From Owenia fusiformis (Eukaryota; Annelida; Polychaeta; Sabellida; Oweniidae), in contig CAIIXF020000002.1 of NCBI GenBank assembly GCA_903813345.2, forward strand, positions 9,571,555-9,635,554: 64,000 nucleotides of DNA, read 5' to 3'. A program made the position numbers and the translations under genes. Under the pieces are notes generated by a model. The model ran no database searches, had not been told where the DNA came from, and saw only the letters and a list, made by a program, of their open reading frames with translations. Of this stretch, positions 1 through 64,000 are shown piece by piece (position 1 is the stretch's first letter; every line of letters begins with the position of its first letter).

Positions 1-939
1 AATAGCCCAAAATTTGTCCAAAAATTCAAATTTTTCATGCTCAAGGCTGAATTATTTTGCCTTTTTTGCTACATTTATCAGTGCAGTGACAAGAAGTCTT
101 GTGGATAGCGCAACTTTTCCTGAACGTTTCTCTAATAAGATATTTTAATGACAAAATAACTACATTTAGTCTGGAATAAATTGTCACAAAATATAATGAC
201 CCCAGGGGTCAAGAGAACCCTATAAAATCAAAAGTGCTGAGAGGATTTGAGCAAAAATGTACATATCACTTCATAAAACCCCGAACTTTAAAATTCATAT
301 TGAACAAAATGCATATTCAGTCAACCATGACACTAATAGGGTCAATACAACTCACGTGGGATTTGTTTTGCTCATCGTATAGGAAAAGTAGTACTTAATA
401 CACTAGTTCGCTACTTTGTAGATGTATGGCACGTATATGTGTACATGTATTGGCAATTAATGTTTGGTGATAGCTAGTAGGAGTGTCAGGGACCGCTGAC
501 AGATTATTATTTTGAACCAAAAAATTGAATTATATTTTTGGCGGTCTCAGTAAATCAATGGGGTAATCAGGTCCTACGTGCTTTTTACAGGCCCAGAAAT
601 CAATGCTCGCTTATAAATGTAGCAAAATCTTTTTTCGTTCGTGGGATATTTTTTCCACCATATAACCGAACGGGAAGTTTTTGAATAGGACTACATGATC
701 TGAATGGATGAGAGGATTCGATGGGCTGGGATTTGAGAAATTATGATTTGAACTTTGCCAATTTTACATGTATTCCAATGGGTGAAAAAGTAAGTTGCTT
801 TCTACCTAATATGAACCACATTTATTAGTGAATTTCGAGAAATATGTCGAATTTAGCCATATTTCGCATATCTTTTTATGGAACCATTTAAAGTTTTGCA
901 AATTAACCCCTTAAATTCTGGAGACGACGATCTAAATTT

Positions 940-952
940 TGCTGAGTCAGCA
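940..952. promoter_or_regulatory. Perfect T-MARE-like palindrome in satellite unit 1
   Basis: TGCTGAGTCAGCA is a perfect palindrome around a central G and equals the classical Maf recognition element of the TPA type (TGCTGAC/GTCAGCA), with an AP-1 core TGAGTCA. It recurs in copy 2 at 2278-2290; copy 3 ends before this position. The match is seen; occupancy by a Maf/CNC or AP-1 factor is inference. Confidence 0.5.
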
Positions 953-2277
953 ATTTTCGTTTTTTCATTGAAAACAGTACTTTTCAGCCTAAATTGCTAC
1001 ATTTCTGCTCTCTTATCAAGTAATTTGATGCAGTTCTTGCCAAATTAAAGGAAACATACCCCAAACGTTCCACAGTGTGCGAAGTTCCAACATTTTGACC
1101 CTTTAAACCCACGAAAGACCCAATTTTAAAGGGACGTATTCAGTAAACCTGCACAAAAGACAATGCTACTTGAACTAGCCATCAGAAGTTCATGAAAAAC
1201 GAAAAATCAATGATGTTCAGTTTAGTAAAGTAGCAAATAGTCCTACTTATGAGAGAATATAAATCACTTAAGCAATTTGTACAACTTTAAACAGCTGTTT
1301 TAAGTAGATTAGTATCGTTATGGGCAAAAATCCCCCAAAATAGCCCAAAATTTGTCCAAAAATTCAAATTTTTCATGCTCAAGGCTGAATTATTTTGCCT
1401 TTTTTGCTACATTTATCAGTGCAGTGACAAGAAGTCTTGTGGATAGCGCAACTTTTCCTGAACGTTTCTCTAATAAGATATTTTAATGACAAAATAACTA
1501 CATTTAGTCTGGAATAAATTGTCACAAAATATAATGACCCCAGGGGTCAAGAGAACCCTATAAAATCAAAAGTGCTGAGAGGATTTGAGCAAAAATGTAC
1601 ATATCACTTCATAAAACCCCGAACTTTAAAATTCATATTGAACAAAATGCATATTCAGTCAACCATGACACTAATAGGGTCAATACAACTCACGTGGGAT
1701 TTGTTTTGCTCATCGTATAGGAAAAGTAGTACTTAATACACTAGTTCGCTACTTTGTAGATGTATGGCACGTATATGTGTACATGTATTGGCAATTAATG
1801 TTTGGTGATAGCTAGTAGGAGTGTCAGGGACCGCTGACAGATTATTATTTTGAACCAAAAAATTGAATTATATTTTTGGCGGTCTCAGTAAATCAATGGG
1901 GTAATCAGGTCCTACGTGCTTTTTACAGGCCCAGAAATCAATGCTCGCTTATAAATGTAGCAAAATCTTTTTTCGTTCGTGGGATATTTTTTCCACCATA
2001 TAACCGAACGGGAAGTTTTTGAATAGGACTACATGATCTGAATGGATGAGAGGATTCGATGGGCTGGGATTTGAGAAATTATGATTTGAACTTTGCCAAT
2101 TTTACATGTATTCCAATGGGTGAAAAAGTAAGTTGCTTTCTACCTAATATGAACCACATTTATTAGTGAATTTCGAGAAATATGTCGAATTTAGCCATAT
2201 TTCGCATATCTTTTTATGGAACCATTTAAAGTTTTGCAAATTAACCCCTTAAATTCTGGAGACGACGATCTAAATTT

Positions 2278-2290
2278 TGCTGAGTCAGCA
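2278..2290. promoter_or_regulatory. Perfect T-MARE-like palindrome in satellite unit 2
   Basis: Same 13-bp palindrome as at 940-952, exactly 1338 bp downstream. Confidence 0.5.
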
Positions 2291-3483
2291 ATTTTCGTTT
2301 TTTCATTGAAAACAGTACTTTTCAGCCTAAATTGCTACATTTCTGCTCTCTTATCAAGTAATTTGATGCAGTTCTTGCCAAATTAAAGGAAACATACCCC
2401 AAACGTTCCACAGTGTGCGAAGTTCCAACATTTTGACCCTTTAAACCCACGAAAGACCCAATTTTAAAGGGACGTATTCAGTAAACCTGCACAAAAGACA
2501 ATGCTACTTGAACTAGCCATCAGAAGTTCATGAAAAACGAAAAATCAATGATGTTCAGTTTAGTAAAGTAGCAAATAGTCCTACTTATGAGAGAATATAA
2601 ATCACTTAAGCAATTTGTACAACTTTAAACAGCTGTTTTAAGTAGATTAGTATCGTTATGGGCAAAAATCCCCCAAAATAGCCCAAAATTTGTCCAAAAA
2701 TTCAAATTTTTCATGCTCAAGGCTGAATTATTTTGCCTTTTTTGCTACATTTATCAGTGCAGTGACAAGAAGTCTTGTGGATAGCGCAACTTTTCCTGAA
2801 CGTTTCTCTAATAAGATATTTTAATGACAAAATAACTACATTTAGTCTGGAATAAATTGTCACAAAATATAATGACCCCAGGGGTCAAGAGAACCCTATA
2901 AAATCAAAAGTGCTGAGAGGATTTGAGCAAAAATGTACATATCACTTCATAAAACCCCGAACTTTAAAATTCATATTGAACAAAATGCATATTCAGTCAA
3001 CCATGACACTAATAGGGTCAATACAACTCACGTGGGATTTGTTTTGCTCATCGTATAGGAAAAGTAGTACTTAATACACTAGTTCGCTACTTTGTAGATG
3101 TATGGCACGTATATGTGTACATGTATTGGCAATTAATGTTTGGTGATAGCTAGTAGGAGTGTCAGGGACCGCTGACAGATTATTATTTTGAACCAAAAAA
3201 TTGAATTATATTTTTGGCGGTCTCAGTAAATCAATGGGGTAATCAGGTCCTACGTGCTTTTTACAGGCCCAGAAATCAATGCTCGCTTATAAATGTAGCA
3301 AAATCTTTTTTCGTTCGTGGGATATTTTTTCCACCATATAACCGAACGGGAAGTTTTTGAATAGGACTACATGATCTGAATGGATGAGAGGATTCGATGG
3401 GCTGGGATTTGAGAAATTATGATTTGAACTTTGCCAATTTTACATGTATTCCAATGGGTGAAAAAGTAAGTTGCTTTCTACCT

Positions 3484-5068
3484 TAGTAAACTGTGTATAA
3501 ACAAGGCATAAATGACAAATTCAGAACAGGACCGTGGTGTATTTCGTAAATAATAAGGTTTCAAACGCAATGTCGTTAGACGACTACGTATGACTTCTAT
3601 CGAATTCTATGGACGGTGACGTATTGTATTAGTTGTACATAAGATATTTAGCGGACCGCGGTTACGTGCATGTACATCTGTCAAGTCAAGGTTGCTAGAT
3701 CTGATAGCCTCTTTCCATGTTATTGTTATAATGGGTAAGAAATGGAATATTGAATTTCCTATATTTGGTTTCAGGACTCGCAAGAGACGCTCTTGTTTCA
3801 GCCTCTATAGGACAATGAAAAAAATTGTCACTTGCTTTATTTATGAAACCAATGAAAGTGTAAAAGATAGCAATGGAGAGGCAAAAGAAGATTTAGGATC
3901 AAGTACTGATGAAGATAAAAAAAATTAATAACAATGAATCGGGGTTTTATATTTGAATCAGGTTCGCGTAACCGTCCATCAATTTTTTACGTTACCGCAA
4001 ATTCAAAATACATTATTATGGCTTGAGTATAACATATTAGGTGGTTTCCAATGCTCAATTGGCTTTGTATGATCGTCTGTAGGTTAAATCGATTTACCCC
4101 AAGGTTTTAGGCAAGGTAGACCATGCCCTAACAACAAAAATAAACAAAAGTTTTGTGTAGTTTTGAATTTCAAACTCGACAGTTTTTCTCTTATCTCATG
4201 TTATCCCCGGGCATCAATTTGCAAAGACTACGTTCAAAATATACATTACTGAATGCATCACCGAATGCGACGCTTACGTAAATCGTCCATCCTTTCATTG
4301 ATACACAGTAGTAGAAAATAATGCACCAACCTTAGTTTTCTCTTCCATTTTATTGGATAAATCAGTGAACGTAGCCGTCCAACCTCGTTTTCAGAGGTGG
4401 CGTAACCGTCATGCTATAACACAGTGATACCTATAGGCTCATGTTTTGGTGAAGCAAGCGTAGTTGGCGTAGTAAACATACTATCATGTGGTTATTTTCA
4501 ATGAAATACCCGTAGCAGACGTAGCCGTCCGAACTTGCTCGAAGCATAATCCCAATTTCAATCGGATAAGGTCACGACTTTTCATAGAATGGTAATATCT
4601 ATTCCGTATAAATGTAAACAATACGACTAATACGAACACTACCGCGTAAATATGTAGATCTAGTTTGACTTTAAGGTGCAAATGAAATGTTTCTCAAATA
4701 AAAAAAATTAACCTTTCAGTATGTCCATGAGGGCCATGCTTTCAGTAAACAAGATTACATATACAATGCTTAAAGCATGGCTCAATTGATATGTCAAGCT
4801 TTTGGTATGCAGCACTAATTCCCTTTGAAGGAAAATAGATACATGTAGTTAGAAAAATTTACAAAGGACCAGTTCACTAAAAATAATAGATATACATGGT
4901 GTAACGGTAATAATTTATTTCAGATATCACATTTACTTTTGATCATTTTTAACTCCCTTCAACAAGACGTCGTTCGGCAATTTTCCATTTTCACTAGTGC
5001 GCTAAAACACGCATAGTGTTCTTTTGATTTTCAGGTGAGGTCGTCCTCTTTGATGTTGTGTCCGTTAG
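3484..5068. other. Non-coding span with recurring CGTAACCGTCC-type motif
   Basis: No gene recognised. A 78-aa frame at 3692-3928 (+) has a charged C-terminus (ends DEDKKN) and an internal acceptor-like TTTCAG near 3772, so it could be a terminal exon, but there is no other support. Between 3967 and 4530 the motif CGTA[A/G]CCGTCC and close variants occur five times (3967, 4277, 4370, 4401, 4520), denser than expected in AT-rich DNA. Confidence 0.4.
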
Positions 5069-5271
5069 CACTGGCGGACCAAGGGGGACCCCTCCCCTTG
5101 TGGGCCCAGAAAATTTTTTAGGGCCACAAAAAATTGGCCTGTTTGGACATAATTTGGCCTTTTTATGCCAAATTATCAAAAATGGGCCTAACATTTTCAG
5201 ACTTATGCCCATTTTTTGCTGACTCGAAATTTGCACCCCCTCCAACTTGTTAGTTTCTTGATCCGTCAGTG
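5069..5271. mobile_element. Small TIR element with 5-bp target duplication
   Basis: The ends are imperfect inverted repeats: CACTGGCGGACC at the left and the complement of CACTGACGGATC at the right. The five bases GTTAG flank the element directly on both sides (5064-5068 and 5272-5276), as expected of a target-site duplication. The interior is G/C-run rich and then rich in TTGGCC-type words, with no coding. A similar left end (AGTGGCGGATCC plus a G run) recurs near 47753. Confidence 0.6.
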
Positions 5272-5504
5272 GTTAGTTGCGCCGAATCTGTGCACTAAGA
5301 CCGGAAATGTTAATGATTAACTAGGGCTGAACTGAACTTTATCATTATTAATTAGTAAATTGCTCATCATTTCTTTAGATAACGTATGATGTCAAGCTCA
5401 TGGCAACACTCATTGCAGATATTTGGTAAATACCTTCAGTCTGACCCATCATCCAATATCCCTATAAGTCACCCACACCTGACTCCACCTGTCCCGTACT
5501 CCCC

Positions 5505-5515
5505 ATATATAAACC
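5505..5515 (+). promoter_or_regulatory. Possible TATA box of gene A
   Basis: CATATATAAAC lies about 470 bp before the gene A start codon. The interval has no large open frame and includes a 3-codon upstream ORF (ATG ACA TAT TAA). TATA-like strings are common in AT-rich DNA, so this is only a candidate. Confidence 0.25.
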
Positions 5516-5983
5516 AAATGATTAGATTCAGAAGTTCAGATCACACGAAACAATGACATATTAAATCTTCGTTTAGCGGCGAATACCGATGGTTCAAAAT
5601 TAGCTCTGTCACATTTTCATTATATTAGATTTTTGTCGTTCGAAGCTTATAAGTTTGTTTCCAATTAAGAAGTATTTTAGGGAAAATACTGATCATGAGT
5701 CAACTAGTACTTTTTACAAATAAATAATCCCGCTAAACAAACAATCAAGTTAACAATACCGTTTGCTTTGTTTTTGGTTAATGATTAAAGAATGTACGAT
5801 TGGATTTTATCAATCTCGTACCTTGCACCTATTACACTGCACTATCAACAGCATCACCTGCTTTTTATAAAACACCTCAAGATTAGCTGCTTACATATAC
5901 CAGTAAAACAATCAATCAATAATGAATTAATAATTTAAAATATTATCGAGATTTGTTAATTTAGGACTTTTGGACACTATGCC

Positions 5984-6053
5984 ATGTCTATCAATCAGAT
6001 AGTTCGGGTTTTAGGATGTTTGATGGTTGCATATCTGTCAACACAAACAACAG
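5984..6053 (+). CDS. Gene A exon 1 (signal peptide)
   Basis: ATG opens 23 codons with a hydrophobic core (VLGCLMVAYL) ended by small and polar residues, then G|GTAAGT. An ATG three bases upstream (5980) is in another frame and meets a stop within a few codons. Exon ends in phase 1. Confidence 0.75.
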
Positions 6054-9000
6054 GTAAGTTGGATTATTGTAAATTTAAAAGATTCAAATAATTAATTTAC
6101 ATTTTTGTGAATTAAACTACATAATGTATGAGTCTTAGATAGCATTCGCAAATTTAATATCCGGCTGACGGATTAACCACTAGCTTCATGGCCAAAATCA
6201 TTTGAACATGGTTAGTACGTGCTACTTTTCATATTCATATTTAAATGAATTTGCCCTACAATAGCAGTTAATCCGTCAGCCGGCGGTTGAATTTGCAAAT
6301 GTTAGCTAATTTGTCGTGTTTGGCATTATTATTGATTTATTTGTTTTTAAACTGTGGCCAAATGCCAATTTTTTAGTGTGGCGATGCATATACCAGATTA
6401 TTGTAAACAATTGCAATAAGTACAATTTGGATAAGCAAATACAAATGCGATGTAGTTATAAGAGGTTTATAAGATCTTTTTTATTTTTAATAGTGACGAA
6501 AAGTTATGAAACTTCGCCTTAAATACTGAAAACACCCTTTTAGGAACCATTTTAATTTTCACCCAGAGTAAGTGTTTAATACAAAATTCTGATGAATATT
6601 TTTTCAATGCTGTGATAACATTTATTCATTTTGTCATTTTGCTTATGGTACATGTACTTAGAATGTTTATATTATATCAAATCATTTATTAGGCGGAGAG
6701 TACAGTTTGCAAAAATTATCATTCGCATTCTCCTTTTTTGAGATCGGTCTCTTCCGATACCTAAACACTTTCCCTTTGGACTATAGCTTCAACCGTTCTC
6801 GACAACAATGAAGTCGCTACCTGAAGTAAGATATTTCGAAGGAGGGGTTTCTTTGAATGATTTATTATTCTCAGACCCGCAGCCTGAGAATTGTACCAAG
6901 GGAGGGGATGGAATAGAATCGTGAAAAACTGCAGGACTTGAACTTTTGGCCAGGGAAATACACCAAAGCCCTCGAAACCCCTACCCCCTTGCCACGGGCC
7001 AGTTTCTAGTGATTCATTTACTTTTGCGTTGTTACGAGGATATGGACAGAGAGGAACCATAGGCTACCATCTATTTTTTGTTCCTGAACACCACGTATTC
7101 GGCTAAAATGTCTTAATGGTTCTGTAACTATGGGCAGCGTGTTTTTCGGTACACTTAAATTCCTTGTTCATAGCGTGAGCCATTCTCGATAAGAAATAAG
7201 AAATTGTTAATTTTGAATGATGTTTATGGTGCACCTCTAGCCAAGGTTATCAAATATTGCTGTCTTATCGGGGCAACAATTAAGTTGGACAATTGATTTG
7301 GTGAGCTTATATTGCATTGAAGAAAGGGTCTTTCAGATGTCTTGCCAAGAATAAGAACACCACATCTATGCAGCAAAGTGGTTTATCCCATGGTTGCAAG
7401 GATATAGATCAAATGTTAAGTAAAGATGTATATGATATGTGGATCAATATATCATATTTTAGTAAAACATTCTCTAATTCACATCGAATATCACTTTTAA
7501 ACTATCGAATATCACTTCTTAAAAAGTGAAGCCGCCAGCCAGTTTTCATTGAAAAAGGTAAAAACACCAAAATCACACCCCCCCCCTCTATTTTACTTTG
7601 ACTATTTTTGACCTCATTTGACCTACTTTTTATAAATTAATAAACCTCCTTCGAGAGTTTTGAATGACCAAGCCATAATATGGTATCTTAGTTTGTACTG
7701 TACCTCTTCAACTTTGGAAACGCCAGGGATCATGATCACCCTTGGCCGTTAGTGTTATGAAAAATACATTGCCCGCATGAGGGTTTAAAAGTTTATCTTA
7801 TCTGATGGATTCTTGGGTAAAACATAAAAATATATTAAACTTTTTCCAAAACACCTCGTTTTGACATCAGTAACAACCGCATAACACTTCACCGGGACTA
7901 ATGACGCCATCTATAATTGTGTACCCTCTTCAATAAGTTTCATTTTGCTCCTTCAAAAGATAGATTCACTTACACTCATTGAAACGAGTCTTCGATCTAG
8001 ACGCAAACAGAAATTGTCTCTATCGGTTTAATCACCTTTACACAAGTCAAATACATTTTTGTAATCAACCTGTAATTAAAAACATATGAGATACAATTAT
8101 TTTATGAATGGCTTTTCCCATTTTACGGTATGACCATATTCTTGTGAACCAATTGTACTCTCGTTCTTTCACATTTTGACATACTGCTAAGATATTTATT
8201 CAAAATACCTAATAGATCTGCCGAGTGTAATGATTGAATTTTTTTCTGATTATACTCCGATACTGTTTTGTCATTTCTCAAAGTGACGTCAAGTTCAATT
8301 AATTATATTTATCGGATAACACAACTGATCGTGAAAACTGCACTCAACATACACTATTGCAATCTGAAATAACTGTTCCCACATTATCTACAGACTTAAG
8401 ATCTCTGTAGAATTGCTTGATGACATGTGAGGTTAAGATAAAGCTAACCTTGTTGAGTTTTATGAGAACTATGAGAATATTATAAACGATTTGATTCACT
8501 GTTGAATAATTGCCCCCCCCTTCCTAATCTTTGTAATAATTTATATTCGCTATCGAATAATTGCATGAGAGCTCTCATCGGTTAAGTGAGATGTAAAAGT
8601 TCCAATGGTCTTGCAGTTATCTTTCAAATATAAGGTTGGACAACCTATTGTCTATTTTTATATCAGGTGGGTCTATTTTGTAAGTTCATTATCTATTTTA
8701 TGTGTCCCATCGTTTTTCAAGTTCAATGTCAAAATAAGGTGCGTCAAAGATCGTTATTTTTGATTGGTTGATTAAAATGAATTAATACTGCGAATAGACT
8801 AGATGCGAGTAATAATTTAATTTGCGTAATTGTGATTATACAAAAATTGATCAATTTAAACTAATTAATATCTACGAGAATTTTCTACTATATTTTCCGT
8901 GTTATCTGACCCGAATTAGCCAACTGGTGGTGAAAATGAACTACCTTTTGGCATCTGGGTTATTAACGAGTAGTCTCTTGTTTGTTATACAGGATGGGCT

Positions 9001-12000
9001 AAAAACGCCACTTTATTTCTTTTCAAGACACTATAACTTTTTTTATTTTCCAACCTATATACCCCAGTTTTGCAGTTACATAGTGCCAGTTTTTTTTTAG
9101 TAATAATATAATGTAAGAAGTACTTCAACTTGGATTATATTTGATCTAAAAGAGGAGCTCAATTGGGCCACCGTCTTTGATGATAGCTTTTAGTCTTAGT
9201 TGCCTTGCTGATATAGCACTAGTATCAGTGAAATGTTGGCTAAGTTTCTTTCAACATGTCTTAATTGCCAGCTTTAGTTGGGCAATTTTCTAGATTGGGT
9301 GCCCTCATACCATCTCCTGGAGACCTTCCAATACCCAATACTCACTGGGGTTTGCAGCAGGATTATTTGCTTGGTGACAGTATCAGTTCAGGAACATTTT
9401 GCAAATTATGTTTATTTCTCATGGCACACCACATGTTTAAGTGAGACGCTGGTGACATATTTTATTCAAGTAAAAGTGTACAGTTCATAATCCATGGCTA
9501 GATAGCATCGTCTAGTTTCATTTGGTATGCAAACTATGATTTTGTTCATAAATTAAAAAAGTTATAGCATTTTGAAAAAGTGGCGTTTTTTGGCCCACCC
9601 TAATACCCCTTCTTATTCCATAGGGTATCGACCATGTATCATTCTTGTAACTAATGGAAAAAAATCATTGTTAGTACTATATTTTACTTTTTTTTTATTA
9701 AACCATAGAATAATATTTCCAAACTATTTACTGGAACACCAGTATTGTCAGATACACCGTTGTCACAAATGGCGGCCACGGGTTCGTATTTGATTTGATT
9801 TTTCATTAACTGTAGCGCAAATTGAGATTTCATATAATACACCATCACAGGAGCTTGATATGCACTGCACAGAACAAGCGATGATAAAGTCCCATGAATA
9901 TGAGAACCAAGTGATTAAAGAGTTGAACCAACAACTAAGTCCGCTATTTGTGACAACGGTATCTGACTTTACCGGGTATTCCGGTGTGAAGGAAATTGAA
10001 TTGGGTCTATTTTCAAAGAAGCATTGTGACTTTGTCAAATGATCAGCATAAGGTTTGTGCTGCCCATGTCATGAGTTGTTTCATTGAGTAGAATGCGTAT
10101 TCAGTGATTTGTTTTATAATAGCAATACAGTTATCTCCAGAATCGTAACTAGAGTTGTGTAAAATGTAAGTAACTAAATACACATTTTGTCATTTTTTGT
10201 GACAGTATAAGTCACTGTGACATCGATATACTGAATACACTGTATGTATGTTTTAATCCATTGCAGGAGCATCTACATTACAATACGGCGTTAGAGACAA
10301 TAGACTATCTGACTATTTCCCAAGCTATTGTGAGAGTACTGGTCAATGTGACATCGATATACTGAATACACTGTATGTATGTTTTAATCCATTGCAGGAG
10401 CATCTACATTACAATACGCCGTTAGAGACAAGAAACTCTCTGACTATTTCCCAAGCTATTGTGACAGTACTGGTCAATGTGACATCGATATACTGAATAC
10501 ACTGTATGTATGTTTTAATCCATTGCAGGAGCATCTACATTACAATACGGCGTTAGAGACAAGAAACTCTCTGACTATTTCCCAAGCTATTGTGACAGTA
10601 CTGGTCAATGTGACATCGATATACTGAATACACTGTATGTATGTCTTAATCTATTGCAGGAGCATCTACATTACAATACGGCGTCAGAGACAGGAGACTC
10701 TCTGACTATTTTCCAAGCTATTGTGACAGTACTGGTCACTGTGACATCGACCCATATACTGAATACACTGTATGTATGTTTTAATCCATTGCAGGAGCAT
10801 CTACATTACAATACGGCGTTAGAGACAAGAAACTCTCTGACTATTTCCCAAGCTATTGTGACAAAACTGGTCAATGTGATATCGATATACTGAATACACT
10901 GTATGTATGTCTTAATCTATTGCAGGAGCATCTACATTACAATACGGCGTCAGAGACAGGAGACTCTCTGACTATTTTCCAAGCTATTGTGACAGTACTG
11001 GTCACTGTGACATCGACCCATATACTGAATACACTGTATGTATGTCTTAATCTATTGCAGGAGCATCTACATTACAATACGGCGTCAGAGACAAGAGACT
11101 CTCTGACTATTTCCCAAACTATTGTGACAGTACTGGTCACTGTGACATCGACCCATATACTGAATACACTGTATGTATGTCTTAATCTATTGCAGGAGCA
11201 TCTACATTACAATACGGCGTCAGAGACAAGAGACTCTCTGACTATTGCCCTAGCTATTGCGACAATACGGGCAACTTCGTTGAGGAGGTTACCTGCATTT
11301 CTCCCCCGTACTGTTGCGTTCAACGATCCGCTGGCGGGTTCGAAGGACTTAAATGCTGCGAAAATAGAATTGACCGAATAGACTCTTCTTACAGGGATGG
11401 CCATAATTGCAAGGAGAATGGAAGGAACAAAATAAAACTGAGTCGCAAGAGAAGAGGTGGGTTATAAATAAATTAAATTAATGATGATTCACCGTTACCA
11501 GTTAAATAATCATCATAGCTTCTCTAATTGATCAACTGTTCATTATTAAAATTTTGATGCGTATTTATCTAGACATCGATATACACTACACTATATAACT
11601 GTAAAATGGGTATATAGGTTGGAAAATAAAAAGGATATAGTGTCTTGAAAAAGTGGCGCTTTTTTGGCCCACTCTGTGCATGTGCTGCATAAAAACTATT
11701 ATATCCAAACTACAAATTAAAGTTCAACTTTCAACTGAAAATCTAAAATACGATTAACTCGATCGCTTCAGAAACCAAGCCTGTTGGTGAAGTGTGTCCA
11801 GCATTCTGTGTTGATGGGTCATGGCATGAGGCAGTGTACTGCATGAAGGGTTACTGCTGCGAGGAGACGACTTCCCCAGGACGATTCTCCCTCATATGCT
11901 GTTCAAATAGTAACAGTAGTGTCGTTAACAAATACAAACAGGGCCACAACTGTAGGAGTGCAGATATCTTAAACGGCTAGTAAGTACTTTAGCCTTCGTT

Positions 12001-13748
12001 TATTTTTCCTAGTAATTTTGTATCCATGTCCACTAGGGTCTCAACGTAAATGAGTCTGTGCAATAATATAGCCCGCCTTTCGGTAGCAGATTTTCAAAGG
12101 GGTTTTCTACATTTAAACCCATTTCTCATTAGGTTTTCTACATTAAACCCCATTTCTCAAAAGGTTTTCTACATTTAAACTCATTTCTCAAAAGGTTTTC
12201 TACATTTAAACCCATTTCTCAAAAGGTTTTCTACATTTAAACACATTTCTCGAACAATTTCTCCATCATCGTTTGCTTTGTTAGTTTCATTTGTGCGTTG
12301 GATAATTGCTTGGATGCGACCTTGTGACGGTTGCATTTTTCAAATGCTTCGTTTCTATGTTAATACATACAAACTTTTTATGCATATGTTCTCCACTCTT
12401 CTACTCTCTGCTATTACATACAGGGTGTCCAATAAATAAGGTGAAAGATATTGTAACTTTCTTAATATTGTACCATAATCTGTATTTAATAAAAGTGTTT
12501 AAAGAGAGAATCAGATATAGCGAGCAGGCTAAACAAAAAGTTGTTTCAATTTTAGAATATATTTGGCTCATGTCATTCCTTGTCATGTCTATTTTCTAAA
12601 AATCACAAAAGTGCATACTTTATTCATGGAAAACTAAAGATTTTTACAATAATGTATTATTTTTCTATAAGAATGGTTACCATTCTTATTATTTGGGAGA
12701 ATTTAAACATTTTTCACCCATTTTTGCACTTTGAATCATTAAATACGTCACCAGTTTATAACATATTGTGAATCTTTTGGGAGATATTGTAAGGAATAGA
12801 TCGGTAGGTCACTTATACATGTTGCTTGTAATTTTGTCAACCCCTATAGATCGGATTCTCCCTTTAATGTTGCAGTTGGAGCAGTATACTTTACTCTGGG
12901 ATTGTACTTGGTGGCTTCACTTTGCTACTCTCACTATGCATCTACTGTTACCAGTGCTGCAAAGACGGATTCAAGCTCAAGAGACACAATCGGCCAAGAC
13001 CCTCACGGCCTCCGAACAATAATTGTAAGTTCTATAATAGAGTTTATGCCTATGAAGGAAGAAGGATGTCAGTCTAAGTCATATCGATATATTAATTTGT
13101 GGTATAACATACTAGTTTTTTTTGACAATAATAGTGAACGAAAACATTGGTTTGGCAGTATGACTGAAAGAATATACGTGTTTAACATTAATTATGGCTG
13201 AAAGAAAACACTTGTTAAACAGAATGACTGAATACAGTGCGGGTCATAGTATTGCGCTATACCACAGTGTATTTCATTCCATTGCATTGCTTTGTATTGC
13301 ATCGTATTTTATTGTGCTCTATAATATGGTATTGTATTGTATATCACATTTTATTATCACAGTATATCAAGTAGAACAATGCGGAAAGATTTTCCTCTTC
13401 ATGTTTATGATGTTACTAGTGACTGTCGTAAATTGCAAGTTTGTAAGCATAAGAAACATGGTGTATAAATTGAATATTTCATGTAACGCCATATTGGAAA
13501 CTTTACATCCTTCTATGACCGTACACTGAGAGTATGATAAATATTCATTTTTATTTTTTTCATCAACAGCAACGAACGGTGGAACCGTCGGCAGCATATC
13601 CAGTTCTGTTCCAGAGAGAGACTCGCCAGACCCACCATCTCCGCCCAGTTACGACAACATCAATATGACTCCGCCTGGACCATATTCATCCGAGCCAATT
13701 ATGCCCCCGCCTTACAGCACAGAGAAACCACCTCCTTACGTACCATAG
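5984..13748 (+). CDS. Gene A: Shisa-like type I membrane protein, two Cys modules, PY-motif tail (5 exons)
   Basis: Coding exons are 5984-6053, 11196-11456, 11772-11979, 12876-13024 and 13570-13748, joining in phases 1, 1, 2, 1 to a 288-aa product with all GT-AG borders. Residues 1-23 form a signal peptide. Residues 41-95 and 119-171 are two related modules with the same spacing plan: C-x3-C, C, CC, CC, C (Cys 41, 45, 57, 63-64, 77-78, 95; and 119, 123, 134, 139-140, 153-154, 171). Residues 184-206 are one membrane span followed by Cys/Lys/Arg. The tail is proline-rich with PPSY 254-257, PPPY 275-278 and PPPY 283-286. The architecture matches the Shisa/WBP1/VOPP1 superfamily of adaptor-like membrane proteins; PY motifs in that group bind WW domains. 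Two cysteine modules rather than one is unusual. The model is inferred by hand without transcript data; substrate or partner is unknown. Confidence 0.8.
6136..6308. mobile_element. Hairpin MITE in intron 1 of gene A
   Basis: Arms of about 45 bp are near complements: ATTCGCAAATTTAA..CCGGCTGACGGATTAACC on the left, and GGTTAATCCGTCAGCCGG-type sequence (read as complement) on the right. The centre holds CATATTTAAATGA. A related hairpin sits in intron 1 of gene B (18570-18759). No coding. Confidence 0.7.
6309..8990. other. Intron 1 of gene A, no feature recognised
   Basis: AT-rich intronic sequence. Short open frames here lack splice support and homology I can recognise. It contains poly-C runs near 7579 and 8514. 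Confidence 0.5.
8991..9601. mobile_element. 611-bp TIR transposon derivative in intron 1 of gene A
   Basis: Left end AGGATGGGCTAAAAACGCCA and right end are inverted copies (right, complemented: AGGGTGGGCCAAAAAACGCC). Similarity continues inward for about 50 bp through CACTTT, TTCAA and CTATAACTTTTTT. The left end is preceded by TAC. The interior may hold decayed transposase sequence on the minus strand but nothing I can assign. A truncated relative lies at 11606-11676. Confidence 0.65.
9750..9968. mobile_element. Short inverted-repeat element in intron 1
   Basis: CAGATACACCGTTGTCACAA at the left is matched by the complement of GTCAGATACCGTTGTCACAA at the right (about 27-bp arms, one indel), with about 165 bp between. 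No coding is supported. Confidence 0.5.
10200..11260 (+). repeat. Tandem array of the exon 2 splice acceptor plus exon 5' part (8 copies)
   Basis: The segment holding the end of intron 1, the TTGCAG acceptor and about 70 bp of exon 2 is repeated head to tail. Acceptor-downstream bases fall at 10267, 10398, 10529, 10660, 10795, 10926, 11061 and 11196, so periods are 131 or 135 bp; the 4-bp difference is an inserted CCCA. Only the last copy continues into the full exon. The others jump at a GTGACAGTA-like word back into intron sequence; that word also occurs in the intron at 10200 and resembles GCGACAATA in the intact exon, so microhomology may have mediated the first duplication. Upstream copies read GACTATTTCCC (Phe) where the functional exon reads GACTATTGCCC (Cys 41). 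Frames running through the array are by-products of the repeat. Confidence 0.93.
11196..11456 (+). CDS. Gene A exon 2 (first Cys module)
   Basis: Follows TTGCAG and ends AGAAGAG|GTGGGT, phase 1 to 1, 261 bp. It encodes residues 24-110 including Cys 41 to Cys 95, and ends in a basic KLSRKRR stretch that could be a proprotein-convertase-like site between the two modules (inference). Confidence 0.8.
11606..11676. mobile_element. Truncated relative of the 8991-9601 element (intron 2)
   Basis: Contains TATATAGGTTGGAAAATAAA, then TAGTGTCTTGAAAAAGTGGC and TTTTTTGGCCCACTC, the reverse complement of the left end of the 611-bp element. Only one end is present. Confidence 0.55.
11772..11979 (+). CDS. 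Gene A exon 3 (second Cys module)
   Basis: Follows GCTTCAG and ends GGCTA|GTAAGT, phase 1 to 2, 208 bp. It encodes residues 111-179 with CPAFC, GYCC and ICC, paralogous to exon 2 (both modules end with GHNC). The duplicate exon explains the two-module protein. Confidence 0.8.
12101..12255 (+). repeat. 31-bp minisatellite in intron 3 of gene A (5 copies)
   Basis: GGTTTTCTACATTTAAACCC followed by ATTTCTCAAAA restarts at 12101, 12132, 12163, 12194 and 12225. Unlike the other arrays in these genes it does not touch a splice border. Confidence 0.9.
12876..13024 (+). CDS. Gene A exon 4 (transmembrane segment)
   Basis: Follows GTTGCAG and ends AATAATT|GTAAGT, phase 2 to 1. It encodes one hydrophobic span (about residues 184-206) followed by CYQCC and a basic stretch (FKLKRHNRPRP), consistent with a type I protein with a cytoplasmic tail. 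Confidence 0.8.
13570..13748 (+). CDS. Gene A exon 5 (PY-motif cytoplasmic tail, stop)
   Basis: Follows ATCAACAG, phase 1, and stops at TAG 13746-13748. It encodes residues 230-288, rich in Pro and Ser, with PPSY, PPPY and PPPY. The stop is two residues after the last PPPY, a placement typical of C-terminal PY ligands. Confidence 0.82.
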
Positions 13749-13987
13749 TCTCGAATCTCAGTAATTGATTCAAATCAGAAATAATCACCATTGCCATCTA
13801 TAGTTGAACATGTTGCTCATGCGATATGATTGATTATTAAAAAGGAACACTTTTTACGTACTGTATCGTTCATGGTTTTATCTCATGAACAACATTAGTA
13901 CAGTTCATTGACTCTTTGATTAATAATTTGAACTGCTGGAATATGGTCAGTGCAGATAAAAGGATGTACTCATTGTGAATTCATGAA

Positions 13988-13993
13988 AATAAA
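13988..13993 (+). terminator. Candidate polyadenylation signal of gene A
   Basis: AATAAA 240 bp after the stop; a second AATAAA lies at 14032-14037. Either could serve. Confidence 0.45.
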
Positions 13994-14144
13994 TTATTGT
14001 TCTCATAATATTTTTGATATAAAAAAGTAACAATAAATTATCTGATTTTGACAGACTGAACGAAATGATTTATTTATCTTTACATAAAGTTACTTAAATC
14101 CAAATAGTGCTATTTGTAATGTTAACTCTTTGTAAAGTCAAAAT

Positions 14145-14216
14145 GCATCAATGGTGTAGGCCGAGCATTGGTTGCCTTCCAAGCAGTGGGTCCGGGCTCG
14201 ATTCCTCGCTGATGCA
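14145..14216 (+). pseudogene. tRNA-Gly(TCC)-like sequence, degenerate
   Basis: A 72-bp stretch has the layout of a tRNA: acceptor strands GCATCAA/CTGATGC plus A (six of seven pairs), TGGTGTAG in the D-arm position (box A-like), a TTCCAAG loop with anticodon TCC at 14178-14180, and a T-arm region GGGCTCGATTCC (box B-like GGTTCGATTCC with one change). The T stem has a mismatch and the D-arm is shortened. It lies between convergent genes A and B. It is probably a tRNA pseudogene or the head of a tRNA-derived SINE; a working tRNA is less likely. Confidence 0.6.
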
Positions 14217-15041
14217 GCATTTTACCAGAATGTGTTAGCATAATGTCATTTGAGGCCACGAAATAACGTGATCAAGTGTATGTTTTTTATATTATAAGAT
14301 GACAAATACAAAAGTCTGCTTCATAATCACCCATTAAAGAATGCAGGGGATCAATGAACGAAATGATTTTTTTGCACACCTTTTGAGAGTTTGATCAAGT
14401 TGGAGAAAGGTTGATTAAAATTATGTAAAATAACTCATTTTTTAAAAGTGTGATATCACGAAATTTATTTGATCTAAAGTTGATCACTTGTCAAAGCATT
14501 GCTCTTACAGTTTGATTTAGCATGGAGCCATCTATTAGCAGTATACAACTACATTAATACAGTCAAAAACTGTCAATTGGTTATAGCCATCTGATAGAAC
14601 ACGTGAAATATTATTTACTGAGCTGAAATATCAACTCCCCAGGTAATATGATGAACAATTACATACAAGGTTTTTAACTAATCTACATTTATAAGTAACG
14701 TGATTTATATTCAGAATGAGACTTTGGCCTTAATACCGTTACCGTTACATTGAAGGAAATGTCGCAAAATGTTTTCATAAATAAAACTGTGGATGATTGG
14801 CTCCTAGAGTGCAACATCGATATTTTCCCCCATATATGTACATGTCGTGATGACAAAATTCGAATTGAAACAGCCGCCTTATTGTTCACTTCATCATTTG
14901 GATCGTGAATTTTGGTCTTTTGGACTATTTATTTTGAATTTTTAAACAACAAAATTTTGACGTTTTCGATTCATTGTTGGAAAATATCGAGTTTGGATCC
15001 TTGGAGCCAATTCTTCTTGAATAAAACTTAATAGTTCTCAC

Positions 15042-15388
15042 TCGGTGCTATATTCCTTTTTGAGGTTTATGCCTCTATTTGTCTATCTGAAATGCTGCAT
15101 TGTCAAACGAAACAGTTTTCCGATTTGCCTGGGGTTTGTTATGATTATGTGATCCCGCAATAGGTTGTGAAAATGACGATGGACGATTGTCATTGTCTTT
15201 AAGATTATGAACAGCTCGGTGCTATATTCCCTTTTGAGGTTTATGCCTCTATTTGTCTATTTGAAATGCTGCATTGTCAAACGAAACAGTTTTCCGATTT
15301 GACTGGGGTTTGTTTTGATTATGTGATCCCGCAATAGGTTGTGACAAGGACGATGGACTGGCATTGTCTTTAAGATTATGAACAGCTG
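15042..15388 (-). repeat. 174-bp tandem duplication over the 3' end of gene B
   Basis: CTCGGTGCTATATTCC begins at 15042 and again at 15215, and the following about 170 bp match closely, with a few substitutions and short indels. The copy nearer the body of gene B carries the real stop (15249-15251); the other, further 3', still encodes the same last residues (FDNAAFQIDK then stop), so it is a vestigial second C-terminus in the 3' UTR. Confidence 0.85.
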
Positions 15389-15958
15389 TTGTTTTTGCTT
15401 GGTTTACCCTGTTGGTGACATTTGTCACTGTGGACGAGTCATCTGGTAATTTAGTTAGATCACCGTTAGACTGTTGTTCAGCATTTGAACCTGATGTAGC
15501 TTCCAACGCACTTTCATTTGTAATTCCTCTTGTAGCAACATTTTCTATTTCACTCGGTATGGCAGGAAGTGGGATTGCGCATGCGTTATCATATGTCGTT
15601 TGTCTTCTGCTATTTGCAGCATTGTATGAAAGTGTAGTTGTTGTAGGAACACACATAGGCGTTTCTGACTCAGCAGTGACACACCCGGTTGCGTGTGTAG
15701 TTGTCTGATTCTTATTAGCAGATGTATTAACGACACTACTATTCGATGTAGTATCAACTGCAACAACCAACCCACTTACTGCAGCGTTATGGGATACACG
15801 AACCGTAGTTGCAGCAGAGTTAGGTGTTATTTGACTGGTTTGTGATTGTTCTGTAAATGGAGGGGGGTCTCCCGCTATCTCATGGTACGCCGGGGGTTGA
15901 TAGATTGGATAGTTAAACTCTGGAACAGGTCCGGCCGAAAGAATAATTTCTTCGTGTT
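15249..15958 (-). CDS. Gene B exon 5 (cytoplasmic tail, stop)
   Basis: Begins after TTTATAG; the G left from exon 4 completes GAA for residue 172. It encodes 236 residues: acidic start, PPAY and PPPF, then a low-complexity Ser/Thr/Asn tail ending FQIDK. Its 3' end is tandemly duplicated. Confidence 0.8.
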
Positions 15959-18934
15959 CTATAAAAAACACAAGCATGTCCAATCAGTTTATTTAAAACA
16001 GTTTAATGTAATTCTCAATTTATTATTTTAAATATATCAAAAATGTTCCCTAAAACGAACAAAATAAAAGGAACTATAATGACAGTACCATTCTTTGAAC
16101 GCAGTATTCCAAGGGGTACGCAGACTGGGGTACGACCAAAAAATGATCCCAATTATTTTTTTAATTCGTAGGCATCCTGAATAATGACCCATTCCAAAGG
16201 TAGACTTAACTACCCATAATAACCCATATGCATACCTGTTATTCCTCCATTGGCACGAATAGTCGCTTGTGAATTGTTGTTTGTGTCTTGTCTTGTACGG
16301 CTTGCCATTGTTCTTGATCTAGTGGCTGTAAACTGCGCTTTGGAACAACCAAAGAAACAACACATACCACATGTTAGGAGAATTATAATTGCCGTGAAAA
16401 CACCAAGGACGATCCTCCATCTGTAATACATATATAGAGGAAAGACTTATTCTCAGTTTATTCAGTCTTTTATTGTTGCTGGAGAAATAAAACACGAAGT
16501 GACCAAACGATCAGACTAATTAATGATGACGATAAGGGTTTTATTCACGTAAAGGCATGCGTTGTGAATTGTTTAACACGTTTTTATCAAATATAGGTCT
16601 TTAATTTCTTACTAAAATTAAAAAATGACTTTTAAATACTATGATGCGGTGAAATGCAAACACTAAAGATTCTACTATCAACATGTAATTACTGATCAAT
16701 CTAACTTCAAGGGCCGTAGATATATGATGTAAATGTTTAACGTGGTATCAGCCAGCGCATCACTTCTAAACGTTTCTAACTTTTATATAGGGTTTTAATG
16801 AATCATGTTTTGCTGTATGTTATTTTTATTTCTTTAAAAAAATATATGAAAAACAAACTTCAAAATGCAAAATACTTTTTATGGCAGCTTGGACAGTTCC
16901 CTCTCATGTCAAACCAGTGGTTTCTTATTCTTAAATAATGAGTGTTCTGGGAAAGTATACTCGTCAGCACCAGCAGGGAAATAAAAAGGCACTCGACATG
17001 AGTACACTCGCCAAGAGACTGATAAGCACGCGTTAGAATTTTACCATGTTTTCCCATGTGAATCATAACATTGGCTTTCAACTATGAGAATCATAGCGTG
17101 GTTTTACATATGAGAATCATACAGCATATTATGTGGTTTTACCTATGAGAATCATACAGCATATTATATGGTTTTACCTATGAGAATCATCCAACATATT
17201 ATATGGCTTTACCTATGAGACATGTTTCTTACGCAGTGGTAGCGCTCGGGATAGAGGCCGGCAATACTTGAGTCGGGGTCATTGCAGCAGAATCTAAAAA
17301 GAAAGAACACGGTAAGGAAAAGATGGATGAAAACAGGATATAGCTTAATAAAATATGGCATGATCTGCTGAAAATTTAAAATTTTGACATTTTGTAATAG
17401 TAGATTCATTTAGCAATGTCATCAAAGTTAGTCAATTTTATTTTTAATTCAAGTTTTTTTTTTACATAATTGGAATGTAGCCTGTGGTATAGTAACCTTA
17501 TGACAAATGATGCTGTGTAAATGCAACTTCAGTTTTATAATTCCGGTAAGGTTATTTTTGATCTTGAATATTGGGCAAAATATAGTCGACCTCCTAATGC
17601 TTAGGAGCGACTGATGATGAAAATGATAGGCATAAGATACGACGTACCAGATTATAGTTAAATTGACATAACATACGACGTACATGATGCAGTTGAATTG
17701 ACATAAAATACGACGTAAATGATGCAGTTGATTCGACATGAAATACGACGTACCTGATGAAGTTGCATTGACATGAATACGAACTACGTGGTGTAGTTGA
17801 TTTGACATGAAATACGGCGTACCTGATGCAGTTGAATTGACATAAAATATGACGTACTTAATGCAGTTGCATTGACATGAAATACTGCTTAACCGATGCA
17901 GTTGAATTGACATGAAATATGACGTAGCTGATGCAGTTGTATTGACATGAAATATGACGTACCTGATGCAGTTGTATTGACATAAAATATGACGTACCTG
18001 ATGCAGTTGCATTGACATGAAATACGGCTTAACTGATGCAGTTGAATTGACATGAAATATGATCGGGGACGTACCTGATGCAGTTGGATTGACATGAAAT
18101 ACAACGTACCTGAAGCTCTGGGTTCCACAACAGTAGAGTGTAGTGTTTGTTCCGTGGCGTTGAACTGTTTCTTTGAGTGCAACTGTTCCTTTTTGTGCCA
18201 CTGGTGGTTTAATGAACATACCACATACAAACCCTGGATGCCATGCCCCACGTCGATCACAGTAACTGGTACAATACTCAAGGCCGTGTACCAACCCTAA
18301 ATGAAAAACCAATATGTTGGAATTGCAGTGTACTAACGTCAACGCGTATCACAACTTCAAAAAATAAACTGTTGTTTTAAGTAACGTCACAAACCAAATT
18401 AGAACATCTTCCTCAAGAGTCATCACAGGATACAAAACAATTGTAGATGAGTAGAAACCGAGATATATATATCAGATAGCGGTTTATGCAAAGGCTCCGT
18501 AACATAACATTGACATGGTATACTGCCTCGAGATCATATCTAGTCAGAATACCGTATTAGTGTATAATACTAAGCTTGTATTCGCAAATGCAACTTGCGT
18601 CTGACGACTACCGGATTGACCTGCTATGTTATGGGCAACTCGTTTAAATATGAATAGTGCCTGCCACTGCTCCATTCATATTTAAATGAGTTGGTCATAA
18701 AAGAGTAGGTTAATCCGGTAGCTGACAGGCGTTAGTTGCATTAGCGATTACAAGCTTAGACTCATTTTTGGTATAGCTGTGGTTGAAACTATATAGGTTC
18801 AGATATCGAAGAATTTTATGAAAATATTGATGTAATTAATATATTTAATACAACAAAGTAGTACAGTACTTACCAATACAACAAATCAGCAACACACAAC
18901 CACGATATATTACACAACTTGACATAGCTATCAT
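15249..18934 (-). CDS. Gene B: Shisa-like type I membrane protein, one Cys module (5 exons)
   Basis: Coding exons in transcript order are 18934-18874, 18296-18110, 17293-17213, 16420-16236 and 15958-15249, phases 1, 2, 2, 1, product 407 aa, all GT-AG. Residues 1-20 are a signal peptide. The Cys module spans residues 29-103 (CTSYC, C45, CC 76-77, CC 85-86, C103), with YCCGTQ...RFCC strongly recalling Shisa family cores; an extra about 25-residue insert separates C45 from CC 76-77. Residues 113-133 are one membrane span ending in a Cys-rich GMCCFFGC. The long tail has a PPAY motif (193-196) and DPPPF, then about 200 Ser/Thr/Asn/Ala-rich, probably disordered residues. It is a convergent, diverged paralogue of gene A. 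Hand-built model; function beyond family architecture unknown. Confidence 0.8.
16236..16420 (-). CDS. Gene B exon 4 (transmembrane segment)
   Basis: Begins after ATTACAG and ends ATAACAG|GTATGC, phase 2 to 1. It encodes the span IVLGVFTAIIILLTCGMCC and a basic/polar juxtamembrane region. Confidence 0.8.
17085..17222 (-). repeat. 35-bp repeats carrying the exon 3 donor of gene B (about 5 copies)
   Basis: TGAGAATCAT-type anchors occur at 17085, 17111, 17146, 17181 and 17216, with the last three steps exactly 35 bp. On the minus strand each unit reads CTCATAG|GTAAA.., so the true donor (exon end 17213) is the first of four or five near-identical donors. The sequence is unrelated to the 35-bp array in intron 2. 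Confidence 0.85.
17213..17293 (-). CDS. Gene B exon 3 (end of Cys module)
   Basis: Begins after TTTTTAG, ends CTCATAG|GTAAAG, 81 bp, phase 2 to 2. It encodes FCCND...YHCV, supplying the second CC pair and last cysteine of the module. Confidence 0.75.
17641..18111 (-). repeat. 35-bp repeats carrying the exon 2 donor of gene B (about 13 copies)
   Basis: TTGACAT anchors fall near 17663, 17698, 17732, 17768, 17802, 17837, 17872, 17907, 17942, 17977, 18012, 18047 and 18089; nearly every step is 34-36 bp (7-bp insertion before the last). On the minus strand many units read CATCAG|GTACGTC, matching the real exon 2 border (AGCTTCAG|GTACGT at 18110/18109), so the array multiplies the donor site. Long open frames across it cycle through the repeat and are not genes. 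Confidence 0.9.
18110..18296 (-). CDS. Gene B exon 2 (most of the Cys module)
   Basis: Begins after CATTTAG; the G from exon 1 plus GG gives Gly 21. It encodes residues 21-82 including YCTSYC, a GAW..GFVC stretch and YCCGTQSF, then splits AG|A (Arg 83) at the donor. Ends in phase 2. Confidence 0.78.
18570..18759. mobile_element. Hairpin MITE in intron 1 of gene B
   Basis: Arms from TAAGCTTGTATTCGCAAATG inward, through CTACCGGATTGACCTG, are matched in complement by the right half (TAGGTTAATCCGGTAGCTGA and beyond). The centre CATTCATATTTAAATGA is shared with the intron 1 hairpin of gene A, as are ATTCGCAAAT and CGGATT[A/G]ACC. Confidence 0.7.
18874..18934 (-). CDS. Gene B exon 1 (signal peptide)
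   Basis: ATG at 18934-18932 opens 20 codons with hydrophobic core CVLLICCI, then G|GTAAGT. A second in-frame ATG three codons on is an alternative start. Confidence 0.7.
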
Positions 18935-21843
18935 ATTATACACAACGCATATTGTGGCAAAACTAAAATTCCAAATATTAGAACTTCAACGCGTTGCTCC
19001 AAGTCTGTAACTACCAATCTATACGTCAATATGTGCATATAAAGTAGAATATTATTCTAACCCAATTTGGTTTAAGTCCACATTTTGCTCTCATTACTAC
19101 ACTTGAACTGAGTTTTAATACTATAAGGGTATTATATGGGATATTATTTTAGACATTATCAGTACTGAAAATGAGTATAAATGATCGGACGCTAAGTGTC
19201 TACTTACAGAGGGCAATTAAAAAGTAGTCAGCGTTACTGATGCCCACTGGTGAATATCACAATGTTACGTAGCAAATAAGGAATGTTTTTGTGTAATTGT
19301 AAACGGACAAATGATAGCTGGCAAATTGTCACAACAATTATACAAATGTATATTTTATTCTATTATTCTACATAATAACAACTCGAACCTCTTGAACACC
19401 TCAAAATTTACAATATCCTTTCATGTCTACAAAAAATACTTTGATATAAGAAAACTGAAAATTATCATTAGGATATTTAACTTCAGCATTCTTGGAACAT
19501 ATGATCCACAGATTTAGTATTTCCGAGACCTAGAATTAGTAGTCCGAAGCGTACTTGTATACCTTAAAGCCCCCGATAAATCGGGCTACGTATACCACCG
19601 TGTTTACATTAGGGGATTAGAAGAGTTTATTTTTTACTTAGGTATGCAAGCAATATCAATATTAGGCCTTCATACATGTACTCGTGTGTACAATTAGCAT
19701 GCACTTCAATATTATATAAGCCAGGCTATTCAAGTACAACATAATGTACACTATTTATGTGTGTACTACATGAGAATACAATTCCCTGGGAAACAAAACA
19801 AAAATACTTTTTATATGTTCAAAATGAGCCATTTGATTGATGCATACACTTGATACCTCCATATATAAAAGTATATCTAATAGTTATTTTCAATTCCAAT
19901 GTTGAAACTTGCCTGGTTACGATTATACGGGAAATCAACACGGGACCATAGTTGTACACCTTCCTGGCTTACCTCTGAAGCCTGTACCCTGTAATCTCTT
20001 TATATAGGTTAGCGAGAGCGCTGCGCCTGCGCAGTTTTAAATTTTGGCGCACACTTTAATTGGTTTTTCAGAAATGGAAATCCGACTGGAAAACACGTCC
20101 GTAGTCATTTTTCATTGACATTTATAGCTGGGAAAATACATACAAATTGGACAAACAAATGGACCACTTTTATCCAACTTTTATGTGGTCGTTTTTCGGC
20201 GTTCGGCAGTCGGCGTTCTGAGTTCGGCGTCTGTAACAAATGGCAGGTGGTGACATTTTGCATGTTAATGTTTGTTTATAACTATAATTAATGTAAACAC
20301 ATTAGCAAAATAAATAAACATACTTAAATGTAATACTATTACATTAGCATGAATAATTAATGACAGGTGTTTCTTAATTTACACCGGAGATTATATAATA
20401 TTATATTTCATTTATGTATTATATATATATTATATAATTATATATGTATATTGCTTTTTAAGCAATTAACACTTTTTGAGCATTGATGGTCCATAAATGA
20501 CTAGTTTTGAGTGAAACGGAACTGATCTTGTAGGTATCTTTGCTTTGGAGGTTAAATTGGTAAAAATGATATTCGAGGCGACCTTTTTTAATATACTTTA
20601 ATTCTACAAATCGAATATTTGTCTGAAAATGAGTGAAGAAATTCATCTCAGATTTGTTTTGGGGATACTATGTACATTATATATGTGTTTCTTCCAATAT
20701 AACGTACATTACCATAACAGGTGTGTTATCGACTTGTAAAACATACTACACATGTAGTATACTATCACCACAGTGTAAAATATGATTCTTTATTTTTTAA
20801 TCAACTCACAACTCTAGTTCCGATTAACATCAGCTGTGTACTGAACGAAAATCAATTATCAATTAAAATGAACCCCGTTATATCAGATAGAACTATGAAT
20901 TGTTGCCATGTGTTAATATTTATTGCTATATAATGTCAACTCAATAGCCTTTGGCATAAAAGTAATATCCTGGTTCGCTCACTGCCAAAATAAAGCGTGC
21001 TGTCCAAATAATGGTCACTTAAATACCGGGCCAAAATATAACTGACAAGACAATAGTGAAAGAGGAAGGAAGCGACGAACATGATGATGTTCCACTAGTC
21101 TAGAACGCCGTGGGCGACAATACCGGTGTAGTACAAGTAAAGGAAATAACATAACTTCCATTTCCTGAAAACCAATTTACATCGTTGAATAATAGGAACC
21201 ATACTTCCTTAAAAAGGATGCTGTAGTAGCTGGATATATTCAGCTAAACGGTGACAGTTTAACATGACGTACCGTACGTTTGGTGATGGACATCGACTTA
21301 TCATTTGAACGTCTGAACGTAATTTTAAATGTCATTGATGATTGACAATCAAGGAGTGTCAACGTGGTTTTAACAACAAAGACCTGGGATGTAAAGATTA
21401 CAACATGTAGTCTACATAAAGCATAGACCTCTATGACACGGTCACTACGTCATTGGAATTACTTAGAGCTACCAATAGTGAAAAATAATGTCATTTTAAT
21501 TAATTGACAAACATAAAGTTTAGATCCTAGGTTGCTCGTTGAAGTTAACGAGGTACTAAAAACGTGAACATCGTACAACAAAAACATTCCCGCACTAGAC
21601 TTCAGACATTTATGTTCAATGTTTAAAGCCCATGGGCTAACAAACCACGTGATTCGAAAGTCCATAGACTCTATAAGGTGTGAATTTTAAAGTCGTAAAA
21701 TGTTTTAAAAATAAAAGGGAGCTAAGAATCCAACAACTTGCCCATCTGGACATTATATTGATACAATAGCACTCGGTGTTCCATGTATCGAATATTCAAA
21801 ACGTAAAAAAATTCAGTATACCTACAAGAGAGTTTTCGCAATA
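18935..21843. other. Intergenic span between divergent gene B and SLC26-like gene
   Basis: Must hold the promoters of both genes. Seen: an AT-rich simple stretch at 20389-20455 (TATATA-rich), a TCGGCGTTC-type short repeat at 20190-20232, and AATAAAAGGG at 21710-21719, a possible TATA-like element 125 bp before the SLC26 start. Short open frames here lack support. Confidence 0.4.
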
Positions 21844-24027
21844 ATGAAGAAACTAAGCAACACATCAGATGAACAACGAATTGAGATAAATCGAAGCATA
21901 TACAAACAAGACATATTCAATGAGACTTTCAAGACAGACACGAATAAGGAAAAATCAAGTTGCATACAATCAATGTGCTCAAAGGTCGACTGCTCTTCTA
22001 CAAAATGGAAGGAACACTTGGCGACGTTATTCCCATTTGCGCATACAATTAAACATTACGAATGGCGGCGGCAGCTTTTGGGTGACGTAGTTGCAGGGCT
22101 TAGCGTAGGGGTACTCCATGTACCACAGGGAATGGGATTCGGCCTTCTTGCGGGTCTTTCACCAGTCTACGGACTATACTCTTCATTCTTTCCAGTCCTG
22201 GCATATTTCTTCTTTACATCATCGCGTCACGCATCATTTGGTACAATGGCACTTACGGCGTTGATGGTGGGTGTCGTGGTGAACCGCCACATGGGGCCTT
22301 CTCCGATGGAAGCTCCCCTTGATGATGTAACAGGCGAAGTGGGAACAACAATGGATCCATATCTACAACATGAAATGATGGGGGGCAGGATTATGATGGC
22401 TACATCTCTAACGTTACTAGCTGGACTGATCCAAATAGTGATGAGCCTATTGAGACTAGGCTTCCTGACTGTGTATATGTCCCAGCCCTTTATGAGTGGA
22501 TTCATGACAGGCGCCGCTGTACACATTATCACGAGCCAAATGAAGTTCCTCACAGGGATGTCTGAATCAGTGAAAACTAAAAATGGATATTTCAAAATAT
22601 TCAAAACGTATCAAGATATCGCAGCGAGACCAGAGCTTATCAACTATGCTGATGTTATTGTGTCTGCAGTTGCCATTGTAACACTTGTTATCCTCAGGAC
22701 TGTGGCTGTGAAATGTCAGAAGAGGTTCAATATACCTCTTCCCTGCGAGTTGTTGATCATTATATTCGCAACAATGGGATCCTACTTTGTTGGATTATCA
22801 ACGAGATTCCACACAAGAACGGTGGGCATGTTACCCATCGGTTTACCCATGCCAGTTGTGCCGGATTTCAACCATGTACAGAGTTACTTCACTGACGCTA
22901 TCATTATAGCGATTGTCGGTTTCGTGGTGTCCATCTCTATGACAAAGATCATCAGTGAAAAGTACAACTACGAAGTTAATTCAAACCAAGAACTTTTTGC
23001 GTATGGATTTGCAAATACGATAGGCTCGTTTTTCCATTGTTTTGCAGGAGCCGTAGCTCCTCCTAGAACGCTCATCAGAGACGCATGCGGAGGCAAAACG
23101 CAGCTCAGTAGCCTGGTGTCCTGTATGGTTGTTCTCGTTGTTATATTAGGCATCGGACCATTGTTCAAAGATCTTCCGAACAGTGCCTTAAGCTCCATCA
23201 TCGTCGTCGCCGTATCTCCTCTCCTCATGAAGTGCAAAGATCTGTTGAAATATTGGAAGATCAACCGCTTTGATGCTAGCACATGGCTCATTACGTCACT
23301 CTCGATTGTAATACTTGACATCGATGTCGGATTGATTATCGGGATAGGATACAGTTTACTATCGGTCATAATTCGTACTCAGCTCGCTAGTTCTTACACT
23401 GTAACCAACATAGAGAAAACGGAGCTGTATGTCAAAAATCCTAGGATGGACGACGCTATTAAGATATTCAAGTACGACGGTCCAGTGTACTATGGCAATG
23501 CTGAAATGTTCAAAGCCAGGCTTTATTCTAAAACGTATGACCCATCTTCAGAAGCAGACGACCGCATAAATAGCAAACGTGAGCATCTGAAGGAGAATAT
23601 AACACAGGAGATACCGGTGTCATCTATTAGCAATGGACTTTCGCAGAATATTCACATAACAAACCATGATAAGAACAAAAATGCGACTCATGCAATCACT
23701 GACCCGCATAAAGTAGTAATCATTGACTTCAGTTGTGTGTCCTTTATTGATGTTGTGGCCATCAACACTTTAATTGATACACACAAGACATTCAGACTAT
23801 CGGGCGTCCAAATGTTCATTGCGGGTTGTACTGATAGCGTCTATGATAGCCTAAAGACGATTGAAAATACTGAAAAAGAGAAGCCAGAAAACGATTTGTT
23901 GAATAACATATTTGTCACAGTACATGATGCAGTGAAATATGTACACTCAATGAACCAATGGACAGACATAACACCACCGAATCAATCTTACAGTGTAAAT
24001 CTGACAAATGAAACATCAAAATTATAA
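21844..24027 (+). CDS. SLC26/SulP-family anion transporter, single-exon
   Basis: A 727-aa uninterrupted frame. A cytoplasmic N-terminus leads into the conserved SulP start (DVVAGLSVG at 81-89, VPQGMGFGLLAGL 93-105, YGLYSSFFP 109-117, the sulfate-transporter signature region). Multiple membrane spans run to about 510; NQELFAYG (381-388) and GGKTQ (416-420) frame the TM10 anion-site region. A STAS domain covers about 525-705 (IKIFKYDGPVYYGNAEMF at 539-556, VVIIDFSCVSFIDVVAI at 624-640) with a variable insert near 565-620. Family members exchange sulfate, chloride, bicarbonate, oxalate or iodide at the plasma membrane; the substrate cannot be told. Length is typical of SLC26. At the TM10 site it has APPR (405-408) where many members have SxSR, keeping only the Arg. 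Animal SLC26 genes usually have many introns, so this is either a retrocopy under constraint or an intron-loss lineage. It is intact, so it is unlikely to be a dead copy. Confidence 0.93.
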   Translation: MKKLSNTSDEQRIEINRSIYKQDIFNETFKTDTNKEKSSCIQSMCSKVDCSSTKWKEHLATLFPFAHTIKHYEWRRQLLGDVVAGLSVGVLHVPQGMGFGLLAGLSPVYGLYSSFFPVLAYFFFTSSRHASFGTMALTALMVGVVVNRHMGPSPMEAPLDDVTGEVGTTMDPYLQHEMMGGRIMMATSLTLLAGLIQIVMSLLRLGFLTVYMSQPFMSGFMTGAAVHIITSQMKFLTGMSESVKTKNGYFKIFKTYQDIAARPELINYADVIVSAVAIVTLVILRTVAVKCQKRFNIPLPCELLIIIFATMGSYFVGLSTRFHTRTVGMLPIGLPMPVVPDFNHVQSYFTDAIIIAIVGFVVSISMTKIISEKYNYEVNSNQELFAYGFANTIGSFFHCFAGAVAPPRTLIRDACGGKTQLSSLVSCMVVLVVILGIGPLFKDLPNSALSSIIVVAVSPLLMKCKDLLKYWKINRFDASTWLITSLSIVILDIDVGLIIGIGYSLLSVIIRTQLASSYTVTNIEKTELYVKNPRMDDAIKIFKYDGPVYYGNAEMFKARLYSKTYDPSSEADDRINSKREHLKENITQEIPVSSISNGLSQNIHITNHDKNKNATHAITDPHKVVIIDFSCVSFIDVVAINTLIDTHKTFRLSGVQMFIAGCTDSVYDSLKTIENTEKEKPENDLLNNIFVTVHDAVKYVHSMNQWTDITPPNQSYSVNLTNETSKL

Positions 24028-24234
24028 CATGTAATCTGGTGCTTGATAGATGTTCAAAAAGTTTTGGATGTTCTAAAATTCTTAAGAAATAGCATTGATT
24101 GGTTAATTCATATTATGACTACATATGGATGCACGTGCGGCCGTTTGAAGGGTCACGTACGCAATATGCGCACGCGGTACCAACTACAGCCGTCAATTTG
24201 AATTTAAGACACACTAGGTGTTGCCAAATACTAA

Positions 24235-24373
24235 GTTATTGAATGATTTGAAGTGCAATACAGGATATATTCTCCTCGAGAAATTCCGTATTGGAACGAG
24301 ACGAAGTCGAGTGCCAATACAGAATATTGAGAGCGGAATATATCATGTATTGCACTTCAAATCATTCTATAAC
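24235..24373. mobile_element. Hairpin MITE downstream of the SLC26 gene
   Basis: GTTATTGAATGATTTGAAGT at the left and its near-perfect complement at the right (GTTATAGAATGATTTGAAGT when complemented); similarity runs about 40 bp per arm through GCAATACA and ATATATTC. Confidence 0.75.
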
Positions 24374-26271
24374 GTTTTTATCGTCTGATCTTCTGTATTG
24401 CTACTGATTATGTCCCCTCCGTACCAATAGTTTCTGTATTGCGACGGAGATGATCAATGGGGACAATCTCAATATGCAATACTGATTGGTACAGCACAAG
24501 AATTGACCAATCAGAAGGCTTCATTTTACAGATCATACGATAGAAAATGTATACATGAGTCTAGTACAAACATTCGTTTGTGTAACCAAATCAAGAGATC
24601 TGCATAGTCGTGTATTAAACTCATTTTGTAAAGTACATATCGTAATTCCACCTCGATCAAAAAGCTATTGCCCTATGATAACTTTGTAGAAAAAACACTT
24701 TAACTTTAAAATGTTGATGGTATTTGTGAGTCAGCTTCATTCTTTGTTACTGACCACAAAGCGTATATGAACAGCTGACATGGTATTGTAATTTGTTCAA
24801 TGTTTTATATTATTGTCCATTGTACGATTGGTATGAGGCGCACTGATGCACTTTAAATTGAAACATGCTTTATGTTAACTTAACGTTTTTAATAATAAAA
24901 TGTACAAAATATTATTGGTTCAATAAATATTTTTATATTAGTTATATTTCATTGTGCGATTATGTTGTTGACCACTGAAGCTACATTGGATACAGTAAAA
25001 ATTCAAACATGTTTTAATAACAACTTTTTAATAATATAATGTACAAAATATTATCGGGTTAAATGATTGGCTAATAACATAAACATTTCAATAATTTGAA
25101 TCAAAGTGCAATTAATATATCTTCAGAACGCTCTTCGCATTATATCTAACGCCTGTGTCAAATAGCTAGAGTCTATTGTTCTCAGGTTCCGAGGTAATTT
25201 TATCCTAGCATTCTTTAACAATGGGTTAACCCAACTAATTGTTATAACATGCGTATTCCCATACAAACGATCTGTCTTCCAGAGAAAACTAAGATTTGTG
25301 GACATGTTTTGCTATCATGCCATCATACCCCAGTATGTCTTCTGTCAGTCAAAAAAGTTTGAATCAAAACTCCCCAGGAAAATCAAAAGATCTCACCTGT
25401 TGAAGACGCCATCTATAGAAAATGTCAAAAAATGTCATTCTGATTTTGACAGATGGAGGCAGGTCAAAAAGGTCAAATCTTTTAAAGAAAATGCACCTTA
25501 ATCACATTAAATCATGTCTTAGAGTTGGTCCACACATACACTTTTTCATTCATGAACTTACCAAAATCCAACCACTGGTGATGCTTATGTAATTACAATA
25601 ATTGGACTATATTTTTGCCATCTAATGTGGCTTCTACTAAGCATGGCAAATAATTAAGCCGAAATGGGACAACATGTATCTCATATTCATCTTATATAAC
25701 AGCGGCGACAGCTCACTCATACCTCCCCGAGAGCTCCTGGGCGTGTTGTTCTGACAGTACCCGGGCCGGATAATACATCTTACTGAATTAATCCTAACCT
25801 GACATCTTTGATGGTCTTTGATTTTATAATCAATAAAAAGTGTATATTAATTTGAACAAGTAGCTTTATATAATCAACAAAAACTAAAACTATGCTAAAC
25901 TAATTACAAAATACAAAAATATTAAGTTAATACAGCATGAAAAATGTATATAATAAAAAACAAAGATTCTTGGCCAATGCCAGTGTGTGAACTTCTAAAA
26001 TATTTAACTATTTTTCAAATATTCTTTCAAATGTTGCATAAAATTATGTTATATTTCAAGTTGGGAAGAGTTGTTTTAAGGATGAATTGTCATGGGATGG
26101 TAAGAACACCCTAGCATCAAAATTTGAAACATAAAGTACTAACAAGTATTGGTCATCTGTCCATAGTACTTCGTTTATGTATTTCTATGAAACCATCTTT
26201 GACTTCTCTGAATATTTTGTTTGAGTATTTTCTAAAAGAAAGAAGAGAAACGTAAGACTTTGAAATTAAGA
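24374..26271. other. Non-coding span after SLC26 gene
   Basis: AATAAAA near 24894 is the first clear polyadenylation signal after the transporter, about 870 bp past the stop. CAATAAATATTT follows at 24922. Two similar GTACAAAATATTAT segments (24901 and 25041) suggest an old local duplication. No gene recognised. Confidence 0.4.
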
Positions 26272-26438
26272 AATATAGACCGAAAAGCAGGGGTTACATC
26301 GTCAAATACAACCCGCATGGCTAGACACAAACGTTTTCTGTACCCCGAACGACCGAGGGAGTGAGGGGTTCGAAAGCCTTTGTGCCTAGCCCCAAGGGGT
26401 GTATTCGACGATATTACCCCTGCTCTGAGGTCTATATT
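26272..26438. mobile_element. Hairpin MITE
   Basis: Ends AATATAGACC and GGTCTATATT are inverted; the pairing continues through GCAGGGGT..ATCGTC..AATAC and TAGACACAAA/TTTGTGCCTA, making one long imperfect stem of about 80 bp per arm. Confidence 0.75.
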
Positions 26439-26588
26439 ACGATTCGAACATGAAAACTCACCAAATTGTTTCGAATATTCATCATGGTCCGCCATTACTA
26501 CGACCCACCGTTATGACGTCACACATTACACGTATTAACTGGGTTATTGATCTGGAATATAACTCAGCTGAAGCATTGACTTACCCCC

Positions 26589-27387
26589 CTATCACACCAA
26601 ACTAGTTCTTACCCGTTCTTGCCAGTCCTACGAAAACGTCGTAAAACGGGCTCAATCTGGCTGTGGTCGGGAAATATGTCTGAAATAATTAGCTTCTTCG
26701 TTCTTAAACAGTCTTCAATACGTCCATCTCGTTCGCAGTTCGTACAGGTCGCACCACGTTCGGTGTGCAACGTCGTAGAACGCGTCCCTTAGTTTAGAAG
26801 GTCAACATGACCTGATTACAGAACGGTATGGTCGCCATCGAATTTTGAATCGATTCAAAATTCTAAAATCACATTTCCGTCTGAAAACGTTCATAAAGTT
26901 CGTAAATAGACTTTAGAAAGTTGCAGCTACGTTCATTCCGTTCGCACACAGTTTAAAACCAGTTTTGAAGAACGCAGTGGCAACTTGTTTGGTGTGATAG
27001 CTATATTTTTGTTAACTCGTTCATAAGCAGTGTTAAATACGTTCTTAATCAGTTTAAACCCGTTTGCAATTAGTTCTACCTCGTTCTCAACACGTCCTCA
27101 GACAGTTTAACTCGTTGTTAAAACGTCCCTAGTAGGATTGAAGTACGATGGTTCCGTTCGTAGTACGTTCAGCTCGTCGTTAGTACGTTGTCACTCCTTC
27201 TAATTGTAGAACGTGACGACCACGAGAACATTTTGAGCATTGTCTAAGTTCTAAAGGACCTACCCGTTCGAGTACGTTCGATGAAGTTTGTAAATAGACC
27301 CCAAACGGTTCTTAGTAGGTCCAGTCCGTTCGTACACAGTTGAAGCCCGTTTTCGAGAACGTAGTGAGAACTAGTTTGGTGTGATAG
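26589..27387. mobile_element. 799-bp TIR element with dense internal CGTTC repeats
   Basis: The left end CTATCACACCAAACTAGTTC is perfectly inverted at 27387. A second right end lies inside at 26981-27000, and about 120 bp before each right end are similar, so this is a composite or internally duplicated element. The interior contains dozens of spaced CGTTC/GTTCTTA-type words on a rough 14-16-bp rhythm and no coding, like subterminal transposase-binding repeats. Confidence 0.7.
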
Positions 27388-28074
27388 TAGGGTTAGTTTA
27401 CAGTTCATAGAAGGCGTGAATACAGTCATGTTCGAATATCTGTTAATGACTTTTTTAACATGTATGGTAATGACTTCAGTACTAGAATAAATGAAATTAA
27501 TATCACCTGATGGATTATTATAACTTTTTATGATACAAAATGAGTTATGTATCCTATTAAGTTTTTAACAAATAATTAAACTGACGCGCGCACTGATCAA
27601 TTTGCAACCAACCGATGTCCTGCTAATGGAAAAGTCTCAAAGAATTTCACCCCATTTAACATTTATATTCAATCATTTTTCTCTTCAAAATGTCTAGTTA
27701 TATTTGTTATCCGTTTTTATTATATTTTAAACTTTTTCTCTTTGTTGTCATATTTTTTATTAATACACTTAGAGATTGCTTTTCTTGCTGGGTTTCTTTA
27801 AGGTTTTTAGTAATTTCCCTAATTTGATGTTTGTGCTTAGATATTTAGCATTACAGGATTATATTCCATTTGAAGTTTGAATAATAATCATGCTTGATAA
27901 AACGCATTCTTTATAACAAAAAATGTTATTTTGTGGGAAATTTGTGCAATGAAAAATGGGGTATGGGGACTTTATTAAGACAATTATTGTGACCTAACAT
28001 CCTTCCATTCTGGCAAATAGAGGGTTTATTGTGCCAGTAATTTCATCCTTATTCTCCATTTATCATATGTCAAT

Positions 28075-29051
28075 CGTGAATATGGGATGGAGGGGGGGGA
28101 GCAGGCAATTTCTGCTAGGAAATTCAACAAATCTGGAAGATTTATTTTTTCAAGAAAAAGTTTACTATTGAATAACTAAATGGATAGGCACATGGTATGG
28201 TAGAATATGTTAGGTTTTCTGGGATTTTTTCTAAAACGATACGCATCTAAGGTATGAGATCTATTAAAAAAGGCGCAAGGCCATCAACAGGCACAAATCA
28301 ACATTTTTGCTATAAATCAAGCAACAATGGTCTGGACGACCTGTAATAAATACTTGTAAGTGATGTTATCATAACTAAATTAATGTCATTACTGAATTTA
28401 TAAAATAAGTTTCCATATGTGAAATAAAAAATAATCGAAAATAATGAATTTGGGACGGAGGGTGGGGAGCAATATGTATATAAGACATGATTAGAGATGT
28501 TTCGCGACTTTAAGTCCTTTTACTCTAAATGTCCCCATTTTTCAGTCTCCAGGGGTATATCATCCAGTTTCTTACTAAGTTAATGAGTTCATTTTTCAAA
28601 TACAAGAATTCGTGTGAAGTTGTTTCACTTTATAGAATTATTACTCCCCCCCCTCCGTCCCCTCCCCCCTCCGTCCCATTTTAATTATTTTCGATTATTT
28701 TTTATTTTACGTATGGAAACTTATTTTATAAATTCAGCAATGACATTAATTTAGTTATGATAACATCACTTAGAAGTATTTATTACAGGTCGTGTAGTCC
28801 ATTGTTGCTTGATTTATAGCAAAAACTTTGACTTTTGCACGTTGGTTGCGTTGCGCCTTTTTTAATAGATCTTATATCTTAAAAGAGTATCGGTTGAAAA
28901 ATAATCCTAGAATACCTAACATATTTTATAAAACCGTGCGCTTATTCAATTTGCAATTCAATCGTAAACTCTGTCTTGAAAAAATAATTTTACCAGATTT
29001 GTTGAATTTTCTAGTGGAAATTGCCTGCTCCCCCTCCGTCCCATTTTCACG
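28075..29051. mobile_element. 977-bp fold-back element (large palindrome)
   Basis: Ends CGTGAATATGGGATGGAGGG and CCCTCCGTCCCATTTTCACG are inverted. Nearly the whole left arm (to about 28465) has its complement in the right arm (about 28630-29051), including GAGCAGGCAATTTC and GCTATAAATCAAGCAACAAT. Internal GGGACGGAGGG runs bound the inner arms. Frames inside are by-products of the palindrome. Confidence 0.85.
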
Positions 29052-29985
29052 ATCACCGGGTGTGTATGTGGCAAATTTAGATATAATTATATGATAATCA
29101 TTGCTACATCTAAACAATATCATGTTTGCAACTTAAAATCATGGAAAAGTTTAAAAATACTCCAAAATAGCGAAAAATGGGAAAGGTAAAAAGCATATAA
29201 AATCTTGAATCCTCAAAATCCCAGTTATTTTATTGCAGATTATGAAAGCTCTAATGCTCCTCTTTCCAACAGTAATACTCACTGTACATGGGACATCTGG
29301 CTTTTCTAACAAATTGGATCCAAAGATACATATGAACTCTTCAACATGTCCCATATACAAGTCAAATGGTTATTAACTGGTTTTGGATTATCTTCTTGGC
29401 ATATCATAAGCTGGAAATATGTCTTTTTTCACTGATTTTTGTGCATTTTCTAGGTTGTAAAAAGACAACAAACATGGGTTGCTTAGCAACGGTGTCACAC
29501 ACTAACCAATCATCTGTGAGAAAATTGAATGACATATTTTGGCTTCCCAATGGTCATACTTTCATATAAGAATAAAATTTTTGAAATATAAAATTTGACC
29601 TGTGCCACCTCCTGCCCCCTTTTAACAAATAGTTCATCTTAATCATTAACGTATTATCCTCGAAATAGTTGGCACGTAGTTAGTGCGTAGATTCAGGTTT
29701 CGAAATATGATTTCAAATCAGTTAAAACAATAGGGGGAATAATCCCAGAGTTCAATGATGACCTACGCTTTTAATGTAAATCTGTACGGTATTTAGATGA
29801 CCCACGTCTCTGATTGGTCAAAATCGACAAATTTTGGTGGTCTCAAAATTTTCGAAATACGCTTCGAATAATATCATATTCATTTCTGGCGCGTTGACCA
29901 ATATTATAGCTTGTTTTTCACATCAAGATGAAGACATGCGTGAGAAATAGTTTTATATCGTTTAAAACATCACAACGACGTTTTA
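29052..29985. other. Non-coding span
   Basis: AT-rich sequence with short unsupported frames. Nothing recognised. Confidence 0.4.
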
Positions 29986-30980
29986 CAGTGCGTATAAAAA
30001 ACGCAACAGATTGTTATCTCGGAAAAGCACAAAACCAGTGATAACAGCATTGATTTCATTCAATGCACCATAAAGCCATGTGTCTCTTCTTTACAATGAT
30101 ATATCATTTGTTGATATTTGGTCATGGTTAGGCGATTAATCATTCCATTTGCAAAGTGCGCCAAAATTAGCTTTGGGCCAAGTTATAAAAATCGCAAAAG
30201 TCAGTGTACGGAGCCCGGTGCAATATTGGAAGAAAACATAAAACCAATGCTGATTGCATCCCTTTCATTCAATGTACCAAAAAGCCAGATTACTCCTCTT
30301 TGCAATGGAATATCATTCATTCACAGGGAGTCATGGCTGGCAGAATACTCATTGATTTTGCAAAGTGGGGCAAAATTCAGCTCTGACCCAAGTTTTAAAC
30401 ATTGCAAAAGTCAGTACAACGGGCAAAGGGGCTATTGGAAGAATGTGTGACAGGTGTGGTATAGACAGTAAAGTGTTCATACTCATACTCTTGCAAGAAT
30501 ACATCCAATACCCCTCCAAATTGCCACCACTTTCTTGCACATAAAGATGCGCTCATCTGTCCACGTCATGCATGGTTCAGCTCTGAGTCATCTGTGGGTT
30601 AATGCAGAGAAAAGCAGCCCATGGGCAATTGTTACTCGAGGTTTTGCAATATCTGGTGGAGGAATTGTGAGCACAGATGCTGCTGAGAGAGCTCCAAAAG
30701 AAAAAGTCACAAGAATTCAAGTCAAGGGAACTTCCATTGGCACCTAACCCTTGCACTGATTTTTTCAATGTATAAAACTTGGCCCAGAGCCGATTTTGAC
30801 CCACTGTGCAAATGGAAGGATTTCTCACCCAACCATTACCACATGTGAATGAATGACATATCATTGCAAAGAGGAGAGATGTGGCTTTGTGGTGCATTGA
30901 ATGAAATTGATGTAGTCATCACTAGTTTTGTGATTTTACGAGATACGGTATCTACTTGTTGCGTTTTTTTATACTCCCTG
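29986..30980. mobile_element. 995-bp TIR element with TA target site
   Basis: Left end CAGTGCGTATAAAAAACGCA and right end (complement CAGGGAGTATAAAAAAACGC) are inverted and flanked by TA on both sides, as for Tc1/mariner-type insertions. The TIRs run about 200 bp. Inside, a segment of about 190 bp is repeated directly (about 30020-30230 and 30240-30430). The remainder (30450-30740) may be a relic of coding sequence but no domain is recognisable. Confidence 0.75.
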
Positions 30981-31185
30981 TATATTCGAAAACTAAATGG
31001 TGAGAATTTGCGCGAACGAAGGTGGTAATTGTTTTTGTTAACTCTTAAACTCTGGGGTTTTCCCTCCTCTTAGTTATAACAAACGAGACTACAGTGCTGA
31101 TATATAATAATTAAGGGTGCGTTTACAAACTAAACAGAGTGCTCCTACCAAAATAAATTTGCCTACATACCCCTGAGACTCTTAT

Positions 31186-31350
31186 CACTGCATCAAATGT
31201 GGAATTTCTAGTAATTTCTAGACGTGCTTAGTCGGTCTAGGAACTCCGTGTATCTAGAGATTTCTAGGCGTGCTTAGACGTGCTTAGAGCTGGCGTGGAC
31301 AGAGCGTGGCTAGAGTCTAGAAATCTCTAAGCACGCCGTGGTTAGACACA
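31186..31350. mobile_element. CTAGACGTGCTTAG-family element, partial
   Basis: Starts CACTGCATCAAATGTGGAAT, the same start as at 40415, and then carries several CTAGACGTGCTTAG words in both orientations. No clear right end. Confidence 0.5.
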
Positions 31351-31482
31351 AGACAAAATTAGTCGTTATTAAATTGCCATGTGAGATTTTGCGCTATATA
31401 TGGAAACATTTAAATTATAATTTTGTTAATATTTCGTGTTTTGCTTTAGCTAAATACGGGATCGCAACATGTCTTCTTAATT

Positions 31483-31912
31483 ACTCAGATGTGAGTAGGT
31501 AGTTACCAGTTTCGCCACCACGTGGCGGATTCGGGGGAATTAACATGGCAGGGTATTACAAAATCCCCTTAAACTTGAATATGCATCAGTTTTAGTGGTT
31601 CACTTTTCAAATTACCCTTATGTATCTGATAGTTATACAAATTAAAATATGTCCAGTAAAAGAACATATTATCTGCCCAACACAAGAAAAGATATTTCAC
31701 TTTTTGTGGTTTTACAACATGGGGTCTATGGGGAATCTCCCCGACCTAGAAATCACATTTTCAAAGAAAATTAAATTTTCAAAGTTGATAAACTCTGTTC
31801 AAAACCACATTTCTAAATGTAATTTTACATGTAGATTCAAAATACGACATCAGTTTGATTGAATTGTGAATTTTTAATGACGAAAATCAAGATTATTTCT
31901 ACTCGCATCTGG
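31483..31912. mobile_element. Internally deleted derivative of the 49430-51456 element
   Basis: Ends are inverted (CAGATGTGAGTAG and CTACTCGCATCTG). The left about 290 bp match, in complement, 51170-51456 (shared ACATGGGGTCTATGGGGAAT and CACAAGAAAAGATATTTCAC). The rest matches, in complement, 49430-49548 (CAAAACCACATTTCTA). The intervening about 1.6 kb of the long copy is missing. Confidence 0.7.
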
Positions 31913-34900
31913 GATATTGTTAACTTGTCATAAATTAAGGGGGTCTGTTTAAATGGGTATTTCCACTAATCAACACCCTGCATTATTTCGCATTGACAAG
32001 TATCAGGGCCGAATCCAGCATTTGCTCAGGGGATGATCTTGAATTATTCCAGGGGTGAGGTCACATTTGATATTTGCTCAAAAATTACACGAAAACTGCT
32101 CAAAATGGTGATAGAATTATTGGCCGGTGGATGCAGTATTATTTTAAACAATACATTACTGTCGGCGAAGGGGAGGTGGCTAACATATAGTTGAAATTAC
32201 AGAATACGCTACCTTAATTTTTGATGATCTATAAACATAATCTTGTCATAAACAACTACTGATTTATATATGTGAACGGATATTTGTAAATTTGGTTTAA
32301 AAAGAAACTGAATATAGGGTAAAAATGAGGGAGACAAAGACAATGCTTTACTTTAAATGTCGCCCCTCATACTAGCATACGCTTTAACTATCAGATTCAG
32401 TAGCACCCTGCCCTTGATATATTAATACATAGTTTTCTTGTACCCCTTTTCAAAAATACAACGAACTAAATACATAGTAATAATGATCTTGGAATTGATT
32501 TCTTTGATCTGTAATCTAGATCACACAATAACTAATTAACTGTTTGATTGCGTTTTTGCTTCTTCAAAGACGGGATATCCCAAAATTACCTTGATTTACA
32601 GCATTGGCTTTCAAGAGAGTCCATGATTGCAGTCTAGATGGTCTATAGGCTATTTTTAATTCCTCGATATTTTAGTTGTGTATCTTTGAATCTGATTATC
32701 ATATACAATTAACTTTAACCAATTTTACCCGTTTTTTGAACTTCAAAACTGTCACATACATATTGGTGGTCCCTAATCATATTAGGACCGAGAACAAATA
32801 ACATAATTAAAACTGGAAAACATACAATACATATTCATCATCTCATCAATTTCTCCGGTTTGTATCTCCCGGTAATCTTTATGCCTTGAGCCACCCCCCC
32901 CCCCTTACAGATACTTTAGATACACTTATTTTGACGCTACTTAATTTGACGAATTTGCTCAATTTCAAATATTGGCACCGCGGCTATTTAATTTGGCGGA
33001 ATCAGGACTGAAGTTAAATTTTTGTCTATGTTTATGCATGGGCTATCAAAAGATTCTCTTGAAAGCCCATGGTTTATGTCATTAGGACGGGTATTTACTA
33101 AGATAATTTCTGTATTTCTTTTGGGATAATGTATGACATGTTGATGACATGCTCAGTTGACAGGAAAAGGGGCCCCACAAGTTTAATTTCTGAAGTGCAT
33201 TTGACAAAACAGTCAATATGGTATAACGGAAATGGGACTTCTGCGCATGTTAAAATTTTTCGTCAAAACTCAACTTTTGTTCAAGTTGATACGATTGTCT
33301 TTCGAACTAGAGACCTACCTCATTCGAAAGATCATAAAAGACTTTATCTATACTGAAAATCTTAGATCCAAACATAGTAAAATACGCTGTCAGTCCGCAT
33401 TTGATTTTTTGAAGTGAGTTTCGTAGATCGTCAGATTTCTCCGACTGATACCGGGTTATCTCAAATTGGTTCGTTTATAAATACGAATTTCTTTACCGTT
33501 GTAAGGCGCATGCGCAAAATTGATTTATAAACGTTATTGGTTGATGGTTTTTCTCCTGAGCATGCGTGAAGTCTGATAAACACTTATGACGAAGACCGGA
33601 GCAAACATTACTAGCTCTCGAACGAAATTCCAAGATTCAGATCATTTCGCCGTGTTTGCTAAGTGTGTATACGTGAATGACAAGCTGTTTTGAGTAGATC
33701 GGGTACCTGTTTTCGACACAACATTGATTTAGCTTGACATTGATGTGCACATTGACACTTTTGAGCATGTTAATACAAGTTTTTACACGCTTAGCACGAG
33801 ACGGGTTTTCGAAAAATCTGTTATCTGATTCACTCGATTATCGTATGGATATGTATTTCTGCTGACATTTCAACACCACATCACATAGAATTACGATGCA
33901 GAATGATAATAAAACACAAAACAACTACTAAATGCCACTTGTTATTTCACAGGAAGTAAAAATGCACACTGCCTAGGTTCTTTGAAAGGGTCGTCAGACA
34001 TCGGATTGGCCGCCATATTTGAAATGAAAATATCGCTAAATAGAGGTCTGCGCATGTCTCAACATTTCGACTGAAAAATTCCAAGCTGAAATTTGACGGA
34101 TTTCAATTTGGCGGATTTTCTGACTCCGTCAATCCGTCTAATTAAAACGGGAGCAAAATTAAGTATCTTCAGTTATATCAATATTATTTTGTATCTATCT
34201 GACATTATAATTTCGAAGAGAGATTCTCCCGGGGACATTCGGGATTTGAAATTGAATCTGAAATTCTGTCAGAATGGAATACATGGACCTGGTTACATGG
34301 TTTATCTTATTCTAAATGGACAAATAAGATCGCAGGGGCAGGAAACTCCCCCGTAGATGACATTTTGTTCATATAAAAGGCATTTGCATTAATCCTTTTG
34401 ATAACTTTCTTTCGTAGTTGGTCTCTTGACCCGAAACATTCTGGCTACAACAATACAATTGAGTTTTAGAGAAAAAATTGTGACTAACCGCCCTAAGAGG
34501 AACGTTGGAGCTTTTTAAGACCACATTAAGCCCCTACTTTAACTAACATCCTAACCCATGTTAAAGCCAAGCTTTTCCAGGATATCTTCAATCAATCCTC
34601 AACCCCTGTTAAAGACCCATTTTACAGGGTGTCTGCACCCGGGCCTACCCCCTTGACCCTCGTTAAAATCCTACTTTTGAAGGTAACATACCCCTTCAAC
34701 CTCCCTTCAAAACCCTACGTGTACAGGGTACCTACCCCTAATCCCATGTTAAGGCCCTTATATTTGCCGGGTACATACATACCCCCCCCCCCTCCCTCTC
34801 AAGCCGTACTTTTGCTGTTCCCCACAGCTAAATTCATTTGTGAACTATTATTTTGCTATAATGAATCCTGGTGGATGTGATATCTGTAAAATATACAAAA

Positions 34901-35143
34901 TGTACATTATATATGCGGTCTGGGGTGTGAGTGGGTTCACTTTAAAAAAAACAATTTGGGGGGTCTCAATTTTGACAATCAGAGACAAAGGTCTCAAATT
35001 TGTTAAACAAAGCATGGAATGCCCATGAACCAATTATGAATATTATCAAATGAAAACAAAATATTAATTCCTTATAATCCAAATACTTCCTTGTTTTTAT
35101 AACTGCTGAACCACCTTGATTACAGAAGATATACCGTGGAGTA
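31913..35143. other. Long non-coding span
   Basis: No gene recognised in about 3.2 kb. Contains C runs near 32887 and 34783 and several short open frames without splice or homology support. The T-rich/CCTAC-rich part at 34500-34790 consists of loosely repeated 'CCCATGTTAAAG..CCTAC' phrases of about 70 bp, apparently an old degenerate tandem repeat. Confidence 0.4.
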
Positions 35144-35248
35144 TAGCCTTGCCCAAGTCGGTCTCTTTTACTTATCTTGATTTCTATTATGACCGGCGGT
35201 AATAATTCAAGATCAGATTAGTAAAAAATACCGACTTGGGCAAGGCTA
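35144..35248. mobile_element. 105-bp hairpin MITE, copy 1
   Basis: TAGCCTTGCCCAAGTCGGT at the left is perfectly inverted at the right (ACCGACTTGGGCAAGGCTA); arms extend through TTACTTATCTTGA. A second copy is at 36382-36469. Confidence 0.8.
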
Positions 35249-35901
35249 CGTGGAGTAGTCTAGAAATAGTTTTTCAAGCTTAGGACCTATAGCCATTTAT
35301 CATGTGGATCGACACTGTTTATCTATTTGCATAGATATGTTTCTGGCCTTGGGGAGGCACATGATGCCTTCTAGCAATTTCAGATTTGTATTGTTTGAAC
35401 TTCTATTTTGTTTAATGCACACTTCTGATCACCATATCAAATCATTTGAATCGTAAATATGATCATTCAAATAATTTTAATTGAGGAAAATGTAAATATA
35501 CAATTTACAATTCAATACATAATTTGCACGAGTCTTAGGTTTGAATGAATTAAAATGACGTAAGCTAAGTGTAAAATTTTTGAAAAAAGCCTATCAAAAG
35601 ACGAATTGTTTTTTGAATACTTTGCGAGGAAATCAATATTGACGTACCGTATTGAAGTCATAAACAACAGCTTCGAGATGTCAGCCCGAAGACTATCTCC
35701 CGGTTGCCATGTTTATCTAGGAAACTGCTGGTTGTAATCATAATAGGACACACGGCAAAAAAATGTGTATCAAAATCCGTTGAAACCTGCTTACAGGTAA
35801 TACATTTGTATTATCAAAAATACAATCTTGTTCTGACCATCGCGAATCCTAATGTACATGTAACTGTGTCTAGGTGATCTTCAGTCAGTGACAGTTGTAG
35901 A

Positions 35902-36115
35902 GACTAGTTGCAACTTTAAAAAGAAAAAAAATTAAAAAGAAAAAAAATTAAAAAGAAAAAAAGACACTAGTTGCAACTGGTGATGTTTTCCATGGAAAGC
36001 CGTGAGCACGCTTTGCAAACTCTCTCTGGACTCTCTCTCTCTCTGGACGGCAGAGGGGGGGGGGGTGCGATGAGTGCGAAGGCACCCCCCCCCCCCCCAA
36101 AAAAAAGAATGAGCT
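35902..36115. repeat. Low-complexity block: A/T tracts, CT repeat, G and C runs
   Basis: Contains three AAAAAGAAAAAAAATT-type units flanked by inverted AGTTGCAACT words, then CTCTCTCT, a G run and a 15-17 base C run. The G and C runs can pair as a hairpin around TGCGATGAGTGCGAAGGCA. Confidence 0.65.
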
Positions 36116-36245
36116 TTCAATTTTTTATTTGAAGTTTCAATCTCATTTTTGAAGAATTTTGAAAGATGCATCAATTTTTGTAAAATTCAAAATTAATCTT
36201 AACATTTTTGGGGCTCGCTTAATAAGTAATGCCACGATCGCACAT

Positions 36246-36330
36246 CATGACATCTCATTTCTTCTCAGTCCTGAGATGATGTTTCAGGTGAAACAGAAAG
36301 ATGCTATGAGTATCAGAATGGGATCGCACC
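36246..36330 (+). repeat. Direct repeat partner of 37447-37517
   Basis: CATGACATCTCATTTCTTCT through GATGCTATGAGTATCAGAAT occurs here and again about 1.2 kb downstream, where a stretch of about 18 bp is missing. Confidence 0.7.
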
Positions 36331-36381
36331 ACATGGGGAGTAGTTTCCAGAAAGATTAGAATAGGGTCACGGTGGATGGTG

Positions 36382-36469
36382 TAGCCTTGCCCAAGTCGTA
36401 TCTTTTTCCTATCTTGATTTCTATTATTCAAGATCAGATAAGTAAAAAATACCGACTTGGAAAAGGCTA
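36382..36469. mobile_element. Hairpin MITE, copy 2
   Basis: Same termini and stem as 35144-35248, with a shorter loop and a few changes in the right arm (TTGGAAAAGGCTA). Confidence 0.75.
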
Positions 36470-38100
36470 AGGATGGGGGTGCAAGAAGGTATCCCGGCAT
36501 AAATCATGTCAGATCAACATCCTAGATATTTATCTGGACACCCCCTCCCCTATCTAACGGCCCTGAGATTCAAAGAGCTCTTTGAAAGTGTCCAAAAAAT
36601 GATGAAAACTGCATGTAATTGAAATTTTGGCCAGTAAGAGTTCCAGCCCCCCCCCCCCCCATCTACCCTTGGCTCTTACCATGGACATGGAGGACATTTA
36701 GGAGTCATTTTCAAATGCCCGATTACAAGATTACAGTGATTTATTTCCGCCCTTCCATAACAGTGTTATTGGTGGGCAGAGGAAATCGAGTATGTATTGA
36801 TCTAGTTAATTAGTGATTACAGATAGATTAAAGGAAAAGTGACTTGAAAGTGAATTCTCAAAATTGAGAATTCTGATTGTAATCAAAACTATATGAATTG
36901 ATACTAATCGCACGGACATGGACTAGTATTTTGAATCATTTCATATCCTATCCAACAGCAAGTGAAATCAAATGATCAAGCTACATTATTTATTGAAACT
37001 TAAATAAGGGACAATATGTTTTTACCTTTTATGTTAGTCTCAGATGTTGCTTGCAATTTTTTTGAGTTTTTGAGGCGTACTTATGGCCACTTGTGTTTTT
37101 AATGCGCACTTTTGGTCCATAGGCCTGTCATTGAGGTACATTCTAAAATTGTCTCAGTTTATCAGGTTTAGATTTGGTCATTTTGACTATTTTTAATTGT
37201 TAAGTTTTAAGCGCAGTTTTGGTCTATATGCTTATAATATAAAATTTAAGGAGATGATTTGGTCTACGCTACCCTTTGCATTCGTTTGACTTAACTTCTT
37301 AAAAGAGAGCTTCGTCTTCGTAGTTTAACTAGACTCTGCACGCAGGGTAGGTCTACGCCATAACAAAACCTTTAAAAAGAGGCATACTATTGGTTTAGAC
37401 TATTGGTTTAGAGGTCTACTTTTAGTTTACGCCTCAAAAACCCATCATGATATACCATGACATCTCATTTCTTCTCAGCCCTGAGAAACAGAAAGATGCT
37501 ATGAGTATCAGAATGTCAAAAACCTATCAAAACGTAATTTGAATAAATGAACGTTTTATCCTCTTTATGGAACATTAGACCTTAATAACTCAGTTACCAT
37601 ATTCGGGTGGGGTACATCTTTTACTTTTTACATTTTATATTGATCATATTTTTGCCCTCCGGCTACTGGGCAAACTCCGATTACTGGTACAGAGAAATAG
37701 AGCCCAATATAGAAAATAAAAGATGAAATCATTAACCCCCCCCCCATACATTCACTATAATTAAGTCGTTGGTGAGTTCGGATGTTTTTCAAGTTCAAGT
37801 TTATGCTCAATCCAGATAACATCTTCTTTATAATAAAAATAAAAAGGTACTTTTATGTAGATATATATCTCCGATATCTATACATTTCCTGTAAGAATGT
37901 GGCAACGAAAATGGGGCAACAAGACCTGGGCCTAACAATGCATTTCTAGTTATCTGTTTTCCTGGTTTGTTTGACACAGAGACATGTTTGAAATGGGTAA
38001 ACATTTCAATCGGTATGTTTCAAGGTGGCCTCGGGGGGAATGACGACCCATGAAACCTAGAAAATCATGTTTATAAATTATAGATCAAGATATAATATTT
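36470..38100. other. Non-coding span
   Basis: Holds the second copy of the direct repeat (37447-37517) and degenerate TTGGTCTA/GTCTACG phrases (37070-37440). No gene recognised. Confidence 0.4.
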
Positions 38101-38266
38101 TCAGGCCCGTAGCCAGGATTTACCGGGGGAGCGGTTTTACCATGGAGGGGGGGGGGGGTTGCCAAGGGAGTGTGGGGGGGGGGGCTTTTTGACAGTTTTG
38201 GCAAAACATCATTTGGCCAGGAGGGGGAGCGGCCGCTCCCTCCGCTCCCCTTGGCTACGGGCCTGA
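38101..38266. mobile_element. MITE with TCAGGCCCGTAGCCA termini
   Basis: A perfect 15-bp terminal inverted repeat (TCAGGCCCGTAGCCA at the left, its complement ending at 38266). The interior is made of G runs and TTTTGGC words; GGAGCGGCCGCTCC is an internal palindrome. Confidence 0.8.
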
Positions 38267-38479
38267 ATTTGGAAAGCAGCTAAAAGGTCGTCGTTTTGTG
38301 AATAGGGGATGGGTGATTAGCAGCATTAGAAGTCGAACGAATGCAAGGGTAGCCATAGACTATTATGTAATTATGCTAAATCATGTCATCTTATACATTG
38401 GTACACTTACAAAATAAGGAAATAAATTGTTCAATCAATCAATTACTTTTTGCTATCATCTAATGACGCTACAGAACAA

Positions 38480-38737
38480 AATAATACATTTGTCTCCGGA
38501 ATTACTGGAAATTTTAATAACATGTACAATTTCCTGGGAACGATAGATGTATGTGCAATGTCAAATAATTGTGGCAAAGATTGCGATTTGCTAGATTCTG
38601 ATTTTGGAATTTCTTTGATCAAATTGTACCTCACACGCAATGTCAGAAGTGAGATTGAATGTCCAAATAGCATAGTAAGACCCCGAATAAGAGATCCATT
38701 TTCTCGACGGGAGATTTATCGCTCAATCCCACACTAG
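38480..38737 (+). CDS. Possible orphan terminal exon, unknown protein
   Basis: A frame ending at TAG 38735-38737 has non-repetitive, mixed composition, ending PFSRREIYRSIPH. It is preceded by CTAATGACGCTACAG (branch-point-like CTAAT and an AG acceptor at 38473-38474, exon start about 38475). No upstream exon was found and I recognise no domain. It may be a true last exon or chance. Confidence 0.25.
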   Translation, partial: NNTFVSGITGNFNNMYNFLGTIDVCAMSNNCGKDCDLLDSDFGISLIKLYLTRNVRSEIECPNSIVRPRIRDPFSRREIYRSIPH

Positions 38738-40414
38738 ACATTTAATGTTAAATAACAGTGAGATCTAAAATTCATATCTTAAAATCTTAAGTCGAGTTTA
38801 GTCAGAGATTATAATTTCATTGGTAAAATGCAATCAGAAAGAACCTTTAGTAATAGTTGTTTATTTTAATGAGAGATTCATAAATTGGAACTTAAGTTGT
38901 AGCCATCATTTGTGAAGATTGCTGGGTCTAACACCTTAGAAGAGTATCACAACCACAGTCTATTTTTTAATTAAAACTCTTTCCCTATCCTGTAATGAAA
39001 ATAAATATAATTGGAGTGAATTGCATGCATTTCGAATGAAGTTATCATATTTTTAGTCTTTTATTAGTTCAAACAGGTTTACATAAGATGCATAAAAGTG
39101 ACAAAGGGAAACATTTCAATTTCTAACTCTACAATTGTAATCATACATGTACATACCAGACACATGATGTATACATGAGACCCCCCCCCCCCGACTGAAA
39201 GCTGGCATGATTGTACCTTTTGAGATTCGATCAACTTAGTTCTTATGGGAAAATGAGGAGTCTTCAATGGTGCATCGACATAACATGGACTGGTGAAATA
39301 CAAGATGGTATCCCGATCATTGGAATGGTTAATGGTGTATTTGAAAAGTGCTCACAATGGTGAAAAGCTGCACGCTTTTGAATGATCTAGACTTTTTGGC
39401 CGGGGGTGGGGGGGGACTTTCACCAACCCTTCCAAAGGGACACGATACATTTCTCGAGGGCTCAGAGGGCCAGAGGTTAATATCATGTTGTCACAGGGTA
39501 TAAAACCATAGGCCATATTCAATTCCGATCATGATATTCCTAACTCTCTTCAATGAAATCTGAAGTTAGAAGTCCATATCTTAACTTTGTATGATGAAAC
39601 AAAACCAGAAGTCTTATATCATAAGTCTACAAAATATCCGATGACTTAAAATGACATTTTGAAATAAAAAATGTTATTGAATAATATAAACACACCAGCA
39701 TCAAAAAAATCAACGAAACAATATAACAGCGACCAAACAAAATCGCTTGTTGCTCAGATGTCTATGACTTTAACTGTGTCAGAGCATGATGATGAAATTA
39801 CCATTCGTCTGTGTTTAATAGGCTCAAACAGAGCTTCATACTCCTTTCGTATCAAAATCTCTTAATTTTCAAATGGGAGACGAATTCAATTTTGTTAGCG
39901 AATTTTGAGGTGAATGCGATTTTTGTGAGAGGGATTGGTCAGGACAATGCGATTTTCTTTTCGGGCGATGGACGATGGGCGGTAAACACAATATCGCGTC
40001 TTCATTACGTACCCCTTCCATTAGATTTGCAATCGTGTGTTTTCATTTCGAAGCATATCAATATTTAAATCTAATTATTTCCTCAATTGCAATGCTAGAT
40101 CTAGTAGTTCAGTTATTTGTGATATTTGACGAATTTATCTAAATCGCCAATCATAATCAGCTTTGATTAGATAGGTGGCCGAAAAAGGGATCCTGTTACT
40201 AATTTAATGGAGGGGGGGGTGTATGTAATATCGACCACCGTCCAAAAAATTATTTCCTGCACTATAGGAGAAAGTACTCTTTAAAAAAGGGTTTCAAAAA
40301 ACTATTTTGAATCATAGTTCTGTAATTGTGCAAAGGAGTTTTTGTTTTTAGCGTAACGTACACAATTCTTGTTTGCTTAAAAAGATTAATTTCAATATGA
40401 TTCGCAAGTATGAT
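38738..40414. other. Non-coding span
   Basis: Contains a C run near 39181, a G run near 39402 and AATAAA near 38999. A frame at 39671-39865 has protein-like composition in its middle but no splice or homology support. Confidence 0.35.
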
Positions 40415-41352
40415 CACTGCATCAAATGTGGAATTCTTGCAATTTCTAGACGTAGGATGGTCTAGAAACTCCACGTATCTACCGGGAGAGGCAACTAAAT
40501 GAATATGCTAGTTGCGTCCATAGGCGAAGCAAGGGGGGTGCAATAAAGATAAAACCATGAGAAAGAAAAAGAAAAAGCTCAATTTTGAAGAAACTTTTGT
40601 AAAATTCAAAATAAATCTTATTTTTTTGGCTTGTTTATGCAACAATCGCAACCCTGTGACTGAAAACCGAAAAGTTTTTGGCGATCGCACCCCCCCCCCC
40701 CCCCATCTTGAATGAAAGCTGGCTTCGCCCCTGCCCTATATCAATTAGTAATGATACATTGCATACACAATATGAACACGTAGTTTTTTCATCCATTTGG
40801 TCAGACGCACAATAATAATACTATTCTAGTATCTTGCTTGATACCCGGGGTTTGATGTGACAACTTGATAGATGCCTGGGAAAACATAGTTTTACTAGTT
40901 ATCAGTACAGCTTGTTTGGTATTTTACAAGCTTTAAACAGTACGTGATTTATTATTCAATCATATATGTAAAACGTCATGGTATACGTGAACAGTTCGTT
41001 ATACAAAATAATAAATAAAATAGATAAAAGATAAAAAGAAATTAGTATATTTCAGTGAAAATATGTCTAAATTATGAATGTTGATCATAATTGCTTGTAA
41101 CAATATACATTAACCTGATTCGATAATTACTTTATTCTAGATTTCAATCATTAGTCTCAAGGCGTGCCAAGACTTTTTGTCACACTCTAAGCACGTCTTT
41201 GCACTGCGTGTGCTTAGACGTGCCTAGAGATGTCTAGAGTTGGTTTCATCGCGTACCTAGACGTGTCAAAACTAGTCACGCCTAAGCACCCGGCGTGCTT
41301 AGACTTAGTTTCTAGACGTGCTTAGTCTAGAAATTCCATTTTTCACCCAGTG
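40415..41352. mobile_element. CTAGACGTGCTTAG-family TIR element with a nested insertion
   Basis: Left CACTGCATCAAATGTGGAAT and right end (complement CACTGGGTGAAAAATGGAAT) are inverted and both continue into TCTAGAC words. The right part (41152-41340) is packed with CGTGCTTAGAC and complements. The G/C-run element 40522-40731 lies inside the left part. Confidence 0.55.
40522..40731. mobile_element. G/C-run MITE with GGCGAAGC termini
   Basis: AGGCGAAGC plus a G run at the left, a C run and GGCTTCGCCCCT at the right. Its interior AAAATTCAAAATAAATCTTA resembles 36180-36205, so the block at 36050-36220 is a related degenerate copy. Confidence 0.6.
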
Positions 41353-42124
41353 TATCTGATAGATAGAATGCACAAATAAAACAAAAGTTTTGCTATTATA
41401 GGTAAAAAGTTCTCTTGAAATTACGAAGTGATTTTACCTATTAATTCTGTTCATGGTCCGCCATTTTTGCGGAAGTTACACTGAAACGCAAACTCCATGA
41501 AACGAAACGAAATCACTAGAAAAAACATGGCATATATTGTGCGCATGTGCACCAAAGTTTTAACCAATCAGATTATTTGATTATTTTGCGCACATGAATT
41601 ATTTGCTTCTGAGCACTTACAAGCTTACCACAATAAACAAACCTGGCAGAGACTACCCTGAGCCTACTTCATTTTGGCGAAATTTCAGCTCAAACTCGTG
41701 ACAAATGAACTATGCATACGCTGGTGTGAAGCCTTGGAGACACTCATTTTGGTATATATGATTTATGGTGTATACTTTTCTGCAGTTTGTGTGAGTTTGG
41801 GACATTAAATGTTAAAATTCAAGAAAATATGGCAATAAAACGACTAATCAATTAATATATACCAGCACTGTACCAAATTCTGTTTCTGGACGCCCGGTGT
41901 AAAAGAAATTATGGTCCCCTGGGGATTATGGTCCCCTTTCCTTGAGCCCCTTACTGGCCCCGACTGTGAATAAATAATAAAGAAAATAATTGTAATTAGG
42001 TCACCATATAAATCAATTGAGAGTAGGACCAAAATTTGACAGGACCGGCTACCCTTTTACACCGGCCATGTTGAACCAAAGACACGGTGTCTTCGTTTTC
42101 AGTTGATCCCCAGTGGTGATGAAT

Positions 42125-42260
42125 AATGCCTTCAATTTGGTCACATTTGCTCCGATTTTCACTACGGCGCCTGGTCGATTGGGTATTTTGTTCAAAATTG
42201 AATACAATATTGAGCAAAACACTCAATCGGCCGGATCGGGGCAAATGTGACCCAGGCATT
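42125..42260. mobile_element. 136-bp hairpin MITE
   Basis: AATGCCTTCAATTTGGTCACATTTGC pairs imperfectly with the right end GCAAATGTGACCCAGGCATT; inner arms CGATTG..TTTTG and CAAAA..CAATCG also pair. Confidence 0.75.
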
Positions 42261-42469
42261 AACAAAGTGTACAAACTGCAACAAGGCTCCGAGTTACCTT
42301 GCCTCTTATTGGATAGAATTCATCATAATGTAGCTAATTAAGTGTAGCCAAAACTGGAGTCTGATTGCAGTTTACACGGGCCCATGAATACATGCTTGTG
42401 CGACACGTACATTCGATCCGAGCTTTGCCATGTGGGCGTCAATATAGTTTATTTTAGTTTTATTCTTAG

Positions 42470-42655
42470 TTTACAAGAAGCATTTATTTTACCTGATAGC
42501 AAACTAAAACTGGACAGTCATTTTGGAGGAGCAATGTCTCCTTCAAGTAAAGAAATTTCAAAACGTCGAGAAAGTTTGCCTGCCAGACAGTTACGATAAC
42601 AACGACTTGAAGAACAATGGAAACGGAGAACACGAGTTCATAGTACAAGTTTGAG
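42470..42655 (+). pseudogene. Exon-like segment with an in-frame stop
   Basis: Preceded by TATTCTTAG and ended by TTTGAG|GTAAGT. One frame encodes an ordinary basic/polar peptide (SKEISKRRESLPARQLR), meets TAA at 42597-42599, and continues in the same frame with RLEEQWKRRTRVHSTSLR up to the donor. This pattern suggests an exon with a premature stop. Parent gene not recognised. Confidence 0.35.
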
Positions 42656-42977
42656 GTAAGTCTGCGGCCTACGATTGGAATTGTAATGCCTCATTATACA
42701 GTCTACATGTAATAGGGATGTTTCAGCTATTCGGAATCTGAAAGTGAGCTTTACAGGGAAAGTGAAAGTCAGATTTCAGGGGTCATGTCATAAGGGTTTA
42801 GAAAGAAACAACAATTTATTTCCAAAATTTATTTCAGAATTTTATCCGTTTGTACACTCCACTAGTTACTCTCAGACTCAGATGAAGATAACTCAATACC
42901 TAATTATTTTAATATTTTTGGCATTTTTTGTCCATGAAACGTTTGTATTTCAATTGATTGTTTCTTGTTATCTCTGT

Positions 42978-43372
42978 TAGAGTCCATTTCACTGCTTCAT
43001 TTCGTCAGTAGAACGGCAAAAATAAGAAATTGGGAGACCATTGTGCAATAATATATGGAAAAGTATATTCATAATGTACATGAATGACATTTGTATATTT
43101 CAGATTCTTTAGTTTTTTGTGCAATAAGCCTGTGCCGTCTTGTAATTTGAAGAATTTCAGCCATGTTAATCTTATTGAAAATAACATGGCAGAGAAACAT
43201 CCAAATAGATGAGGCCACACACTTTATAAGCCAAACTAGAAGCAATCCAAGATATACAAATGTCATTCATGTACATTATGAATATACTTTTCCATATATT
43301 ATTGCACAATGGTCTCCCAATTTCTTATTTTTGCCGTTCTACTGACGAAATGAAGCAGTGAAATGGACTCTA
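42978..43372. mobile_element. 395-bp fold-back MITE with near-perfect 119-bp arms
   Basis: TAGAGTCCATTTCACTGCTT onward is complementary to the right end without a visible mismatch for about 119 bp. Flanked by/ending in TA. Diverged relatives are at 44993-45275 and 46633-47034. The perfect arms imply a recent insertion or gene conversion between arms. Confidence 0.85.
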
Positions 43373-43376
43373 GACT

Positions 43377-44455
43377 TATCTTCTTTTTAGGCTTTCCTTT
43401 TGTCGTTGTTTTTTCTTTTTGTTTGATTTGGTCACTACATCACTTCCAGATGATTCTTGCTCCATTAGTGTATCCCTGTAGTTATCATCACTATCTTCAC
43501 TCATTAGCTCATCTACATCAAAAAGAATGGGCCTCTATCGTCCTCTTGATGATCCTTGACTTGGTGTAACATGTGAAGGCCCTTGAGTAGCAGATGGTTG
43601 AACTTTACGTCCTTTTGATGGCTCTTGGCTTGATTGAACACCGGCAGGCCCTTGAGTAGAAGTTGGCTGACCATCTTCCTTGGATTTTGGGGGTTGGGGA
43701 ACGTTTGTTGTTGGAGGGGATCCTTTTGGTGACTTATTGGCATATTTTAACTCCATTGCCAACACCTGTTGGACTACACTGAAAAATACAGGAGATAGAT
43801 AGAATAATTAGACAGATGTGAAGCACTGTTACAGTACGAAGTCATTGCGAATTTTAAGGGATACATGAGGGTTGAGAGGCATGCAATGGGCACTGGTTAA
43901 TAGAAAAATTGAGAAAATGCACAAATGCACATACCTGACCTCTGCATCTGGATCATTGTTGGTCATCATCTTGCCCAGTTTATTGGTTAGGCGGGCAGTT
44001 AAGGCTGCTCTTTTAGTATCCTTCATGTCAACATACATCTGTTTGTTTTCAGGGGTATGCTATCTAAGTTGGACTACATGGTTTCAATGATGTCTCCCCA
44101 TGCACATGGGTGTGCCATATAAGCTCGCAGAAGGAGTAGTTTCTCTTCTTTTGTAAAGAATACTGCACTATTCTTCTTCCTCTTATTCAACAATGTTTCT
44201 CCTGAAAAATTGTATGTAATGAAATAATATGATATAACCAGGGATCCTTGATATTACCCCTTACAATCATGTGTGATATATACACACAATATTGCACATG
44301 CATGAAACAAGGAAACCTTATCAGCAAATGTGGATACGTTTCATGTAAACTCTACAATAATCAGGTAAACAAATACATATTTATTTATCTAGACTCAATT
44401 ATTATCAAGAGAATCATAAGCAATAATGAATACTTACCTTTCTGTTCCGACATTT
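43377..44455 (-). pseudogene. SANT/Myb-like protein gene, disrupted
   Basis: Minus-strand pieces: a start exon MSEQKG with donor GTAAGT (about 44455-44440), an exon after TTTTTCAG (about 44202) encoding KEEKLLLLRAY...PCAWGDIIETM, and then a TAG. The reading continues in a shifted frame (MKDTKRAALTARLTNKLG..DPDAEVR, 44030-43935), with a further TAG just before it, and ends at an AG|GTATGT donor. The last exon (after a CAG near 43780) begins VVQQVLAMELKYANK and runs through Ser/Pro/Gln-rich sequence to an acidic and lysine-rich end. The helix-rich N-terminal part is typical of SANT/Myb-like DNA-binding accessory proteins. At least one frameshift and a stop break it. Confidence 0.6.
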
Positions 44456-44992
44456 TACAGTCAATTCTTGTGAAGAGTGAACATCAATGAAGAAGGCAAT
44501 ACGTGTTTGATTTATATGAATAGTATTGAATACTTCAATGAATGTATTATATACATACAAATACTATATATAGTCTACTCTCATACTATATACCCATTAA
44601 AGCTTTTGAAATAGATCCTGAGTTGTTGTGTGCCGGTCTTAGTATAAGGAGGGTTAATCTCTTTGAGACTACTTAAACTGCTCAATCAACTGTTCTATCA
44701 ATACATGTAATCTTCAGTACAAGAGAATATACTTTGTGTCATATTTCTAATAAATGTAATCCACAGCGAATAACAAATAAAAGCATCTTGAAATTATTTT
44801 AATGTTGCTATATTCTCTAAAAAGCACATGTTTTTAGCTTTGAAACTATTGATTTATCAGTTATAATAAACGTTTAATGCAACTGAACTTATGACATGAC
44901 CCCTGAAATCTGACTTTCACTTTCCCTGTAAAGCTCACTTTCAGATTCTGAATAACTGAAACATCCCTATTACAATGCTTCAAAGGCAAGGA

Positions 44993-45275
44993 GTTGAGCC
45001 TAAAAAATAAGAAATCAAAAGACTATTGTGCCATAAAGAAAATATTCATATTAATGCACATGAATGACATTTGTATAGTTCAGATTTTTAGTGTATAGTG
45101 CCATAAGACTGCACCCTCTTCTAATCTTTTTTCAAAACTAACATGGCAGAGAAGCATCAAAATATAAGAGGTCACAGAGTACAGACTTTATGAGCAAATT
45201 GAAAATCAATCCATGCCCAAGATATACAAATGTCATTCAAGTGCAATATGAATATATTTTTTATAATATTGCCTT
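44993..45275. mobile_element. Diverged relative of the 42978 fold-back MITE
   Basis: Shares AAAAATAAGAAAT, ACATGAATGACATTTGTATA, AACATGGCAGAGAAGCAT and GATATACAAATGTCATTC in the same order. Confidence 0.65.
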
Positions 45276-45481
45276 ATATATTGCTTTACATGATAGGAGA
45301 TTTGAAAATTTGAATTCGTTTCCAAAAATTGAGAAATTAAAAAAAACTGATTTGAAAAGCTATTATTTTCCTTTTTATGACCACAATTTTTGATTCAGAC
45401 AATTCAAGTTTCAAAAAATTCTAAAATCCACATGGTTTTTTCATTTCATGTTTGGTGTAAATTTCTGATAACTACCCCGAG

Positions 45482-45896
45482 ACCTTAAGGTTCAGCTGGA
45501 AAGTAACATTCTGGTAAAAAATTGCTATACCTGCACATGTTATTCTCTGGTACAAAATTAAGTATGAAGGCATGTGTGTATTTCCTTGCTTTTTTCTGGA
45601 AAGTATCATTACACGGTCTACTTTTAGTAAACCTGGAAACAAAGCAGTGGTAGCTCCAGTGTTGTCTGGAAACTTTGAAAGAAAATTTGGAAAAATAGAA
45701 AGTGTGAAATATCACTTTATCACACTTCCCATTGAACTCCTACTAGATATTCTTAAGGAAGACGATGTAATGATACTTTCCTGAAAAAAGCAAGGCAATT
45801 GACACATGTCTTCATACTTTATTTTGTACCAGAAAATAACATGTGCTGGTATAGCAATTTTTACCGAAATGTTACTTCCCAGCTGTACCTTAAGGT
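45482..45896. mobile_element. 415-bp TIR element with an exon-like core
   Basis: ACCTTAAGGTTCAGCTGG at the left and the complement of ACCTTAAGGTACAGCTGG at the right; arms continue for about 130 bp (AAGTAACATT, AATTGCTATACC, ATGTTATTCTCTGGTACAAA). The unpaired middle (about 45625-45770) reads KPGNKAVVAPVLSGNFERKF and on to LLLDILKEDD, which looks like ordinary protein and may be captured coding sequence. Confidence 0.6.
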
Positions 45897-46109
45897 GCTA
45901 TGGAAGTTAACAGGAAATGACAAAACAGGAAGTGACAATTTTTTGCATTTTTGACATCTTTTGAACTAAGATTACAACGTTCTGTTTTGACTTCCATACA
46001 AAAGTACTCACAAACATTACTGTTTTGACTGTAGGAAAGGGAATATTCAACGAATAGTATTAGGGGGTGGGGTGATAGGTATGAAATTTTTCGAGGAAAA
46101 TGCATGACA

Positions 46110-46350
46110 TTTACGGTATCCGTGTGAATAGTCCGAACGAAATGCGTTCGTTTTTTCGGCGTTCGTTTTTTTGCTGTATTGGTGACTTTTTTGAACTTTT
46201 TTTACAGAAATATTTTTGCTTGACAATAGTCAGATAAAATGCGTATTTCCCCGACATATTCTGTCACGCAAAAAAACTGGCACGACTTCAAATTTTCCAG
46301 CAAATGCATGACAAATACGCAAATTGTGGGACAGTTAGACGGCATGAATA
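46110..46350 (-). mobile_element. Partial copy of the CAGGCCTGTCAACT family
   Basis: In complement it shares GCGTATTTGTCA, AAATTTGAAGTCGTGCCAG, TCACGCAAAAA and AATATTTCTGTA with the copies at 51946 and 52545. A shorter relative is at about 50365-50570. Confidence 0.6.
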
Positions 46351-46632
46351 ATACATGCTTCCAATGCTCAAGAATTTGTGCATGCTCCTTATAATTTCCC
46401 GCCATTTCTAATTCAGCCAATCAGATTGTTCATTGGAAAAACACATAATCATAATGGAGGAAAACTTGGTAAGAATTCATCCCGTTTATTTTTAATATTT
46501 CTCTTGACATAATAACCCTAGCGATAAATTGCCTTCATATTCATAAAGAAGATAGTATAAGCGTCATGTACATATGAATCATTGGATATTTTTCCAGAAG
46601 TATCAACTAAAGTTGTAATCTTAAAAACTTTA

Positions 46633-47034
46633 CAGCCCATTTCATTGTTTTATTGCACCAGTAAAACCTCAAAAATAAGAAATCAAAAGAGCATCGTGCA
46701 ATAATTAATATATGGAAAAATATATATTCCTATTGTACATAAATTACATTTGTATATCTTGGATTGTTTCTAGTTTGGCTTATAAAGTACGTGGCCTCGT
46801 ATATTTTGATGCTTCTCTGCCATAGTATTTTCAAAGATTAACATGGCTGAAATTCTTTAATTACAAGAGGGCACAGGCTTATCGCACAAAAATTATATAA
46901 TCTGAAATATACAAATGTCATTCATGTACAATGATGAATGTACTGTACATTTCTATATAATTCTTGCACAATGGCCTCCTGATTTCTTATTTTTGGGGTT
47001 CTACTGACGAAATTAAACATGATCGAATGGGCTG
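46633..47034. mobile_element. 402-bp relative of the 42978 fold-back MITE
   Basis: Ends CAGCCCATTTCATT and GAATGGGCTG are inverted and flanked by TA on both sides. It contains ATAAGAAATCAAAAGAG, TACAAATGTCATTCATGTAC and AACATGGCTGAAATTCTT, matching the family in the opposite orientation. Confidence 0.75.
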
Positions 47035-47099
47035 TAGGTTCACATTGAATATTATGAATAGGATCTAGGAGTATATTCCACCAGTCTAGACCGAGCTAT

Positions 47100-48250
47100 A
47101 TCTAAGTATGGGGGGGGGGCTAATGCCGAGGTAGGATGGGCGCCAAAATTTTTTAATCCCCAATAACTGAATAAGGGGGCCTTTTTGTTATTACTTCGCC
47201 TTTGGGGGCATCTTTTTAATCGTCAAATATAAGGTTGGCAAGTGTCCCGCGAATGGCGGGATTATCCCGCGAATTTAATCAAAATTAGGCTAATTCGCGT
47301 GTGCCGCAATGTCCCGCGCCTTCATCTCAGAACTGAGCAAATGTTAGCAAACGCGAGTTTAAATAAATGGACGCTGATATCTAGAAAATTAACCTGACTC
47401 CCTATAAGGCCTAATTTGATGTAGACCAATCGAACCCCTATATCATGGGCTTTCAATTGGAAGCCCATGCCCATATGAATAGGTACATTTTATATATAAC
47501 ACTATGGGGGTAAGCGTTTCATATAGTTGGTCACGAACGCCATAGCCTAAGTGCAAAGTATTGTTCAGAATTTTTGAATTTCGTGTTAGATTACGGTACG
47601 CACACCTGAAGCATGTTTTTTGTTTTTGATAAATTACAATGAAGTTTTATAATATTCCTATGCGTATTTTGTGAAAGTGAGTTGATGTAAGTGCATTATA
47701 TTTGATTAATCAGTATCTGAAAATTTGATTTGAGTAATTTTACATTAAGCAGTGGCGGATCCGGGGGGGGGGGGCACTTTTAAGTCCCAATCAAGCAGCG
47801 GCAAATCCCGGGACATCCGGCAAATCGGGACATCCGGCAAATTTAGGTGGATGTCCCGCAAAATCCCACAAATTTAGAGCACTTTGGCACTTTGTCTAAA
47901 AAATCTGTCCCTCTATGAAGTTTTGGTGGTTAACCTGTTAACTGTCCCGCAGTTAGGGTGTTTGTAGTACAAAGTACAAACTTTGTACCACCATGGGCTC
48001 TACCAGATAGAGCCCACGGTGCCAATGGTCCCGTGAATTTGATTTAAAAAATTGGCCTATAAGCGCAACGCAAATCCCTTAAATGTCCCGAAAAATCCCG
48101 AGAATTTAGTAGATCTAGATGTCCCGCAAAATCCCGCGAATTTGAGGCAAGCCAATGGGTCTAAAAAATCTGTCCCGCGAGAAAATCTTTGGGGATTGAC
48201 ACCGGGGTTGACAGTACTGGGCTAGGCAAGTCTCTCCCGAACACTGTGGT
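47100..48250. repeat. Region of degenerate TGTCCCGC..AATCCCGCGAATTT repeats
   Basis: Phrases such as GTCCCGCAAAATCCC, GGGACATCCGGCAAAT and CCCGCGAATTT recur irregularly from 47240 to 48185. The repeats are short and diverged; no gene. A G-run element start (CAGTGGCGGATCC) sits at about 47753, and GTACAAACTTTGTACCACCA with flanking inverted GGGCTCTA words near 47980-48020. Confidence 0.5.
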
Positions 48251-48374
48251 ATGTTGCACAGGGCTACTAACCGTTAATGTAGATAAAATTGGGTAAAATG
48301 TTTTAATGGTCACCTATGGGAAACTCTTCTGAAGTCTCCTACCTTTATGACCTGGTGGAAAGTCGTGGAGTAAA

Positions 48375-48630
48375 TACGAACGGCACAAATTTGCGTTTGG
48401 TCGTTTGAAATAGCGAACAATTCGTTTCTTCCATGTTAATCTGTCATTGAACCACATAAATGCACTAGAGGCAACATAAATGTGCGTTCGGTAAAGTTCT
48501 GCATATACGATACGAACAACATGAATTTACGATCGGTCAACTAAATAGCGAACGTTCGCTTTTCTTCCATATTAATCTGTAATTGAAGCAAGGAAATATG
48601 CGTTCGATAAAACGTGAAACTGACAAACAA
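48375..48630. repeat. Diverged direct duplication of about 125 bp
   Basis: TTGAAATAGCGAACAATTCG..TTCTTCCATGTTAATCTG recurs about 130 bp later as CTAAATAGCGAACGTTCGC..TTCTTCCATATTAATCTG, each followed by ATTGAA and a TGCGTTCG word. Confidence 0.5.
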
Positions 48631-49429
48631 AACTTCTCGGTAAGATTTTTTGTTATTATTAGGCTGAGAAACAACGTGTAGGGTTTGTAAGTGGCACAAG
48701 GAATAACCACGAGGTGCATTTCTTTGATTGCAATAGTTTGGAGGCGCAGCACCTCATGTATTTTTAAAATAAATTATTTGTCTAGTTTTCGTTAAACAAA
48801 TATCCTGAGACACAGGGCAGGGCCTGTAGAAAACACTAAACAAAAAAAAACAAAAAAATATGCATACCTCCAAATCTGCTTTATTGGTCAGATTATGCAC
48901 CAAATCATAATGGTTGTTCAAAATAAAAATTTAAGGGGACGCTCCGCCTTATCTCGCGAGAATAAAGCAAATCACGCACCATCTCGCGAGAATAAAACAA
49001 ATCACGCAAAGGCGCGTGACTGTTATAATGTAAATAAAAAAACAGGCCCAGGCCCATGAAGAAGATTTAAATCCCCCCCCCCCCAGTCACTGTATAACTT
49101 CAAGGGGGTATGTTCTGAATTTTGCTGCAATCCAATAGGGTCACATGTTATTTTTCAAATTTGAATCACTTCCCCACAGTGTCTACATCGATCCCTTCAG
49201 AAAATTTACAGGAATTTTTTATTACTGAATTTTCTCGTTTTTATACATTTTACAAAACAAATCTTCTCAACAGTCTTTTCTTGGCACATAAGTGCACTCT
49301 TTGTGCAAACTAAAGATGCAAGAAGTCATTCCTGTTTGAAAAATAACATGTGACTCAGGGGGTTACAATGCGCCTTGGTATAATGGGCTTCGGGTAAAAT
49401 GCGCGTCGGTACAATGAGATGATCCCATT

Positions 49430-51456
49430 TTTGTAATTCAAAATTCAGTCAAACTCATGTCATATTTGGAATATTCATGAAAAATAATGTCTAGAAATGT
49501 GGTTTTGAAAACAGTTTATCAACTTTAAAAATTTGATTATCCGATCGAACAAAGTTTGGAGGGATATAGTGAATGCCTCAATCCGTCCGAACGTACGTCT
49601 GTAGGTACATGCGTCCGGCAGTCCGGCAATAACTCAAATACCGTTGGCCCGATTTTGTTCATATTTTGTACACATATACCTAATGGGGGTAGAAGTTCTG
49701 CTCAATTTTCAAAATGGCCACTAATTTAAAAAATGGCAGCCATTTTTAGTGCTGATTTTACAGTTATTTAGGCCCGGGGGTTTACTCTTAATGATTTGGC
49801 TAGGTATGTGCAGCATGGGCAATTTTGGCTTAGGGCATAAACCATGGAACCTGACCAATCTCAGAGTAAAAAACATGGAAAAATTGTCAAAGAGAGAGCC
49901 TTTTTTAAGTCAAAAATCAGTTTTCCTACAAAAAATTCAATAAATTGGTGAAATCAGTTGGAGAAGTCCGGGACAAATCATCAAAAATGTGGATTTGTAG
50001 TTAATATACCAATATTTCAGGAAATTTACTCCCTTTTATAAGTGTGAGAGGAAGTATTCATGGAAACTTTCAATCTTGAAGAAATTGACATGGAAAAATG
50101 CTCAAAAAGGGGGTCTTTTGCGCGGCACATAGGTGGTACATGTATATTGGAGTGAAACCCCCGGGTTTTTAGGTACTCCATGTAAAACTGTAATAGTGAT
50201 ATGTTTCAAATGTAAAAAAAGTTATATAGGATATTGATTCAGCAAAAATCGAATATAGAAGAAATACATGGCAGCCATCTTGAAAAATGGCTGCCTTTGC
50301 ACATCATTTAACAATTTTTGCTGTAACTTGAAAAGTAGTGGAGCGATCTTGTTAATATTTGCTGCCCTGTCAACCCTCACGTAGTAGGCGTGATTGTCAC
50401 GCAGTTGCTGGAAAAATAGAAGCCACGCATCAATTTAGCGTGCATGATCAAATATCACCCAAATCATGCATTTTGTTGATAATTTTAAAAATCGGTAAAA
50501 TACCGAACAGTGAAAAACAGCGAACGCATTCTGTTCGGTTTTTGCACGCGATTGCTGTTTATATCACGCATTTGTTTCGACAATATTTACACCTACGTTT
50601 TTTACTATAACTTGAAAAGTAGTGAAGTAATTTTGTTTATATTTGATATGTGAATACTCATGAGCCTTGCACACTGTCTCATGACACTTTGGGTAGTAGG
50701 TGGCCATTTTAAAAAAGTAGTGGAACAATTTCGTTCATATTTGATATGTGAATACTTTAAGCTTGGCACATTGTCTAATAAAACTTTGGGGAGTAGGTGG
50801 CCATTTTGAAAAATGGCCACCATTTTTATGTGTGTTATTTTACTTTTTTTTTACTTTTTTTTCTTTTTATACACAAAGTAATAGAGCGATTTTGTTCATA
50901 TTTGATATATGAATACTCATAAGCATTGCATACGGTCTTATGACATTCTGGGTAGAAGGTGGCAATTTAAAAAATTTATAGGTGGCTAAATTAAAAGCAT
51001 ATTACTTCTTCTGATGACAACTTGGCTAGTGAGCAACCATTTTAAAATGGTGGCCTTTCTTATGTGTGTTGTTTTGTGATATTTGCTATATAGTTCGTTT
51101 GTAAAAATGCCTGCCATTTCTGTTCGATGGGATTCGCTACGCTCTGGCGTTGCTGTTGTTCTGGTTTTCTTTGAAAATGTGACTTCTAGGTCGGGGAGAT
51201 TCCCCATAGACCCCATGTTGTAAAATCACAAAAAGTGAAATATCTTTTCTTGTGTTGGGCAGATAATATTTTCCTTTACTGGACACATTTTAATTTGTAT
51301 AACTAAAAGATACATAAGGGTAATATGAAAAGTAAACCACTAAAACTGATGAATATTTAAGATTAAGGGAACTTTGTCATACCCTGCAATGTTATTTCGC
51401 CAAAATCAGCCACCTGGTGGCGAAACTGGTATGGTAACTACCTACTCGCATCTGAG
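49430..51456. mobile_element. About 2-kb repeat element with internal 105-160-bp units
   Basis: The right end (CTACTCGCATCTGAG at 51442-51456) and left segment match the two halves of the short copy at 31483-31912, which defines the limits. Inside, phrases TTTTGTTCATATTTGATATG plus TGAATACTCA plus GGTGGCCATTTT recur at about 50612, 50717 and 50876. GGCAGCCATTTTT and GGCTGCC words form small hairpins. No transposase seen. Confidence 0.6.
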
Positions 51457-51945
51457 TAATTGAGGAATGCAGAAAAATTCGGAACATGCATCCTGGCCAT
51501 AATGTAATCTTTTTTCTAAGTAATACATAGTGATTGGGAGGGATGAACTAGAGTCTTGTTCCTGTGTCTGTGGCATAAAAAGATCTAGCCCTGGCTACAA
51601 TTCTGTCAATTCAGATTTTTGAATTGAAGCCCTAATGAAAAATAAAATGCTAAGATAATTCAATTTTGTAAAAAATCCAAATGCACCATCTTGCATCATG
51701 ATGTCACAATGACACTATATTTGCATATTCTACATTTGCATATTCAAATCATCAAAGCAAATACCAAGTCAAATGTCAAATGATGTCAACATCAGTCACA
51801 TATTTACTCCATCGAGCAACTATAAACAAAGAAATAATTGTAACATCACACATCAATGTGACGTCAATAACATGTTACCTAACCAACAAAAAAACAGGCA
51901 TTTAGTTTGTTCATTGCTGTTCTCCGTAATCTTTCATACATGTAA

Positions 51946-52436
51946 CAGGCCTGTCAACTGTCCCGCAATTTGCGTATTTGTCACGCATTTGCTGAAGAAT
52001 TTGAAGTCACGCCAGTTATTTTTGCGTGACAGAAAATGTCACGCAAATACGCATTTTACCTGGTAATTGTCAAGCAAAAATATTTCTGTAGAAAATTTTC
52101 TAAAAAAGATCGTCTACACAGCAAAAATACGAACGACGGGAAAAAAACGTACGCATTTCGTTCGGACTTTTCACGCGAATTACGGATATGTTATGCATTC
52201 CGTTCGAAATTTTTCGTACCTCCCCCCCCCCCCGTTGATGGATGTTTGAAGCGCGTGCGAAGCGAGCGCGAAAAATTTAAGGTGTTCAAATTTTGGCAAG
52301 ATGTAATAAAATTTACCAAGGTGTTCAAAACTTGGATCAAGGTGTTCAGATTTGGACCAAGGTGTCCACATTTTGAGGAGAGGTGTTCAACATTTCCAAG
52401 TCACTCATGTTAGGTGTTCCCAAGTTGACAGGCCTG
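51946..52436 (+). mobile_element. CAGGCCTGTCAACT-terminal element, copy 1
   Basis: 14-bp terminal inverted repeats CAGGCCTGTCAACT / AGTTGACAGGCCTG. The left half is built from TCACGCAAATACGCA and its complement; the right half has three AAGGTGTTCA-type repeats spaced about 25-27 bp. A C run lies at 52221. Confidence 0.8.
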
Positions 52437-52544
52437 ATGTAAGAAGTGGATCAGTTTTCTCCATTAGCATATGGCCCCGCACGTGGCCTTCGTTTTTTTA
52501 GCAAAAGAACATAAATTATGGGTCTAGCCCTTCAAAATGATATA

Positions 52545-52886
52545 CAGGCCTGTCAACTGTCCCTCAATTTGCGTATTTGTCACGCATTTGCTGAAGAATT
52601 TGAAGTCACGCCAGTTATTTTTGCGTGACAGAAAATGTCACGCAAATACGCATTTTACCTGGTAATTGTCAAGCAAAAATATTTCTGTACAAAAAGTTCG
52701 TCTGCACAGCAAAAATACGAACGCCGAAAAAAACGTAAATTTGACAATATGTAATAAAATTTAAACCAAGGTGTTCAAAATTTGGATCAAGGTGTTCTGA
52801 ATTGGACCAAGGTGTGCACATTTTGAGGGGAGGTGTTCAACATTTCCAAGTCACTCATGTTAGGTGTTCCCAAGTTGACAGGCCTG
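52545..52886 (+). mobile_element. CAGGCCTGTCAACT-terminal element, copy 2
   Basis: Same termini and same orientation as copy 1, separated from it by about 108 bp, and shorter because the central C-run and TTCGTTCGG portion are missing. Confidence 0.8.
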
Positions 52887-54520
52887 GATATATGTGTCTT
52901 GCTACCTTTTCTTTTTCTCGATTCATTTACATTTAATTTTTTGTTTTTTATAAAAGATGACAAGTTCCAAAGGAGTTAAATACATGTACATTGTATACTA
53001 ATAGGGATAAAGTCGGATTGTTAGATTTCAGACAATCATATGTTGGATTTAGGCTATTATCTGAGGATTTGAACAGATGCATATGTTGATATATGTTCAT
53101 GGGTCAATGCAATCAGTCCAGATCAAGCACTCCAGGTTTTTTCTCAGGTGGGTGAAAAAAAATTTGTGCAAAATATTTGCGACTCACTTCCCTCACAGTA
53201 TTAAAATCTTTAAATAAAATATTTGTTGCTCGCTTCGCTCGCATTATAACCATGATTCGCCGTTGGCTAATACTCACATTTTGAAGTCTTGAAATTAAGA
53301 ATATTCTGTTCTTACTGAACTTGCATCCAGCCACATATTTATCAACTTATGAGCTGGTTAAGAGAACTCTGTTAAACCCTTACTAAAAATCATTTTTCCC
53401 TTTCACCAGTTTTGGCGGGGCATTTAAAATTGGTACCGCTAGACGTTGACGCTTATTTTTCCTCCTTGAAAGAAGTTTCAGGGTGCTCACTAGGATTTCC
53501 TTGGAGCAAAAGAGTCTAGAGAGCTTAAATGCCAGATTGGGCAGGGGTCTGGGGTAATTTAAGAAAATAACGCACTCTCAGATTCATTCTCAGGGAATTT
53601 TTAGACTTTTTAGAATTTTTAATTCACAATAAAAGGAAATTGCTTGCAATTATTCAGAAGAAACTCTGAACTGAGTATCTTGAAAAAATGTTAAAATTAA
53701 TTATGTCACAATCGCTGACAGGGATTTTGCATTGTAAACTCAGCTTGAAATCAATGGTTATCTGGGTAGTTTAATACATATTTTAAGGAACATTATTGGT
53801 CAGCCATTTCTATCCTGATATGATAGCTATAAGTATTAACCTTCAGGGGTGGATCTGGGAACCAACAAATTTTTTAAATTTGAGGCCCATTTTCTTCAAA
53901 ATTTGGCTTTTAATTAAAAAATAAGGCCTTAAAAGGCCCATTTATGATCAAACATTTGTTTGGGCCGAATTTTTTCTCTGCCCCCCCCCCCCGATATCAG
54001 CCAATGAAAGTAAAACACAGGAAATGTTTTGTAATGTTTTGACTTCCCTTCTTCATAAAAGCAATATGATCACCATATACTCAACTTAAAGATTCACTTC
54101 CGGTCTATGGTAATAAAGATGAGTTGAAAGTTGTCGTGAACACCTTTCAATCATCAGTCTTAATATGGCTTTTCAAGGTTCAATAGATGACTTTGAATCG
54201 ATCTGCATGCATAGTTTAAAAATAGAATCATCAGTCAGAGAAGGTTTTAAATGAATTGACTTTAAAGCCTGAAAATTTCTCTTTGAAGAATTTCTAATAG
54301 TAAATCAATGGTGTAGTTCCAAGCAGATTTTCACACCTGAATAGTCTGACTACAGTAATTAATTAAAATTAAAAGATGGCGTTTGGTTAAAAATCCTGTC
54401 AAGAATGAATGGATAATCAATGCAAACAACAATGCCATCTTTCTATGCATTGCTTAAAACTTGACATATATAAATTGATAGATCAAAAATATTTTTTCAT
54501 GATCTAGTGTCAACTCTGAT
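52887..54520. other. Non-coding span
   Basis: AT-rich. It contains a GGGGTGGATCTGG start and a C run at 53981 that resemble the ends of another G/C-run MITE (about 53846-53995). No gene recognised. Confidence 0.4.
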
Positions 54521-54730
54521 TATTAGACTCCAGATTGAAAATCTGGAGTCTATTGCTTTTGCCAGTTTTCTTCTTATTAGACTCCAGATTGAAAATCTGG
54601 AGTCTATTGCTTTTGCCAGTTTTCTTATTAGACTCCAGATGAAAATCTGGAGTCTATTGCTTTCGTCAGTTTTCTTTATTATTAGACTCCAGATTGAAAA
54701 TCTGGAGTCTATTGCTTTTGCCAGTTTTAT
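54521..54730 (+). repeat. Four tandem hairpins, 51-54-bp period
   Basis: AGACTCCAGATT-GAA-AATCTGGAGTCT is a perfect 12-bp-arm hairpin; it starts at 54525, 54579, 54630 (one base shorter) and 54684, each followed by ATTGCTTT[T/C]G[C/T]CAGTTTT. The block abuts the start of the large array. Confidence 0.92.
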
Positions 54731-54855
54731 TATTATTATTATTATTCTTTCCGAACCAGTTTTCTCAGCAACTAGAAGACCTTACTCAAATCTACTTACA
54801 GGGTCAGTAAGGAGATGAGATCTAGTTTCTGGGAAATTAGGTTAAATTTTTATCT

Positions 54856-54868
54856 AGGTCAAAGGTCA
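54856..54868 (+). promoter_or_regulatory. Perfect DR1 nuclear-receptor-type repeat
   Basis: AGGTCAAAGGTCA is two AGGTCA half-sites one base apart, the DR1 layout used by HNF4 and RXR-type receptors. The same 13-mer recurs at the start of other super-modules (58612, 60831, 62778), amid many single AGGTCA words. Sequence match only. Confidence 0.4.
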
Positions 54869-55839
54869 AAATCTAGGTCAAATTTATAGTTTTCCTTATT
54901 TTTACGATTCTGACACTACACTTTAATAATTTGCTTCAAAATTTTGTATACAGATAGCAAAGAGTGTGCTAATAGTGTTAGCCTTTTGCCGTCAGAGAGT
55001 ATTTTGACCCACTTTTGAGATATGGTGTCCGAAAAGTAGGTCAAAATAAAAAATTCTCCAAATTTTACATATGAGTTATGAATTAAGAGTAGAATTTTCT
55101 CAGGAATCCGAATCTGCAAACTAAATTTCGATCCGACTTCCGGTTCCAAAGTTATGGCATGTCCGAAAAGTAGGTCAAAATAAAAATTCGCCAAATTTAA
55201 CGTATGAGTTATGAATGAGGGGTAGAATTTTGTCAGGAATCCGAATCTTTAAATCAAATTTCGATCCGACTTCCGGTTTGAAAGTTATGGCGTTTTGAAA
55301 TTTCGAGAAAAATCGATCTGATGTTATCCTGATAGAAAGTCAAAGAAAAAAGATTTTTTTGAAGTGTAAAATACGAGATATAGATTGAGTACAGCTTAAG
55401 ATAATGAATTCCTATAAAAGAAGGGGACCTCAAAAGCTACCTAGTTTCAATATTTGGACACCAAAATGCCTAGGTCAAAATCGAGGTCAAATTCATAGTT
55501 TTTCCTTATTTTTGCGATTCTGGCACTACACTTTTAGGATTTGCTTCAAAATTTTGTATACAGGTAGCAAAGAGTGTGCTAATAGTGTTAGCCTTTTGCC
55601 GTCAGAGAGTATTTTGACCCACTTTTGAGATATGGTGTCCGTAAAGTAGGTCAAAATAAAATGAGTTATGAATTAAGGGTAGAATTTTCTCAGAAATCCG
55701 AATCTATAAACTGATTTTCGATCAAACTTCTGGTTAGATAGTTATAGCGGTTTGAAGTCTCGAAAAGTCGATATGATGATATCCCCATGTCATGCATATG
55801 GAGTCAAAGATAACATTCTTAAGAGTTGTCAAAATGTCT

Positions 55840-55935
55840 ATATTCTAGCTGACTCAGCTTATAGTGAATGACTCAGCTTACAAGTAATTGGATGACTCAG
55901 CTTACAAGTAATTGGATGACTCAGCTTAAAACAAG
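55840..55935 (+). repeat. GACTCAGCTTA minisatellite
   Basis: GACTCAGCTTA recurs five times, partly as a 25-bp unit with CAAGTAATTGGAT. It precedes the CTGGAGTCTTAAATTGAACTT hairpin and super-module border. Confidence 0.75.
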
Positions 55936-58189
55936 TCTTAAATCTGGAGTCTTAAATTGAACTTGTTCAATTTACATGTCTAGTTATTATTATTCTTTCA
56001 GAATCTTCCTCCTTCCCAGATTTCTCACCAACTAAAAGAATTTACTTTAAGCTGCTTACATGATCAACTAGGGGCAGTTCCTGGGATGATGGGAAATTAG
56101 GTCAAATTTTTATCTAGGTCAAGGGTCAAGAACTAGGTCAAATCAAGGTCAAACCAACATTCTGTCAATTATCTTCGTTGTTGTTTGTCGTAACTACTTC
56201 ATCTTAGTTTCTACATGTAGCTTAGAAAAAAACAAATCGAGAGTGTGCCATCCGTTTTTTGATTACTTTTCGCGATTTTGAGATATGGCGTCCTGAAAGT
56301 AGGTCAAAACCAAAAAGTTCTCCAAATTTAACATATGAGCTATGAAATAAGGGTAGAATTTTCTCAGGAATCCGAATCTGCAAACCAAATTTTGATCCGA
56401 CTTCCCGTTCGGAAGTTATGGCGTTTTGAAAGCTCAAAAATCGCTAAATTTGGTGCCCATGTTAAGTCAATGAGAAAAAAGATTTTTTTGAAGTGAAAAA
56501 TACGAAATATAGACTGAGTTCAGCTAAATATAATGAAAGCTTTTAAAAGAAGGGGACCTCATAAGCCATCTAGCTTCAAAATTTGGACACCAAAATGCCT
56601 AGGTCAAAATCTAGGTCAAATTCAAAGTTTTTCCTTATTTTTGCGATTCTGACACAACAGATTAATTATATTCTTCGAAATTTTGTATACATGTAGCTAA
56701 GAGTCTGCTAATAGTGTTAGCCTTTTGCCGTCAGAAAGTATTTTGCCCCATTTTTGAGATATGGTGTCCGAAAAGTAGGTCAAAATAAAAAATTCTCAAA
56801 ATTTGACGTTTGAGTTATGAATTAAATATAGAATTTTCTCAGGAATCCGAATTTGCAAACCAAATTTCGATCCGACTTCCGGTTTGGAAGTTATGGCGTG
56901 TCCAAAAAGTAGGTCAAAATAAAAAAATTCCAAATTTAACGTATGAGCTATGAATTAAGGATAGAATTTTCTCAGGAATCCGAATCTGCAAACCAAATTT
57001 CGATCCGACTTCCGGTTCGGAAGTTATGGCGTTTTGAAAGCTCAAAAATCGCTAAATTTGGTGCCCCATGTTATGTCAATGGGAAAAAATATTTTTTTGA
57101 AGTGTAAAATACGAGATATAGACTAAGTACAGCTAAACATAATGGAAGCCCATAAAAGAAGGGGACCTCAAAACCTTCTAATCTTGAAAATTTGGACAAC
57201 AAAATGCCTAGGTCAAAATCTAGGTCAAATTCGAAGCTTTTCCTTATTTTTGCGATTCTGACACTACACTTAAATTATATTCTTCGAAATTGTGTATACA
57301 TGTAGCCAAGAGTGTGCTAATAGTGTTAGCCTTTTGCCGTCAAAAAGTATTTTGACCCACTTTTGAGATATGGTGTCCGAAATATAGGTCAAAATAAAAA
57401 GTTCTCCAAATTTAATGTTTGAGTTATGAATTAAGAGTAGAATTTTCCGAAAAATCCGAATCTGCAAACCAAATTTCGATCCAACTTCCGGTTCCGAAGT
57501 TATGGCGTGTCCAAAAAGTAGGTCAAAATAAAAATTCGCCAAATTTAACGTATGAGTTATGAATTAGGGGTAGAATTTTGTCAGGAATCCGAATCTGCAA
57601 ACCAAATTTCGATCCGACTTCCCGTTTGAAAGTTATGGCGTTTTGAAATTTCGAGAAAAATCGATCTGATGTTATCCTGATTGAAAGTCAAGGAAAAAAG
57701 ATTTTTTTGAAGTGTAAAATACGAGATATAGATTGAGTACAGCTTAAGATAATGAATTCCTATAAAAGAAGGGGACCTCAAAAGCTACCTAGTTTCAATA
57801 TATGGACACCAAAATGCCTAGGTCAAAATCTAGGTCAAATTCATAGTTTTTCCTTATTTCTGCGATTCTGGCACTACACTTTTAGGATTTGCTTCAAAAT
57901 TTTGTATACAGGTAGCAAAGAGTGTGCTAATAGTGTTAGCCTTTTGCCGTCAGAGAGTATTTTGATCCACTTTTGAGATATGGTGTCCGAAATGTAGGTC
58001 AAAATAAAAAGTTCTCCAAATTTAACGTATGAGTTATGAATTGGGGGTAGAATTTCCTCAGGAATCCGGATCTGAAATTAAAATTGCAATCCGATCCCCG
58101 GTTAAGATTCTACGCCATTTTGAAGTTTGAAATTCGCACTTGCCAGTATTCACGATGCTGATTGATCAAATATACTTTCAAAAATTCCT

Positions 58190-58440
58190 GCATACCCTAC
58201 TTTACCTCCCTACCTACTCAGCTACTTATTTGCCTACTTACTCAATTACTTAATTAGTTATTACTTACTTAGCAACTTACTCAGCTACTAACTCAGGTAC
58301 TTACTCAGCTACTTACTCAGCTACCTACTCAGCTTTTTACTCAGTTACTTACTCAGCTACTTACTCAACTACTACTAAGGTACTTACTCAGCTAATTACT
58401 CAGTTACTTACTCAGCTCTTTACTGATCTATCTAGGTCAA
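58190..58440 (+). repeat. ACTCAGCTACTT simple array 1
   Basis: Degenerate 12-bp TACTTACTCAGC units, placed just before a super-module border, at the same relative place as 60440-60660. Confidence 0.88.
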
Positions 58441-60439
58441 ATAAATCTGGAGTCTTAAATTGAACTTGTTCAATTTCACAAATCTAGTTATTATTATTCT
58501 TTCTCTCTTGTCACGTTTTCTCGGTAACTAGAAGGACTTACTTAAATCTGCTAACACAGTCAACTAGGTAATGAGGCCTAGTTTCTGGGAAATTAGGTCA
58601 ACTTTTTATCTAGGTCAAAGGTCAAGAACTAGGTCAAATCGTGGTTTTTCACTATTTTACAAGTTTTCTCAGTCGTCCTTCGGTATTTTCACTCCTGGTT
58701 TTTTTCATCATGTTCCTTAGAAAAAGCTTATTACGAATGGTAAACCGTTTTTTGATTACTCTTACCGATTTTGAGATATGGTGTCCGAAAAGTAGGTCAG
58801 AACATAAAAAGTTCTCCAAATTCAACGTGTGAATTATGAAATAAGTGTAAAATTATCTCAGGAATCCGAATCTGAAAACAAAATTTCGATCCGACTTCCG
58901 GTTTGGAAGTTATGGTGTTTTGAAATCTCAAAATTCGCTAAATTTGGTGCCCATGTTAAGTCAATGGGAAAAAAGGCTTTTTCGAAGTGTAAAATACAAG
59001 ATATAGACTGAGTTCAGCTTAACATATTGAATGCCTATAAAGGAAGGGGACCTCAAAAGCTACATAGCTTCGAAATTTGGACACCAAAATGCCTAGGTCA
59101 AAATCTAGGTCAAATTCATAGTTTTTCCTTATTTTTGCGATTCTGGCACTACACTTTTAGGATTTGCTTCAAAATTTTGTATACAGGTAGCAAAGAGTGT
59201 GCTAATAGTGAGAGCCTTTTGCCGTCAGAAAGTATTTTGACCCACTTTTGAGATATGGTGTCCGTAAAGTAGGTCAAAATAAAAATTTCTCATAATTTAA
59301 CTTATGAGTTATGAATTAAGGGTAGAATTTTCTCAGGAATCCGAATCTGCAAATTTCGATCCGACTTTTCGTTGGGAAGTTATGTTGTTTTGAAAGCTCA
59401 AAAATCGCTAATTTTGGTGCCCCATGTTATGTCAACGAGAAAAAAGATTTTTTTGAAGTGCAAAATACCAGATAAAGACTGAGTACAGCTTAAGATTCTG
59501 AAAGTCTTTAAAAGAAGGGGACCTCGAAGGCTATCTAGCTTTAAAATTTGGACACCAAAATCCCTAGGTCAAAATCTAGGTCAAATATATAGTTTTTCCT
59601 TATTTTTGCGATTCTGGCACTACACTTTTAGGATTTGCTTCAAAATTTTGTATACAGATAGCAAAGAGTGGGCTAATAGTGTAAGCCTTTTGCCGTCAGA
59701 GAGTATTTTGACCCACTTTTGAGATATGGTGTCCGAAAAGTAGGTCAAAATAAAAAATTCTCCAAATTTTACATATGAGTTATGAATTAAGAGTAGAATT
59801 TTCTCAGGAATCCGAATCTGCAAACCAAATTTTGTTCCGACTTCCATTTCCAAAGTTATGGCGTGTCCGAAAAGTAGGTCAAAATAAAAATTCGCCAAAT
59901 TTAACGTATGAGTTATGAATAAGGGGTAGAATTTTGTCAGGAATCCGAATCTTTAAATCAAATTTCGATCCGACTTCCGGTTTGAAAGTTATGGCGTTTT
60001 GAAATTTCGAGAAAAATCGATCTGATGTTATCCTGATAGAAAGTCAAGGAAAAAAGATTTTTTTGAAGTGTAAAATACGAGATATAGATTGAGTACAGTT
60101 TAAGATAATGAATTCCTATAAAAGAAGGGGACCTCAAAAGCTACCTAGTTTTAATATTTGGACACCAAAATGCCTAGGTCAAAATCTAGGTCAAATTCAT
60201 AGTTTTTCCTTATTTTTGCGATTCTGGCACTACACTTTTAGGATTTGCTTCAAAATTTTGTATACAGGTAGCAAAGAGTGTGCTAATAGTGTTAGTTTTT
60301 TGCCGTCAGAGAGTATTTTGACCCACTTTTGAGATATGGTGTCCGTAAAGTAGGTCAAAATAAAATGAGTTATGAATTAAGGGTAGAATTTTCTGAGGAA
60401 TCCAAATCTGCAAACCAAATTTCAATCCGACTTCCGGTC

Positions 60440-60660
60440 AAAAATTCCTACTTACCTACCTACTTACCTACTCGGCTACCTACTTAGCTACCTACTCAGC
60501 TACCTACTCAGCTACTTACTCAGCTACCTACTCAGCTACTTACTCAGCTACCTGCTCAGCTGCTTACTCAGCTACCTACTCAGCTACGTACTCAATTACC
60601 TTATCATCTACTTACTCAGCTTCCTACTCAGTTACTTAGTCAGCTCTTTACTCAAGTAAA
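60440..60660 (+). repeat. ACTCAGCTACCT simple array 2
   Basis: Degenerate 12-bp CTACCTACTCAG units, more regular than array 1, again just before the AAATTGAACTTTGTTCAATTT hairpin and CTAG border. Confidence 0.88.
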
Positions 60661-63600
60661 TCAATCTGGAGTCTTAAATTGAACTTTGTTCAATTTACAA
60701 GTCTAGTTATTATTATTCTTTCTCTCTTGTCACGTTTTCTCGGTAACTAGAAGGACTTACTTTAATCTGCTAACACAGTCAACTAGGTAATGAGGCTTAG
60801 TTTCTGGGAAATTAGGTCAATTTTTTATCTAGGTCAAAGGTCAAGAACTAGGTCAAATCGTGGTATTTCACTATTTTACATGTTTTCTCAGTCGTCCTTT
60901 GGTATTTTCACTCCAAGTTTTTTTCATCATGTTCCTTAGAAAAAGCTTATTACAAGTGGTAAACCGTTTTTTGGTTACTTCTACCGATTTTGAGATATGG
61001 TGTCCGAAAAGTAGGTCAGAACATAAAAAGTTCTCCAAATTCAACGTGTGAATCATCAATTAAGTGTAGAATTATCTCAGGAATCCAAATCTGCAAACCA
61101 AATTTCGATCCGACTTCCGGTTCGGAAGTTATGGCGTTTTGAAATCTCAAAAATCGCTAAATTTGGTGCCCATGTTAAGCCAATGGGAAAAAAAACTTTT
61201 TCGAAGTGTAAAATACAAGATATAGACTGAGTACAGCTTAACATAATGAATGCCTATACAAGAATGGGACCTCAAAAGCTACATAGCTTCAAAATTTGGA
61301 CACCAAAATGCTTAGGTAAAAATCTAGGTCAAATTCATAGTTTTTCCTTATTTTTATGATTCTGACACTACACTTTAATAATTTGCTTCAAAATTTTGTA
61401 AACAGGTAGCAAAGAGTGTGCTTATAGTGTTAGCCTTTTGCCGTCAGAAAGTATTTTGACCCACTTTTGAGATATGGTGTCCGAAATGTAGGTCAAAATG
61501 AAAAAATCTCCAAATTTAACATATGAGCTATGAAATAAGGGTAGCATTTTCTGAGGAATCTGAATCTGCAAACCAAATTTCGATCCGACTGCCGGTTCGG
61601 AAGTTATGGCATTTTGAAATCTCGAAAATCGCTAAATTTGGTGCCCCATGTTAAGTCAATGGGAAAAAAGACTTTTTCGAAGTGTAAAGTACAAGATATA
61701 GACTGGGTACAGCTCAACATAATGAACTTTTGTAAAAGAAGGGGACCTCAAAAGCTACATAGCTTCAAAATTTGGACACAAAAATGCCTAGGTCAAAATC
61801 TAGGTCAAATTCATAGTTTTTCCTTATTTTTATGATTCTGACACTACACTTTAATAATTTTCTTCAAAATTTTATATACAGGTAGCAAAGAGTGTGCTAA
61901 TAGTGTTAGCCTTTTGCCGTCAAAGAGTATTTTGACCCACTTTTGAGATATGGTGTCCGAAAAGTAGGTCAAAATAAAAAGTTCTCCAAATTTAACATAT
62001 GAGTTATGAATTAAGGGTAGAATTTTCTCAGGAATCCGAATCTGCAAACCAAATTTCGATCCAACTTCCGATTCTAAAGTTATGGCGTGTCCGAAAAGTA
62101 GGTCAAAATAAAAATTCGCCAAATTTAACGTATGAGTTATGAATTAAGGGTAGAATTTTCTCAGGAATCCGAATCTGCAAACCAAATTTCAATCCGACTA
62201 TCGGTTCCAAAGTAATGGCTCGAAAATCGCTAAATTTGGTGCCCCATGTTATGTCAATGAGAAAAAAGATTTTTTTGAAGTGTAAAATACAAGATATAGA
62301 CTGAATACAGCTTTACATTCTGAAAGCCTATGAAAGAAGGGGACCCCGAAGCCTATCTAGCTTTAAAATTTGGACACCAAAATGCCAAGGTCAAAATCTA
62401 GGTCAAATTCATAGTTTTTCCTTATTTTTGCGATTCTGACATTACACTTTAATGATTTACTTCGAAATTTTGTATACAGGTAGCAAAGAGTGTGCTAATA
62501 GTGTTAGCCTTTTGCCGTCACAAAGTATTTTGACCCACTTTTGAGATATGGTGTCCTAAAAATAGGTCAAAATAAAAAATTCTCAAAATGTCCCTTATGA
62601 GTTATGAATTAAAGGTAAAATTTTCCCAGGAATCCGAATCTGCAAACCAAATTTAGTTATTATTCTTTCTCTCTTGTCACGTTTTCTCAGCAACTAGAAG
62701 GACTTACTTAAATCTGCTAACATAGTCAACTAGGTAATGAGACCTAGTTTCTGGGAAATTAGGTCAAATGTTTATCTAGGTCAAAGGTCAAGAACTAGGT
62801 CAAATCGTGGGTTTTCACTATTTTACACGTTTTCTCAGTCATCCTTTGGTATTTTTGCTCCGGTTTTTTTTCATCATGTTCCTTAGAAAAAAAGCTAATT
62901 CCGTAAGGCAAATCGTTTTTTGATTACTCTTACCGATTTTGAGAAATGACGTCTGAAAAGTAGGTCAGAACATAAAAAGTTCTCCAAATTTAACGTGTGA
63001 ATTATCAAATAAGTGTAGAATTATCTCAGGAATCCACATCTGCAAACAAAATTTCGATCCGACTTCCGGTTCGGGAGTTATAGCGCTTTGAAATCTCAAA
63101 AATCGCTAAATTTGGTGCCCCATGTTAAGTCAATGGGAAAGAAGACTTTTCGAAGTGTAAAATACAAGACATAGACTGGGCACAGCTTAACATAATGAAT
63201 GTTTATAAAAGAACGGGACCTCAAAAGCTAGATAGCTTCAAAATTTGGACACCAAAATGCCTAGGTCAAAATCTAGGTCAAATTCATAGTTTTTCCTTAT
63301 TTTTACGATTCTGACACTACACTTTAATAATTTGCTTCAAAATTTGGTATACAGGTAGCAAAGAGTGTGCTATTAGTGTTAGCCTTTTGCCGTCAGAAAG
63401 TATTTTGACCCACTTTTGAGATATGATGTCCCAAATGTAGGTCAAAATAAAAAGTTCTCCAAATTTATCGTACGAGTTATGAATTAAGGGTAGAATTTTC
63501 TCAGGAATCCGAATCTGCAAACCAAATTTCAATCCGACTTTTCGTTGGGAAGTTATGGCGTTTTGAAAGCTCAAAAATCGCTAATTTTGGTGCCCCATGT

Positions 63601-64000
63601 TATGTCAATGAGAAAAAAGATTTTTTTGAAGTGTAAAATACCAGATAAAGACTGAGTACAGCTTAAGATTCTGAAAGTCTATAAAAGAAGGGGACCTCGA
63701 AGGCTATCTAGCTTTAAAATTTGGACACCAAAATCCCTAGGTCAAAATCTAGGTCAAATACATAGTTTTTCCTTATTTTTTTGGATTCTGGCACTACACT
63801 TTTTGGATTTGCTTCAAAATTTTGTATACAGGTAGCAGAGAGTGTGCTAATAGTGTTAGCCTTTTGCCGTCAGAGAGTATTTTGATCCACTTTTGAGATA
63901 TGGTGTCCGAAAAGTAGGTCAAAATAAAAAATTCTCCAAATTTTACATATGAGTTATGAATTAAGAGTAGAATTTTCTCAGGAATCCGATTCTGCAAACC

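What the first reader, a model, noticed from the sequence alone, without database searches (positions are those of the whole stretch)
10200..11456. Eight tandem copies of a splice acceptor and exon start in gene A
The border of intron 1 and exon 2 is multiplied with a 131/135-bp period. Seven upstream copies keep TTGCAG and about 70 bp of exon, but break off into intron sequence and have Phe in place of the first conserved Cys. They are decoy half-exons that could compete for splicing; each also has an ACT|GTATGT-type donor, so they could act as 106-110-bp cassette exons, mostly causing frameshift or stop. A GTGACAGTA word at the junction suggests microhomology-driven duplication.
Basis: partly seen in the sequence, partly recalled or inferred. 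Interest (0 to 1): 0.78.

Follow-up and report, generated by a model that had tools for sequence, protein, structure and literature searches.

The report
Splice-site tandem arrays like lancelet mirages
One exon border of a membrane-protein gene has been copied eight times in a row, and the same kind of border copying turned up in ten other genes looked at in this genome, including housekeeping genes, so it resembles the "mirages" described in lancelets rather than a special device of this one gene.

Summary
Gene A is a five-exon Shisa-like gene whose frame is complete through the last copy.
It is not unique. Paralog A2 has a separate 159-bp duplication of the same acceptor. Neighbour gene B has two donor arrays; its paralog B2 has an acceptor duplication and a donor array. 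Of 12 CCT/kinesin loci fetched for compactness, not repeats, 6 carry a border-straddling duplication; one further kinesin has 18 acceptor copies.
This anatomy is named: lancelet "mirages", reported not to disturb regular splicing (PMC3087553). The genome here (12 contigs of 32-62 Mb; Eryth_link_C matches) is probably not a lancelet.
Most likely: duplication by microhomology and unequal exchange in a repeat-rich genome, tolerated because the outermost copy keeps the frame. Decoy competition is possible but undemonstrated; chained cassette exons are unlikely (25-nt gaps; 28 of 28 isoforms modelled are broken).

The parts
5984..6053 (+). Gene A exon 1 (signal peptide), donor G|GTAAGT, phase 1
   Evidence: sequence and frame
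10197..11268 (+). 131/135-bp tandem array straddling the intron 1/exon 2 acceptor of gene A, 8 acceptors
10267..11195 (+). Seven decoy units (exon starts 10267, 10398, 10529, 10660, 10795, 10926, 11061), each about 75 nt of exon 2 start plus intron end
11196..11456 (+). Productive exon 2 of gene A (Cys-rich)
11772..11979 (+). Gene A exon 3 (second Cys-rich module)
12876..13024 (+). Gene A exon 4 (transmembrane)
13570..13748 (+). Gene A exon 5 (Pro-rich PPxY tail, stop)
18874..18934 (-). Gene B exon 1
18110..18296 (-). Gene B exon 2, Shisa_N match over cut-off
17637..18113 (-). 35-bp donor array (about 13 units) starting at the exon 2 donor of gene B, ...CAG|GTACGT
17213..17293 (-). Gene B exon 3
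17072..17220 (-). Donor array (35-bp units near the exon, shorter units further in) at the exon 3 donor of gene B, ...TCTCATAG|GTAAA
16236..16420 (-). Gene B exon 4 (transmembrane)
15249..15958 (-). Gene B exon 5; its 3' end lies in a 174-bp duplication (15041-15387)

Best explanation
The array is a 'mirage': a minisatellite made of an exon-intron boundary. A first tandem duplication joined exon 2 (about nt 75) to intron 1 (about 60 nt upstream of the acceptor) at a short stretch of similarity. Unequal exchange then expanded it to eight copies, including a copied two-unit block. The extra copies sit on the intron side, so the productive transcript uses only the outermost copy (last acceptor; in donor arrays, first donor), which alone keeps the frame, probably helped by exon definition from the intact downstream part of exon 2 and its donor. 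The decoys are mostly neutral passengers, perhaps causing a low level of non-productive splicing. Shown: anatomy, frames, recurrence in paralogs and in unrelated genes. Inferred: which acceptor is used, neutrality, order of events.
For: Array and variants. Similarity in the register of the junction, 15 of 21 with A2's exon. Two-unit block: 10488-10753 and 10754-11019 are 99% identical; copies 4 and 6 differ at 2 of 131 positions. Copy 7 equals the real exon over its first 51 nt and the real acceptor over 60 nt upstream, so site strength cannot separate these two. Copy 8 gives a complete five-exon frame; 28 of 28 other models do not. Duplications at the same acceptor with other breakpoints: A2, 159 bp with 31 nt of exon and part of a dispersed repeat; B2, 133 bp with about 100-107 nt of exon. 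A/A2 exon 2 dS 0.47 against 6 mismatches in 159 aligned positions between A2's two copies, so A2's event is younger than the gene split. Donor arrays in B and B2. 6 of 12 control loci and an 18-copy kinesin. Background: 4.6% of 160 kb of arbitrarily placed pieces lies in arrays of period >=25. Same structures in lancelets without reported splicing defects (PMC3087553, PMC3902484).
Against: No RNA data exist here, so use of only the last acceptor is inferred. Borders in the control loci carry somewhat more arrays than random placement predicts (6 against 3.2, P=0.058), and 6 of 32 borders in A/A2/B/B2 have one, which may point to something beyond passive tolerance; the exon lists of the controls are incomplete, which inflates that contrast, and gene A was picked for its array. 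Six of 12 control loci show no border array, and none was visible at exon level in the P450 and myosin searches (only 92 of 720 and 65 of 210 candidates were scored).
Confidence: 0.72

Rival explanations
1. Regulatory decoys: the upstream acceptors capture a fraction of transcripts, giving premature stops and nonsense-mediated decay, so copy number tunes gene output.
For: Every decoy use modelled in gene A is broken: 7 of 7 read-through, 7 of 7 single cassettes, 14 of 14 multi-cassettes; A2's decoy stops at the junction and B2's soon after. Decoy acceptors are intact: 7 of 7 in A, 17 of 17 in the 18-copy kinesin.
Against: A2's breakpoints differ and its decoy lacks gene A's ACT|GTATGT. In the older donor arrays the first base of GT is changed in 9 of 29 decoy units (my count), in gene B's exon 2 array one of the less conserved columns, so there is no sign of preservation. 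Lancelet mirages are reported not to interfere with regular splicing. Similar arrays sit in unrelated housekeeping genes.
Confidence: 0.15
2. A splicing- or transcription-linked mutational process makes tandem duplications preferentially at exon borders.
For: 6 border arrays of 9 local arrays in 12 control loci, 3.2 expected (P=0.058); by my reading five separate events in four related genes (the exon 3 donor arrays of B and B2 counted once).
Against: Not significant; arrays are common in arbitrary sequence; no common sequence at the breakpoints was shown.
Confidence: 0.12
3. Assembly artefact.
For: Tandem arrays are prone to copy-number error in assemblies; one lancelet mirage was aberrantly assembled in a draft.
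Against: Units carry distinct substitutions and a 131/135 mosaic; paralogs and unrelated genes have different arrays. Copy number, not existence, is what could be wrong.
Confidence: 0.03

Closest known systems
Lancelet 'mirages' (Adh3, globins BflGb6/BflGb9, TnC, PGBD5); PMC3087553 (abstract and passages seen), PMC3902484 (one passage seen)
   Same: Minisatellite-like tandem duplications spanning an intron/exon boundary, both acceptor and donor side, units of tens to about 160 bp, authentic border at one end of the array, splice signals in many copies, homogenisation within the array
   Different: Here in a genome that is probably not a lancelet; 2-18 copies (3 and 6 in the globin haplotypes); in 6 of 12 loci fetched without regard to repeats; homogenisation reaches into the productive copy; splicing not tested here
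Human CBS 844ins68 (PMC2630376, passages seen)
   Same: Duplication of an intron 7/exon 8 junction; the distal site is strongly favoured
   Different: 68 bp, two copies, a polymorphism in one gene
Potato RdRp gene (PMC4974935, abstract and passages seen)
   Same: Duplication across the intron 1/exon 2 boundary that leaves a former exon piece on the intron side
   Different: There a new intron formed via a cryptic donor; here all extra copies are predicted to be removed with one long intron
Variable internal tandem repeats at human exon-intron boundaries (PMC2812944, first part of Results read)
   Same: Minisatellites at exon-intron boundaries altering gene structure in recent paralogs
   Different: Units of 30 bp on average, detected as differences between paralogs in segmental duplications

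Membership tests
Mirage (boundary-spanning minisatellite) | Tandem repeats that include both intron and exon sequence across a splice site | tested here: met
Mirage (boundary-spanning minisatellite) | Authentic boundary is one copy of the array, at its exon-side end | tested here: met
   Only copy 8 gives the complete frame
Mirage (boundary-spanning minisatellite) | Copies retain splice signals | tested here: met
   8 of 8 acceptors
Mirage (boundary-spanning minisatellite) | Homogenisation inside the cluster by unequal exchange, cluster boundary left out | tested here: inconclusive
   Two-unit block 99% identical and copies 4/6 nearly identical fit; but copy 7 equals the productive copy over 51 nt of exon, so the boundary copy is not left out
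Mirage (boundary-spanning minisatellite) | Length differences between haplotypes | not testable with these tools
   one assembly; the DNA search found only A and A2
Mirage (boundary-spanning minisatellite) | No interference with regular splicing | not testable with these tools
   no RNA reads
Shisa family (Pfam Shisa_N) | Shisa_N over its curated cut-off | tested here: not met
   Gene A 11.8 bits, cut-off 22. Neighbour gene B 24.7 bits, over the cut-off. Gene A is called Shisa-like only, from its Cys pattern, TM segment and PPxY tail
Intron gain by tandem duplication | A new intron between retained exon copies | not testable with these tools
   needs RNA; 0 of 28 modelled uses of the copies keep the frame

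The most novel reading that the evidence does not exclude
In this lineage splice borders are hot spots of tandem duplication, linked to transcription or splicing itself, so that a sizeable part of all genes carries several near-identical acceptors or donors and the spliceosome must regularly choose the last of up to 18 near-identical acceptors; copy number would then be a heritable dial on splicing efficiency.
Probability: 0.13. Interest if true: 0.8.

Novelty: new member of a known kind. Interest (0 to 1): 0.5.

Why it matters
The papers I opened that use the name mirage in this sense (PMC3087553, PMC3902484) are on lancelets and treat single genes; other papers in the listings were not opened. 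Finding such arrays in half of a small set of conserved genes in what looks like a lophotrochozoan would make them a feature of other animal genomes too, a possible source of new introns, and a natural experiment: arrays of near-identical acceptors (copies 7 and 8 of gene A are identical over 60 nt upstream) let one read from ordinary RNA data whether position and exon definition, rather than site strength, decide splicing. They would also mislead gene prediction.

Tried and rejected
Cassette-exon chain: rejected, 25-nt gaps and no in-frame product. Transposon as the unit in gene A: the DNA search matched only A and A2 (it skips very common words); in A2 part of the unit belongs to a dispersed repeat, but the duplication also includes exon sequence, so it is not an insertion footprint. 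Shared ancestral array of A and A2: breakpoints differ and the copies within each gene share private bases; not strictly excluded because of homogenisation. Selection on decoy donors: no clear signal. Border enrichment: suggestive only. In that test I used nine local arrays; left out were arrays of period under 25, a pair in L051 spaced 588 bases and a pair in L057 spaced 381 bases; exon edges were HMM match edges, one exon of L055 was added and one match of L059 was split by hand, and the observed count of 6 is my reading of the sequences, not the program's criterion. P450 and myosin searches showed no border array at exon level (92 of 720 and 65 of 210 candidates scored, and short exon pieces would not show); the myosin cluster on C9 looks like ordinary mutually exclusive exons. 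Six other Shisa-like loci (L043, L044, L046-L049, about 3 kb each): no array overlapping the Cys-rich frame by TRF. TRF missed the A2 duplication, so TRF-based counts are lower bounds. Species: not determined; Owenia was a guess from recall, and the papers searched gave no check.

Full report
Observation. The array is as described. Eight TTGCAG|GAGCATC acceptors lie at the stated positions, spaced 131,131,131,135,131,135,135, inside a TRF array at 10197-11268 with 93% matches. Each of the seven upstream units keeps about 75 nt of the exon and then passes into intron sequence. All seven have Phe for the first conserved Cys.

Gene. Five exons give one open frame: signal peptide, two Cys-rich modules, a transmembrane segment and a PPxY tail (these labels are my reading of the sequence). 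This is Shisa-like architecture; gene A itself is below the Shisa_N cut-off (11.8 against 22 bits), its neighbour gene B is above it (24.7 bits). Gene B lies on the opposite strand at 15249-18934 and also has five exons in one frame.

Consequences of decoy use. Reading from a decoy into the real exon (7 of 7), including one decoy as a cassette (7 of 7), or two or more non-adjacent decoys (14 of 14; the script's 20 combinations include 6 single ones) gives a stop or a lost frame. The decoy donor is 25 nt from the next acceptor, shorter than the smallest usual animal introns (general knowledge). Copy 7 and the real copy are identical over the 60 nt before the acceptor and the first 51 nt of exon; the other acceptors differ from the real one at 0 or 2 of the last 25 nt. 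So the choice can hardly rest on acceptor strength.

Origin. Exon and intron are similar in the register of the junction: 15 of 21 with A2's exon, 13 of 21 with A's own exon. Among 30,690 pairs of 21-base windows, 3 reach 15 with A2's exon, the junction itself and its direct neighbours presumably among them, and 17 reach 13 or more with A's exon. A 266-base block (10488-10753) recurs at 10754-11019 with 99% identity, and copies 4 and 6 differ at 2 of 131 positions, pointing to a copied two-unit block.

Recurrence in relatives. The genome holds a second cluster on the same chromosome with paralogs A2 and B2. A2: two copies of the same acceptor, period 159, only 31 nt of exon, and part of the unit belonging to a dispersed repeat; its two copies differ at 6 of 159 aligned positions plus two gaps, against dS 0.47 between A and A2 in exon 2. 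B2: acceptor and about 100-107 nt of exon 2 doubled, period 133, 97% match, and a degenerate array of about 25-bp units with ATAG|GTAAAA-like sites at the exon 3 donor. B: about 13 units of 35 bp at the exon 2 donor and a related array at the exon 3 donor. In all, 6 of the 32 splice borders implied by four five-exon genes, a lower bound; exons 4 and 5 of A2 and exon 5 of B2 were located only by BLAST match. Gene A was chosen for its array.

Recurrence in unrelated genes. A kinesin search intended as a control showed one exon repeated 18 times at about 159-bp spacing on C2 (122 of 218 candidates scored). All 18 copies have CCATAG|ATTCAC; the last runs on into the full exon, the others, read by eye, run into TAA. 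I then fetched 12 compact loci, 5 of the CCT (Cpn60_TCP1) and 7 of the kinesin family, chosen by exon spacing, not by repeats. Six have a border-straddling duplication: L052 acceptor, at least four copies; L054 donor, two; L055 acceptor, two; L057 acceptor, four; L059 donor, three with decayed decoy sites; L061 acceptor, three plus a fragment. L051, L053, L056, L058, L060 and L062 have none that I found. Random placement of nine local arrays in these loci predicts 3.2 border hits; 6 were seen (P=0.058). That is suggestive only: some exons are missing from the list (see Tried and rejected for what was left out). In 20 pieces of 8 kb at arbitrary places, arrays of period >=25 cover 4.6% of the bases. 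So plain abundance of tandem duplication, with tolerance at borders, goes most of the way.

Comparison. PMC3087553 (abstract and passages seen) describes 'mirages' in lancelet globin genes: tandem duplications of the 3' intron end plus 5' exon part, 150-160 bp, 6 and 3 units on two haplotypes, also a donor-side case, with RT-PCR suggesting no interference with regular splicing, and proposes them as a source of introns. PMC3902484 (one passage seen) adds PGBD5 and TnC. Human CBS 844ins68 (PMC2630376, passages) is a two-copy case with the distal site favoured; a potato gene (PMC4974935, passages) turned such a duplication into a new intron. Gene A's array meets the three anatomical features of mirages that I tested; one difference is that homogenisation reaches into the productive copy.

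Which organism. G000 has 498 Mb, of which 12 contigs of 32-62 Mb hold 477 Mb, 34% G+C in the arbitrary pieces, and three matches to Pfam Eryth_link_C, best 38.1 bits. That this is the annelid erythrocruorin linker domain, and that Branchiostoma has 19-20 chromosomes and higher G+C, is recalled. So this looks like a lophotrochozoan, possibly an annelid; the species was not identified.

Mechanism and verdict. Most likely a neutral or nearly neutral mirage grown by microhomology-mediated duplication and unequal exchange, with productive splicing to the outermost copy. Which acceptor is used, and any effect on output, remain to be measured in RNA. The class is known; its breadth here and its presence outside lancelets under that name were not met in the literature searches made, whose listings were in part capped (for example 10 of 43) and mostly not opened.

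Noticed in passing
window 17637-18113 and 17072-17220 (-): Two donor-side tandem arrays in gene B, the neighbour of gene A; the exon 3 array has a degenerate counterpart in B2.
   Followed up: yes
L050 (G000:C2:23266200-23269900): Kinesin gene with 18 near-identical copies (97% by TRF) of an acceptor plus about 135 nt of exon at about 159-bp spacing; only the last copy continues into the full exon.
   Followed up: yes
window 15041-15387: 174-bp duplication covering the 3' end of gene B's last exon including the stop codon.
   Followed up: partly
window 1-4000: The same ORFs recur at 1338-bp spacing (180, 1518, 2856), a long tandem repeat beyond the TRF period limit.
   Followed up: no
window 54500-64000: 133-bp and about 476-bp satellite-like arrays and 12-bp CTACTTACTCAG arrays.
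   Followed up: no
window 21715-24027 (+): Sulfate permease/STAS (SLC26-type) gene in a single open frame of 770 codons.
   Followed up: no
L048 407-1177: 256-bp x 3 array (98%) just upstream of a Cys-rich open frame; TRF shows no such array in the similar locus L049.
   Followed up: no
G000:C9:37986009-37994334: Cluster of myosin-head exon copies (profile about 18-84) spaced hundreds of bases apart, probably mutually exclusive exons.
   Followed up: no
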